From the NCBI RefSeq assembly GCF_029873635.1, contig NC_080423.1:109385087-109449086 (forward strand): a DNA stretch of 64,000 nucleotides, read 5' to 3'. Numbering within the stretch: position 1 is the first letter of the stretch; each line of letters begins with the position of its first letter. Shown here one piece after another: positions 1-64,000 of the stretch. A program made the position numbers and the translations under genes. Under the pieces are notes generated by a model, which was not told where the DNA came from, did no database searches, and worked only from the letters and a program-made list of their open reading frames with translations. This stretch comes from Malania oleifera (Eukaryota; Streptophyta; Magnoliopsida; Santalales; Ximeniaceae).

Positions 1-382
1 GTAATAGCTTGAATTTGTTGTCATGAGATAGATTATAATTTTGTTTATTTGCCCATATTTTTATTTCTTAATTAAATTAACCATTCAATAAGAGAATGAG
101 GATACTTCAATAAAATTTATTGTGATTATTTATAATTAATCATCAAAGATGACAAACATAATATAAAAATATATTAATGTACTGAATTGAAACAAATTAA
201 AAAGCTAAGTAAATTATTAAAAGTGTGTTAGTCTCTAGAAAATATTAGATGCATTTAGTGTTCCGCATTTTAAGTCGTACACCAATACTAATATGATTTT
301 ACCATATATATATAAAATATCTAAACATGAAAAAATATAATTGGTGCGATCTAATGCTCAGCATGCTAACTAATACAGCAGA
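1..382. other. AT-rich intergenic DNA
   Basis: No coding signal, RNA gene or recognisable repeat boundary was seen. The stretch is strongly AT-rich with short homopolymer runs. Confidence 0.6.
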
Positions 383-881
383 TAGGGGTGAACATAATTC
401 AGTTAAAACCGAATTAATCGAGTAAATTTAGTCGGCTCGGTTCAGTTAAAAATCTATTCAATTCAGTTTCGATTTTTATTTTCGTTGAATTTCAGTTCTT
501 GGTTTTCGGTTCAGTTTTTGGGTTTGATTAATTCAGTTAACCGAATTAGTTGAATATTATAAATTAATAATAAATAATTATATATATTGCATATTAAAAT
601 ATTTTATATATTATATATACTTAAATTTTATTTATTATATATATATATTACATATATTAAAATTTTATATATTTTATATATTATTAATATTTTACATATA
701 TATTAAAAACTATATTATATGTATATATATTAAAAAGTTAATTCGGTTAAAATTGATTAATCGATTTAACCAAAATTCGATTTGATCTGTTTTGAGTTTG
801 ATTAAATATGAAATTTCGATCATACTGAAATTTTTGAATTAATTAGGTTAATTAATCGAACCGACTGAATGCTTACCCCTG
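383..881. mobile_element. hAT-like MITE, non-coding
   Basis: A 499-bp non-coding block bounded by imperfect terminal inverted repeats. The left end reads TAGGGGTGAAC; the right end, read on the other strand, is CAGGGGTAAGC. Both arms continue with related words (AATTCAGTT / ATTCAGTCGG and several AATTAATCGA-type repeats). The middle is almost pure AT. Flanking octamers ACAGCAGA and TCACCAAA agree at 5 of 8 positions, so an old 8-bp target duplication is possible but not proven. The terminal sequence type (AGGGGTG) is typical of plant hAT-derived MITEs. The family name is inferred from the ends only. Confidence 0.55.
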
Positions 882-889
882 TCACCAAA

Positions 890-1867
890 TGTGCATGTAG
901 ACATTCCTTGTTTAACCTAAATTCAAATTGCTTAAGGGTGTGTTTGGAGGCATAATGAGTGAATTTTATGGCAAAAAACAAAATATAGCATAGGATGGAG
1001 TTGGTTCACAGCATGTGTGGCTGAATAAGGTCAAAAGAAAATAATAATGACTTCTTCCAAACACAAAATTCCAAATCAGATTTGGTGAGGGAGAGGGATA
1101 GAGGGTGTATCCTATGCATGCATAAGGCAATTTGATGACTTGTGAAACACCCCATGTCCCAAACAACCACCCACCACCACCTCAGCTTCAACTATTGTTC
1201 CTTAAGGCACATTTAACTTTTTTTCCTATTATTATTATTATTTCAAATGAAATGACAAATATGCCCTTCTCGGAAAGATTCATGCCCACTGTTTGGTGCA
1301 TACAATAAAAACAACAATCAAGTGTTAAGCTTAAGTTTGGTTTGCAAAATACCTATTCACAGAAATAGATTAGTAAATAGTGAGTGATGTGGGTCGGGTA
1401 TATAAACCCTTTCACAAATGAAAGAATGTCGCAGTCTTAGAATTACTTAATATTGATCTCATTCTTTACATTCCTTTAAAAAAGAATGGTAGTTGAATTG
1501 AGCTTCAATGGTTTTTTTGAGAAATTATGAGCATATACGTTAAAGTTAAATGTACCTTTTTATCATGTTACTATGTTATAAATTTTACAAGTATTCTTTT
1601 AAGTATTACTCTTAAACTGCTTTAACTCTTTCATTAATATCCATTTTATTAACATAAAAAAAATATTAAATATAACTATTATCATAATATTTATAAATAA
1701 ATAATTAGTAAAATTAAAACAAAATTGCTATTATAAGCCTGAAATTGAAAAGACTTTACCAAAAAGAAAAAAAGAAAAAGAAAAAAGAAGGAATTCTCTA
1801 CTTCAATTCGATGTTAATAATTTGGTGCATGAATAATTTTTTTATTAAAAACTTTGAGAGGGAAATA
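890..1867. other. AT-rich intergenic DNA
   Basis: Two overlapping minus-strand open frames near 966-1191 have no recognisable domain and sit in low-complexity sequence; I do not call them genes. A purine-rich run of A and G (about 1755-1790) explains the lysine-rich frame that follows. No other structure seen. Confidence 0.6.
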
Positions 1868-2404
1868 TGTTGGAATTGTTGTGATCTCAAGAGAGGGGGT
1901 GAATTGAGTTTTAAAAATATTTTGACTAAATTAAACATTTACGTCAATTCACCACATATCATATCTCATTCAATATAACAATGTGTATGAAAAGTGATTA
2001 AATTATAAGTGTGAATATACACATGCATCATATCTCATTTAAATAAAAGTGTACATGCAAATAATTATAACCATAAATGAACAAGCATACACATGCTGAA
2101 TTTAAAAGACACAAATTAAATGAGATAAGGAGAGAGCGATACATGATATTTGTTATCAAGGTTCGACTAAACTAGCCTACGTCCCCGCCTTGAACATACC
2201 CGCCAAGAATTCCACTAAAGTTGCTTACTTAAACGAGCGGAATAGAATTCGTTACAACCTCTCCTCACAGAGCGAGATAAATCCCAACTCAATTATAAGG
2301 TTAAGCCCAACTTGTCTCATTTATGAGGCTGAGACTCCCAAGTTCAATTTTCGGGCTGAACCGAACCGGTCTCACTTACGGGGCTGAGGCTCCCAAGTGC
2401 AATT

Positions 2405-3069
2405 TGTTAAGAATTTCACTTGTGAGCTTGTCCCACATTGGAATATTAGAGTTGATGATGGGTGTTTATATACATGGTTGGAACCAATACCCAATAGACT
2501 TAAGCTTTTGGGTCAAGTTAGTGCTCACCCATGTGTATCAAGCATACCCATGGGCTCCTCCGGTCCTAACAAGTGGTATCAGAGTCGACGATTCATAACT
2601 CTGGGTGAGCAACATCCTAAAGAGTCGAGACGTGAAATTAATTCTCCTGACGTGCTAACAGTTGGAGGATCAAGTGTGCGGCTGAGGCCAATAAGGATCA
2701 TCTAGGCTGCGGATGGATCCGAATAGGGTCAAGACGTGAGAGGTAAGATTGGTTCGGAGGCACGTGGAATGCAATCTGACACACGTAAAGCGTCAGTGAT
2801 AAGACCCACTTGAGCAAGTGTTGGAGAATTGGGCTTACTCCCAGAAGGGGGATGATTTCCATTCAAGGGGGAGCGGTTGGAACTCACAAGTGAGGGGAAG
2901 ATTGTTGAGAATTCCACTTGTGAGCTTGTCCCACATTGGAATATTAGAGTGGATGATAGGTGCTTATATACATTGTTGGACTCAAGACCCAATAGGCTTA
3001 AGCTTTTGGGTCAAGTTGGTGCTCACCTATGTGTATCAAGCATACCCATGGTCTCCTCCGGTCCTAACA
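2405..3069 (+). mobile_element. TRIM, miniature LTR retroelement
   Basis: A 665-bp non-coding element. Two 167-bp direct repeats (2405-2571 and 2903-3069) begin TGTT and end CCTAACA; by eye they differ at about 13 sites (roughly 92% identity). Right after the first repeat lies TGGTATCAGAGTC (from 2574), which matches a primer-binding site for initiator-methionine tRNA. Purine-rich GAGGGGAAGA precedes the second repeat, as a polypurine tract should. The flanks CAATT (2400-2404) and TAATT (3070-3074) are a target duplication with one mismatch. No gag or pol fits in the 331-bp interior, so it must have moved with help from another element. It looks structurally whole. It is not Cassandra: no 5S-like block is present. 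Confidence 0.85.
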
Positions 3070-3678
3070 TAATTAATGGGATAAACCCAACCAGTGCAAT
3101 AAAAATCATTTTTATACATAATAATGCTTCTGAAAATATAAGCAAAGATGTACACATTTAAACTCAAATATATGCACTCTCTAATGATATGATTTATGCT
3201 CAATAGAGAAAGGTGTTTTTCAAAATAAATATTCTAATTTTTGAAGAAAAATATATATGATAAAATGCTTCAAAGATTTGAACCCTGATAAAATATTCTC
3301 CTAAAAATATTTTTTAAAATACACCGAAGAACCTAGGGTTTGCTCGAAAAATATTTTTGCAAAAACTAATATATAAGATCTTTGATGTCATATGAAACGA
3401 TTAATAAAAGCTTCAAAGATCAAGTGTAAAACAAATATTGTCTCTAATGAAGATTTGCAATAATATTGTTTAGAGAAGATATGATTTATGCTCAAAACGT
3501 TTTTGCAATATACACACTCTAAAAATAAATGTCCAATAAAAATACTCTCTTAAGGAAAAATGTTTCAACGAAAGAATCAAAGAGAGTTTGGAAAGTATGA
3601 ATAGATTTGCCCCAAAGAAAATATTTTCATAATAAAAATGGTTTGGGCGAACTTTGATTAATAAAGGTTTAGAGAGAA

Positions 3679-3919
3679 TGTAAGAACTCGAAAAATATAA
3701 AGGGATTTCTGCAGATTTCGTCGACGAAGCCAGATTTCGTCGACGAAGGCAATAGACTTTTCGTCGACGAAATTCAAAGGTTCGTCGACGAAGAGAAGCC
3801 GAGAGGTCTGGAAAATTCTAAATATCAGACTTCATCGACGAGGCTGCCGACATCCGCGACGAAAATCGGACGGGTCAAAGGCTTAAAAAGGGGATATTTG
3901 GGTTTTCTTCTTCACTAAG

Positions 3920-3985
<66 letters not shown>

Positions 3986-5766
3986 TAAACTCTCTCTACT
4001 CTCTCTCTCTCTCTAGATTTCCTCGCTAGTTGTTGATAGAATCAAAAATCTGAGGGTACCATGAGGATTGTGGAGGGATTCTCTACAACTTCTGTGGATC
4101 GGAATCTCGATTCAAGCAATTTCGAGTTTCGGGCCAAAATCGAGGTAAGGCTCGGTTTTCATTTCTGATTCGGTATATGTGTAGTAGTATGGATCGTATG
4201 CATGTTTAGTATTGTGGTTTGTAGATTTCGGAGTCTCGGTTAGTAGTTTTGAGGGCCGTAGAGTTCGTGGTTTGATTTCGGGTTGAGGTAAGGGAATTTT
4301 GTTTATATCAGTTCATTTTCGAAATCAAGATCGGTAGGCCTGTAGACTACAATCTTATGTATGTTTTGACTACTTATTTGGGGAAATCTATCGGGTGAAA
4401 ATACAGGATTTTTGGGTTATAGTTTTCTAGAAAATTGGGGATTTCGGGTATCATTTCTTATTTAATTTGAAAATCTTTTATGTTATTTAAACTGTATTAT
4501 TGAGGTGACCGTAATCCATATTTGCATAAACTGTACACTTGAAATTGTAAACGATATGATTTTTCGTAAACCAAATAAGTGTGGTACGTGTGTATGTATG
4601 TAAATGTTCCAGGTATTTGAAAAAAAGTTATATGGCGGCTTATTACTGTACGCTAAAATGTATAGGGACGTGAGTTCCAAAGTGATTCCAGGTTTTGTGA
4701 AACGGCTAGGGGCGGCTAACTACCGTACGCCAAAACGGCTAGGGGCGGCTAACTACCGTATGTCGTAACAGTTAGGGGCGGCTAACTACCATATGCTGTA
4801 ACAGTTAGGGGCGGCTAACTACTGTACGCTGTGCCCTGTAACGGTTAACTACCGTGGGCAAGAGTGGCCAGCTCTATATCCGGGGTGCGAAATATCATTA
4901 GTATGATTCGGTTGGTCATCGAATGTAGCAACGAACCACAGTGGGCCTAGGTTGACGCAGCGTAGTTTGCACATGGTAACGTAATCGGGGTTAGACCAGG
5001 TGACCTTGTGTAGTTGCATATGCAGCAATGGATTCCCTATTGGGCCTGAGTCGGAAACCTTCATAGTTTAATGTGTTGGAACGTAACCGTTGTGAGACTA
5101 GGTGACTTGTGCAGTTGTGAGTAGTGTGACGGCACTGACCATATGTATGTATGTATGTATTTGAGTATCGTATGAACTGGTATGGTTTTGTGAAAATACT
5201 GGAACTGTATGGGAATGTATGGAACTTGTTTTGAAATTATATGTATGTGTTTCAAACTGTATCATATGTATGTGTTATGAAGTATGAAAATGACACTGGT
5301 ATGCCACAGACTAATATAACCTGTTTTCTCCCTTACTGAGAGGTGTCTCACCCCGAATATATACAAATGTTTTTCAGGTCCTTCGAGTAGCCGAAACTAG
5401 CATCCTAGCATCCGGAAGCGGGGGGTGTGTTTAGCTACTATTAGTACCTGATAGGTACGAATTTTGTAACCGGGTTGTCCTGATGGATTTTGTAGACACC
5501 CGTGGTATGTATAGTATTTATAGGTATGTTTAACCCTGTATGGTATAGATTCTGGTATGGTACAGTTTGATGTAAAGAAAGACCGTATTTCACTGTGTAT
5601 TTTGATGAGTATGGACATGTGTATGTATGTATATATGGCATCCGTTCACCCCACGGGGTCGGACCCTCTTTGTATGTGGTATCATTTTATGTTTTAATTG
5701 ATACAAAGACAGGTTAGGTTACTTAAATTCACCCCTGGGTCCCATTTCAGGGTTCGGGGCGTGACA
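3679..5766 (+). mobile_element. Tekay-type gypsy solo LTR (T1)
   Basis: A 2,088-bp solo LTR. It starts TGTAAGAACTCG and ends GGGGCGTGACA, flanked by a perfect 5-bp duplication GAGAA (3674-3678 and 5767-5771). Inside, in order: four perfect TTCGTCGACGAA palindromes at 3717, 3736, 3760 and 3781 plus weaker ones; a long CT microsatellite at about 3923-3980; a ~33-bp minisatellite built on GGCGGCTAACTACCGTA at about 4705-4860; and the conserved CTTACTGAGAGGTGTCTCACCCC-like block near 5333-5354. The lineage is inferred from sharing ends and blocks with the LTRs of the element at 5848-18276, which carries gypsy pol. It was inserted into the older family-H LTR. Confidence 0.85.
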
Positions 5767-7019
5767 GAGAATTTGAAGTTAATCAAAGTTACTAATCTGG
5801 AGTAATGAGGGGGTATTTATAGATTTTCTGAAAATTATGACCGTTGGTGTAACGACTTGCCTATTTTACCATAATTTTTTTATTTTTAAAAAAATATAAT
5901 AAACCTGATAAAACATAATCCACCTTGACCCATAGGTACCAAGGATATACCTGAAATACAACACTGATACCTAAGTAGCAGGAAACATAAAATCACATAC
6001 ATATCAAATCATTCATCCAACACAATACCAGAGTTTTACTACAACTGTCATATACATACACATATTCCAAAATATCCAGAAAGTGTCCAAGGGTCACCAC
6101 CCAAAAATCCGTCAGACCCTAAAAATGACTTACCCTTCAGACAAGGTAGAACAGTCGAACTCTAACGTTGTGGAGCTCTATCCACTCTTCTATCGTGGGC
6201 TCTTGAAATGTTTATATAGCTAGGATGAGACACCTCTCAGTAAGGGAAATAAACAAATATCAGTGTCTGATAACATGAGTATTTTCGTGTTATACGTAGA
6301 ACAATACATAAATCATATTTAATAAAGTTGTGTCTAACATGTCTGCGAAAAACATAATTTCTTATAACATGGTATATCATACTGAGTTTCTATACATTAA
6401 AATTATCTCGTATAACTGTACATGAAATACACCATGGATGGTTAACTGGCTGGTGTCATGTCTTACCCCCTCATGATTGGATTGTGCAGCCCGAAGGCGG
6501 GACCTAGCAATGGCTGGTTGACCATGCTAACATCGACTTCCGATCTCCAACTGCCCCTTATGGCAAGTGGTAGTTCTAACATATAAATGATCGTGATCAT
6601 ATAGCTATAGTACCGTGCTTCGTGAAAGCCTAAACCAAGTCAACTAGGTTCTGATAACATATAGTATATTCTCAAATAATGATACATGACTATTTCATAA
6701 TAATATTTGTCATATTAATATTTTCATAAAACTTTGCATAACATATCATATAAAATTCATGGCCCTTACGCCGACATAGCATATAAAATCTACTTTTTTT
6801 ATTACTTATCCTTACTTATGGCAGAGGAATACTATAGTTACATTCAGGGTTGTGGGAGATAACAATACACATAAAATAAAATTCTCCCATAACTAAAATA
6901 CTATTTATTACTAGAAAATTATTACATCTAACTAACCTGCATTAAAGAAATTTTACATATTTATGAGTAACTTTTCTTAACTACTACTTATCCCCGCTGA
7001 AGAGATGCGGGTACTTCTG

Positions 7020-7301
7020 TCATATCTGCTCCTCGAGCTCCCATGAAGCTTCCTTTATCGCACGATTTCTCCATAAGACTTTCACTGAAGGAATCTTCTT
7101 ATTACAAAATTCCTGTTCTTTCTTGTCCAGAATCTGCACTGATACTTCCTTATATGGCAGAGTATCCCCGAGCTTTATCTCACCATAGCTGATCACATGG
7201 AAGGGATCTGGGACGTATTTTCTCAACATGGAGACATGAAATACGTCGTATATTTTGGACAAAACAAGTGGCAAGGCTAGCCTATAGGCAACTGACCCCA
7301 T
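7020..7301 (-). pseudogene. Integrase C-terminus with chromodomain-like tail (T2 part)
   Basis: Fossil part of T2. The readable stretch begins with a segment typical of the C-terminal end of chromovirus integrase (VFHVSMLRKYVPDP) and ends with VKVLWRNRAIKEASWELEEQ. The tail resembles the chromodomain core by which Tekay/Del integrases are thought to target heterochromatin. It lies next to the left LTR, as expected for the 3' end of pol on the minus strand. Confidence 0.75.
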
Positions 7302-7625
7302 CCTCTCAAGAATCTCAAACGGGCCAATAAACCTAGGGCTAAACTTACCATTCCTTCAAAATCTCATAATTTCCTTTAATAGAGCTATTTTCAAAAACAC
7401 GTGATCTCCAACATCAAACTCCAGTTTCCTGCGGCGAGTATCAGCATAATTCTTCTACCGACTCTGAGCTATACTAATTCTGTCTCTGATGAGCCGAACT
7501 TTATCACATACCTGTTGCACTAGCTCTGGCCCCACAACTCGCCGCTCACCTAACTCATCCCAGTATAGAGGATAACAACATTTCCTACTATAAAACGCCT
7601 CATAAGGTGTCATTCTAATGTTGGA

Positions 7626-8024
7626 CTAATAACTGTTATTGTATACGAACTCTACCAGTCGTATATATTGAGTCCAACTACCCCCAAAATTCAGCACGCA
7701 CTCTTGCAGCATATCTTCCAAGATCTGAATCACCCTCTCAGTCTCGTTGTCCGTTTGAGGATGAAATATCGTGCTGAAAGATAATTGAGACCCCAGAGCC
7801 TCTTGCAAGCTCCTCCAAAATCGAGACATGAAACGTGGGTCTCAATTTGACACTATAGACACTGGCACACCATGAGAACGAACTATCTCTTGAATATAAA
7901 TCTCTACCAGTCTGTCCATGGAGTAGTTGACTTTAATAGGAATGAAGTGAGCAGTCTTCGTCAATCTATCAATGACCACCCAAATAGCATTCTGACCATG
8001 CGGTGTCGGTGGCAAACTCGCCAC
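7626..8024 (-). pseudogene. Integrase core region (T2 part)
   Basis: Fossil part of T2. Two neighbouring readable stretches carry integrase signatures: WVVIDRLTKTAHFIPIK, which is the classic start of the gypsy integrase core, and STIFHPQTDNETERVIQILE, which is the conserved block around the end of the DDE core. In living relatives this domain joins cDNA ends to target DNA. The region is decayed and non-functional. Confidence 0.8.
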
Positions 8025-8351
8025 AAAGTCCTTAGATACATGATCCCACTTCCACTATGGGATGTAAAGTGGCCGCAACTAGTTCGTCGGCCTCTAGTAT
8101 TCAGCTTTTACCTGCTGACACATCAAATATTGTTGTACAAACTCAAAAGTTTCCCTCTTCATGCCACTCCACTAGTAAAACTCTCGCAGATCCCTATACA
8201 TTTTAGTACTACTTGGATGAACCGTGTACAAGGATCTGTGAGCCTCCTCAAAGATCGTCCTCCTGATGTCCATATCTGCAGGCACGCATAACCTGAAAAA
8301 AAACCTCAAGGCCCTGTCATCAGAAAAACTAAATTCATCTCTATGTCCGTC

Positions 8352-8892
8352 CTACACCTTGGCTATCAGCTCTACTAGTTCTGCATCATTTCTCTGAACT
8401 ATCTTAATCATTTCTTGTAATGTAGGTTGCACTACCAAGCTGGCAATAAATGCATGAGGTTCACTTTCTACCAACTCTACACTGAGTCTCTCCAGATCCA
8501 TCTGAATCGGATGTTGAACCTCCATAGCTGCCAATGCTAGTCCTACTAATTTCCTGCTCAGAGCATCAGCTACCACGTTTGCTTTCCCTAGGTGGTAGAT
8601 AATAGTGCAATCATAATCTTTAATAAGTTCTAACCACCGTCTCTGTCTCATGTTCATCTCATTTTGAGTGAAGAAGAACTTCAAACTTTTGTAATTAGAG
8701 AATATCTCACATCTCTAATCGTACAAGTAATGCCTCTAAATCGTGGGTAGGGTAGTTCTTTTCATACTCTTTCAAATATTGGGTGGCATAAGCTACAACC
8801 CTACTATGTTGCATCAAAACACAGCCGAGCCCTTTCAAAGACGCATCACTGTAAATGACATAACCATCACCCCCTGATGGAATAATCAGCAC
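8352..8892 (-). pseudogene. RNase H region (T2 part)
   Basis: Fossil part of T2. VIYSDASLKGLGCVLMQ is the first catalytic block of gypsy RNase H, followed by VVAYATQYLKEYEKNYPTHD and, further on, [18 protein letters not shown], which closes the domain. This domain removes the RNA strand during reverse transcription in active relatives. It lies between the reverse transcriptase and integrase parts, which confirms gypsy order. Confidence 0.85.
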
Positions 8893-9064
8893 TGGTGTAG
8901 TGACAAGCCTCTGCTTTAGTTCTTGGAAACTCTACTCACAATATTCATCCCATTCAAACCTAACATTTTTTTCTAGTTAGTCGTGTGAGAGGTCTTGATA
9001 AAGTTGAGAACCTATCTACAAACCGACAGTAATAACCCGCCAGTCCCAAGAAACTTCTAATTTC

Positions 9065-9729
9065 CTAAACGATCTTCAGCCAGAACCAATTCAACACTGT
9101 CTCAATCTTGTTGGGATCCATTGAAATACCATCCCCTAAAATAGCATGTCCCATAAATGTCTCTTTCTCCAACCAAAATTCACATTTACTGAACTTGGCA
9201 TACAACCTCTTTTCCCTAAGCATCTGAAGTACCAATCGTAAATGTGTCTCATACTCCTCAAAACTCCTTGAGTAGACCAATATATAATCAATAAAAACTA
9301 CAAAGAACTGGTCCAAATACTGGTGAAAGACTATATTCATCAAGTCCATGAACACAGTAAGAGCATTCGTTGAACCAAATGGCATAACTAGGAATTCATA
9401 ATGTCCATACCTGGTCCTAAAAGCTGTCTTCGAGACATCTTCTGCTTTTAATTTCACCTGATGGTAGCCTGATTTGAGGTCAATCTTCGAATAAACCTAC
9501 GTACCTTGAAGCTGGTCAAATAAATCGTCTATACGGGGTAGAGGATACCTGTTCTTGATCGTCACCTTATTAATTTCCTTATAATTTATACACATTCTCA
9601 TAGACCTGTCCTTTTTCTTTACAAATAAAATTAGAGCTTCCCACAGAGATACACTGGGCCGAATAAATCCTTTATCCAGCAAGTCTTGCAACTGAACCTT
9701 TAACTCTCCCAACTCTGTTGGAGCCATTC
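9065..9729 (-). pseudogene. Reverse transcriptase region (T2 part)
   Basis: Fossil part of T2. Recognisable blocks are [20 protein letters not shown] followed by [16 protein letters not shown], then [16 protein letters not shown], then the FVVFID block around the polymerase active site, and KFSKCEFWL. These are ordered as in Ty3/gypsy reverse transcriptase. At its upstream end the region is interrupted by the nested solo LTR at 9730-12094, with a clean target duplication, so that LTR arrived after T2. Confidence 0.85.
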
Positions 9730-12094
9730 TGTAATGACCCAGAATTAAAATAATTAGAAAATATGATAAATGAAATGGATTAATGGATAATGAAGGAAAA
9801 AGGAAAGAAATTAGAAGGAAAAGCAGGCCTCGTCGACGAATGTCATGTATTCGTTGACGAGTGTCCATCTAAGCTCGGCGACGAACTTGGTTTCTCGTCG
9901 TTGAAGGAATCCCAAGAGAGTATATTTGGAACTCTGAATTTCGTCGACGAGGGTATCTTCTCTTCGATGAAGTTTCTATAGTGTCTCGTCGATGAAGCTC
10001 TGCCTATAAATTGAAATTCTTTCATTTTTAGCTTGAAAACTCGGCAAATTTCTCCTTCTCTCTCTAGAAAACGACCTCCTAGCCTTCTCTCTTCGATTTT
10101 GGGCCGGATTTGACCTGGTTTGACGATCCGGAACCACCACGAGGTTCGTGGGATCATTCTTTTCAAGGATGTAGGAGCTAATCATTGGGTTGTGAGGTTT
10201 GGGAAACATCCCAAAATCAGAGTAAGTTAGTTATTTTGGGATTTTCTTAAGGAATGTTTTTATTTGGAGTCTAAGAAGTAGTAAATAAGTATTTTCTATA
10301 AGATTTAAGTTAATTGAAATTTTTTTTAATTAAGTTAGGATTTTTTGAATTCAGGGTCCAAGTGAACGATGTGGGTATCAGTTCGGGGATCCTACGGGCG
10401 TAGTTTGAAAGTCAGGTAAGGGGGAAATTTATATATTAAATCAGGTTTTTCATGAATTAAAATGGATTATGTGTTATTTATGTATATATGTTTATATGTG
10501 GGTTTAAAATGTCAGCCTTGAAATTATGTTTTTTGAGCCTATGAATGTTTATATAGTTATGTATATGTGAAAGTAAACGAATGGAAGTAGAAAGGAATTT
10601 TTCTAAGAAATTAATTAAGAAATGAAATGTATTTTCAATATATCAATGTTAACTATGGGTTGGCTTATTTTGTAAGAAATGTATATGAATTTTACTTCTA
10701 AAATTGTGTGGCATGAGATTTTGTGCAAATATATGTTAGATATATGAGATGCATGTTAAGTAAGTAAAGCTTATGAATAAAATATGATATGGACAATGTT
10801 GCTTGTGTATGTTAAATGCAATCATGTAAATGTAAGACAGCTGAAAGACAGTCATGTTAGCATATTCTAGCGCATTTCTATGTGGACTAACTGTAGTAGA
10901 TTCTAGCGCATTTTTATGTGAAAACTAACTAATGATGGCTAAAGATCAGTTGTACTATGAAGTAATGAAATAAAAATGTTATCCAATGAAATGACAATGC
11001 AATAAAATAAAATGTGAAATGTGAACGATACGAATAGGATAGAGTCACTTAACGTGAAATGAAATATAAAGTTAAGCTATGAATATGAATGAATGCGTAT
11101 GAATGTATAATGACAGAAAAGAATGATATATTATGATATTAGAAGTATGTATGTACGTAGAACATGTTATGATTGGGCAAGGCGAACTCTTCACCTAAGG
11201 GCTTACTAAGAAAGGCGAGTGCACTAGTAGCTTCAGGTGTGGCAGTAGCTGCATAATGTACTAGAGCAGAGGGAACCTACTTATATGGGCGAGTAGAATT
11301 CTATATTGTTAGGGCCTTTCCCGGTAAACTATTGTTGAATGCATGAGTACGAGATCAAGTTAACACTTGAGGGCTTACTGAGTAAGGTAAGTGCCTTGGT
11401 ATGCTTTAATTGTGACCTTAGGGTTGCCTAAGTATCAAAGCAGAGGGGTGCTACTTGTATGGGTGGGTAATCACCCCTATCCTTAAGTAATGCCGTGGGT
11501 TAAATATTTGCATGTAATTGTGTAGGTTCAGAAAACGATTTCAATGTTATGTAATGATTTATAAATGTATTTTAAAATGATAACTATATACCTCATGTTG
11601 ACCACACGCTGTTTTAATATCTATACTTCTTCCCTTACTGAGATGTGTCTCACTCGAATATGAATGTTTCTTTTTCAGGACATCCTCGAGGTCGGGCCTA
11701 GAGAGCTCGAGGGTTTTAGCATTTTTTTTTTTTTAGGACTGTAAAAAAGAAAGGGTATTTTATGATAAACTTTGGGAATGTAAATATTCTATGTTTTACG
11801 TTTTTATGTTTAAAGGTTATTGAGTAGAGAATGGAATGGTTGTGAATATACTGGAATGTTTTGGAGATGTATGTATCTATGGAAAATATAGGTGATGGAT
11901 AAATTTTATGGATTTCTAGTTAGGATATAGCAAACTTTGGTATTAGGGAATGTTGGTATTGTAGAACTATGCTTATGGAGATTATGGTTATGTTTTCCGT
12001 TGCGTATATGTTGAATTATTGATTTATCAGGATATATCAGGACATTATCAGGTATAAGGCACGGGATCTGGGTTTAGGAGTTCGGGGCGTTACA
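9730..12094 (+). mobile_element. Tekay-type gypsy solo LTR (T3) nested in T2
   Basis: A 2,365-bp solo LTR inserted in the pol region of T2 in opposite orientation. It starts TGTAATGACCCAG and ends GGGGCGTTACA. The flanks CATTC (9725-9729) and CATTC (12095-12099) are a perfect duplication. Palindrome-array members lie at about 9829-9995, for example TCGTCGACGAA at 9830-9840. A TATA box CTATAAATTG follows at about 10004-10013. The conserved TTACTGAGATGTGTCTCAC block is near 11635-11653. The block 11160-11490 holds two related copies of a GGGCTTACTRAG...AAGGYRAGTG unit. It is a relatively late insertion. Confidence 0.87.
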
Positions 12095-12370
12095 CATTCT
12101 GTAAGGAGCTTTAGAGATCAGTGCCGTCTCGGGAAGTAGATCATTAGTGAAATCTATCTCGCGGTCGAGAGGTAACCCAGGTAGATCTTCTGGAAAAACG
12201 TTTGGAAACTCCTTAACTACTAAAGTATTGCTAAGCTTCAACTAGTTTCCTGACACCTCCTCTACAAAAGTCATAAACCCCTGACAACCATCCAGGAGTA
12301 ATCTCCTCGCTTGTATGGCTAATACTAACTGAGGCGAGGGCTATACACACGACCCTGTGAACCTGAATTC

Positions 12371-12601
12371 TTATCTTCTTGAAGGTCTGAATATTATTTC
12401 TTTCAAATGACAGTCTGTACTGGCGTAATTGGCTGCTAACCAATCCATACCAAAAATTACATCGAACCCGTGCATGTCTAATACTATCAAATTAGCCGGC
12501 AAGACTTTCCCCTGAATATCAACTGGATAGCCTACGAGCACTCTACTACACCTCACTACTGACCCTGTCGGTGTAGTTACTAACAGTTCGGTGTCTAACA
12601 A
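12371..12601 (-). pseudogene. Aspartic protease region (T2 part)
   Basis: Fossil part of T2. The stretch includes VLPANLIVLDMHGFDVIFGM followed by DWLAANYA, the hallmark of the plant gypsy retropepsin-like protease (the GMDWL block that follows the active-site region). In active elements the enzyme cuts the Gag-Pol polyprotein. It sits between gag and reverse transcriptase, as expected. Confidence 0.8.
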
Positions 12602-12716
12602 CTATGTTTCTTCCCCACATAATCTAATACACTCCATAGACGCAAACAAGTGTGTGACTCCTGAATCAAACAATACAATAACTTTAAAGGAAAGCATGTT
12701 AATCATACCTGTCACA

Positions 12717-13753
12717 TCATCGATCGTAGGCTATCTCGGCATCTTTAGGCGTCAAAGCATAGACGCTCGTTGGAGCTACATTGCTCTGTTGGCCTCCACG
12801 GGGAGCCTGATAGCCTCCCCGGTATGGTCTAGGAGCAGGAGCGGTATCAGGTGGTGTAGGGCAATCTCGCACCAGATGCCCCTGCCTACCGTAACGGTAG
12901 AAGATGGCTCTCCCCACTTGACATTCTCCAATGTATCTCTTTCCATAAGTGTGACAGACAAGAAAATTTTACACCGTCTACAACTCACGACCTCCAGTTT
13001 CCTACCTCTGTCCCCTGCCATAGTTTCCTCTCCTCCACTGTCCCTACCTAAATCCCTGCTGGAAGCCTAATGGCGTAGATCTATTCTTCTGTCCCTGCTC
13101 CTGTACGTCCATGCGCTCACTAGCCTCAGCCAATGCTGCTCTGTCAACTAACACAGCAAAATCTTGTATCTTCTGCACTACCACCTGTTTGTATATTCCT
13201 CACCTCAATCCTCTTTCAAACTGTCTCGCTTTCTTCACTTCTTCCGAAACAATATATGGGACGAAGTAGGATAGCTCTATAAACCGCGCTACATACTGCT
13301 GGACCAACTGTTGTCCTTGCTTCAAATTCAAGAACTCTTCCACTTTAACTTCCTTGACAGTGGCTAGGAAATATATGTCAAAGAAAAATTCTTTAGATCG
13401 GTCCCATGTCATAACTATTGGTGTCGTCCTTTGTTGCTCCAGAAGTTTCACAGTAGTCCACCACCTCTCAACCTCCCTTGTCTGTTTATAGGTGGCGAAG
13501 AGGACCCTTTGCTCCTTTGTACGCTACAATACTGCCAAAACTTTCTCGATCTCTTACATCCAATTCTCGACGGCTGGAGGGTCAACTCCTCTTGAAAATG
13601 CTGGAGGATTAATTTTGGTGAATTTATCTATCATACAACCATGGCCTGCAGACGGGCCTCCCTGCTCTCTAGAGCTCTTAGCTATCTCAGCCATAACCTG
13701 CTGAACCACACTGCATAATACTACATCAGAATCAACCCCGCCTATACTCGAGG
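12717..13753 (-). pseudogene. Gag and zinc-knuckle region (T2 part)
   Basis: Fossil part of T2. A Retrotrans_gag-like stretch near 13200-13451 contains FLNLKQGQQLVQQYVARFIE and EEVKKARQFERGLR, the usual capsid-domain motifs of plant gypsy elements. A CCHC zinc-knuckle-like motif (YGRQGHLVRDCP) lies near 12850-12900. The upstream end of gag is separated from the rest by the nested solo LTR at 13754-15721; sequence from 15727 rightwards belongs to the gag start and leader. Confidence 0.75.
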
Positions 13754-15721
13754 TGTAACGACCTGCTTAATTAATTGATTTTTTTTCCATATTATAATAT
13801 TCTACATTCTCTGATACCATACTAAGGAAAACCCCATTTATAAACCTAAGCAGCAAGAAGCGGAAATCATATAAACATAATCACAGCCATTATATACAAT
13901 ACCAGAGTTCTGAAATGTTTTCGAATATTTACAGATATAACTATATTCCCAAAATAACCTCAACTGGTGAGGGCTATACAAAAATGCTCCCAAAAATGAT
14001 ACTTACTCTTTGGTAGGGCACTACTGAAGCCCCTCTATTTAGGAGCCTGGTCTGCTCGCCTACCTGGATTACCTGAAAAATATATCAACACTGGGATGAG
14101 CCAACGCTCAGTAAGGAGAAATATTCTATTACTAGTGTGTGGCAAATGAGCTACTATATATATATCATGAAATCTGTTTTCATATAAACATGAATAGCTG
14201 AATACAAAGTATAGTACCAATAATAAATTACACCACCCCTTTTCCCTATTGTTTAACATACAATATTATGGTTATAATTCAAAATACTTCTAGTATACAT
14301 AAGAAGAGTCCCTGTTTCTGTAAATCCGTACGTATGTAATAGTAATTGAAACTGTTCCCTGTGGCTATCTATGTCATGATATGCCCCCTCATGACAAGGT
14401 TGTGCGGCTCGTAGGCTAGATTTACCCTAACTGGCCAACCAGAAATAAATCACTGAACTCTGTCAGTCGACTTGCTTACCTCAACCCATATTTGGATGGG
14501 GAGCCTAACCTCTTCAAGGGCCTAGGTGGTCGACCTTACCACGTATTATCTGAATAGGTGGTTGTACTCATAAAGTAACATAGTATCTGTAGTAACGGTA
14601 CCGTGCTCTGTAGCTGTAAGTCCAATAGGGTCTGATACCATATAATATATTTCTATATATATCTATCTGATTTACCATGATTCTGAAGTAATCATTATCA
14701 CCATGATGCTGCATAACGTACTGAAATCTGAATAATCATAACATGGAACTGCATATTCGTAATACTGGAATTCGTATAATCATGGTACTAAAGTTCACAT
14801 AATCACAGTACTTGAATCCATAAAATCATGGTACTTCATTCATAAAAATCATGAAACTACAATTCGTAAAACATATCCCCGTACTACATACATTTTCACA
14901 ACCACACCATACTTTAATACATAATTTTCGTAAATAAATATACTGTATAATAATTAGAAATTTCCTAACATAGCATATTTCCCTTACCTTAACTTTGAAA
15001 AGCCCTTAGGGAATACAAGCCTAACACCCGTAGGGCCTTCTACAAAACACCCTGAAACCAACATATGCCAGAACATAACATCAATATTTTTTCGCATATA
15101 TCATTTCCTATAACTGCCAGGAAGTCAAAAACTGGATAAAAGACCTTACCTTGAATTTGGGATGAATTCCAACTCTCTTTTCTCGACGATCCGCTCCAGC
15201 AGCTTCACAAAGAACTCCGCTAGGAGTGTCGTCGTAGCTTTGGATCGTCGATCCAGTGACTGCTGGGGCTGGAATCGAAGAAAGAAAGGAGAGGGAGTCA
15301 TAGGAGAGAGAGAGAGAAGAGAGAGAGCGGCGAGAGAAATGAGAAATATCTTGGGTTTCCACTATTTATAGGGCCAGATTCGTCAACGAGACACGTCACC
15401 TCGTCGACGAGCCCTTCACAAAATTCGTCGACGAGGCCCTGTGTTCGTCAACAAAATTCAGAGCAACCCGAACCATCTCTCGGTATTTTCTCGTCGACGA
15501 AGCCCTGTGTTCGTCAACGAAATTCTGAAGGCCTTCGTCGACGAGACCTTCTGTTCGTCGACGAAGCTTGGCAATTTTTTTTGAAATTATGATTATTTAA
15601 TATTATCTCCAAAATACAATGTCATCGACGAACGCGAAGTCTACGGCCTCCTTCTGTTACTGTTTCTATCTTCTCTCACTCTTTAATATTTAAAAATGCT
15701 ATTATTCTTCTGGTCACTACG
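13754..15721 (-). mobile_element. Tekay-type gypsy solo LTR (T4) nested in T2
   Basis: A 1,968-bp solo LTR within the gag region of T2, same strand as T2. It begins TGTAACGACCTGC at 13754; its other end is near 15721. The flanks CGAGG (13749-13753) and TGAGG (15722-15726) are a target duplication with one mismatch. Minus-strand order: palindrome array at about 15378-15640, TATA (CTATAAAT in reverse complement near 15362-15370), and a GA-rich run near 15300-15330. The conserved GTTGTGCGGCTCG block is near 14399. Confidence 0.8.
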
Positions 15722-16072
15722 TGAGGGCCTGCTCTGTCACTACCACTCGCATGGGAACTTCCTCCTCTAGGGTCCATCCAGAAAAGACAATAAACATAAC
15801 TTAGAGATCCTATCCTTATAACTTATACATCTAACCAAAATCCCTTATCTTGACATCCTTATCTTATTTCAAGATTCAGTCCTACACTTTAGAAACACAG
15901 TTCGAAAATAGTTTATTATGGCTTTCCTTAAATCGTCACCCCAAGAAAGACACAGAAACCACCATGAAAGTCCTATCTCTAAATTGCAAAGCAAAACCTT
16001 AAATCCTTTTTCTTATACTCTAGTATTGTTTCCACTGCACTCTAGAGTCTACAGAGCTAAACTATAACGACC

Positions 16073-17884
16073 TGCCTATTTTACCATAAAATCTTTTTTT
16101 AAAAAAAACATAATAAACCTGATAAAACATAATCCACCTGGACCCATGGGTACTAGAAATATACCTGAAATACAACACTGATACCTAAGCAGCGAGCAAC
16201 GTAAAATCACATAAATTTCAAATCATCCATCCAACACAATACCAGAGTTTTACTACAACTATCATATACAAACACATATTAAAAAATATTCAAAAAGTGC
16301 CCTAGGGTCGCCACCCAAAAATTCGTCAGACGCTAGAAATGACTTACCCTTCAGATAGGGTAGAACAGTCAAACTCTAACGCTGTGGAGCCGTATCCGCT
16401 CTTCTATCTAGGACTCCTAAAATGTTTATGTAGCTGGGATGAGACACCTCTTAGTAAGGGAAATAAACTAATATCAGTGTGTAGCAATATAAGTAATTTC
16501 GTGTTATACGTAGAACAATACATAAATCATATTTATTAAAGTTGTCTATAACATATATGGGAAAAACATAATTTCTCATAACATGATATATCATACTGAG
16601 TTTCTATACATAAAAATCATCTCGTATAACTGTACATGAAATACACCATGGATGGTTAGCTGGTTGGTATTATGTCCTACCCCAACATGACTGGGTTGTG
16701 CGGCTCGAAGGCGGGACCTTGCAATAGCTGGCCGACCACGCTAGATCAACATAATTCTGTAAGTACGATGGGTCTGCCCCTTCTGGTTCGGACACTAGAG
16801 GGATGCCTACACTATCATAAAATCACATCGACTGCCGATCTCCCACTACCCCTTACAGCAAGTGGTAGCACTAACATATAAATGATTGTGATCATATAGT
16901 TACGGTATCGTACTTCGCGAAAGCCTAAACCAAGCCAACCAAGTTCTGATAACATATAGTATATTCCCAAATAATGATACATTACTATTTCATAATAATA
17001 TCTGTCATGTTAATATTTTCATAAAACCTTGCATAACATATCATATAAAATTCACGGCCCTTATGTCAGCATAGCATATAAAATCTACGGCCCTTACGCC
17101 GACATATCATATAAAATCTACGGCCCTTACGCCGGCATATCATATAAAATCTACAGCCCTTACACCAACATATCATATAAAATCTATGGCCCTTACGCCG
17201 GCATATCATATCAAATCCATAGTTTGAAAATCTCTGTATCGTTTTTGACATTTTCTTGAAAATAGTAATAACGTGCTTATTCTGAAAACATAATATTTCA
17301 TCATCATAGTTTCCATGGTAAATGTTATTCATGCCACACAAAAGGGGTAATATCTAGTATATAAAATCTGTTCTAAAGTCATATTTTTGATATTATACAT
17401 GAAAACCATATTTCTGATCAACAACATTATTTCCAACATAATACTGCAATATACATATTTACCTGAAATTAAATTCTGTTAAATAATAAATATATTTTTA
17501 TTAGAAAATTGACTTAGTTTATCTCCTTACTTGACTTATGGAAAAGCCCACAATTTACTCCAAAATTACGCTCGTGTGTTCCCTAACTCAACACCCTGAA
17601 ATTGATATTTTCCAACAAAAACTTGAGTATTATCTTACCTAGCATATTCTTCTTAGTCTAGAAATACCAAAAACCTAATAAAACTGAAATTAACCAACTT
17701 ACCCAAATTTTGGGATGGTTCCCAAGTGAGCTTAACCAACAAATTACTCCAGCAGATATACAGAGAATCTTCCCACAAGTGACGCGGCAACTTCAGATCG
17801 TCGAACCAATGAAGAACGGGGCTGGATTTCTACAGAGAAGGGGAGGGAGTCATGGGAGAGAGAGAGAGAGAGAGGGAGAGAGAA

Positions 17885-17943
<59 letters not shown>

Positions 17944-18276
17944 TCTGTAAACTTTACGCAAGAAAAATGAAGTTTTGAGCTTATATAGAAAGCTTGTTCA
18001 CGTGGCCTCGTCAACGAGTCACATCTCCTTGTCGACGAGTCAATGAAGGAAGCTCGTCGACGAACACCTTCTCCTCGTCGACGAGTTTCAAAGTCCGAAA
18101 ACAATCATTTCGGTATCTTCTCGTCAACGAGATGCATTTCCTCGTCGATGAGCCCAAGAACCCTGCTCGTCGACGAACACTACTCGTCGACGAGACCCTA
18201 CTGAAAATCCTTAAGAAAATTCCTTTTACTTTCCTTCTTTTATTATTTAATTGTTATAATTCTTCGGGTCTCTAGA
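16073..18276 (-). repeat. 5' LTR of T2
   Basis: The complete 2,204-bp right-hand LTR of T2. It holds six tandem copies of a ~30-bp unit (CATATAAAATCTACGGCCCTTACG and variants) at about 17036-17215, a GA microsatellite at about 17857-17941, and a palindrome array at about 18005-18200 with CGTCGACGAG members. The open frames over 17029-17341 on both strands are by-products of the 30-bp repeat, not genes. Confidence 0.8.
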
Positions 18277-19129
18277 TTTGGGGACACGCTTGGTATTTTA
18301 GAAAAGTTTAATTGAAAGTAAATGACGTTTTAGCCTTTTAAAAAATTTTCAACCCAAGAGGTTTGGTTGACCATATTAATTAGTTCGGTCGACCGTGTCA
18401 ATTTTGAACTACTGAATTGGTCGACCGTCTTAGGGCGATTTTGAACCCTTCGTAGGTTCGGTCGACTGTGGTTTAGGTTTGGTTGACCGCTCATATGGTT
18501 CAGTCGACCAAATAGTTGGGTGTCAAACACGTGTTGGTTTGATCGACTGAGGAAGATACAATCAAAACAGAACGATCGACTGAACGAAGTCAACATGTTG
18601 ACTTCTGACCTGTTCAGTCTACCAAGGCATTTATACTGCCAAGGATTCGGTTGACTGGGCTTTTAAATTAATCCCAAAAGTCCAATGTCGATCAACCGAA
18701 GTCTATTTTTGCCCCAAATTTGACCCTAAATTATTTCTAAACCTTTTGTATGATTTTAGTCTTTTAGGAAAAGGTTTTCCGTGAAGTGTGTTGGTCGCTA
18801 GGGTTTGTCTATGGTCATTCTCAGCATTTTATACATATCATGTAGGTGCATGTATTATTACAAACCAAATAAAAAATTAAATGCAATAAAAATTAAAATC
18901 AAAATGTCTTCTTCTTTTTCTCTTCATTTTCCATGGAATTCTCCAAGAGTGTGAGCTTTATGTCCCTACTAGTTTCCATTTTTCGGTATAGTATGTTCGT
19001 GCTGAAATGATAACCTGCTCACACACTAAATGAAACACAAGATACTGGTTGTTTGTTAGCATTAAAACAGGGATCAGATTCAAAAAACCAACAAAATAAA
19101 ACAAGTAGGTGTAAAACATATTTGTCACA

Positions 19130-21735
19130 ATTTAGGACCCTTTTATATTTTTGAAAATAATTTCATTTTTCATTTTAGTTTTTAGAAAAATTACAAAATA
19201 GTAAGCTAATTTTTTATTTTTATAATACTTCTATGAAATAAATAATAAAAATAAACAGTTTTAGACACTATTTGCTTGCAAAAATAGTTTTATTTTTGTA
19301 CTTATTTATTCAATTAATTACAAAAAAAATTACCTTATTTTCCAATTTTTCAAATATAGAAAAATTGAAAAATATTTTTCATTATTTTTCTAAATTTCCA
19401 ACTCTTGATTTGCACATGGGAGCGTGAGATTGAGATCTTGAACTTCGATTTATGTTGATTGTATATAAAATTTCTTGTAATCCACATAAATACAAACTCA
19501 AGCCCCCAAATTCATACCTTATATAAAATTTGAAAAAATAAAAAACAAGCTAAGTTTTTGTGATTATTTTAAATTTAAAATAAAAAAATATTTTACACAT
19601 TTAAACAAAATTTTTTATTTTCTACCTTTTTAATATGAATCTTGATAAATTTAAAAATAATATAATATTTTATAATTATTTGAAACACTAAAAATTTAAA
19701 AAATAAAAAATGTTTTCTACAACTAAACAATGCCAAAACCTCTCAACCACGTCTATATACTAAAATTTATTAATCATAATTTTTCTCTTAAACTATGTTT
19801 GGGAGGGACCTTTAATTTGGATTTGTGTGAGTTTTGATTTGATGTAACACAAATTTGTATTGAAATTTGTCCAAATCCACCCAAATCCAAATACAAGATC
19901 TGAAATCCATGCTTCAAATGCATGGTTAAGCTCATAAGAACATTTTTTCCCAAAAAATATATTAGTTATTGAGGCGTCATTATTGCTACATATAATGATT
20001 TCTCGTATAGAATATATATTTTCTATTTTGAAAGTAAAAACATAGTTTCATGGATTTTAGTATCACATGGTTCACCGATCGTGTGAGTGTATTCCAACCC
20101 ACCCTACACATACAGACACACGTATACACATTATAAAAAGAGAAATGATTAACATCCCAAGCACGTGATTCAAGCTGTGGCCCTGGCAGACACAGGATCG
20201 GGTCCCATGTTCAGACGTGGATCCCACCCTTGTGGGTGTCTGCAACATAATCGATTCCACATTTAGATGTGTAGCACAACTATTACAAAAAGACATGTTT
20301 TCAGAGTGAAAAGTGTTAAGAATCCCGACAAATTTACAACTAAGATATGTATACGGTGCATGTTTATATGTGGGTCCCAAGTTTAAGTGGCCCTCATCTC
20401 TTACATCTTGTTCGTAAACTTCTCAACCTCCCACGTGATAACTTCAATATCAAAGAATATGGTAAATTTGGACAAATTTGAAGTAAGAATTGGCGCCAAC
20501 TCCTTCAACTTTCATCATCAACTAAAACTATATAACAAAGGGGATCATAAATCTTACTAGCTACTTGAAGACAAAGAAGGGTATCAAAGATCGTAAAGAG
20601 GGATATTCCTCCTAATTTTTTTTTTATTGTTTTTGATGCATTTAACAACTAGATAAAAATTGTGAGAGAGAGCAATAAATGGGAAAAATATGAAGGAAAT
20701 AAGTCTTTTAATTTTATTTTCTCTTAATAAATTAGTTTGACCTTCTTGTAGCTTTTTAAAAGGACATTTTAAAAAGTAGTTGATGAAAAGGTGTTTATTG
20801 ATATTATTTTTAAAATGTTTAGTCCCTTGTGAAAAATGAATTATAGAAAGAGAAAAAAAAAAAAAAAAACTGAGTTTGGATCAGTTTGGCCCTTCTGGCT
20901 TTTTAAAAGGATCTTTTAAGAAGGAGCTAATGAAAAAGATGAAAATGAGCTCTTTGGTATTGTTTTAAAAATGTTTGGCCCCCTTGTGAAAAAAATGTTG
21001 TTCGGAAGAAAAAAACTAGCTTTGAGTGTTCGGTAAAAAAATAATTGGTAAGGTGTCTAGAAGTATTTAAAATGACTAAAACAAATATGTATTTTAAAAA
21101 ATATAGTTAATGCTTTGACAGTTTTGTAATATTTGAAAAAAAAAAATTAAAGGCAACAATGGAAGCGAACAATTTGTCGGAGAAAAAGCTAAAGGGCAAC
21201 AATAGAAGTGAATAATTTGTTGAAGAAAAAGCTAATTTTTAATTTTTAAAAGTTTCAAATTTGTAACTTTTAAAAGCTCACAACTAAAAAAATTGCTAAA
21301 ATTTGACTTTTAAAAGTTGAAAATTTTAATCAAACTCGTGCAACCCAACTTTTACTTTTAAAAAGGAGAAGTTGAGGCAAAATAAAAAATAAAAAACAAA
21401 TAAACGGAGCTATTTAGAAAGAAAAAGTTTGCTTTGAGCATTTGATAAAAAAGTTGTAAGATGTCTAAGGTTTAGTTTGACTCTCTTGTGACTTTTGAAA
21501 AAATATTTAAAAGAAACTTATGTTGGAAATAAAAAGTTGGCTTTGTATGTTTGGCAAAAAAATTGTAGGGCGTCTAAAAATATTTAAAATAACTAAAATA
21601 GATATGTATTTTTCAAAAGTATAACTAATCCATTGATAGTTTTGTAATATTTGAAAAAAGATTAAGGACATTAATGGAATAGAATAACTTACTAAAGGAA
21701 TAGTTAGGGGTCGTTTGGTATTACTATAAAAAAAT
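19130..21735 (+). repeat. Unclassified AT-rich repeat, copy 1 of a direct duplication
   Basis: This stretch is closely matched by about 23690-26145 in the same orientation. Shared landmarks in order: ATTTGCTTGCAAAAATAG, the ACAGTTTCATGGATTTTAG stretch, a ~485-bp module (about 20135-20620), and a series of degenerate units with AAATGTTTGGCCCCCTTGTG and TGTCTAAAAGTATTTAAAA words, ending at GGGGTCGTTTGG. No coding function is recognisable. Whether it is a segmental duplication or two insertions of one unknown element is unclear. Confidence 0.75.
20135..20622 (-). repeat. Orphan ~485-bp module, copy 1
   Basis: One of three copies in the window (also about 22945-23432 and 24590-25085). Each runs from an AAATG(A/T)TTAACAT edge to a GGGATATTCCTCCTAATTT edge. 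Each copy keeps a minus-strand open frame whose product shares the words NMSFCNSCAT and VGST with the others. The frames differ in length, the copies have no inverted repeats at their ends, and I do not recognise the product. It could be part of an unknown transposon or simply a repeat with an accidentally open frame. Confidence 0.6.
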
Positions 21736-22443
21736 TAGAGAATCAAAAACTAGAAACAAAAACCAAAAACAAGAAACAAAAACTAAAGACTAGAAATCAG
21801 CAACCTATTTGATTAATTTTATAAAACTAATACAAATTAAGAACCTAACTAAAAAATTCACATTTTCATCGTTAAATCAAATAATATTATAAAAATGTAA
21901 TTAAAATAATAAAATTACAAATAATACATATTAAAAATTACTATAATAAAAATAAATTTTATTATAATTATTTTTCTTAATTTTTCTAGTTTCAAATTTT
22001 ACTTTACAATAAAATTTTAATTGGGCATAACAATTGAAAAATAGTAAAAGTATTTTATAATAATAATTATTATTATTTTAATTATTTTTAATTCATAAAT
22101 TCATTTAATTTTAATCTTAATTAAAAATTGTATAACATGAATAATTTAATCCAAAAATCCTATATATTTCTAAAACTAACACAAATTAAAAACTTGTTTA
22201 AAAAATACTCATTTTCATCTTTAAATCAACATTATAAAAATATAATTAAAATAATAAAATTAGAAATAATACACATTAAAAATTACTATAATAAAATGGA
22301 TTTTTATAATTATTTATGTAATTGTTTTACTTTCAAAATTTACTTTATAATAACAATTTTAGTAGACATGATAATTGAAGAATAGTAAAAGTATTTTATA
22401 ATTGGCTTTACTACTCTGATTTGAAATTTATTTATATTTCACT
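21736..22443. repeat. AT-rich tandem duplication, ~345-bp unit
   Basis: Two degenerate direct copies, near 21848-22060 and 22195-22405, share ATTTTCATC(G/T)TTAAATCAA and AGTAAAAGTATTTTATAAT words. The plus-strand open frame at 22128-22385 falls inside the second copy, is almost all AT codons and has no recognisable domain. Confidence 0.5.
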
Positions 22444-22944
22444 TATAATTATATTTAAATTCATATGATCATTTAACTTTTATTTTTATTTAAAAGTATA
22501 TAAAATAAATAATTTAATCTAAAAAATTGTTTTTGAATATTAAAATTTATGACAACAGGTTTTCAAAACAACTGAAAATCATAGAATCTGATTCTCAGTT
22601 TTTTGACAAATAGTTGAAAACCATCAAGAGAAATAGAAAATTGAGAACATAAGTGTCTTTCTGGTATCGTTGTTGTTTTCTATTTTCTGTTTTTATTTCT
22701 TCACACAAAAGAAATAGATTATAAAAATGCGTTTATTTATATTGTGAGTTTTCTGTTTTTATAATCGGTTTTTAGCTATTTTCCAAAAAACTAAAAATTA
22801 AATTTTTTTTTATTTTTAGTTATTTTGATAACCTGTTGCTAGAAATTTTAATATCTAGAAACAAATTTTTTGGATTAAATTATTTATTCTATACACTTTT
22901 AAATTAAAATCAAATTTAAATTGTCATATGAATTTAAATATAAT
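22444..22944. repeat. Long inverted repeat (hairpin-type element)
   Basis: Arms of about 140 bp at 22444-22585 and 22800-22944 are reverse complements with roughly 85% agreement by eye. Both read ATTATATTTAAATTCATATGA at the outer end and GCAACAGGTT / ACAACAGGTT further in. The loop is about 215 bp. This is the shape of a MITE or foldback element; no clear target duplication was found. A transcript would form a long hairpin, a possible small-RNA source. Confidence 0.6.
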
Positions 22945-23432
22945 TAAAAGAGAAATGTTTAACATTCTAAGCACATGATCCTATGGTGGCCCTGACAATC
23001 ACAGAGGTAGGTCCCATGTTTAAAAGTGGATCCCACCCCTGAAAGTGTCTGCGACATAATCGAATCCACACTTAGAAGTGTTGCACAACTATTACAAAAA
23101 GACATGTTTTTGGAGTGGAAAGTGTTAGGAATCCCAACAATTTTATAACTAAGATATGTATAGGATACAAGCTTATATGTGGATCCCAAGTTTAAGTGGC
23201 CCTCATCTCTTACATCTTGTTCGTAAACTTCTCAACATCCCACGTGATAACTTCAATATATACAAAGAATATGATAAATTTGGACAAATTTGAAGTAAAA
23301 ATCGGCGCCAACTCCTTCAACTTTCATCATCAACTAAAACTAAATAACAAAGGGGATCATAAATCTTATTAGCTACTTGAAGACAAAGAAGGGTATCAAA
23401 GATCGTAAAGAGGGATATTCCTCCTAATTTAA
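22945..23432 (-). repeat. Orphan ~485-bp module, copy 2
   Basis: Second copy of the module described at 20135-20622. It lies alone between the two larger duplicates, directly against the right arm of the inverted repeat, and ends before AATAAGCAGGTTGTTACAG, which is not shared. This independent copy defines the module edges. Confidence 0.6.
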
Positions 23433-23689
23433 TAAGCAGGTTGTTACAGTAAGGACTAGTGCAAGGACTATAGGTGGAAAGACTAGAGAATTTCCAATCA
23501 CAATAGGTACTTGTACATCAAGGATCTACTTTGAGCCATTATTTTTTTGTTTTAGTGATCGATCAACTGACTAAGAGTATCCAAATTGAGGTTTCATGGT
23601 ATATGTTGTTTGCTGATATTGTTTTGATTGATGAAATTAGGGGCAGAGTAGAGGCTAAATTAGAATTATGAAGAGAAACTTTAGAATCT

Positions 23690-26145
23690 AAAAGCTTTAC
23701 GATAAAATAGTTAGCTAATTTTTCATTTTCACAATTTTTGTATGAAATAAATGATAACAATAAACAGTTTTGACATTATTTGCTTGCAAAAATAGTTTTA
23801 TTTTCATTTTTATTCCTTCAAATGATTACAAAAAAGCCACCTTATTTTCCAATTTTTCAAATATAGAACAATTGAAAAATATTTTTCATTATTATTCTAA
23901 ATTTTCAACACTTGATTTGCATATAGGAGCATGAGATTCAGATATTGAACTTCAAAATTCATACCTTATATAAAATTTGAAAAATTAGAAAAGAGCTAAG
24001 TTTTTATGATTATTTTAAATTTAAAATAAAGTAAAAAAAATATTTTGCACATTTAAACAAATTCTTTATTTTCTACTTTTTAAATATAATTCTTGAAAAA
24101 TTAAAAAATAATATTAAATTTTATAATTGTTTTAAACACTAAAAATTTAAAAATAAAAAATGTTTTCCAAAACTAAACAAGGCCAAAACTTTTGGACCAC
24201 GTCTATATGCTAAAATTTGTGAATCATAATTTTTCTCTTAACCTATGTTTGGGAGGGGCCTTCAATTTGGACTGTTGTGGATTTAGATTTGATGCAACAT
24301 AAATTTGAATTGAAATTTGTCTAAATCCACCCAAATAAAAAATACAACACCCAAAATCCATGCTCCAAATGCATAGTTAAACTCATCAAAACATTTTTAT
24401 TCAAAAAAAAATATTTATTATTAAGGCGTCATTATTGCTACATATAATGATTCCTCATATAGAATATGCATTTTCTATTTTGAAAGTAAAAACACAGTTT
24501 CATGGATTTTAGTATCACATAATTCACTGATCGAATGGGTGTATTCCAACCCACCCTACACATATAGACACACATATACACTTCATAAAAAAGAAATGTT
24601 TAACATCCCAAGCACGTGATCCTAGCTAGTTGTGGCCTCGATAGTCACAGGGGTGGGTTCCATGTTCAGACGTGGATCCCACCATTGTGAGTGTCTGCGA
24701 CAAAATCGGTTCCAAATTTAGAAGTGTAGCACAACTATTGCAAAAAGACATGTTTTCAGAGTAGAAAGTGTTAGGAATCCCGACAAATTTACAACTAAGA
24801 TATGTATAGGATGTAGGTTTATATGTGGGTCCCAAGTTTAAGTTGTCCTCATCTCTTACATCTTGTTCGTAAACTTCTCAAATCTCACATGATAACTTCA
24901 ATACATACAAAGAATGTGGTAAATTTGGACAAATTTGAAGTAAGAATTGGCACTAAATCCTTAAATAATGTAACATTTTTCATCATTAACTAAGACTAAA
25001 TAACAAAGGGGATCATAAATCATACTAACTACTTGAAGACAAAGAAGGGTATCAAATATCATAAAGAGGGATATTCCTCCTAATTTTATTTTTTGTTGTT
25101 TTGGATGCATTTGTATAACAATTAGATAAAAATTGTGAGAGAGAGCAATAAATGGGAAAAATATGAAGAAAATAAGTTTTTGAATTTTATTTTCTCTTAA
25201 TTAATTAGTTTGACGTTCTTGTAGCTTTTTAAAAGGATCTTTTAAAAATATTATTGATATTATTTTAAAAATATTTGGTCCCCTGTAAAAAAATGAATTA
25301 TTGCAAGAAAAAAAACTTAGTTTGGATCACTCTGGCCCCTTGTGGCTTTTTAAAAGGATTTTTTAAGAAGTAGCTAATGAAAAGGATGAAAAGGATCTCT
25401 TTGGTATTGTTTCAAAAATATTTGCCCAGCCCCTTGTAAAAAAAAAATTATTCGAAAGAAAAAAACTAGCCTCGAATGTTTTGTAAAAAAAAAGTTGTAA
25501 GGTGTCTAAAAGTATTTTAAAAACTAAAATAAATATATATTTTTAAAAAGATAATTAATGCATTGATAGCTTTGTAATATTTGAAAAAAATTAAGGACAA
25601 CAATGGAAGCGAATAATTTCTTGGAGAAAAAGTTAACTTTTACTTTTTAAAAGTTTCAAATTTGTAACTTTTAACATCTTACAAAAAAAGAAAATGTTAA
25701 AAGTTGATCCAAATTTTACATTTAAAAAGGAGAAGTTGAGGAAAAAAAGGAGGAGGTATTTACAAAGAAAAAGTTTGCTTTGAGCATTTGATAAAAAAGT
25801 TGTAAGGTGTCTAAGATTTAGTTTGACTCTCCTGTGACTTTTTAAAGAACATTTAAAAAGAAACTTATGAAATGAAGTTTGATATTACTCTATAAATGTT
25901 TGTCCCCATTGCCTTATGAAAAAAGAGTTGTTGGAAAGGAAATGTTTGCTTTGTATGTTCAGCAGAAAAAATTTTTTATGGCGCTTGAAAATGTTTAAAA
26001 TAGCTAAAATAGATATGTACTTTTCGAAAATATAATTATTCCATTGTTAGTTTTGTAATATTTGAAAAAATTAAGGGCATTAATGGAATAAAATAACCTA
26101 TTAAAGAAAAAGTTAGGGGTCGTTTGATATCACCATAAAAAACTT
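23690..26145 (+). repeat. Unclassified AT-rich repeat, copy 2 of a direct duplication
   Basis: Matches 19130-21735 in order and orientation, including the module at about 24590-25085. The copies differ by many small changes and short indels, so the duplication is not recent. Degenerate units recur inside, near 25230, 25360 and 25845, each combining AAAAGGATYTTTTAA and TTTGGTATT-type words. Confidence 0.75.
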
Positions 26146-26220
26146 ATTAAAAATGTTTGCCCCCTACTCTCTGCTAGAAAATAAAAAAATAAAAAATAAT
26201 AATAATATAAAATAAGTGGA

Positions 26221-26305
26221 ACACGTGTCACAATATGTACGGTGACACGGTGTCACAATATGTACGGTGACACGGTGTCACAATATGTACGGTGACACGT
26301 GTCAC
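26221..26305. repeat. 25-bp palindromic tandem repeat with CACGTG ends
   Basis: Just over three copies of a 25-bp unit GGTGTCACAATATGTACGGTGACAC-type (written here in parts: GGTGTCACAATATG + TACGGTGACAC). The unit is itself partly self-complementary (GTGTCAC / GTGACAC). The outermost copies end in ACACGTGTCAC, a perfect G-box-containing palindrome. Three more CACGTG sites follow within 300 bp. Confidence 0.8.
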
Positions 26306-27430
26306 AATCTCAAACATCATATTTGTGTTTTCTCTAGACGGTTGAATCGTTGCCACATCAGCAATCCTCGTCCGTACAGAGTCACTCAGAAGCTGCCACG
26401 TGGTAGGATGACATCATGCTGATATCATCAGGTTATAATAAATTCAAAAATAATAAAAAAGGAAGCAAGCAAGTGATGCCACGTGGTAGGCTGATATCAT
26501 GCTGACGTTACCATATTATAATAAATTAGGGGGGAAAAAAAAAAAAAAGAATTGCCACGTTTCACCAGTCTGGGTTGACACGTGGCCCCCACTTCCTAAA
26601 CTGATTGATCAGATTTAGACTCATCTATTTTTGAATCGTTTTTTATTTTATTTTATTAATTTAATTTTTTAATTTTAAAAATTAAAAAAAAAAGAAAAAG
26701 GAAAAATTCTAAGAAATCAGGAAAAATATTTGAGGGTCAGAAAAATAGAAAAAAAAAAATTGGCTCTTTTGAGCTAAAATAAATAAGAGAAATCTTTAAA
26801 AATACTAGAAAATTTTAGAAAATTTTCAGAAAATTTCTACATACGTTTTGAAAAAATTGGGGATGTTTTTAAAGGTTCTTTTGCTTATAATTTGACATTT
26901 TAACTCCTTTTTTGTTTGCATGTGTGTTCCTATGATTTTAGAAAAGGCAATGAGATATTTTAGACCCCATCTGTATTAGCTTTGAAGGGGTTTATCTAAC
27001 AAGATCCCCTCGTTTGGAGGTCTTATTAAACATTCCTAAATCACACTGAATTTTTTTTAACTTCCTATTAATTGTTTTCATTATTTATTTATTTATTTAT
27101 GTATTTGTTTAGAATTAATTTAAGGCTATTAATTTAATTTGGGGATAATTCATAATTAATTAGATATCATTCATTGAACGGATGTGTAAGGGGTGTGAAT
27201 ATCTTCCCCTTGCATTACTAAACTTGCAATCCTGATTATGGTAAAAGCAGACTGAGAATGTTAATTCCTTGCCTAGGATTTGTCTACAGACCAATCAAAT
27301 GAGGAATAATTAGGTGTTCTAACCAACCGTAGGTAATTAGTAGGATAGCGGTGAATCCATCAAATTTTCAATCTTATTATTTCCCCACATTCCCGGGACT
27401 TTTCTTTGGGACTTCGCGACAATGTTTATG
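26306..27430 (+). mobile_element. LTR-type retroelement remnant (tentative)
   Basis: The block holds two copies of TGCCACGTGGTAGG...ATCATGCTGA near 26396 and 26478, then TGACACGTGGCCCC near 26577. It later reads TTCTAACCAACCGTAGGTAAT, GCGGTGAATCCATC and GGGACTTCGCGACAA near 27318-27422. The latter words resemble the junction of some plant gypsy (Tat/Ogre or Athila-like) LTRs with their leader. I found no matching second LTR and no coding part, so the assignment rests on general resemblance only. Confidence 0.35.
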
Positions 27431-28275
27431 GTAAATCTACAACTACTAGCAATGTGGATGAAAGAGTTGCCAAATGCATGTGTCCAAATAATAAATTTCT
27501 AAATGCATTCCTTTTAAACTAACAACTTTTGAAAACAAAGAATTTGTAAATCTATGCATTGAAATCAAAGAATTTGTAACTCATGTGTTTCAAGCACATT
27601 TGTCAAATGCAAATTCATGTTATCTAACACGATCTTAATAGTCATTTAATTTCCCTATTCGTTTACTCCTTCACAGTATTTTTCAAATTGTGTTTCATAC
27701 GATTATCTCCCTCCAATAAGCACTTATCAAAGCTTTCTTAGTCAACAAAATTCTCCCCACCTTTTTGAAATTTTTTTTATTTTCTCCATCTTATCACTTG
27801 TATGGATATTTGTTTTATTTTAATTTGAAGGGTTGTTTTGTCATATAATATATGTTCTTAATAAGAAATTTATGTCTTTTTGTTAAATGCACTGGCTAAT
27901 GCTTCGTGAAAATCATGAACACAAATTTTCGATAATTTTGAGAAAGCTTGTGTCAAAAATGACGAAAAAAATATTGTATACATTTGCCACAATCATCTAT
28001 AAATTAATTTATAAATTTACTAACTTAATCATTATTGTAAATTTTATTTAAAATTAATATACATGTGTGTGCAAGTGTGTGTGCGTGTGTGTATTTGCCT
28101 TAGCACAGTAGAAGACTTTTTTTGAAGTAATATGGTATGAAGACATTAAAAATTATCTCTATATTTTTTTTATTATAATAATATATATTATTTTTTTTTC
28201 TTAATGAGCAAAATTACTCACACCCAAATTGAATTAGAAAGTAAATTAACGAAAAGATTAACATTTCTATAGTTA
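27431..28275. other. AT-rich intergenic DNA
   Basis: No gene or element boundary recognised. A short GT-rich run (TGTGTGTGCAAGTGTGTGTG-like) lies near 28064-28095. Confidence 0.55.
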
Positions 28276-28487
28276 TTTATTTTTATTTTTATTTTTGAAA
28301 ATGCGGGGACTCCAGCCCCCATTACACCACTTTAGACACTATAGTGTGCCACCAAACCCGAGGAAGTAAAAGCTATCTGCCCATTGATGCACCCCTAATA
28401 ATTCATCGGCGTAATGCCTCAAGAGGGAATCGAACTCGTGACCTTGAAGTCACTAAAGTTACAAGTCGCCCTTACCACTTGAACTAG
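28276..28487 (-). mobile_element. tRNA-derived SINE
   Basis: Read on the minus strand, the element starts with CTAGTTCAAGTGGTAAGGGC, an A-box-like RNA polymerase III promoter word, and about 45 bp later has AGTTCGATTCCC, a canonical B box (28425-28436 on the + strand). The body continues for about 150 bp and ends in an A-rich tail (ATTTTTATTTTTATTTTT on the + strand at about 28276-28297). tRNA-like head, unrelated body and A-rich tail are the SINE plan. I could not find a clear target duplication, and the family is not identified. Confidence 0.65.
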
Positions 28488-28499
28488 TAAATGAATACT

Positions 28500-28985
28500 C
28501 CCAAATAATGGGCTAGTCTTCCTCCTTCATTTTCTTTAATTATAAATTTTTTACACTGCATTTGAATGCCTAAATTTTAGACATTAAATTCCAAATTAAT
28601 TTTACTATAAAAAGTAATTCAATTACCCCTGAAAAGTTATATATTATAAATTTCTTTAAGAAGGGCCTTTGGCCCTACTTCAAATCATCATGTATAACAC
28701 TATAACCTTTTGGGTGCCATGAATGATAGCATTAGTTGATGAATGCAAGTATAGTAAGAAATAATTGAGTGATGTTAAATCAAAAATATTGGAGCGTACT
28801 AGGATATGTGGATAATGCAAACGTTAAAAGATAAGTCCCTTTGAATTTTTTAAGAATGGATTATGCATGTGATTTGCAATAGTTTTAGTAGATAATGGAG
28901 ACCTTATTACTGATGTTGATATAGACCTCTAATAATTATTATTACTAAATAATTATGCCTAGTCGACGACTTATTATGTGGTATG

Positions 28986-29039
<54 letters not shown>

Positions 29040-29699
29040 TGCAAATATAATTACACGTGGATGAATAGTGCATGGTTGAAAATTGAGAATTGAAACTTAT
29101 CTAAAGGGGGAAAAAGAGAAAGTAATTATGCTAACTATTAGCTATTCATGTAACATATTTGAATGCTTTTATTTCAATCATGGAGGATGTTAATCATCAC
29201 GAATAATCATAATATATACTTTTTAAAAATTAATAAGATTGCTAAGACTTTTTCACGGACCACTTATTTCTGATTGAGATACTAATTAATATAGTAATTT
29301 TTATTATACAAAGTTAAGATACTAAGAAAAAGAATCGAAATTTGCTTATCTAATGAAAGAAGAGTATAGAGAAAAGTAGAATAGAGAGAATGAAAATTAG
29401 GGTTTAATAATCATCAAAATCATCACTAAAAGAATATGAACTCTAATTTATAATTATGCTATCAAAACTTAAATCCATAAAATTGAGTAAAATATTTAAA
29501 TTATAAGATAAACTCGCAATTACAATACCGAAAAAAACAAAAAAAAAAAAAACCTACTACACATTCTAATGATCTAATCATAAAAAAAAAAATCGCACTG
29601 CACATTCTAATAATCTAAACATAAAAACAAAAAACCCATTAGTCGACTCAATCGATGCCTGGCTTGAATAAATGTGTCAGTATTCTAACGTATGCATTA

Positions 29700-29700
<1 letters not shown>
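28500..29700. other. AT-rich intergenic DNA with TA microsatellite
   Basis: No coding signal. A (TA)n run of about 45 bp lies at 28989-29036. The rest is AT-rich with poly-A runs near 29530-29600. Confidence 0.6.
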
Positions 29701-29753
<53 letters not shown>

Positions 29754-29795
29754 ATATGTATAGAATAAGGGTTGGAAGGATTGGGAAGTAATCGC

Positions 29796-29833
<38 letters not shown>

Positions 29834-29880
29834 ACATGTATAGAATTAGGGTTGGAAGGATTGGGAAGTAATCGTCAGCT
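29701..29880. repeat. Duplicated CT microsatellite plus 50-bp unique unit
   Basis: A (CT)n run followed by GTTATATGTATAGAAT and AGGGTTGGAAGGATTGGGAA, then a second (CT)n run followed by GTTACATGTATAGAAT and the same unique stretch. The two unique parts start at about 29751 and 29831, so the period is 80 bp. The copies differ at only a few bases. Confidence 0.8.
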
Positions 29881-30210
29881 GATGCGTCAGCCATGCATTT
29901 GGGGGTATTAGCTACCTAGGGCAGTACGTGTTCATGCATCATGCATAATTTCCAACAAAGGTGACGTTTTGAATTAACATGCATATACATGGATACCCCG
30001 GAACACTAGCTAGAGCTATCTTCCACACTTTCCAATCAAGCCCAAATAATTATATATATATCATTATTGTTTGCTTTTTGAGAATGGGTAGCCATATCTG
30101 CTTTCATTTCTGCATGAATATAAGAAATTGGAAGTTGCAGGCGATGCGCGTAGATGCACGTCTTTATAAAAGCATTTTTATGAATTGAGAATTCCCTATG
30201 ACCTACCCCT
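29881..30210. other. Intergenic, no gene called
   Basis: The plus-strand open frame at 29979-30188 (69 codons) has no recognisable domain, no splice context and lies directly against a retroelement edge. I see nothing else here. Confidence 0.5.
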
Positions 30211-31432
30211 TGTTAGGAGAGATATCAATAAACAACTACAGCGGAATAATTTTTCTTCCTATATGCAAGCAAATATAGTGTATCTTTACTTTTATACGTG
30301 CTGGAAATAATAAGAGAAATAATCAATCACACCAAACCACAAGAACACAAGTAGTTTTTTACGTGGAAAACTTCCTCGGTGTGAGGAAGAAAAATCATGG
30401 GATCTAGTGCAGTTAAAATCTCCACTATCAATCAAATGATGGGCACACAAAGTCTTCTCTAATCGTAATTAGAGGATACAAAAATCTCTCATCAAGATAT
30501 CTACAATCTTGGTAAATACAAAGAGAATTTGAGAGAATTTACCTAATTCGCGGTTACTGTTCACAGGAAAAAACCCCAACTCCCGAGCCCCAAATCCGAT
30601 CTCCACCATTCAGATTGTAGCTCCTTGAGTCGTGTATCTCTTCTCCAAATTTCAGCTTGATCGGACGACAGACGAAGTGGGATCAGACTCTTGATGAAAT
30701 TTGGGCAGCATGAGAAAAAATCACTTTTTTCTCTCTTTCTTTTGAGAAGTGACGACTCCTCTCTTCTCCGCTCTCTTTTTCTGTAACCAAGATCTCTGAC
30801 TGTGAAGAGGACCCCTGTGTTTTTTTTCTCATCTCTTCATTTAGCAAACAGCTCTTGACCATATCCATTGTGATTACACCTTCTGGAGTGGAGTTAGACA
30901 ATGAAGTTCTGAGCGTCTCCCACGAGTCCGGTAATGAATCAAGCAACCATAACCCTTGTATCTCATCATCAAACTAAATACCCATTCCAGCCAACTGATT
31001 AATAATTCCTTGGAATGTATTCAGGTAATCTGATAAAGGAGTCTCATCTTGGTACCTCAAAACCATCATTTGTTTAATCAGAAACAACTTATTATTTTCA
31101 GTCTTTCTAGCATATAACTGTTCAAGCTTATGCCATAGAAAACGTGCATTTGTTTTTCCACTAATATGGTTCAAAACATTATCATCTACCCATTGCCTGA
31201 TATACCCACACACCTGTCGATGTAACAAAGTCCATTCCACATCAGACTTTTTTCCTGGTTTTTCAGCACTAAATACCGGTAGGTAATAATCTTTCACATA
31301 AAGAAGATCCTCCATTTTTCCTTTCCATATGTGATAATTTAAACTATTGAGATTAATCATTCTACTAGTATTTGCTTCCATAACTCAAACTGCCAATCTG
31401 ACAATCTGGAAACTTGGCTCTGATACCACTTT
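30211..31432 (-). mobile_element. Ty1/copia remnant with LTR and gag
   Basis: A minus-strand copia fossil. From left to right: an LTR-like part starting TGTTAGGAGAGATATC at 30211, containing TACGTGGAAAACTTCCTCGG; a gag zone at about 30683-31381; and a primer-binding site TGGTATCAGAGCCAAG on the minus strand at about 31413-31429, complementary to initiator-methionine tRNA. Gag words include LNYHIWKGKMEDLLY, FLWHKLEQLYARKTENNK and MLDSLPDSWETL, all standard for the plant copia gag (UBN2/retrotran_gag_2 type). Reverse transcriptase and integrase are not present, so it is clearly broken. The 5' LTR beyond 31432 could not be matched to the left one. Confidence 0.75.
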
Positions 31433-31984
31433 GTTGGATATTGATATCTCTCCCAACACCCCCTCACCCCCCACCCAAAATCCCCCTCTCAAGGTTTTCA
31501 CCACCAAAGAAAAGAAAAAAAATATATAGATAACATTTCGTATGGGTTTGTTGCCCTTAATATTCGTGGGATTACATGTCGATCTGCTTGTAAAATAAAA
31601 GGTAACTTTATTGCAAGTGGGGTCTATGAGAGGTTTCTTAGATACTTAAAAGAGAATAAATATAAAATATGACGAAGTTGAGCTAAATATGTTTATGGTA
31701 GAATGCATATCTTATCTCTCTCAGTTAATTGCATACATATTTTACGGAAATAGTTTGTTGATTTTTTAAATCCGATCCATATTTTGATTCTACTAAAGCA
31801 CAGGTTTACATGACTACACGGACATAAGATATAGGTGAAATGAAAGCCTAGACGGAACTTAAAGCTCACATCATCCGGCATTTTCCATGCACACAAGCAA
31901 AAGAAGAAGATATTTATTTTTATTGTAAATACATTTCACTTTCTAGGTTATAGTAATTACATCGCATGCATTATAAGAATTTAA
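31433..31984. other. AT-rich intergenic DNA
   Basis: No supported gene. TGTTGGATATTGATATC... at 31432-31460 contains a short near-palindrome (GATATTGATATCTC) that may be the remains of the copia 5' LTR. Confidence 0.5.
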
Positions 31985-33160
31985 TGCTCAAAGGCCATAG
32001 ACTGACCGTAGGGAACCTGACCAGACTTCAGGTCGACCGACGTTGGATTTTTTTGAGTCAAATTTAGGGCAAAATAGTAAATTTAAAATTCCCTCAGTCG
32101 ACCGACCACCTTGTGTTATATTACCACGGTCGGCCGAACCCCTATGCCACAGAGTCAACTCTTGACCAAGCCTCGCCTGACCGAACCCCATCATGCACAA
32201 ACTAACTCGATTGACCAAACTGGTGAGAAGTCAACATTTTGACTTCCTTCGGTCGACCGTCTCGAATTGAACACACCTACCTCGGTCGACCGAACCATAA
32301 AGAATTGTCACCCCAACTACTTGGTTAACCAAACCATGTAGTTCAAACTTGAAATGGTCAATCGAACCTTATAAACAGTCAGCTTGCCTCTAGCCATGGT
32401 CGACCGAACCCACGAAGGGTTCAAAATCGCCCTGATACGGTCAACCAAATCAGTAGTTCAAATTTGCCTCGATAGACCAAACTTATAAAAGTGGTCGACC
32501 GAACCTCTCGAGTTGTCAAGTTTTTACCGTGGTAAACAGAGATTAATTTTTAATTAAACATGGTAAACTTTTCCTAAAATTTCCTTTAAGTCCCCAATAG
32601 TTATATTTTATAGGAAATCTATAAATACCCTTTCATTTGGTCAAATTAAGGGTGATTAGCATTTTTTATTAGAAAATTTTCTCTGAAAATCTTTTTGTAC
32701 TAAAACCTCACATACTCCCACATTTTCATAAACTCATTGTTAAAACTCTTTCTTATACTCGTTTGATTGCATATTTTTTGAAAGAGTGCATTTGCTTTAG
32801 TCATCTTAATTTCCAAAGTCATTGCAACTTAAAGTTTGAATAAACACTCAAATCTAGTGGGCATTTATACATTCCGATTAAGCTAATTACTCTCACACAC
32901 TTGCACTGTTTGATCTTGATTTTTGAGAGTAAGCTAAAGTTTTTTCCATTATATTTTATTGATAAATATTATTGGGGAAGAACTCCTCCTTGCTTGTGAA
33001 TCTTGGCATCTTTATTGCAAGGTTCAAAAGCTTACTTTGTGTTCTTGATAAAAATATCATTTGCAAGCTTAAACCCTAATATCTATTGTGCTTGATATTT
33101 GATAAAATATTTTGAGATATTTGCTTAGGGTTTTTAAAGCACCTCTGATTATTCATTTAT
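31985..33160 (+). mobile_element. Partial family-H LTR
   Basis: A fragment related to the solo LTR at 1868-19093 but in + orientation. It has about eight GGTCGACCGA-type palindromes between 32030 and 32510 (for example CGGTCGACCGAAC at about 32282), then a TATA box CTATAAATACCC at 32619-32630, then an untranslated-like stretch with repeated AAACCCTAA/TTAGGGTTT words. Neither LTR end was recognised, so both ends of the fragment are approximate. Confidence 0.65.
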
Positions 33161-33269
33161 TAAATATACTCTAGTATCCAGAAAATAAATAAATAAATAA
33201 ATGAATAATGAAAAAAAAATTTTAAAAAAATTAACATTGTTAAATTGAATTCATTAAATAAATAATATG

Positions 33270-33297
<28 letters not shown>

Positions 33298-33300
<3 letters not shown>

Positions 33301-35451
33301 AACGACCCGAATTTTAAATGAAATTTAAGTAATAAGAGGAGGGGAAAAATGGAATTTGAATGATAGAAGAAAAAGGGAATTGGAAACAAAAACAGAAGAG
33401 GGAAGCTGCCAAGCTTCGTTGACGAACACAGGGTTTCGTCGACGAAGGCTTAAGAGAATTCGTCGACGAAGAATTATCGAGAGGGGTTTTGGAGCCGACT
33501 GAATTTCGTCGACGAAGACTGGATTTCGTTGACGAAATTTATGAAGAACTCGTCCACGAATTCCGCTGCCTATAAATATGAAAAATCCGATTGTTTATTC
33601 ATTTTTCACACTCCTCTCTCTCCTCTTCGGCTCTCTCACTCTCTCTATTCGATTTTGGGTTAGTTTTACGTCGGATCGAAGATCTGAGGCTACCACGAAG
33701 TTCCTGGCAAAGTTCCCTACAAGGTTGCCAGAGCGGATCGTTGGAAAAACAAAGTTGGAAATCATCCTTGGGTTGAGGTAAGGCTTTTTAAGCCAAATTA
33801 GACTTTATGGTAGTTATAGGAATTGATGTACGTATGAAAATACTAATGTTTAGTACTGGGGATTTTGAGTTTCAGGGTATTGAGTAGGAAATCCTACGAG
33901 GGTCAGGCTAGGAAATTTGAGGGGCTTTCTCAGTAGTCAGGTAAGAGAGTAAACTAAAGCAGTTCTTTTCCATGCAAACTATTATTGATTAAGAGTAGTT
34001 TTATTTTCAGAAGAACATATGATATATTCGTTTATTATGAATGAAATGTACGATTGGAAAAATACTGCTATGATGCTTAAAAAGTATATGTATGTATGAG
34101 ATGTCAGAAAATTATGATTTTAAAATATGAAGTATGACTTTTAATAGAGCATGTGTGACATGAATATTATTTTACGTGAAATGAGATAAAATATGAATGC
34201 TTTTACGAGTAAAACACATTTTCAGGTATTTTGGAAAGATGGGTTATGTTATATTGAGTTGACGAATATATGATAAATGAGTCATTTTCAAATGTAAATA
34301 CCTGAAATGTATTTGGCGCGAGGCCATATTTATGTTATCGGCACGAGGCCGTATTTATATAATTTTGGCACGAGGCCATGTATTTATGCTATCGGCACGA
34401 GGCCGTATTGATATTATTGGCGCGAGGCCATATTTACTATGATTTTGGCACGAGGCCATACGTATTGATATTATTTGTGCGAGGCCATATTTACTATGAT
34501 TTTGGCACGAGGTCATACGTATGATTTCGGCGCGAGACAGTATCTATGTTTTCGGCACAAGGCCGTAATGATGTTATGTATGATCAGGTATTATATGTTA
34601 TCACAACCAGGATGTTAGTTTAGTTCAGACCAGGAGCTCGGTACCGTAGCTATGGGTAGATTAGATTTGGCACGAGGCCGTATTAGTGCTAACCATTCCA
34701 TGAGGGGATGAGAGATGGATAGTCGATGTGACTTTCAGTAGAGTATGGGCGTCCACCTGGCAGTCCGGACCAGGGTGTGGCAGGTCCATCGTACTTACAG
34801 ACATATTTGATTCGGCAGTGGTCGGCCAGCCATTGTTGGGTCCCACCTTCGGGCTGCACAACCCGTCATGGGGGGTAATACATGACATTAGCTAGCTATT
34901 CATCCTGAGTATATTTTCAGTATTACGAGTTATAATAGGTGTTTATGTATGTTATGATATGTTAACGAATATGAAAATACATGATTATCCAGCATAATAT
35001 TATGATTATTTCCAGAGTTATGAAATGTATTGTATATGTATAAGCACTTTAAATATTAATGTTGCCACACAGCTGTATTTAGTTTACTTTCCCTTACTGA
35101 GAAGTGTCTCACCCCCCAACATTATTAAATTTTTCAAGAGCCCAGAGAGACCGGTGGGTCAAGGCTGCCGTTGAGTTAGTGAGATTACCCGTGAAAAGGG
35201 TAAGATTTTGTACTAGGGTTAGAGTTATTTTGTGTGACCTTAGAGATATTTTGATGTATATGGATATGTACAGAAGTACAGTATATTGATGTTAATAGAA
35301 AACTCTGGTACTATGTTTTATGGATGGATGTATGGATTTTTAAGTTTACTGCTGCTAGGTTTTCCGCTGTGTATGACAGGTATCCCCGTTATCCACAGGT
35401 TTGGGTTGACCATTTGATATATTTTGTTATATTTTAATGAGCGACGTTACA
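33298..35451 (+). mobile_element. Tekay-type gypsy solo LTR (T5)
   Basis: A 2,154-bp solo LTR from TGTAACGACCCG to GAGCGACGTTACA. The flanks TATAT and TATAT agree, though they lie in TA-rich DNA and so carry less weight. Parts: palindrome array at about 33414-33560, TATA box TATAAATATG at 33571, CT-rich run, a ~30-bp minisatellite with GGCACGAGGCCGTATTTAT units (about ten copies, 34315-34580), the block CGGGCTGCACAACCC near 34849, and CTTACTGAGAAGTGTCTCACC near 35093. Confidence 0.82.
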
Positions 35452-35483
35452 TATATATACAAATATATATAAGGGTTAAATTT

Positions 35484-35533
<50 letters not shown>

Positions 35534-35553
35534 TATAATAATATTAGTGGATA
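35452..35553. repeat. TA-rich simple sequence
   Basis: (TA)n and (TACA)n runs lie between two LTRs. No other content. Confidence 0.7.
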
Positions 35554-37759
35554 TGTAAGATTTTATTTAATGTAATCTAAAGATCAAATTTCAATTTGGA
35601 AATTTTGATCTTTCTGGACTCTTGCCCCAGTGCCTCTCAGCTCTTTCTCCAACTCTCAGTTCTCTTCTCTGTCCCTCCTTCTCTCTCTTCGATTTCCTCG
35701 GCCTAATGTGCGCTGATCGGAGAACGAAGAATACCACTAGTTTCCATTCTCCACCATCGTCAATCTAACCAGAATGGATTTTTCATATGAGTGTTGTAGG
35801 CACCACTCTTAGGGTACGGTAAACCTACACTTTCTCTTTAATTTCTCCCCAATCTTAGTTAAATCAACGATCAGACACCACCACGAGGTCCTAATCTCGA
35901 TCGTCGTCATTGTAATTTTGGGGTCCTAGGCACCACTCCAAAGTGAGGGTGAGATTTAGGAAATTAAGAAAATTTGTTATTTTTTGGAGTTTAATTGTTT
36001 ATTTGGAATTTAAGAGTCTAAGAAATGTTAAAATAGTATTTTATTTAGGGTTGATTTGATTGAACTAGAGTTATTAAATTAGGGTTCGGGTGAGCGCCGC
36101 AGGCATCATTTTGAGGTACCTACTTGTAATAACCTAAGAAAATCTTCAAGGCCTCGTCGACGAAAACAGGGGATTCATCGACGAGGGTTCTTTAGAATCT
36201 TGTCAATGAAGACCCATCTCGTCGACGAAAAGATACCGAGAGAGGGTTTTTGGAAGTCTGAAATTCATCAACGAGGGTGCAGGTTCGTTGATGAACTTTC
36301 TACAAGACTCGTCGACGAGGTGACGTGTCTCGTCGACGAATCCGGGCCTATAAGTACTTCTAAAATCGAATTTTGACAGAATTTCTCCGCAAATCTCCCT
36401 TTTTTCTCTCTAAAAACGCTCCTCTCCCCTTTTCTCTTCGATCCCGGTTCCATTTCTCGCCGGATTGAAGATCTGAGGCGATCACGACGCTCCTAGTGAA
36501 GTTCTTCGCAAGTCTGCTGGAGCTGATCGTTGGAGAATTTGATTTGGAATTCATCACAATCTCAGGGTAAGGTATTTAATCCAGTTTTTACCTTTCCCAC
36601 AGTTATAGGAAATGTAGTATGCAAAGAAATACTAATATTTTGTTCTGGGGAATGCTGCTTTCAGGATGTTGAGTTGGGAACCCTGCGGGAATAGGGTCAG
36701 AGTACAGTAGGGACTTTTCAAAAGTAAGGTAAGGGAAATATGTTGTGCTAGGATATTTTAGAAGATTTATCAGTAGATTATATGTGTATGTTTACCAAGA
36801 TGATGATCAGTTATTTTCCTAAATATTATGAATATTATTTACATAGCAGAATTAAAGAAACTGAGCATGAGACTGTGTTTACTCAAATGTGTGGCATGAG
36901 TTTAATACAGTATAGTATGTAGATTTTTTAGTATTACAGATATTTTGTTATACAAATTATTAGCAATGAATGAGACTACAATATTTCTCAGAATAACATG
37001 ATTTCTAAACCGTAACACTCATACAGATTATTCAGACATATTATGCAGTATAGCATCGAGATGCTACAGATAGATTATTCAGAGAGTACAAATATTATAT
37101 ACAGAGTATACATATATTATATACAAATATTTTATACAGATATTACAGATAGTACAGATATAAATCACAGACGATACAGACAGATATTATATATATATAT
37201 ATATATTTCAGTCAGATATTTCAGAAATTACAGCTCAGAATTATAGTGTTATGGTTGTTTTTGAAATCATGTTAAAAGAAGCAAGATAGTTATATATTTA
37301 GTTATGTACTCAATATTACATGATATCACATCCTTGTGGAAATTACAGACAGAGAAATACAACAGAGCACGGTACCGTTGCTAGTTTAGACACATGCAAC
37401 CACATAACTTAGATAGTATGTGGATTACGTCTAACCGTATGAGGAGAGATTGCAGTCTCCCCAGCATGTAACGTCCCTCTATTTCTTAATGTAAACTATA
37501 ACATAATAAATAAAATAGTCAACCCAAACCCGTGAGTAGCAGGGACTCCTGTCAAGCACAGTGGAAAACCTAGCAGCAGTTAGGCCTGGCAAAACGGGTA
37601 ATGACCCGTCGGGTCACCCGGATCCGCCCGTTTAAAACGGGTTCGGATTTGAAGAAGTTAACCCATTTAATATTTGGGCGGGTCACGGGTTAACGTGTTT
37701 ATAAACGGGTTATCCGGGTTTGGGCGGGTCACCCGGCGGGTGACCCGTTATTTTGAATC

Positions 37760-38215
37760 CTTAATGGCTTTAGCTTATTTCCAGCGCCAGCCCAGCTTCA
37801 GCTTGCCTTCAACCTTCACTTCAGAGACTCACGCTACAGCCTGCACGCTGCACTGCAGTCATGACTTCACGCACACGGCACATGCCTTCAGCCGCCCTTC
37901 TGTCTCGGCCTCTCCTAAGTCTCCTCAGTCCTCATCTCTGACCTCTCAACTCTCAACTCTCACTCTCTCAAATCTCATTCTCTCCTCTCCTCTCCTCTTT
38001 ATCTGGTGCGCTGCAACGTGCCGGACTGCCCCGAGTCCCGACCTGTCCTCTCCTGAGTCTCCTCTCCTCTCCTCTGGTGTGCTGGTACTTCCCGGACCTG
38101 CCGGTGCTGTGAGTTGCTCGAGTTGTCGCCTCCAGGTTTCCTCCAAGCTCCACGGACCAGTGACCACAGACCACAGCGACTGTCAGTTACTGTATCAGCT
38201 CCAAAGGTGAGTTGC
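37760..38215 (+). promoter_or_regulatory. GC-rich untranslated leader of the hAT transposase gene
   Basis: A C- and T-rich block, unlike the surrounding AT-rich DNA, ends in two possible splice donors, AAAG|GTGAGTTG near 38206 and AGAG|GTGAGTCA near 38219. Downstream acceptors TTTGTTAG occur near 38659 and 38720, just before the transposase start codon. This fits a non-coding first exon and a leader intron. The 178-codon open frame over 37674-38210 is mostly serine/proline/threonine from CTCTCC runs and is not supported as a protein. Confidence 0.45.
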
Positions 38216-38741
38216 AGAGGTGAGTCAAGATTTTTTTATTTTTTAGGGTCTCTGTATGACTGTATCTGTTAGACTTGTTATTGCCTTACTTACTGTTACT
38301 GATTTATTGGCTTGTTGGCTGTTGGGTTTCATGGATGATGCCATGATGGATTTGTGATGAATAAATAGATTTGTGATGAATAAATAGTACATAAATAAAT
38401 AGTAGATAAATAAAATAAATTAAGAAAACAAGAAGGATCCTACCATGTTCAGAAGCTAAGTAGAATGAAAATCAAGTAATAATAAAATAAAATTTTATAA
38501 TAATGCTTTTTGTGTTTCCCCTACAGAAAATAAAAAAATAATTTGTTGTCACACACACACACACACACCCAATAACAGATTTGTGTTTATTGTTTAAATA
38601 TTTCATTATTTTGTTTATTTTATTATTTTTCGGAGTCTTAACTATTTTTCTTTGTTAGGGAATTAGTCTGGTGCGAAAGCCCAAGACACCCAGCGTATCC
38701 AAAAAATTATTCTTTGTTAGGGATAATACAAATTGCAAATA

Positions 38742-41013
38742 ATGGATACCATAAACTTGGATTTTGATGATGAGTGTAATATTACTCCATCTTCAGATAA
38801 ATCTGAAAAGAACAGTTCTTCTATCAATGACGGCACTAACAAAAAGAGACAACGTAGAAAGACATCAGCTGCTTGGGATGAATTCTATTTGTTACCTATA
38901 GATGTTGATGGAAAACAGAAGGCAAAATGTAAAAAATGTGGCGCTGAATATGTTGCTAATGCTTCAACCCATGGGACGGCAAATTTGAGACGCCACATTA
39001 ATAATTGTCCATTACGTGATAACTATGATGTGAAGCAGATGCACATGGATTACGGAACCAAACTTCATGCGAAAAAAATTGAGCAAGATGTTTATCATGA
39101 GAAGATGGCAATTGCTGTAATAAAACATTGTTATCCTTTTTCATGGGTTGAGCATGAAGGAAATCGAGATGTGCATAAATATCTTAATCCTGATGTTAAA
39201 CCAATTGCTAGGAAACACTGCTAAAGCTGATGTATTGAAAATACATAAAAGGGAGAAGGAGAAACTTAAACTTACACTACAGAGTGCTTTTGGTAGAGTG
39301 TGTTTGACTTCTGATTGTTGGTCTTCTCCTACAACTGAAGGATATTTATGCATTACAGTTCATTTTGTGGATGAAAATTGGATATTGCATAGTAAGATTA
39401 TTAACTTTTCTCACATGCCACCCCCACATTCAGGAGTTGCTTTGTCAGAAAAAACATTTAGTGTATTGAAGGAATGGGGTATTGATAGGAAGATATTTTC
39501 CATCACATTGGATAATGCAACTGCTAATGATAGTATGCAAGATATTCTTTCAAGTCAATTGTCTTTGCAAGCACCTTTAGTAAGTGGCGGTAAATATTTT
39601 CATGTAAGGTGTTGTGCTCATATTTTGAATCTTATTGTTCAAGAAGGTTTAAAAGTGATTGAACGTGTTGTGTATAACATTAGAGAAAGTGTCAAGTACA
39701 TTAAGGGTTCAGAAGGAAGAAAACTTAAGTTTGAAGAGTGCATTAAACGAGTTGGTATACTTGCTTCAATCGGTTTGCGCTTGGATGTACCAACTAGGTG
39801 GAATTCAACTTTCATGATGATAGAAAGTGCACTCATATATCAACGGGCTTTAATTCATTATGCTTTACTTGATGCAAATTATAAGTATTGTCCGTCAAAT
39901 GAAGAGTGGAATAGAGTTGAGGTCATTTGCAATTTCTTGAAGCCATTTTACGACATGACAAAACTCTTCTCGGGTTCGGATTATCCTACATCTAATTTGT
40001 ATTTTTCAAATATATGGAAAATTCAATTGCATTTATTTGAAACAATGGAAAATCCGGACTGCATTGTTAATGGTATGGCTGCAAAAATGAAAGAGAAGTT
40101 CGATAAATATTGGAAGTGTTATAGTGTTGTTTTGGCATTTGCAATTGTTCTTGATCCTCGTTACAAGCTTCAATTTGTAAAGTTTTGTTACTCAAAGATT
40201 GATTCATCCACTTCTCGGCAAAAGTTAAATCTCCTTCGTCAAAAGTTGTACTCTTTATTCCAAGATTATGCAAACAAATCAAAAAATTCTTTGGAATCTA
40301 CTGCTCCATCTACTGGGGGTACTGGTGGTAGTGACAATCTCATTAGAGATGAGCTTTCGGTAACTTCATTTATATTTTCTAATTTTTCATTTCTTATTTT
40401 ATATATTATTTTTAGCTGTTATATTTATATTGTTTGTTTTTCTATTCTAATATATGACAGGAATTTGAATTTTAATGACGCCAATCTTGTGCTACTACAG
40501 AAAAATTCTCAGTTAGATTTATCTTTGGAAGAGCCTAGGCTAAATCCGTGTGGAACATGCTGAAATGGATATATTGCGGTATTGGAAAGATATCGATTTC
40601 GATATCCTGATTTATCTCTTATGCGCGTGTGTCCTTACTATTCCTATCACAATCATTGGCATCAGAATCGTTCTGCACATTCAGCATGTAGCCCAGGTTC
40701 TATAACAAATATCGAAGCTCACTTTGCCAGAAAATGCAGGAGCATGATAACAACTCGAAATTGGTTGTTTGGTTACGCAAGTAATCATTTTTTTTTTTTT
40801 TTTGAGTTCTTTCCAATTTATTTCAATAATTTCAATACTTACATTTTATTTACTTTATATCCTTTTGTCAATTGTTTGTTCTTGTTTTGTTAACTATTTA
40901 TTTTGTCATTGCGTGGATCCAATGAAGAAGGAGAAGAAGCTGAACAAATAGAAGTCAAATTTGAAATCTTTGATGATGATTTTGGCAGAACTTCGACAAA
41001 CAATCATGGCTAA
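38742..41013 (+). pseudogene. hAT transposase, BED finger and catalytic domain, frameshifted
   Basis: The transposase gene of the hAT element. I start it at the ATG at 38742 (MDTINLDFDDE). A BED zinc finger (C63, C66, H85, C89) follows a basic patch (KKRQRRK). Around 39211 one extra base shifts the frame: the first frame ends in NPDVKPIARKHC, the second resumes at NTAKADVLKIHKREKEKLK, which is continuous in RICESLEEPER-type proteins. The catalytic part shows LTSDCWSS, ITLDNATAND, the CCAHILNLIVQ motif and RLDVPTRWNSTF. The stretch 40361-40460 is a typical intron (GTAACT...GACAG). The C-terminal dimerisation part (about 40560-40790) has several more small indels but still ends RNWLFGYA. A last short exon ends at 41013. 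Dead copy; family assignment is firm. Confidence 0.88.
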
Positions 41014-44000
41014 TTAGTTTTTTTATTATCTTTTGAAATTGTAATCTTGTGAATTTTTATGGAACTCTTTTAAATTGGTTTGTTTCTAATATTTACTTTA
41101 TATTTTTTAAGATTATGTTTTGATTGTGGAAACTTGAATATTTGTATTCATGTGTTATGCATAATGCAATGAATTAAAAAAAATGACTTGAATGAACTTC
41201 TAAATATTTCACATTTACTCTATTGTAATAATTACGGGACTCATTTACATTTAGATTTATAAATAGATTTTTATGCATGTATTATGCATGTATTCTTTTT
41301 TTAATTTTCATTTTTCACAAATTGTATTCATTCAAGGGATGTCATTATTTTTACATTTTCATTTCTTTGCATTTAGAAATTAATACTAAATGCAGTTTTT
41401 TTTTAAAAAAAAATATCATTTATATGAAAATTTTAAAAATTTTAAAATAAAATATATATATTTTTAAACGGGTGACCCGTTACCCGCTCGTTTATTAAAT
41501 GGGCGGGTTAGGGTTGACATGTGTGTGATCCATTTAACATTGACCCGTTTATGACCCGCCCGTTTATGACCCGGCCCATTAGTGACCCGCCTAAACCCGG
41601 CCCGCCCGCCCGTTTTGCCAGGCCTAGCAGCAGTAAACATAAAATCTCAAACATCCAATCATAAAACATAATACTAGAGTTTACTACATCATCAATATAC
41701 TGTTTATATGTACAATCTCCAAAAGTCAAAACAACACTAGGACCATACAACAAAAATCTCCTGGTCTTGGTTCAACGCTTACCTTTCTAGTAGGGAAGCT
41801 CCACTCACTCAACGACAGCCTTGACCCACTGGTTTCTCTAGGTTTTTTGAAAAATTTATTAATGTTGGGGGTGAGTCACTTCCCAGTAAGGGAAAATAAA
41901 CTAAATAAAGTTGTGTGGCAACATGAATATTTAATACAATTATACGTATACAGTACATTTCAGATTTCGTAAATGTTCATCATATCATACTGAATAATAT
42001 GTACCCAGGATGAATAGCTAACTGATGTCATGTATTACCCCCCATGACGGGTTGTGCAGCCCGAAGGCGGGACCTGACAATGGCTGGCCTACCACTGCCT
42101 AGTCAAATATGTCTATAAGTACGATGAGTCCGCCACACCCTGGTCTGGACTACCAGGAGGAGGACGTCCACACTCTACTGAAAGTCACATCGACTATCCA
42201 TCTCCCATCCCCTCGTGGGATGGATCCATCTCCCATCCCCTCGTGGGATGGTTAGCACTAATCTGACGTAAATATATGATCTACAATACAGCTACGGTAC
42301 CGAGCTCCTGAACTGAACTAAACTAACATCTGGGTTCTAATAACATATAGTACATGATAATATAGCATCTTTCATAATTTCATAAGTACGGCCTCGTGCC
42401 GAAACATAAATACGGCCTCATGCCGATAACATAAATACGGCCTCGTGTCGATAACATAAATACATGACCTCGCGCTAAAATCGTTTCAGATATATATATT
42501 CATCAAAATCATCACAACATAACTCATCTTTTCATAATACCTGAAACCATACTTTGTTCGTAAAATCTTTCACATCATAATACATTTCACATAAAATAAT
42601 ATTCGTGCCACACATGTGCTGTTAAAAGTCATACTTCATATTCTAAAATCGTGATTTTTTGGCATCTCATACATACATATATATTTTAATCATCATAGCA
42701 GTATTTTCCCAATCGCACATTTCATTCATAATAAACAAATATAACATATGCTTTTCTAAAAATAGGTTTACTTATAATTAATAATAATCTGCATGGAAAA
42801 TAACTACTTTAATTTATTCCTTTACCTGGCTACTGAAAAAGCCCCCAAAATACCCTAAGCTAACCCCCGTATGATTTCCTAATCAATATCCTGAAACTCA
42901 AAACTCTCAGTATTAAATATCAGTATTTTCATGCGTACATCATTTCCTATAACTACCATAAAGTCTAATTTGGCTTAAAAAGCCTTACCTCAACTTAGGG
43001 ATGATTTCCAACTAACTTTCACCAACGATCCGCTCCGACAGATTTGGAGAGAACTTCCCCAAGAGCATTGTGGTGACTTCGGATTGACGATCTGGCGTAA
43101 ATTTGGCCCAAAAATGAGGAGAGAGAGAGAGAGAGAGAGCGAAGAAGGCTTAAGAATGAAGTCAAAAATTGAATTTTTCCATATATATAGAACTAGATTC
43201 ATCGACGAGCCACGTCATTCGTCGACGAATTCTTTATAATTTAGTCGACGAATTTCAGTCCTCGTCAAAAAAATTCAGGTGGCTCAAAAACTTCTCTCGG
43301 TATTTCTTCGTCAACGAATTTTCTTCTACCCTCGTCGACGAATCCCCTGTGTTCGTCGACGAGTCCTCTGATAAATCTCTTAAAATTTATCTTTATCCCC
43401 CAAATGCAATGTCATCGATGAATGCAGAGCGTTCGTCAACGAAGTCTTCGACCTCCTTCTGTTTCTGTTTCTATTTCTCTCCCTCTTAATTATTCAAATT
43501 CCATTTTTATTCGGGTTGTCACACAGCATGCTGGGTTGAGGTCGCTAGTTAGACAATGATCAGAGGTTAGAGATGGCTCGGAGTGATTGCAGTGGGCTAG
43601 ATCGATACAGATTGGCGGATGTACAGATATAGATTGACTTACGAGGAGGGCCGACCAAGTTAAGTCCAGCCTAAGGGCTGCACAACCCTATCATAAGGGG
43701 ATATATCATGATATACAGATCCTAGGGTATAGCAGAAGTTCCTATGTACAGATATATCGCGCAACAGTAGTTTATATTATTATATTAGCAGTATTTTCAA
43801 ATAACAAATACAGAGACACAGATATACTTTAAATTACATTACAGATATTCTGTATAGTTTATCAGTTTATTTATTTCATAGTATTATTTCAGTATATTGA
43901 ATGTGTAACTCAGCCGCCGCACACTAATAATAGTATATTTCTATTTACTGAGTATTGTCTCATCCCAGTGACTTAATGTTTTTCAGGATATCCAGTTATG

Positions 44001-44689
44001 CGAGCAGATTAGGCTAGCAGGTAGAGGTTGACTTAGTTGCCCTCGTGGGAAGGGTAGGTATTTTTGAGATACCAGTGTTTTGAGATAGTTCTCATATTAT
44101 AGTGACGTCACTAGGTATTTTGTATTGTAAACATATTTCAGAGTATTATAGTTTTCTGGTATTGTGTATAAGACAGTGTACAATTTTTCAGTTACCGCTG
44201 CTTAGATGCATATGATATACAGAATTATTCTCAGCGCTCATCAGAGCCTGAGTTTACCAGTAGTACTACAGACATATGACATTTATTATATTCAGATAGA
44301 AAGAGAAAAAAATTATTAATAATTAGCGGGTTGTTACACTATTGGCGTAGTTTCTAGAAACCAGGTAAGGGGAATAGATTAAGACAGTAATTTTATGAGT
44401 TTACCGATTAAAATGGAAAAATAATGTGTAAGTATATGTTTATTATGCGAATTTTAGAAAAGTCAACTGTTTGAACTATGATTTTGAGCTTAGGGCCATG
44501 TTATTAGTTATTATTTGCGAAAATGGAATGATGAAAGTAATGAATAATCTGGATAATTGTGGAGATAATTAAATATGTATTTTCAGTAATGTGAATGATG
44601 AATGTGGGTTGGCGTATTTTTAGTAAATGTATAAATATGTGTATTATTCTAAATTGTGTGGCATAAGTAAAAAGAATATATTTTGATTG

Positions 44690-46452
44690 TGTTCTCTGTA
44701 ATAACCTGCTTAATTTATCATATAATACAACATATTTAAAAGTCAACCTAAACCCATAGGTAATGAAGATACATCTGACATTCATAGCGGAAACCTAAGT
44801 AGCAGTAAATATAAATCACATTTATCTTAACCATAAAATACAAATACCAGAGTCAACTACATTCCCAAATATGTGTGTTTATATACAATCTCCAAAAATA
44901 CAAAATATATACATATCTAGGAACCCACAACACAAATCTACAGTTCCTAGATCAAAACTTACCCTCCTAGCAAGGTAGTATCAAACTAACTCAATGACGG
45001 TCTCGTTCCACCGGTCTTTCTCGGTTTCCTAAAAAGTTATTTAAGTTCAAGGGGGTGAGACACTTCTCAGTAAGGAAACTAAACCAAATACAGTTGTGTG
45101 GCAACATGAACATTTGATACAATTATACATATATAATACATTTCATATACCTATAAACATACATCATAACATAGTGAATAATCATATACTTTCATATTTT
45201 TTAATAAATTTTATTATTCATGAATCATCTGATATAACTAATATTGCTTAAATCTACCTAGTATGAATAGCTAGCTAATGTCATGTATTACCCCTCATGA
45301 CGAGTTGTGCAGCCCGAAGGCGGAACCCAACAATGGCTAGCTAACCATTGCCGAGTAAAAAATGTTTGTAAGTATGATGGGCTCACCACACCTTGGTCCA
45401 GACAGCCAAGTGGACGTCTACAACTCTACACTGAAAGCCACATCGACTATCCATCTCCCATCCCTTTGTGGGGTGGTTAGCACAAGTCTAAATATAATAT
45501 TTTATCTGTATAGCAACGGTATCGTGCTCCTGTAACTGAACTGAACTATCATCCGGGTTTTGATAATACATAATACATGATAATATACTGTTTAACGTAA
45601 ATAGATTGATAACATGTTTTGTAATAACGTAAAAACATACGGCATTGCGCCGTTTACTTTCATATCTGTGGCCTTGCGCCAAAATCATATATTTGACCTT
45701 ACGCCGAAATCATATATCATACATGGCCTAGCGCTGGCTATCAATCACAACCTTGCACTGAACATTTCATAAATATCATTCTGAATAAATAATTCATTTA
45801 TCATGTATTTGAAACCATAATGTACTACATTATCTCATAATATGTAAAAACATGCTTTATTCGTAGAGTTTCCATGACATAATACTTTGAGGTAAAATAA
45901 TATTCATGCCACACAATGCTGAATAAACCGTACATTCCATTCTAAAAATCATATTTCCTGACATATCATACTAATATATAAATACATTTCAACATAATAG
46001 CAGTATTTTCCAAACATGCATTATTACCAATCTCTTCATATATATTATACATGCTTCCTAAAAATAACTTTTCTAATAAATAATAATAATATAGTTTGCA
46101 TGGAAAATAAATGCTTTAGTTTATTCCCTTACCTGACACTGAGAAGAAACCCCCTAGAAATTCACTCGTCCTGCACTCGCAAGGTTCCCCGTTCAACTCC
46201 CTGAAAACAATAACTTTCAGAACTAAACTTCAGTATTTCTCCGTGAATAGCCTTTCCTATAATTACAGAAAGACCAAATTAGATATAAAAAGTCTTACCT
46301 TAACCCAAGGATGAGTTTCAACTCAATCCCACCAACGATCCGCTCTGGCAGATTTGGAGAGAACTTCCCTAAGAGCGTCGTAGTGGCCTCAGATCATCGA
46401 TTCGGCAAACTACGGAGCCGAAATCAAAGAGAGAGGAGAGAGAAACTTTAGG

Positions 46453-46535
<83 letters not shown>

Positions 46536-47125
46536 TTTTTGCCAATTTTTCTGCATAAAATCCGAGGTTTGGGCTATTTATACTAGGGGCTTCATCGACG
46601 AGCCACGTCACCTCATCGACAAGGTCAAGAGGTAATTCGTTGGCGAAATTCAGAGTTGCCCAAAAACCCCCTCTCGATATCTTCTCGTCAACGAAGCACA
46701 CCTTCGTCGACGAGCCCAATATACAATGTCGTACATTTTGCTGCCCCCTTTTATTTTCTGTTTCAATTTTTCTCTCTCTTATTATTTAAATACCATTATT
46801 GTTCGGGTCATTACATTCTCTGTATTCTCTTTAGCGATGGGATGATAAAAGAGAAATTTTTGGAACCATTGTGCGATCGGGGAACCATAACCACTATTTA
46901 TATAACCGTTGGCCATATATGTGTATTTCCGTTTTCGCCTATTATCATAAACGGAAATTACCACTTAAGTATCTACACATTAAAAATCCATAACCTATCA
47001 GATACATTAAAATCCATCATTATCCAAAATAATTGATCACTTTTAAATAGGATCTATCCTTATTAAACAGTCCACAATACATAATTATTTCATATATAAG
47101 TCCATAATTGAATTTTGATCCAACA
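44690..47125 (-). mobile_element. Copia-type LTR (C1), interrupted
   Basis: Read on the minus strand it begins TGTTGGATCAAAATTC at 47125 and ends CAGAGAACA at 44690, about 312 bp net. It includes the TATA-like ATATAAATAGTGG near 46893-46905. The Tekay-type solo LTR at 44697-46815 sits a few bases from its left edge. No matching 5-bp duplication was found around C1, so it may be an edge of a larger rearranged element. The copia call rests on the LTR style and length only. Confidence 0.5.
44697..46815 (-). mobile_element. Tekay-type gypsy solo LTR (T9)
   Basis: A 2,119-bp solo LTR, TGTAATAACCTGC to TTCGGGTCATTACA, flanked by a perfect duplication TTCTC (44692-44696 and 46816-46820). The conserved GTTGTGCAGCCCGAAGGCGG block lies near 45304. 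A long GA microsatellite is at about 46458-46532 and the palindrome array at about 46590-46715. Units like CATACGGCATTGCGCCG repeat near 45636-45740. Confidence 0.85.
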
Positions 47126-47507
47126 GGCTAGTCCCTTGATTTCCACCAACTATAGCTAGTTCAAGTTTATAAGACAAACTAAGAGTATAAAAATCAATAA
47201 GAAATACATTAAATTCCACCAATCTTCTATCTTATCCTGTGGCAGATCAAACATAATATAGGATAGTTTCATAGTCAACTTGATCTAATACTATTTAGGT
47301 ATGTCCAATCTACAAACCTTATACTTGCGAAATAAGTATAACCTAAATGACATGCAAAAGGATAGAAGATGTGGTTGGGAAGAAGCAATTTTAAGTTATA
47401 CAAAATCAAAAAAATATAGGGACATAAACTAAAGATATTCTCAACCAACAAATTAGAGATATTTTTAATCAAGAGTGCAGATACAGGATGAGAAAAACCG
47501 ACAGTAC

Positions 47508-47549
<42 letters not shown>

Positions 47550-48924
47550 TTGTTTTTAAAATTTAAATAAGAAATCTTTGCCAATCATTAATTCAATCTT
47601 TTTTTTAAAAAAAAGAATAAAAGAAGTTGCCCTAATGGAATATTTTGACTATGTGACTTTCAAGTTGAATGTTGCAAGAGCAGCTTCTGACCGTAGAAGA
47701 TGGCGATCAAGATACTAATAAATGTAATATTGCTAATTCTTGTCATTTGTGTTTTCTCCTCCCTAAACATGTGGTGTTTGCAAATCCTAGCCACCCCTAC
47801 ATTAGATTCCATGTCTATTAAATGAATATTAGTTGAATAGACTTGTAATTGTATGGTTACATCAAATTCATAATTCATATAATTACATATTTTCCAATAC
47901 CATTAGATTAATTAGTTGTTGATGAATTTGATAAAACAAAAATAGATTTGGAATGGAGATGACATTATACATCTTACTATATGACCTAAGATTAATGCCT
48001 CTTTCAATAAATAATTAAAATATTTAACCAGCAACATCAATCTTAAATGGTGAAATATGACATTCCTTCTTCACCATTTACATTTTTTTATTAATGAAAG
48101 TAAGATTATTTTACTAAGAAGGAAAGTATGTATTTGACCAAATATAAGGATCAATGCATAGACAACTAAAAGATTAAATGGATCATTGGATATTTGTAAT
48201 AAGAAATTATTTTAACTTCTTTTTTTTAATTTCATAAAATTATGATAAAATTTCACTTCATTTTCTAGTTTCTAGTATTCATAAAGAACTAGAAAACGTA
48301 TCCGTGCTTCGCTTATAACATAAAAGAGTTTTTAAAGAATAACAACATGATTTTGAGCTAAATGAAATAATATTTACATTTGAAAAAGTATGCATTTATT
48401 TGGATCAAAATTTTTAAAGTCACATTGAGTTTAGAAATGCAAAATCAAAAATTGTGAATGTAAAAGAAATACCAAATAATAATTTCTAATTGCATAAAGT
48501 GAGATTTGTGAAAGACTAGCTATTCATTTACCATAATATATTTAGCTTGCAAATGAGGAAAATTCTTTTCATGTGTTCTTAAGCATAAATATGAAAGAAA
48601 TTAAAAGTTCGAGGAAAAATGCAAACTAAGAGTTTTACTAAAGTGTAAATAGTACATGAGTGTAGGCGTAAATGTGAATTATATATAAAGAATATATATT
48701 TGGATAGTAAGAGTGTGTAAATTTGATGCTAAAATTTTAAGGTTAGCATTTGGTAAATGGATTTCTATTTGATAAATAGAAGCATCTATAAAGCATGCTA
48801 AGATAAATATAGAAGGAGGTGGAAGTTAGTTGTTACCTTGTTGGTAATATCAAAATGAATATTGGAATAACAATAGCTAGCTTAGAATAACTAAATGCAA
48901 ATTTGCACTTAGAACCTGTTGTTA
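47126..48924. other. AT-rich intergenic DNA with TTA microsatellite
   Basis: (TTA)n lies at about 47508-47550. Short minus-strand open frames at 47275-47472 and 47660-47878 have no recognisable domain. No gene is called. Confidence 0.6.
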
Positions 48925-49815
48925 ACTGTGGTTCATTTTGGAAGGAGCATCTTAACAATTTGAGCAATTTTCAAATTTAAACCTTCGAAATAACACTCAG
49001 AGTAAAGGAAAAGTAGGTTAGGGTGAACAAAAATTAGGTCAAAGAGGTGAAAGCATACTTGATATTTCAAAACTAAGAAAGTGGGTATATAAGGAAGTTT
49101 TAATAGATAATGTCAACCTTTAGATATCATTTGTTGTTTGTAAATGAAATTCTATGAAGGTCAAATTCAAAAGCACAACTTATAAGGAGGAGAGAAGTTG
49201 AAAATAGAAAATTGTGGGTATACCATTTAGGTAACACTAAAATATAACATCATCTATATAGCTAAATTTGAGAATTACAGTTAGTACTAGTAGAGGATTA
49301 ATTTAGTAAACAAAACAGGTTAAAACAGTAATAGAATACTTAATTAGTTTTGATCTATTAACACCTAACATAGACTATAATAGATCATAATGTTTGGAAA
49401 ACTTCACACAAGACTAGAATACTATTGAGTATTATGTGACCACCTCAATCATAATTACAGATACTAAGTATAGGCAAGATATAACATAGTTATCTAAGAT
49501 ACGAGGTGTCACATTATGAGTATTGACTATTAGAATTGTAACTATAAGGAAAGAAAATATCCAAGAGCTAAAAGAGGATGTAAGATAAAATCATAGACGA
49601 GATCATAGCCATAAAATAGAAGGAGAGGGCACAACACCGAAATAAAGATTCCTAAATCACCTCGCCTCATAACTCCTTAGAGTGGCATGCGCAGGAGCCA
49701 ACATGTTATTAGTAAAGCAGTTCAAAACTTCAAGCTTTATATACAACAGATATAAAAAAATTACCTTTCTAATAATTTTTCATGTTTTTCATATTTTTTG
49801 AAAGTGTTGGACTTT
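48925..49815 (+). repeat. ~1-kb tandem duplication, copy A
   Basis: It shares long ordered matches with 49918-51355, including CATTTTGGAAGGAGCATCT, ACCTTCGAAATAA, TTGGAAAACTTCACA, GACCACCTCAATCATAAT and TTACCTTTCTAATAATTTTTC. The start-to-start distance is about 990 bp. No coding content is recognised. Confidence 0.75.
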
Positions 49816-49917
49816 AAGCTAGCTTGCACTATCATTGGAGCATTTTTTATGCACAAAACATACATAAATGCCAAATACTTTAAAAAATTTTGACAAAATA
49901 AATCCTTAAACAAAAGT

Positions 49918-51355
49918 TCATTTTGGAAGGAGCATCTCAACAATTTAAGTAGTTTTCAAATATAAACCTTCGAAATAATATTTAAAGGAAAAGTAGATAA
50001 AATAGCTAGGTGAAGGAAAATCAGGGCAAAGAAGTGAAATGCGTATTCGATATTTCAAAACCAAGAGAGTGGGCGCATAAGAGAGTTTGAATAGATAATA
50101 TCAACCTTTGAATTTCATTTGTTGTTGTAAATGAAAGTTTATGTAGTCAAATCCAAAAGTAGAACTTCTATGGAAGAGAAAAGTTGAAGATAGAAGATTG
50201 TGGGTGTACTATCTAGGTAACACTGAAATATCACATCATGTGTACAACTAACCTTAGCATTTACACTTCGCACAAACTGAAGATTAATAGTAGACAGAGT
50301 AGGTTGAAAAAAGCAATAGTATGCTATATTAGTTTGATCTGTTAACACCTAACACAAACTATAACAGCTCAGAATATTTGGAAAACTTCACAGAACCATA
50401 ATATTATTGAGTATTCTATGACCACCTCAATCATAATCACACACACTAAGAATAGACATGATATAAACATATTTATCCTAGATATAAGGCGACAAGTTAT
50501 AAGCATGCACATGCTCGTCTTATAATCAAGAGAATCAAACAAATACAAATTTAATAGGATAGAAGATGAGTTCTTTAAACATCTCAAAAAAGAAGAGTAA
50601 CCAATTCAGTTGCCAAAAAACATAATTATAATTAAGCCTTTGATTAAAAATAGTATCAATATTAATTACTACAGTTAGGGATTCATAACTGTGGAAGGAA
50701 CATGAATTACAACTGAGGGAGGAAAGTTTCCAGTTTTATGCTTGACAACAGTGCACAAGCACTAGAAGCCATACAATATTTCAATTAGGATACCTATAGA
50801 GACAACTTGTACAGACAACATCCCAGCACTGTAACCTACATGTGCAGTTAGGGGTTTTAGCCTTCTAGGTATATATGCAGATAAATGGCTGACCTGACCT
50901 GAACCCTCCTAATTCGTATAATAAATGGGTCGTATCGAATCTAGGTGAACCCATTTATAAATGGGCTAGCTTTCATTAACCCAAACCCGTTTAAAACGGA
51001 CAGGTCATGAGTCACCCCTCGGGTCTTGACCTATTTTGCCACCCCTAATGGTAAGCAAAAATTAAGATTCTTAAATCTCCTTACTCATTGCTCCTCAGCA
51101 TGGCATGTGCAAAAGCCGAGACGTGAAGAAGCTAGATTGCGTGTCCAAAGCTAGAATGAAAGCGCACATGAATCGGACCTTAAATGTTCAACAATCCCAA
51201 AAATGCCCCTTTTCTTTTTTGAAAATTACATATCCCATGTGTCAATAGCAAAGCGGCTCAAAAGTTCAAGATCTATATATAGTAATCAAAACATTACCTT
51301 TCTAATAATTTTTCAAGTTTTTCATTTTTTTTTTTTTTTTTGGAAGTGTTGGACT
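49918..51355 (+). repeat. ~1-kb tandem duplication, copy B (expanded)
   Basis: The second copy matches copy A in order. It is longer because extra sequence, including a hAT-like MITE at about 50848-51047, lies before its last part (about 51053-51355, ending TTGGAAGTGTTGGACTTA as in copy A near 49810). Confidence 0.7.
50848..51047. mobile_element. hAT-like MITE related to the hAT element
   Basis: The right end ACCTATTTTGCCACCCCTAA is, in reverse complement, TTAGGGGTGGCAAAATAGGT, close to the hAT end style. The left end TTAGGGGTTTTAGCC is weaker. The interior has AACCCGTTTAAAACGG and GGGTCTTGACC words like the subterminal zones of the hAT element at 37581-41626. No clear 8-bp duplication was found. 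Non-autonomous relative, tentative. Confidence 0.45.
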
Positions 51356-51909
51356 TACAAATAGCATGCAATAATAAGGTATTTGGTATACAATAATGGA
51401 ATAAAATTAATCTTTATATTTTACATGTTTGGCATAAATTTTTTTATTCTATTTCACCCCCAACTCATTCCATTTCCAACGTATCAAACATTTCATAAGG
51501 CAATAATTAATTGAAGAAACAAATAACAAATAACAATTGAAAAACACTCACAATCAATTTATAAATTTTTTTCTTGCTTAAAATAGCAATATTTTACCTC
51601 CTTCATAAACTAACTATACTTGAAAAACAATAAAATTAACATCATTTTCTTAAATTATCTTATTACAATTGAATAAAAAAAGATAAAATTACCATTTTAT
51701 TTAGGGTAAATTCATTTTCTTACATATATTTAACGATTGACTAATAATTTAACTAGTGAAGGGTTCATTTTGTTAACAAATTTAAATTTAAAATATTTTT
51801 TTTGATGATTTTAAAAAATTTAGGGGGTAAAGTGCGTTTAAAAACAGAAAAGAAAAATTAGGGACTGGGTACCTTTATTTTTGCAAGCAGAACTCATTTT
51901 CACACGTTT

Positions 51910-52630
51910 TGTGATACCTCGTGGAAGAAAGACTTAAAACGATTAGATATTACTATCCATATCAACAATGTGCACTTTTCTTTTCGAGAACCTTCTCATA
52001 AGAACTCCACGGTTAACCGTGTTTGGCTTGGAGTAATCTTGGGATGGGTAACCTTCTAGGAAGTTTTCTCAAGAAGTGTGTGAGTGAGGACAAAACACAC
52101 TAAAAAGAATACGTGTTGGTCTGTCGGGCTAGTCATTAGTCCGATAAGACTCTCCCCCCTGTTGTCTGGTTCAGGTGGAGAAGGAGAGATGCAATGCTCC
52201 ATGGCAGACCTAGGTTGGGGCGTTACAAAATGGTATCAGAGCCATTACACACTCGAAAAGTGTGATGAGATTCACATCGCCTGAGTTTGAAAATGTGAGT
52301 TCACAATGAGAATATGATACCCCGTGGAAGAAAGACTTAAAAGGATTAGATGTTATTATCCATATCAACAAGGTGCACCTTTCTTTTTGAGAACATTCCC
52401 ATAAAAACTCCACGGTTAAGCGCGTTTGGCATGAAGTAATCTTATGATGGGTGATTTTATGGGAAGTTTTCTGAGGAAGTGTGTAAGTGAGGACAAAACA
52501 CACTAAAAAAGACACGTGTTGGTCTGTGAGGCCGGTCATTAGTCCGATATGGCTCGCCTCCCTATTGTCTGGTCCAGGTGGAAGAGAAGAGACGCAGTGT
52601 TCCCTGACATACTCAGGTTAAGGCGTTACA
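51910..52630 (+). mobile_element. Cassandra TRIM with 5S-like LTRs
   Basis: A 721-bp miniature LTR element. LTRs of 318 bp each lie at 51910-52227 and 52313-52630; both end GGCGTTACA or GGGCGTTACA. The flanks CGTTT (51905-51909) and CGTTT (52631-52635) are a perfect duplication. Only 85 bp lies between the LTRs, starting with the primer-binding site TGGTATCAGAGCC at 52231. Each LTR holds a block like the 3' half of plant 5S rRNA: ACTCCACGGTTAA, then GGAGTAATCTTGGGATGGGT (from about 52030) in the first. That block carries the RNA polymerase III internal promoter in Cassandra elements. The LTRs differ at roughly one base in six, so the insertion is old. It looks structurally whole and never coded for protein. 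Confidence 0.92.
52001..52072 (+). promoter_or_regulatory. 5S rRNA-like internal promoter block of Cassandra
   Basis: The words AGAACTCCACGGTTAA, GGAGTAATCTTGGGATGGGT and TTCTAGGAAG follow the 3' half of plant 5S rRNA in order and spacing. The other half of 5S is missing, so this is not a 5S gene. A second, more diverged copy is in the other LTR at about 52407-52475. Confidence 0.8.
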
Positions 52631-52635
52631 CGTTT

Positions 52636-54189
52636 TATATCTAAAAAACAAATACATGGACAACATGAAGAGACATATCTCCTTTATAATTTCTTCTAAA
52701 GTTATTTCGATATGTAGTTCTATTTGTATTTCATTTGGGGAAATTATGTAATGTTACACTTACCTACCAAACATCACACTTTTTCTTACCCACTACTTTA
52801 AATAGTTGTACCATATACAAAGTATAATGCCCACAAAATAGTGGGTGAATAAAAAGGATAGTATTTAGAAGGTAAGTACAGCATTTCTTATTACATATCG
52901 TGTTTATTCCTCCAAACTGTGTCCCACTTCTTTTAATACATGTGAGACAATGAGTGGTATATGTATTGAAATTAATATGATTTCACCATGTGTCTATCTC
53001 CATCTTCATAAACTTTTTATGTACATGATCAAATTATATTGATTCCAACATTTACACTTAGATTATGTTTGGAGAGATAAATTTACCTAAATTTACTTAA
53101 ATTTAAATTTAAGGTACGAAATCAATACTCCCAAACAGCATTAATATGGTTAATAATTTCGATAACTTCCTTAGTAAATGCTTATACACACTATAAACAT
53201 GGTCATTGGTAAGTAATTAGTAATTACAACAAAATCTTCCATTCCTGCCCTTGGCAGGCCACTAATGTGACTCGGTTGTTCCCACAGTCAATGACAATTT
53301 AATTTTTTGCAGCCGTTCTCAAAAATTCGTAGTACATATGCCTAAAGAATAGGTGTGTATGAAATTTATTATTGTGCATTAATTATGGACCGTCCTTCAA
53401 ATATTCCTTTGCCCTAATGTTTTGGTACATTTTTTGTATTTTTTTTTTTTAATATGATAGAAGAGGAGGTGGAGGGCATATGCCCCAATTATTGTCCAGG
53501 TCAGATTGGGCCCATTACTATTCGCCAATCAGTGATGGTTGTATCATTTTTTTATTTTAGTGAGAGTAAATATCTGTTTTTTCAGTGTTCGAGTTTTTTT
53601 TTTTTTTTTTCTTGTGTGTAATCGAAGGCTAAACGAGCCTCCAATAGACCCAAAAATTTAAAATCAATCTCAAAATTTTCTTTGACTTACTTTTCAAATT
53701 TTGAAGTAAAGAATTTGAATATGAGTTAGACGTTACTTATGAATTAGCTTAATTAAATGATAGGTTAACGTATGTTCTTTGTGCATTTCATCGTGGATTG
53801 TGGGCCCATACCATGTAGGAGGGGGTAATGTATATATTAGAAGCTTTAATAGTTTGTACACTCAAAATATTTAGAGCAATTAATAATTATTAAAATGAGT
53901 TCTTTCTCTTTTCTTTTTTTTCTTTTTTTTTGGGAGTAGTTATGACTATCTAAAAATACCTCAAGATTTGTGATTTATTTGTTGGTATAACAAACTGATA
54001 TTTGAATCTTATTTTGGAAAAAGTGTAAAGGCTGTAGGATATAGTCATGCAGATAGGTATATAGGCGTGTTTTTTTTTTTTTTTTTCCTTATTTGAGAAT
54101 AATTATTAACAAATACAATTGTCGCAATGTCTCAAAGAAGGATCTGGAATGAGGAGAAATAATAATATTAGAAGTTCAATGGAGTCAAT
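52636..54189. other. AT-rich intergenic DNA
   Basis: Poly-T runs lie near 53441, 53598, 53916 and 54070. No gene, RNA or element boundary was seen. Confidence 0.6.
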
Positions 54190-55059
54190 ACTAACTTGCT
54201 ATTTACCTAGGTACGATTACTCTATCTAATTACTACTTGTTGATTGGTCTCTAGACTAATCATTGGGCCAAGGAACTAGTAGTCTCAATCTGTATTTACC
54301 AAAGTTGAGATCGGGAGTTCAATTATGTAAGGGGAAGGTATAGAGTTGGGATCTATCAAACCCGAGTCATTGGACCTGGGTTGGGTATTCGAGTCGGTTG
54401 GCTTGAACCCAAGTCAAATTGACTTAGGTTTTCAGGTCGAATCTCAAATAATTGGATATAGGTATTTGGATCCAAATTTGGACCTAAGCTTTTAGATTCG
54501 AGTCAAATATCTTAACCCTTCCTAAAATTATTCCTTTGCCTCAACCCTTTAATTTCAAGCTTCTACTGCAATTTGAGCTCTTTAGTCTTCAATTCTTCTC
54601 AATTTCTTCAATCTCAGCTTAGTCTTTTTCTCACGATTCTTTCTAAAAACTTTTAGTGAGCAATTTTTTTTTCCCCTATCCCTGACTCTGTATCAGTGTC
54701 ATCCTGCCCTCAGAAGCCCATATTTATAGGTCTGAGAGATTCACTCAATTTAACACTAATTAGATCAATCAACACCTAATTTAATCAATCAAATTTAATT
54801 TAAATTGACTCGCATTTTTAAATTTATAATTGCCACATGTCTAATTGTATATCTTCCTCATGTGCTTGCAGGTTTGAAGCTGAAGATGTTAGCCCACCAT
54901 TTTTATTTCATTTTTTTTCTTTTCTATTTTTTTTTTATTTTCAACGTAAAATTTCAATTTTCATTTTCATTTTTCCTATATTTTTCTCAATTTACTTGTA
55001 TTAATGGATATTTACCCAAATTATATTATATAAGTTTCGGATAAAATAGGGTGTCTACA
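54190..55059 (-). mobile_element. Gypsy LTR remnant, TGTAGACACCC type (tentative)
   Basis: The right edge reads, on the minus strand, TGTAGACACCCTATTTTATC, a start shared by many plant gypsy (Tat/Ogre-like) LTRs. Toward the left it contains GATTGGTCTCTAGACTAATC, which resembles the leader-proximal part seen near 27280-27310. The left end is undefined and no coding part remains. The open frame at 54805-55044 is poly-T derived. Confidence 0.4.
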
Positions 55060-56122
55060 ATAATATAATAGCGTGGTCATGAGACATTTATATTAATGTT
55101 GAGTTTCAAAAAGCTATATAAAGTGTATGGAATATTAGGATGAGTAAGAGTAATAAACTATCTCACTGTACTGCAACTTCGGTTGAAATAAACTTCTAAT
55201 AGATGAAAACAAAGAGAATTTTGTATTTAATGATGTTTTAATTTGGACAAACATAAAAAAGCCTTGGATTTTTGGTTAATTAAGATCCTTTGATTTTATT
55301 TTTCTTTTTCTCGTTTTGTTTGATTTCTTGAGCTCCAAGAGAACAATACCGAATATCTTGATTTAATAAACAATTTAAGAGAAAAAAGTTACATTTTATA
55401 AGAAATATTAAAAATACATTCATAGAGCCCCACTTTAATAACTTCAAGCCTAGAAAAAATATGATTCTTTCCACACTATATTCAAGTTTCTTTCACTCGA
55501 AAAATCTAAAATTAATTCTTTTAGTTGCGTCTTCTAATTGAAATTCATTTTAATACAATTTTTTTTACCTTTTGACTTTAATAGAATTTTTTATAAATAT
55601 TAAAATTATTAAAAATATATGACTAAGGTCACCCTTAATAATTCAAACTTTTAAATAAATTAATTATTTGACATTATCGTCTTTAAAAAAGGCTTAAAGT
55701 TGAGCTCAAACTCGCTACTTCAAAAAACGTTTACCCGAAAAAATATATATAGTTATTATTTTTACATTATAATTTTAACTCTTTTCTTATGTTCAAAGGG
55801 CAAATTCAAATCTTAGATTTGAATTTGTACAAATTTAAAGAAAACATCGTACAAAAAATTTTTTTGAGTGTCTTCTAGATCTGCACAAATTTATATCCAA
55901 ACGCTAAAATTCATATCGATGTATTTTGTATTTGCTACATTTAATGAATGATATAATTAGTGCACCCTGTCATAACATATTGCGAATCACGTGATCGATG
56001 TGCTATTGTCTTATTGTCCGATGACTTCTTGTTATGCTCATAGTTTTTGTACTCGTCTGCACATAGCTGTCGTTATATGATAATATCACTCTTGTCGTTA
56101 TGTCCATCATTTATTTGATTTA
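55060..56122. other. AT-rich intergenic DNA
   Basis: No supported gene. Short open frames (for example 55280-55474 minus) lack domains and follow AT composition. Confidence 0.6.
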
Positions 56123-56575
56123 TCTGATGTTTATACATATAAATCTGCTGCGTAACCATTAGTTAATTTGAATGAGAAGATCAAGTTTTTGACAAATATT
56201 GAACAAACCTGACATGTAAGAAAATTTATTTCACTTATCTGATGTTCATACATAAAAATTAGACGTATAAACATTATCTGATTTGGATAGAAACTTAGAG
56301 TTTCTGACAAGTCCACATTGAACCTAACAAGTAAGAAAGTTCATTTGACCTATTTGATGTTCATATATACAAACCAAATATGTAAATATTAACCGATTCA
56401 AAACGAGAAGATTGAGTTTCTGACAAGTGATGATCAAATTAGATAAAGAAGAAAATTCATTTGACTTATTGATGTTCGTACATACAAATCAGATATGTAA
56501 ACATTAATTACTTTCGATAAAAAAGATTCTGACAAGTACTAACGAACCTGACAAGTAAGAAAAAAACTTAAAACC
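56123..56575 (+). repeat. Degenerate 115-bp tandem repeat, four units
   Basis: The word TYTGATGTTCATACATA recurs with its TGATGTT core at 56125, 56240, 56355 and 56470, a constant 115-bp spacing. Each unit continues with AAATCAGATRTGTAAACATTA-, TTTCTGACAAGT- and ACAAGTAAGAAA-type words. Units have diverged widely but kept length. It ends about 250 bp upstream of the promoter of the HIPP gene. Confidence 0.8.
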
Positions 56576-56837
56576 CGTGACATTATTTATTATTACATCG
56601 TAAAAGTTTCAAATCCCAAATCATTACTATAACATAATGCGATGCCGATTATAAATCATTTATCTAGCTATTTGAAAGTATTTATACGGTGATGATCAAG
56701 GGTATTTGAAATCAAGGGCTGAGAAAGGGCAAGAAATGCATTTGAGAATTTTCACTGTAATTTTCCCAAAAAGCGCAAGAAATTTTCACAACATACCTCT
56801 CGAGGGAGGCCATTTGGCGCAGTGACCTCCCCTGTTG

Positions 56838-56857
56838 CACGTGCCCCCTTGTATAAA
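56838..56857 (+). promoter_or_regulatory. TATA box and G-box core of the HIPP gene
   Basis: TATAAA at 56852-56857 lies about 235 bp upstream of the start codon, with CACGTG (G-box core, bound by bZIP and bHLH factors) at 56838-56843 just before it. Transcription would start about 30 bp downstream, giving a leader rich in GAGAGG runs (about 56920-57015). Inferred from position and composition. Confidence 0.55.
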
Positions 56858-57089
56858 GCCACGTCGTTTTTGCTGCCACTGCTATCCCCACCGCTTAGGG
56901 TGAGAAACACACAGCCACAGAGAGAGGGAGAGGGGAGAGGGGAGAGGGAGAGGGAGAGAGTACAAACTACACTCTGTTCTGTTTGTATCGGTGTGCGTGA
57001 GAGAGAGAGAGAGGGGGGGCCTTCATTAGCTCAATTCCTAGTTTATCTCACCCACCCACAGAGTCTGCATTCCTAGCCAGGAAAAGCAA

Positions 57090-59144
57090 ATGGGAGAGGT
57101 TCTGAAACCCTAATCCATCTCCAAAATTAAGTCTTTTTTATTTTCTTGCGTTTGTTTTCGTGTTTCTGATTATGGGTGTTGCGTGATTTTGTTTTGTGGG
57201 CAGGAGGAAAAGAAGCTAGAGGAGAAGAAACCAGAGCAGGCACAGAAGCCAGCTGAGGAAGAGAAGAAGGAGGAAGAGGCGAAGGCTGAGAAACCAGAGG
57301 AGAAGAAGGAAGAGGAGAAGAAAGAGGAGGACCCCAAGGATGAACCGCCGCCGGAGATTGTGCTGAAAGTGTACATGCATTGTGAGGGGTGCGCCCGCAA
57401 GGTTCGGCGGTGCCTCAGGGGCTTCGAAGGTGGGTGTTCTCCGGTCGATCCGTTCTGGGTTTATTTGGGTTTTTTGGATTTTGAGAATTAAATTGAATGA
57501 TTTGATTTGATTTTTTTTTTTTTGTTTTGTTTTTATTTGATTTGATTTCTCAGGTGTTGAAGATGTGATGACGGATTGTAAGAGCCACAAGGTGGTGGTG
57601 AAGGGAGAAAAGGCAGATCCTCTGAAGGTTCGGGACAGAGTCCAGAGGAAGAGTCACCGGCAGGTGGAGCTTCTGTCGCCGATTCCCAAACCTCCGGCTG
57701 AAGATGAGAAGAAGGAAGATAAAGAGGTCGTTAAACCAGAAGAGAAGAAAGAAGAGGTTTATTCTTCAGATTTGTGTGAATTTCGGTTGAAATTTAAATA
57801 TATGCTTGTAATAGTTTGCTGGGTTCTGCTTTGTTCTTTCGAATGATTTTCAGTTTGGAAATTTTTTATTCATGGGTTTTGATTCTGCAGCCTCCGCCGG
57901 TGATTACAGTGGTGCTGAAAGTGCACATGCATTGCGAAGCCTGTGCACAGGAAATTAAGAAACGAATCCTGAGAATGAAAGGTACTTTCTTTTTCTGGTT
58001 TTCCTTTTCTTTTTCCAGTTGGATCGTTTGATTATCACTTTCAGATTCTTCCGATTGTGGGTTTCCCCAATTTTCTCGAGAATTTTTTTCGGCAGTGAAC
58101 CTTTCTTTCTGCAGTCGCAATCCATGACAAGGAGGATATCTGTGTTTTGCTTTATGAATCCTCTTAAACACAAGAGTCTACGATGATTCTTCCTCTTAGC
58201 ACTTCAACATCTTCACATTTTTGTCTTTTTTATTAAAAAAAAGAATATGAATATTTAATTCAATTAATTCTTCAGATCCCATGGAATTTTCTAGAGTGAG
58301 TAGTTGTCATTTGCATCTTAATTACAAATATACAAGTGACTTCAATCCATTGTCAAATCCCTCTGTCCCACACCCAAATCCTTTACTATCCTAATTTTAA
58401 CCCCGGCCCAAGAAAAAATTCCAGCAATTTCCCTCGACAAAACCTGAATTACTTCGGAATTACACGCAAAATCTCAAAATTTTCCTGAGCCCTACTTAGA
58501 AATTCCAAAGATCCCAAATTAAACCAGACATTCCCAACAATTTCCCAGCAAATCTCTGTCAATCCCGCATCAAAATCTTTGAAAACTGGAACGAAATCCG
58601 GCAGTCTTCTTGAAAAACACCTGAATTCGAGTCATTTCTAGGTCCTTCCTTTAGAAAACTCTTGAATTTCTCTGAATTTAATGAGATTGATGAACTTCTA
58701 GGGGTTGAATCGGCGGACCCAGATCTGAAAGCCTCGCAGGTCGCCGTGAAAGGAGTGTTCGACCCGCCGAAGCTGGTGGAGTACGTGTACAAGAGGACCG
58801 GCAAGCATTCCGTGGTGGTGAAGCAAGACCCGCCGGAGAAGAAGGAAGAAGACAAAGGCAAAGAGGGAAAAGAGGAGAAGAAGGCGGAAGAACCAGAGAC
58901 GAAAGCAGAGGGGGGAGAGGCTAAGGAGGAGAAGAAAGAGAGCGGAGAAGCGCCGGCGGAGGCGGCGGAGGAAGGGGCGGCGCCGGTGGTGGACGTGAAG
59001 AAGAGCGAGTACGTGCACTACTACTGGCCGCCGACGAACGCCAGAGAGTTCTCGGCGTACCCGCTGCCGTACGCCAGAGAGTTCTCGGCGTACCCGCCGC
59101 AGATCTTCAGCGACGAAAACCCCAATGCCTGTTCTGTGATGTAA
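57090..59144 (+). CDS. HIPP7/FP3-like heavy-metal-associated isoprenylated protein
   Basis: A two-domain metallochaperone-like protein of 323 residues. Five exons: 57090-57098, 57204-57429, 57554-57756, 57891-57981 and 58702-59144; every intron is GT-AG and phases agree. Exon 1 codes only MGE. Residues 4-53 are a Lys/Glu-rich disordered start. HMA domain 1 spans about 54-122 with the metal-binding MHCEGC (C63, C66); HMA domain 2 about 150-218 with MHCEAC (C161, C164). A second charged linker (about 219-270) and a Tyr/Pro-rich tail follow. The last four residues, CSVM, form a farnesylation CaaX box, so membrane or nuclear tethering is expected. HIPPs bind Cu, Zn or Cd in known family members and are linked to metal homeostasis and stress; the metal used here is not shown. 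The tail holds a duplicated AREFSAYP. The order matches Arabidopsis HIPP7 (FP3). The splice model is by eye. Confidence 0.93.
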
Positions 59145-59330
59145 AAAGTGGGGACGGCGAGGGTAAAATGGGAAAGATGAGCTCTTCATGTGTCCTTAGT
59201 GGAAATGTAATGCCTGCACCTCTACAGTTCAGCTGTAGAATTTTTGTGAGGATTGTACTTTTTTTTAAACTGTTTTTATTTTATATAAAAATATAAATAA
59301 TAATAATATGATGGCATGTAATTGGAATTT
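59145..59330 (+). other. 3' untranslated region of the HIPP gene (approximate)
   Basis: Sequence after the TAA at 59142-59144 is moderately T- and G-rich up to about 59250, then AT-rich with AATAAT-type words near 59293-59310 that may serve as polyadenylation signals. The end is approximate. Confidence 0.4.
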
Positions 59331-62300
59331 CCCCAATATTTTTGACTTTTTTCCTCCTGCCTGGACACACTATTTAAGTAATTGTTTTTTCTTTTCTGCC
59401 TTTCTAATTTCAACCGTGGGTAAAAAAATAGGGCTTGTTTGGTTTTAACTTTTAAGAGATGAATCTATTATTTTCTTGAAAATTAGAAAAAATATTATTT
59501 CTAATTCTAATTATCTAAATTAGCAAATAAAAAAATTTTCAAAAATAGGGTCAAATGTTTTTAATAATACATCTTTGTTTTCACATGTCTGTATTTTAAA
59601 TGTTAAGTATATGATAAATTAGTTCTATTTTTGTTTGATCACATATAAAAAAGATTTATTTATAATATATTTAAAATTTAAAAAATAGATACACGAGGTT
59701 TACCGTAAAATTTCCCGTTAAACAAGAGGTTCTTTAATAGTTGGGCAATTTCAAAAAGATGGTATGTCTCCTCGTACCTTTGAATATTATATTTAAATTT
59801 TTATAATTAGTTAATTATTTTATATTTATTTTTATATATAATATAATCTAATTTTTTAAATAGCATAGCCAAGCATGGATGATAATTTTTCTATCATGAC
59901 TATGCAGGATGGAAAATTAGAGTGGGAGCTCACGATGGTACCAAAATTGTGTAAATTTCTTGAAAACGATGCAGTTTTGGTGGTCCTTCTCCCTATCTCT
60001 TCGTTTTTTCCTGTTCTCCTTTCCCTCCTTTTCTTTTCCACCAAACAGAAACTTTGCATTGAATGGGGATTATAGGCCATTTTTATTCCAAAAGTCATTG
60101 GTTGCTACTACTAGGAAGGATCTCTAGGCTCACCTTTTCTTTTCAATCCTTAATTAAAAAATAAAAGAAACTCAATCAATATATATGTCCTTTTTTACCT
60201 TTCAATTCATTTATATATTTCCCGACTTCGCTCCCATTTTTCTCAAGAATTGCAAGTGTATACGCATTCAAAGTTCAACGACATTGAAGCCAAACTAGGC
60301 TGTTGATGATTAGATTAGCTTAATTAATTGAATTTGAAGCACGAATCTAATTATTGTATATTTTATTTTATATGGTCTATTATTAGTGGCTCTACGTGGA
60401 ATTTGTCGACATGTATTTAGGTCATCATTTAGCAACTATATATGATATTTATTAATATAAATTTCGTGTCAGTGATAAGACGAAATGACAAGAAAATTAT
60501 GTGTAAAACAAAACCGAATAGGATGATCTGATGTGGCTCCAGCTTGTCTGTTATTTATGAAGTGACGAGAACATGTCATACACATTTTCAGATGATAATC
60601 ACGGCTTATTTTTCATTAATCAGTGATTAGCTTTTAATTTCAAGCTTTAAAAGTCAAAATTTTACAGAAATATCAAAAGGGCAATTTTATTTTTTAGATT
60701 TTAATCGCTTTTAATCCTTGGAAACACGAGCCTATTGTGAAGCTATAGAAATTATTAAAAATATGAGTAAATATATTAGCTAAATTATAACTTTCGAAAA
60801 GGATAATTGATGGAATAATTGCCACAATTTAAGATTATGCAGATATAATTAAAATGCCAACATTGTCGTCAATACAAAAAATTTAAAAATTCAAAAATTA
60901 CATAAATTGCAACAAAAATGCTTGAGAAACTAATTTTCAAATTTAATTATTACTTTAAGTGAACGTAATTAAATCTAAACCACTAATTGAGGGGAATAAC
61001 ACGTGATTGTCATCCGTGAGCAAAGAGGAGGTGAAGCCACAAGAGGTAGGGCTGAAAGAGAATCCGGGATTTCCAAAAATAAAGGGAAATATAATTGCAA
61101 GATCTTGAACGGTGTGAGGACCTAGGATGCGATTTACTATATCTCATAGGGACAAGGATCACATGGCCTCTCGAGAGCGGTATAGTGTTAAAAAATACTT
61201 TCATCAGAAATTTGAAACACCTTAATCAACATCTCTTCAATTACATATACATTGTAGCATAGTATATGTACTCTATCCAAATTTTATCAGGAATTCGATT
61301 TGGACGTGCCTTTTGAATTGTCCAAATGACACCATGTCGGGAGAGGACGTGGCTAATCCACAGCTCTCCCCTGAATGAATCAAAGATTAGTGAGAATGCA
61401 AATCGAACTCAAGACTTCCTATTAGTAAGAAACATATGTCGATAAAGAACAAACACTAATATGTGATGATTTAGGACCACTTACAAATATTTCATAAAAA
61501 TTGAGGGAATTAATGTGGTGCATATTTGTCAATTTATTATATTAATAAATAAAATAAAATAAAATAAAGAGGGGGAGCGGGTGGGGTGAGGTGAGGGAGG
61601 GGAAACCTGTGCGCTGGACCTAAACCTTAGAAGCGTCTCGAAGCATTAAATTGCTGTTCCCAACGACGCCGTATCTTCCTCCTCCCCTAGTTCCTACTCC
61701 TACCTCATAATTAATACGAGGTGCCTCGAAAACGTGGAAAAACGGTCTCTTGGTTTCCAAACAGACCCCATGCTATTTGTATATATTTAATTACTTCAAT
61801 TAACATACATTGTACACATCAGTCGGCCCACCCTAACTTACGAAAACAAAAAGTAATTTTGTAGTACCAATTTTTCTAGGGGCTGTTTGGTCAAAGATTT
61901 TATTTGGGAAAGAAAAAAAAAAAGAAAAATAAGGAAGAATTATATTTTTGATATGAAATACAATTAAAAATAAAAATTTATTTTAATACAATTAAAAATT
62001 TTAAAATTTTAAATATTAATGATTTATAAAATAAAATTTTCACTCATATATTTGATATATTTTCCATTTTATCTCTCGGTTTCCTTCATAATCAAATATG
62101 AAAAATGTAGATTTCTTAATAATTATTTTCCATTTCCCTAATATATTTTGAGTTCCAAACTGTGATTAATCTACCTTAAAATTTGGTACAAAAAATAATG
62201 TTTTTTTTTAAATATAAATTTATTAAAAAAAATTTAAAATATCACATAGTTCCTTTGACAATTGATATATTTTTAGTTTTAAAATATTAAAAAATATGTA

Positions 62301-63139
62301 TATTATTAAAAATTAAAATATTTTCATTTTTATCTTAAAATCTGCTATTGAAAAATGACAATTAAAAATATTTAGAAAACAAAAGTATATTTTGTTGTGA
62401 CAGATTAAAATAAATATTGTAAACTTAAATACAGAATTTTAAAACGTTTTCTAATTTGTTGTATTTTAAGATTTGGAAAAAGAAAGGGCAGACTGTGCAG
62501 AATGTCCTGATATGGTAATTAATTATTTGGGGGCGAGTGAAGGAGCGCCTGCTGAGTGCTGACGAGTGATGCACCCAGTGAGTCAGCGAGGCAAGGACAG
62601 GGTTTGGGTACTTGGGCCTGCCACATGCACACCCATTAATTATAAAAACTCATTTGTATAATAAAGTGAGTTTGGCTATTTGAGTTATTGGTAAATCAAG
62701 TTATGGTTTTATAATACATTAATTATGAAAATTAATTGGCAATATTGATTTTTTTATAATTATGCTACGAATTTTATAGTATATAAATAAAATAATAGAT
62801 ATTTTGTGTAAAATATTAAATGTATAGCCTCCAAGAGTAGCTAAAATCTTAAACTCACTCTCTTAATTAAATAATTTACTGTATTAAAATATTTTATAAC
62901 AAATTTAAATATATTAATAGGAATTTAGGAAAGTAAACTTTTCATTCCAAATAGATTTTTTTTAAAAAAAAATTAGCTCCCCAAATCTTTTTTAATGAGA
63001 CTTAGACCTTATATTAAGTGTGTAACATATATATTATAAATAATTTTTTACGAGTTGAGTACCAGTATAGCTCACATTCAATTATGTACAAATTCACCTC
63101 TGAATAGATGAACAAATTCATTATCTTCGTGAATTAGTC
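59331..63139. other. AT-rich intergenic DNA
   Basis: No complete gene recognised. Open frames at 59856-60098 (minus), 59875-60075 (plus) and 61010-61204 (minus) lack domains. A G-rich stretch at about 61569-61605 and the GC-richer 61605-61700 stand out from the AT background but have no coding signal. Words such as GGGGCTGTTTGGTCAAAG (61879) and GGGCTTGTTTGGTTTTAAC (59431) resemble MITE ends, without paired ends that I could find. Confidence 0.55.
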
Positions 63140-63484
63140 GAGTGTATAATGTAACTGTCTTGGGTCCGATTTCAGTGAATTATATAAGTTAAAGATTTTG
63201 TAGTGCACATTGGATTTGGGACCGTGGCATGCTCTCTTGTCCAATCTCTGATACGAGTGTATAATGTAATTGTCTTGGGTCCGATTTCAGTGAATTATAT
63301 AAGTTAAAGATTTTGTAGTGCACATTGGATTTGGGACCGTGGCATGCTCGCTTGTCCAATCTCTGATACGAGTGTATAATGTAACTGTCTTGGGTCCGAT
63401 TTCAGTGAATTATATAAGTTAAAGATTTTGTAGTGCACATTGGATTTGGGACCGTGGCATGCTCTCTTGTCCAATCTCTGATAC
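63140..63484 (+). repeat. Near-perfect 115-bp tandem triplication
   Basis: Three head-to-tail units start at 63140, 63255 and 63370, each 115 bp, beginning GAGTGTATAATGTAA and ending CCAATCTCTGATAC. Unit 2 differs from the others at only two sites that I could see. The array has no open frame of note. Very recent expansion, or conversion keeping copies alike. Confidence 0.93.
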
Positions 63485-63882
63485 TATTGTCAAAGTGGTT
63501 TACACTTCTGAATAGGATTCATTCACATGATAGTACCCTCAAGATGGCTCTAATACAAATGCGTCAGTCTTGAACCCAACTCTAATAAGCTATTGTCCGC
63601 TTTGACCTATAGATTTTACAAGAACTTCAAATACTATTAATTTTTTTAAAAAAAAATAATATTAAGTGTATAATTTATAATATTTTTATAATTACGTTAA
63701 ACTTAATCACATTCGGATTTAATATCATATTTAGCTTAAAAATTGATAAATTTGAGTTTGTAATGGTTAAGTAGTACATAAATATCTCAAAAGCCAAAAC
63801 TGATTAGTAACAATTACATATAAGTGGTATTTTTGATATTTTTATAAATATATTTATCTAAATTTGTAATTATAAAAATGAT

Positions 63883-63885
<3 letters not shown>
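63485..63885. other. AT-rich intergenic DNA
   Basis: No gene or repeat recognised. Confidence 0.55.

Positions 63886-63938
<53 letters not shown>
63886..63938. repeat. TC microsatellite
   Basis: About 26 TC dinucleotides. Pyrimidine-rich runs of this kind are common in plant gene leaders, and a possible start codon follows 42 bp later. Confidence 0.9.
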
Positions 63939-63941
<3 letters not shown>

Positions 63942-63979
63942 TGCATCATCCATCATCATCAACACCACACAACGGCGCC

Positions 63980-64000
63980 ATGATGAGAGGTGAGAGTTTT
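63980..64000 (+). CDS. Possible first exon of a gene running off the window
   Basis: After the TC run, the context GGCGCC leads into ATGATGAGAG followed by GTGAGAGT, a good splice donor. This would give a very short first exon (MMR plus one base) with an intron leaving the window. The TC-rich leader supports it, but too little sequence is present to name a product. Confidence 0.25.

Follow-up and report, generated by a model that had tools for sequence, protein, structure and literature searches.

Introduction

Why do LTR promoters in one stretch of the Malania oleifera genome carry arrays of a 12-bp palindrome, and what would such arrays do for the elements that hold them? The stretch, referred to as the window, is the whole 64,000 nucleotides analysed (NC_080423.1, positions 109,385,087 to 109,449,086). 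A sequence-only reading of the window had described four perfect palindromes in the first promoter (T1) at 3717, 3736, 3760 and 3781, spaced by 19, 24 and 21 bp and followed by weaker copies, together with similar arrays in seven other elements (T2, T3, T4, T5, T7, T8 and T9). All of these sites and arrays are present. Beyond what that reading observed, the window arrays share one spacing pattern, (20-24-20)-46-(20-24-20)-TATA, of which T1 is a variant.

Palindrome arrays of the window

The arrays and the features next to them are given below, with the intervals between neighbouring sites in brackets.

3679..3716, forward strand: predicted 5' end of the T1 LTR (TGTAAGAACTCG...) up to the first site
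3717..3863, forward strand: T1 array, sites at 3717, 3736, 3760, 3781, 3831 and 3852 (19-24-21-50-21)
9829..9996, forward strand: T3 array, seven sites (21-24-20-46-20-25), TATA at about 10005
15379..15565, reverse strand: T4 array, two full modules (20-24-20-46-20-24-21)
15621..15632, reverse strand: outlier site upstream of T4 (TTCGTCGATGAC)
18007..18194, reverse strand: T2 array, two full modules (17-25-21-46-21-25-21), class B
33415..33560, forward strand: T5 array, six sites (20-24-46-20-24), TATA at about 33571
36153..36340, forward strand: T7 array, two full modules (21-25-19-46-20-24-21), TATA at about 36349
43198..43363, reverse strand: T8 array, seven sites, one with four mismatches
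43411..43443, reverse strand: two outlier sites upstream of T8
46591..46714, reverse strand: T9 array, five recognisable sites (19-48-24-21), TATA at about 46582

The first four T1 sites are perfect copies of TTCGTCGACGAA, and those at 3831 and 3852 carry two and three mismatches. All eight sites of the common pattern are found in three of the eight window arrays (T2, T4 and T7), and T3, T5, T8 and T9 hold part of it. The arrays had been said to occupy the same place relative to the TATA box or start region, which applies to the arrays other than T1, each with a TATA nearby; T1 has only a TTAAAA-like stretch, which lies downstream together with GGGTCAAAGG. TATA begins 20 bp past the start of site 8 in T4 and 20 bp past the start of the last site in T8, and lies at +31 in T2, where CACGTG follows site 8. 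The gap between sites 7 and 8 contains TGACGTG in T4 and T7, and the corresponding gap between the last two sites contains TGACGTGG in T8 and T9.

Several further features were observed in the window. A bZIP-like TGACGTG[GT] lies between the last two palindromes at 36320-36328, 15391-15399, 43210-43217 and 46603-46611. The outlying upstream sites of T4 (15621-15632) and T8 (43411-43422) run into TCGATGACATTG, which may mark another conserved box. Tandem arrays of a second kind, with units of 33, 57 and 25 bp, occur at 4707-4829, 17037-17217, 34312-34572 and 42381-42463; by position these arrays lie further inside or near the same LTRs, and they differ from the palindrome array in having a variable unit and length. 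A 115-bp unit is repeated three times at 63139-63484 (98% alike), and a 2.5-kb segment is directly repeated at 19174-26146 with about 79% identity, plus extra partial copies. Two overlapping open reading frames at 38733-40563 resemble, by eye, a hAT-type transposase whose N-terminus is BED-like.

Abundance and specificity of the palindromic word

Within the window, 47 sites match TTCGTCGACGAA with at most two mismatches, against 1.42 expected and a maximum of six in 100 shuffles, and 46 of them lie in or beside the eight LTR promoter arrays, the exception being 59106. The sample was widened by 20 stretches of 10 kb (L009-L028), chosen for exact sites close to one end of contig C1, and by 14 further stretches (L029-L042), mostly of 1 kb, picked as likely LTR pairs or dense sites. 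Every one of L009-L028 contains at least one array, and the 29 arrays there make 37 with the eight of the window. In these sampled stretches the word marks LTR promoters rather than being scattered: 204 of the 205 sites with at most one mismatch to YTCGTCGACGAR, counted over the window and L009-L028, lie in an array or no more than 80 bp from one. The real word forms 38 clusters of at least three sites in 287 kb, against 0-1 for each of 15 palindromes of the same letters, three of which contain three CpGs. Hits to these control palindromes number 0-4 in 14 of the 15 and 42 in one, which is two letters off the real word.

Across the 1.49-Gb genome there are 37,861 exact copies of TTCGTCGACGAA and 67 of the reversed word, a crude control that contains no CpG. 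The eight window arrays hold nine exact sites, and scaling the genomic count by this ratio gives, as a rough guess, about 34,000 arrays genome-wide. A degenerate pair of sites 20 bp apart was found in no stretch of a viral collection and in none of a prokaryote collection, and an Rfam scan at gathering scores gave no match.

A fixed layout of four-site modules

Intervals between neighbouring sites were counted without a template in 57 arrays; as these share ancestry and LTR pairs enter twice, the counts do not amount to independent tests. Of the 398 intervals, 370 fall into fixed classes: 202 of 19-21 bp, 108 of 24-25 bp and 60 of 44-51 bp, with 28 others. The intervals follow each other in the order short-long-short, gap, short-long-short, and the typical array consists of eight sites in two modules about 46 bp apart. 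The four-site module (about 20-24-20 bp) occurs in 51 of the 57 arrays and is absent from six. At least two consecutive complete modules are found in 27 arrays and not in the other 30; when the interval classes were shuffled within arrays, the mean number of two-module arrays was 0.2 and the maximum three over 2000 shuffles.

The number of sites varies around this plan. Among 37 clusters, 13 have eight sites, eight have seven, ten have at least nine and six have five or six. Three of the 57 arrays have six sites, not four, before the central gap. A third module is complete in one array (L018, 5006-5308) and partial, in register, in two others (L033, 417-766; L040, 739-998), and in all three the extra module keeps the 20-24-20 / 46-48 register.

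A template fit was also made, which holds each interval within 4-5 bp of the template; because the fit is limited in this way, claims about the layout rest on the template-free interval counts. Full arrays are the 23 of 37 in which all eight fitted positions have four mismatches or fewer, and 14 were dropped. The automatic rule gave some arrays the wrong orientation (L019:4839 and L023:2926 among them), and these fail the eight-site filter. In the 23 template-fitted full arrays the distance from site 1 to site 8 is 174-180 bp (SD 1.8), and in 16 arrays the distance from the LTR start to site 1 is 28-179 bp (SD 47). Per 100 aligned bases, gaps open about equally often in the array (2.98) and downstream (3.21), and gap columns amount to 4.2 in the array against 7.5 downstream. 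Array gaps are thus about as frequent as those downstream but smaller, which speaks against a strict reading of the layout and places the constraint on distance within a base or so.

The host element

The coding domains of the host were read in one old full-length copy, L025, whose LTR pair lies at 1208-2831 and 8479-10000. In broken frames, its Pfam matches run in the order zf-CCHC, RVP_2, RVT_1, RT_RNaseH, Integrase_H2C2, SH3_Tf2-1. Since the integrase follows the reverse transcriptase, the order is that of Ty3 elements and not of the Ty1/copia Sireviruses, and L025 is a Ty3-type LTR retrotransposon. A TGTAAYRACCYGAA-like start (at most three substitutions) is found upstream of the array in 16 of the 23 full arrays, and Tekay/Del LTRs begin TGTAAYGACCCG-like. 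Elements of that lineage carry a chromodomain at the C-terminus of the integrase; broken chromodomain-like pieces were seen by eye in one L025 frame, and a 27-residue piece gave no Pfam match. The LTR start and the chromodomain-like stretch make a tentative assignment to the Tekay/Del chromoviruses likely. No accessory DNA-binding gene was noticed in L025 among the six frames searched of 15 with at least 90 residues.

Promoter boxes and a probable activator array

A TATA lies shortly downstream in 15 of the 23 full arrays, 20 bp past the start of site 8 in 12 of them, the commonest class, and 31-32 bp past it in three. A simple TATA search found none in the other eight, some of which have TTTAAA- or CATAAA-like stretches by eye. 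Many arrays have a CT-rich stretch after the TATA region. The last gap, between sites 7 and 8, contains ACGTG in 15 of the 23 full arrays, against about 0.06 expected, and TGACGTG in 12; we take this box to resemble a bZIP site. Two smaller promoter classes differ after site 8: class B (three arrays) has CACGTG there with TATA-like DNA about 30 bp away, and class C (four arrays) has GTCAAAGG, with TATA-like DNA at 31-32 in three. The central gap holds a CCGAGAG-like word, by a loose pattern, in 18 of the 23.

Putative dimer sites at fixed distances that adjoin an ACGTG box and a TATA are best read as an array that activates LTR transcription. It is probable that the palindromes form the U3 activator array of a large Ty3-type group, each being bound by a dimeric host factor. 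The unit is a module of four YTCGTCGACGAR sites about 20-24-20 bp apart, and the usual promoter carries two of them, separated by about 46 bp. TATA then begins 20 bp past the start of the last site in the commonest class and about 30-32 bp past it in the other classes. Each palindrome would be occupied by a dimer of one host DNA-binding protein. Sites 20-21 bp apart, that is, two helical turns, would lie on the same face of the DNA and may be filled as pairs, and the step of 24-25 bp would rotate the pair that follows through about one third of a turn. A bZIP-type factor on the ACGTG of the last gap may help to bring the transcription machinery to TATA.

The letters of the site are consistent with such a protein. 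They were compared in 275 of 296 fitted positions, those with four mismatches or fewer, a cut-off that trims heavily decayed sites. The site ends are mostly Y and R around a core of TCGTCGACGA, and the two half-sites are equally conserved, which fits a dimer. The proposal of the sequence-only reading that a dimeric protein binds here is supported in part, by a symmetric, repeated site with like half-sites across promoter classes. Parts of the half-site resemble the INDETERMINATE-DOMAIN zinc-finger motif (TTTGTCG) and the NAC, ARF and LBD motifs, none of which fits the whole. A heat-shock element was considered and rejected, as TTC and GAA stand six bases apart and not two.

Proposed constraint across lineages and decay after insertion

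The layout can be followed across promoter classes that have diverged elsewhere. Class A (19 arrays) was compared with class C (four arrays) in 76 pairs, and 11 of the 37 arrays were left out, five as unclassed and six for lacking more than one site. Identity is 0.342 in homologous short spacers, against 0.300 when spacers are shuffled, 0.967 in the four non-CpG letters of the motif and 0.746 in the whole 12-mer, and the fitted intervals differ by a mean of 1.46 bp. Spacer identity is 0.51 within class A and 0.54 within class C. With spacers near random yet motif and intervals kept, the layout has outlived the sequence between the sites.

A different picture is given by copies that stay where they inserted. 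In four LTR pairs, at JC distances of 0.064-0.147, so that even the youngest pair (0.064) is not near-identical, the two LTRs differ at 41 of 174 CpG letters inside the motif and at 67 of 280 in the other CpGs of the LTR; for non-CpG letters the figures are 20 of 222 in the motif and 165 of 2600 elsewhere. Transitions account for 37 of the 41 motif CpG changes, and array gap columns in the four pairs number 0, 0, 0 and 19. Resident copies decay as fast in the motif as around it, which suggests that constraint acts in lineages that are still transposing and transmitted. Judged from this CpG-type decay, the sites of resident copies look methylated.

As the three symmetric CpGs seem methylated in resident copies, the protein may bind methylated DNA. 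We tentatively raise the possibility that the rigid grammar has been kept through spacer turnover for a higher-order complex of one undescribed plant protein, perhaps a binder of methylated DNA, which would let a silenced family fire.

An anti-silencing platform, in which the array recruits a host or element protein that removes or blocks DNA methylation, as VANC does on VANDAL elements, is unlikely. The targets of VANC are dense arrays of short motifs in non-coding transposon DNA, enriched in one transposon family, and the arrays here resemble those of VANDAL21 in the density of sites in a non-coding region, as far as the available part of that paper goes (PMC5735166). The promoter is also CpG-rich, with about 19 CpGs per array and a CpG observed/expected ratio of 1.84 against 0.71 in the 500 bp downstream (23 arrays). 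The equal decay of motif CpGs and other LTR CpGs, however, gives no sign that resident copies are protected. In the sections of PMC5735166 at hand, the motif of VANDAL, a DNA transposon, is non-palindromic, AT-rich and in one orientation, and the targets of its element-encoded protein turn over rapidly by tandem-repeat gain and loss, whereas here a palindrome stands in an LTR with copy number and spacing largely fixed.

The same CpG richness raises the question of whether density is what counts, with CpGs read by methyl-CpG-binding proteins or kept as an island and the exact word irrelevant. CpG islands are indeed described near the Sirevirus TATA and, among grasses, in the 5' part of Del LTRs, in the portions of those papers available (PMC2829016, PMC4029996). 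The most conserved letters of the site are nevertheless the four outside CpGs, T2, T5, A8 and A11 (274, 270, 270 and 270 of 275 sites); each of the six CpG letters is retained in 215-247 of these sites, and C-to-T or G-to-A substitutions make up 234 of their 259 changes. A density element would also not require fixed distances, and we regard it as highly unlikely.

A functionless tandem repeat frozen by descent, the decaying minisatellite that the sequence-only reading named as its alternative, is very improbable. In its favour, the sites are repeated, a third module is complete in one of the 57 arrays and partial in two, and short stretches of three window arrays are picked up by a tandem repeat finder. 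Inside one array, however, the spacers do not look copied from one another, with an identity of 0.43 (the better of two registers) against 0.38 for non-homologous spacers of different elements, but the motifs do (0.78), and the layout outlives spacer identity. The refuting condition set by the sequence-only reading, random spacing in young LTRs, comes out the opposite way: the fixed classes take in 115 of 119 intervals in the 18 least decayed of 37 arrays and 124 of 141 in the 19 most decayed. Regularity correlates weakly with decay (rho -0.35, p 0.035), among related arrays in which decay is only a proxy for age. A hairpin, a cruciform or a nucleosome-phasing signal that works through the shape of the DNA is equally improbable. 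Perfect inverted repeats occur and the outer letters are slightly associated (for C1 and G12, odds ratio 1.98, p 0.008), but the three inner pairs show no covariation (p 0.23, 0.32 and 0.49), and self-complementarity across all 12 letters is limited to 64 of 275 sites.

Relation to known elements

Returning to the probable activator array, its closest counterparts in the literature are the repeated motif (RM) boxes of Sireviruses, which are palindromic, mostly contain CpG, number at least eight per element with 3-14 in the LTR, and lie in the upper LTR half, in CpG islands a short way upstream of TATA, according to the accessible part of the paper (PMC2829016). That part also describes their function as unproven (Bousios et al. 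2010, PMC2829016). The arrays here are likewise palindromic, CpG-rich and present in many copies upstream of TATA, and the Vitis Sirevirus box CGGTCGACCG has the centre GTCGAC in common with the word described here (PMC2829016, in part). Sireviruses, however, are Ty1/copia elements with a CGG-CCG core in 12 of 13 boxes, in contrast to the Ty3 host and TCGTCGACGA core here, and the available text gives copy numbers and positions of RM boxes without a fixed spacing rule, whereas spacing here holds to about one base across promoter classes (PMC2829016). The arrays are the same kind of structure as the Sirevirus boxes, in another superfamily, with another core and a rigid layout.

The BII boxes of Tnt1 reportedly stand in a tandem layout, in an element whose superfamily and sequence differ from those of the arrays here. 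They are U3 boxes known to bind defence-induced DNA-binding factors, as stated in the part of the source at hand (PMC3316501), whereas for the arrays described here binding is putative. Del (Tekay) LTRs, probably of the same broad lineage as the host, share a CpG-rich 5' block with the arrays; in the passages available, CpG islands are found in the 5' part of grass Del LTRs and in none of the eudicot Del elements of that study, and they evolve by length turnover, opposite to the arrays here (PMC4029996). The text of PMC4029996 does not contain "palindrom".

Searches of the open-access literature with the 12-mer, its substrings and TCGTCGA combined with DAP-seq brought up no plant factor that has such a site. 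The 12-mer itself matched two papers, judged by their titles to concern Clostridium gene editing and a begomovirus microRNA, and its substrings gave no plant-transposon title among the matches listed. The fixed spacing was not found described in print, in an open-access literature that leaves out most subscription journals.

Implications

A common view holds that transposon promoters evolve quickly and so escape silencing; in these elements a spacing rule persists while the sequence turns over. The elements that keep this rule together hold tens of thousands of sites. The four-site module would serve as bait for the host factor on which these elements would depend, and it offers a clean case for asking whether a transposon activator must read methylated DNA.
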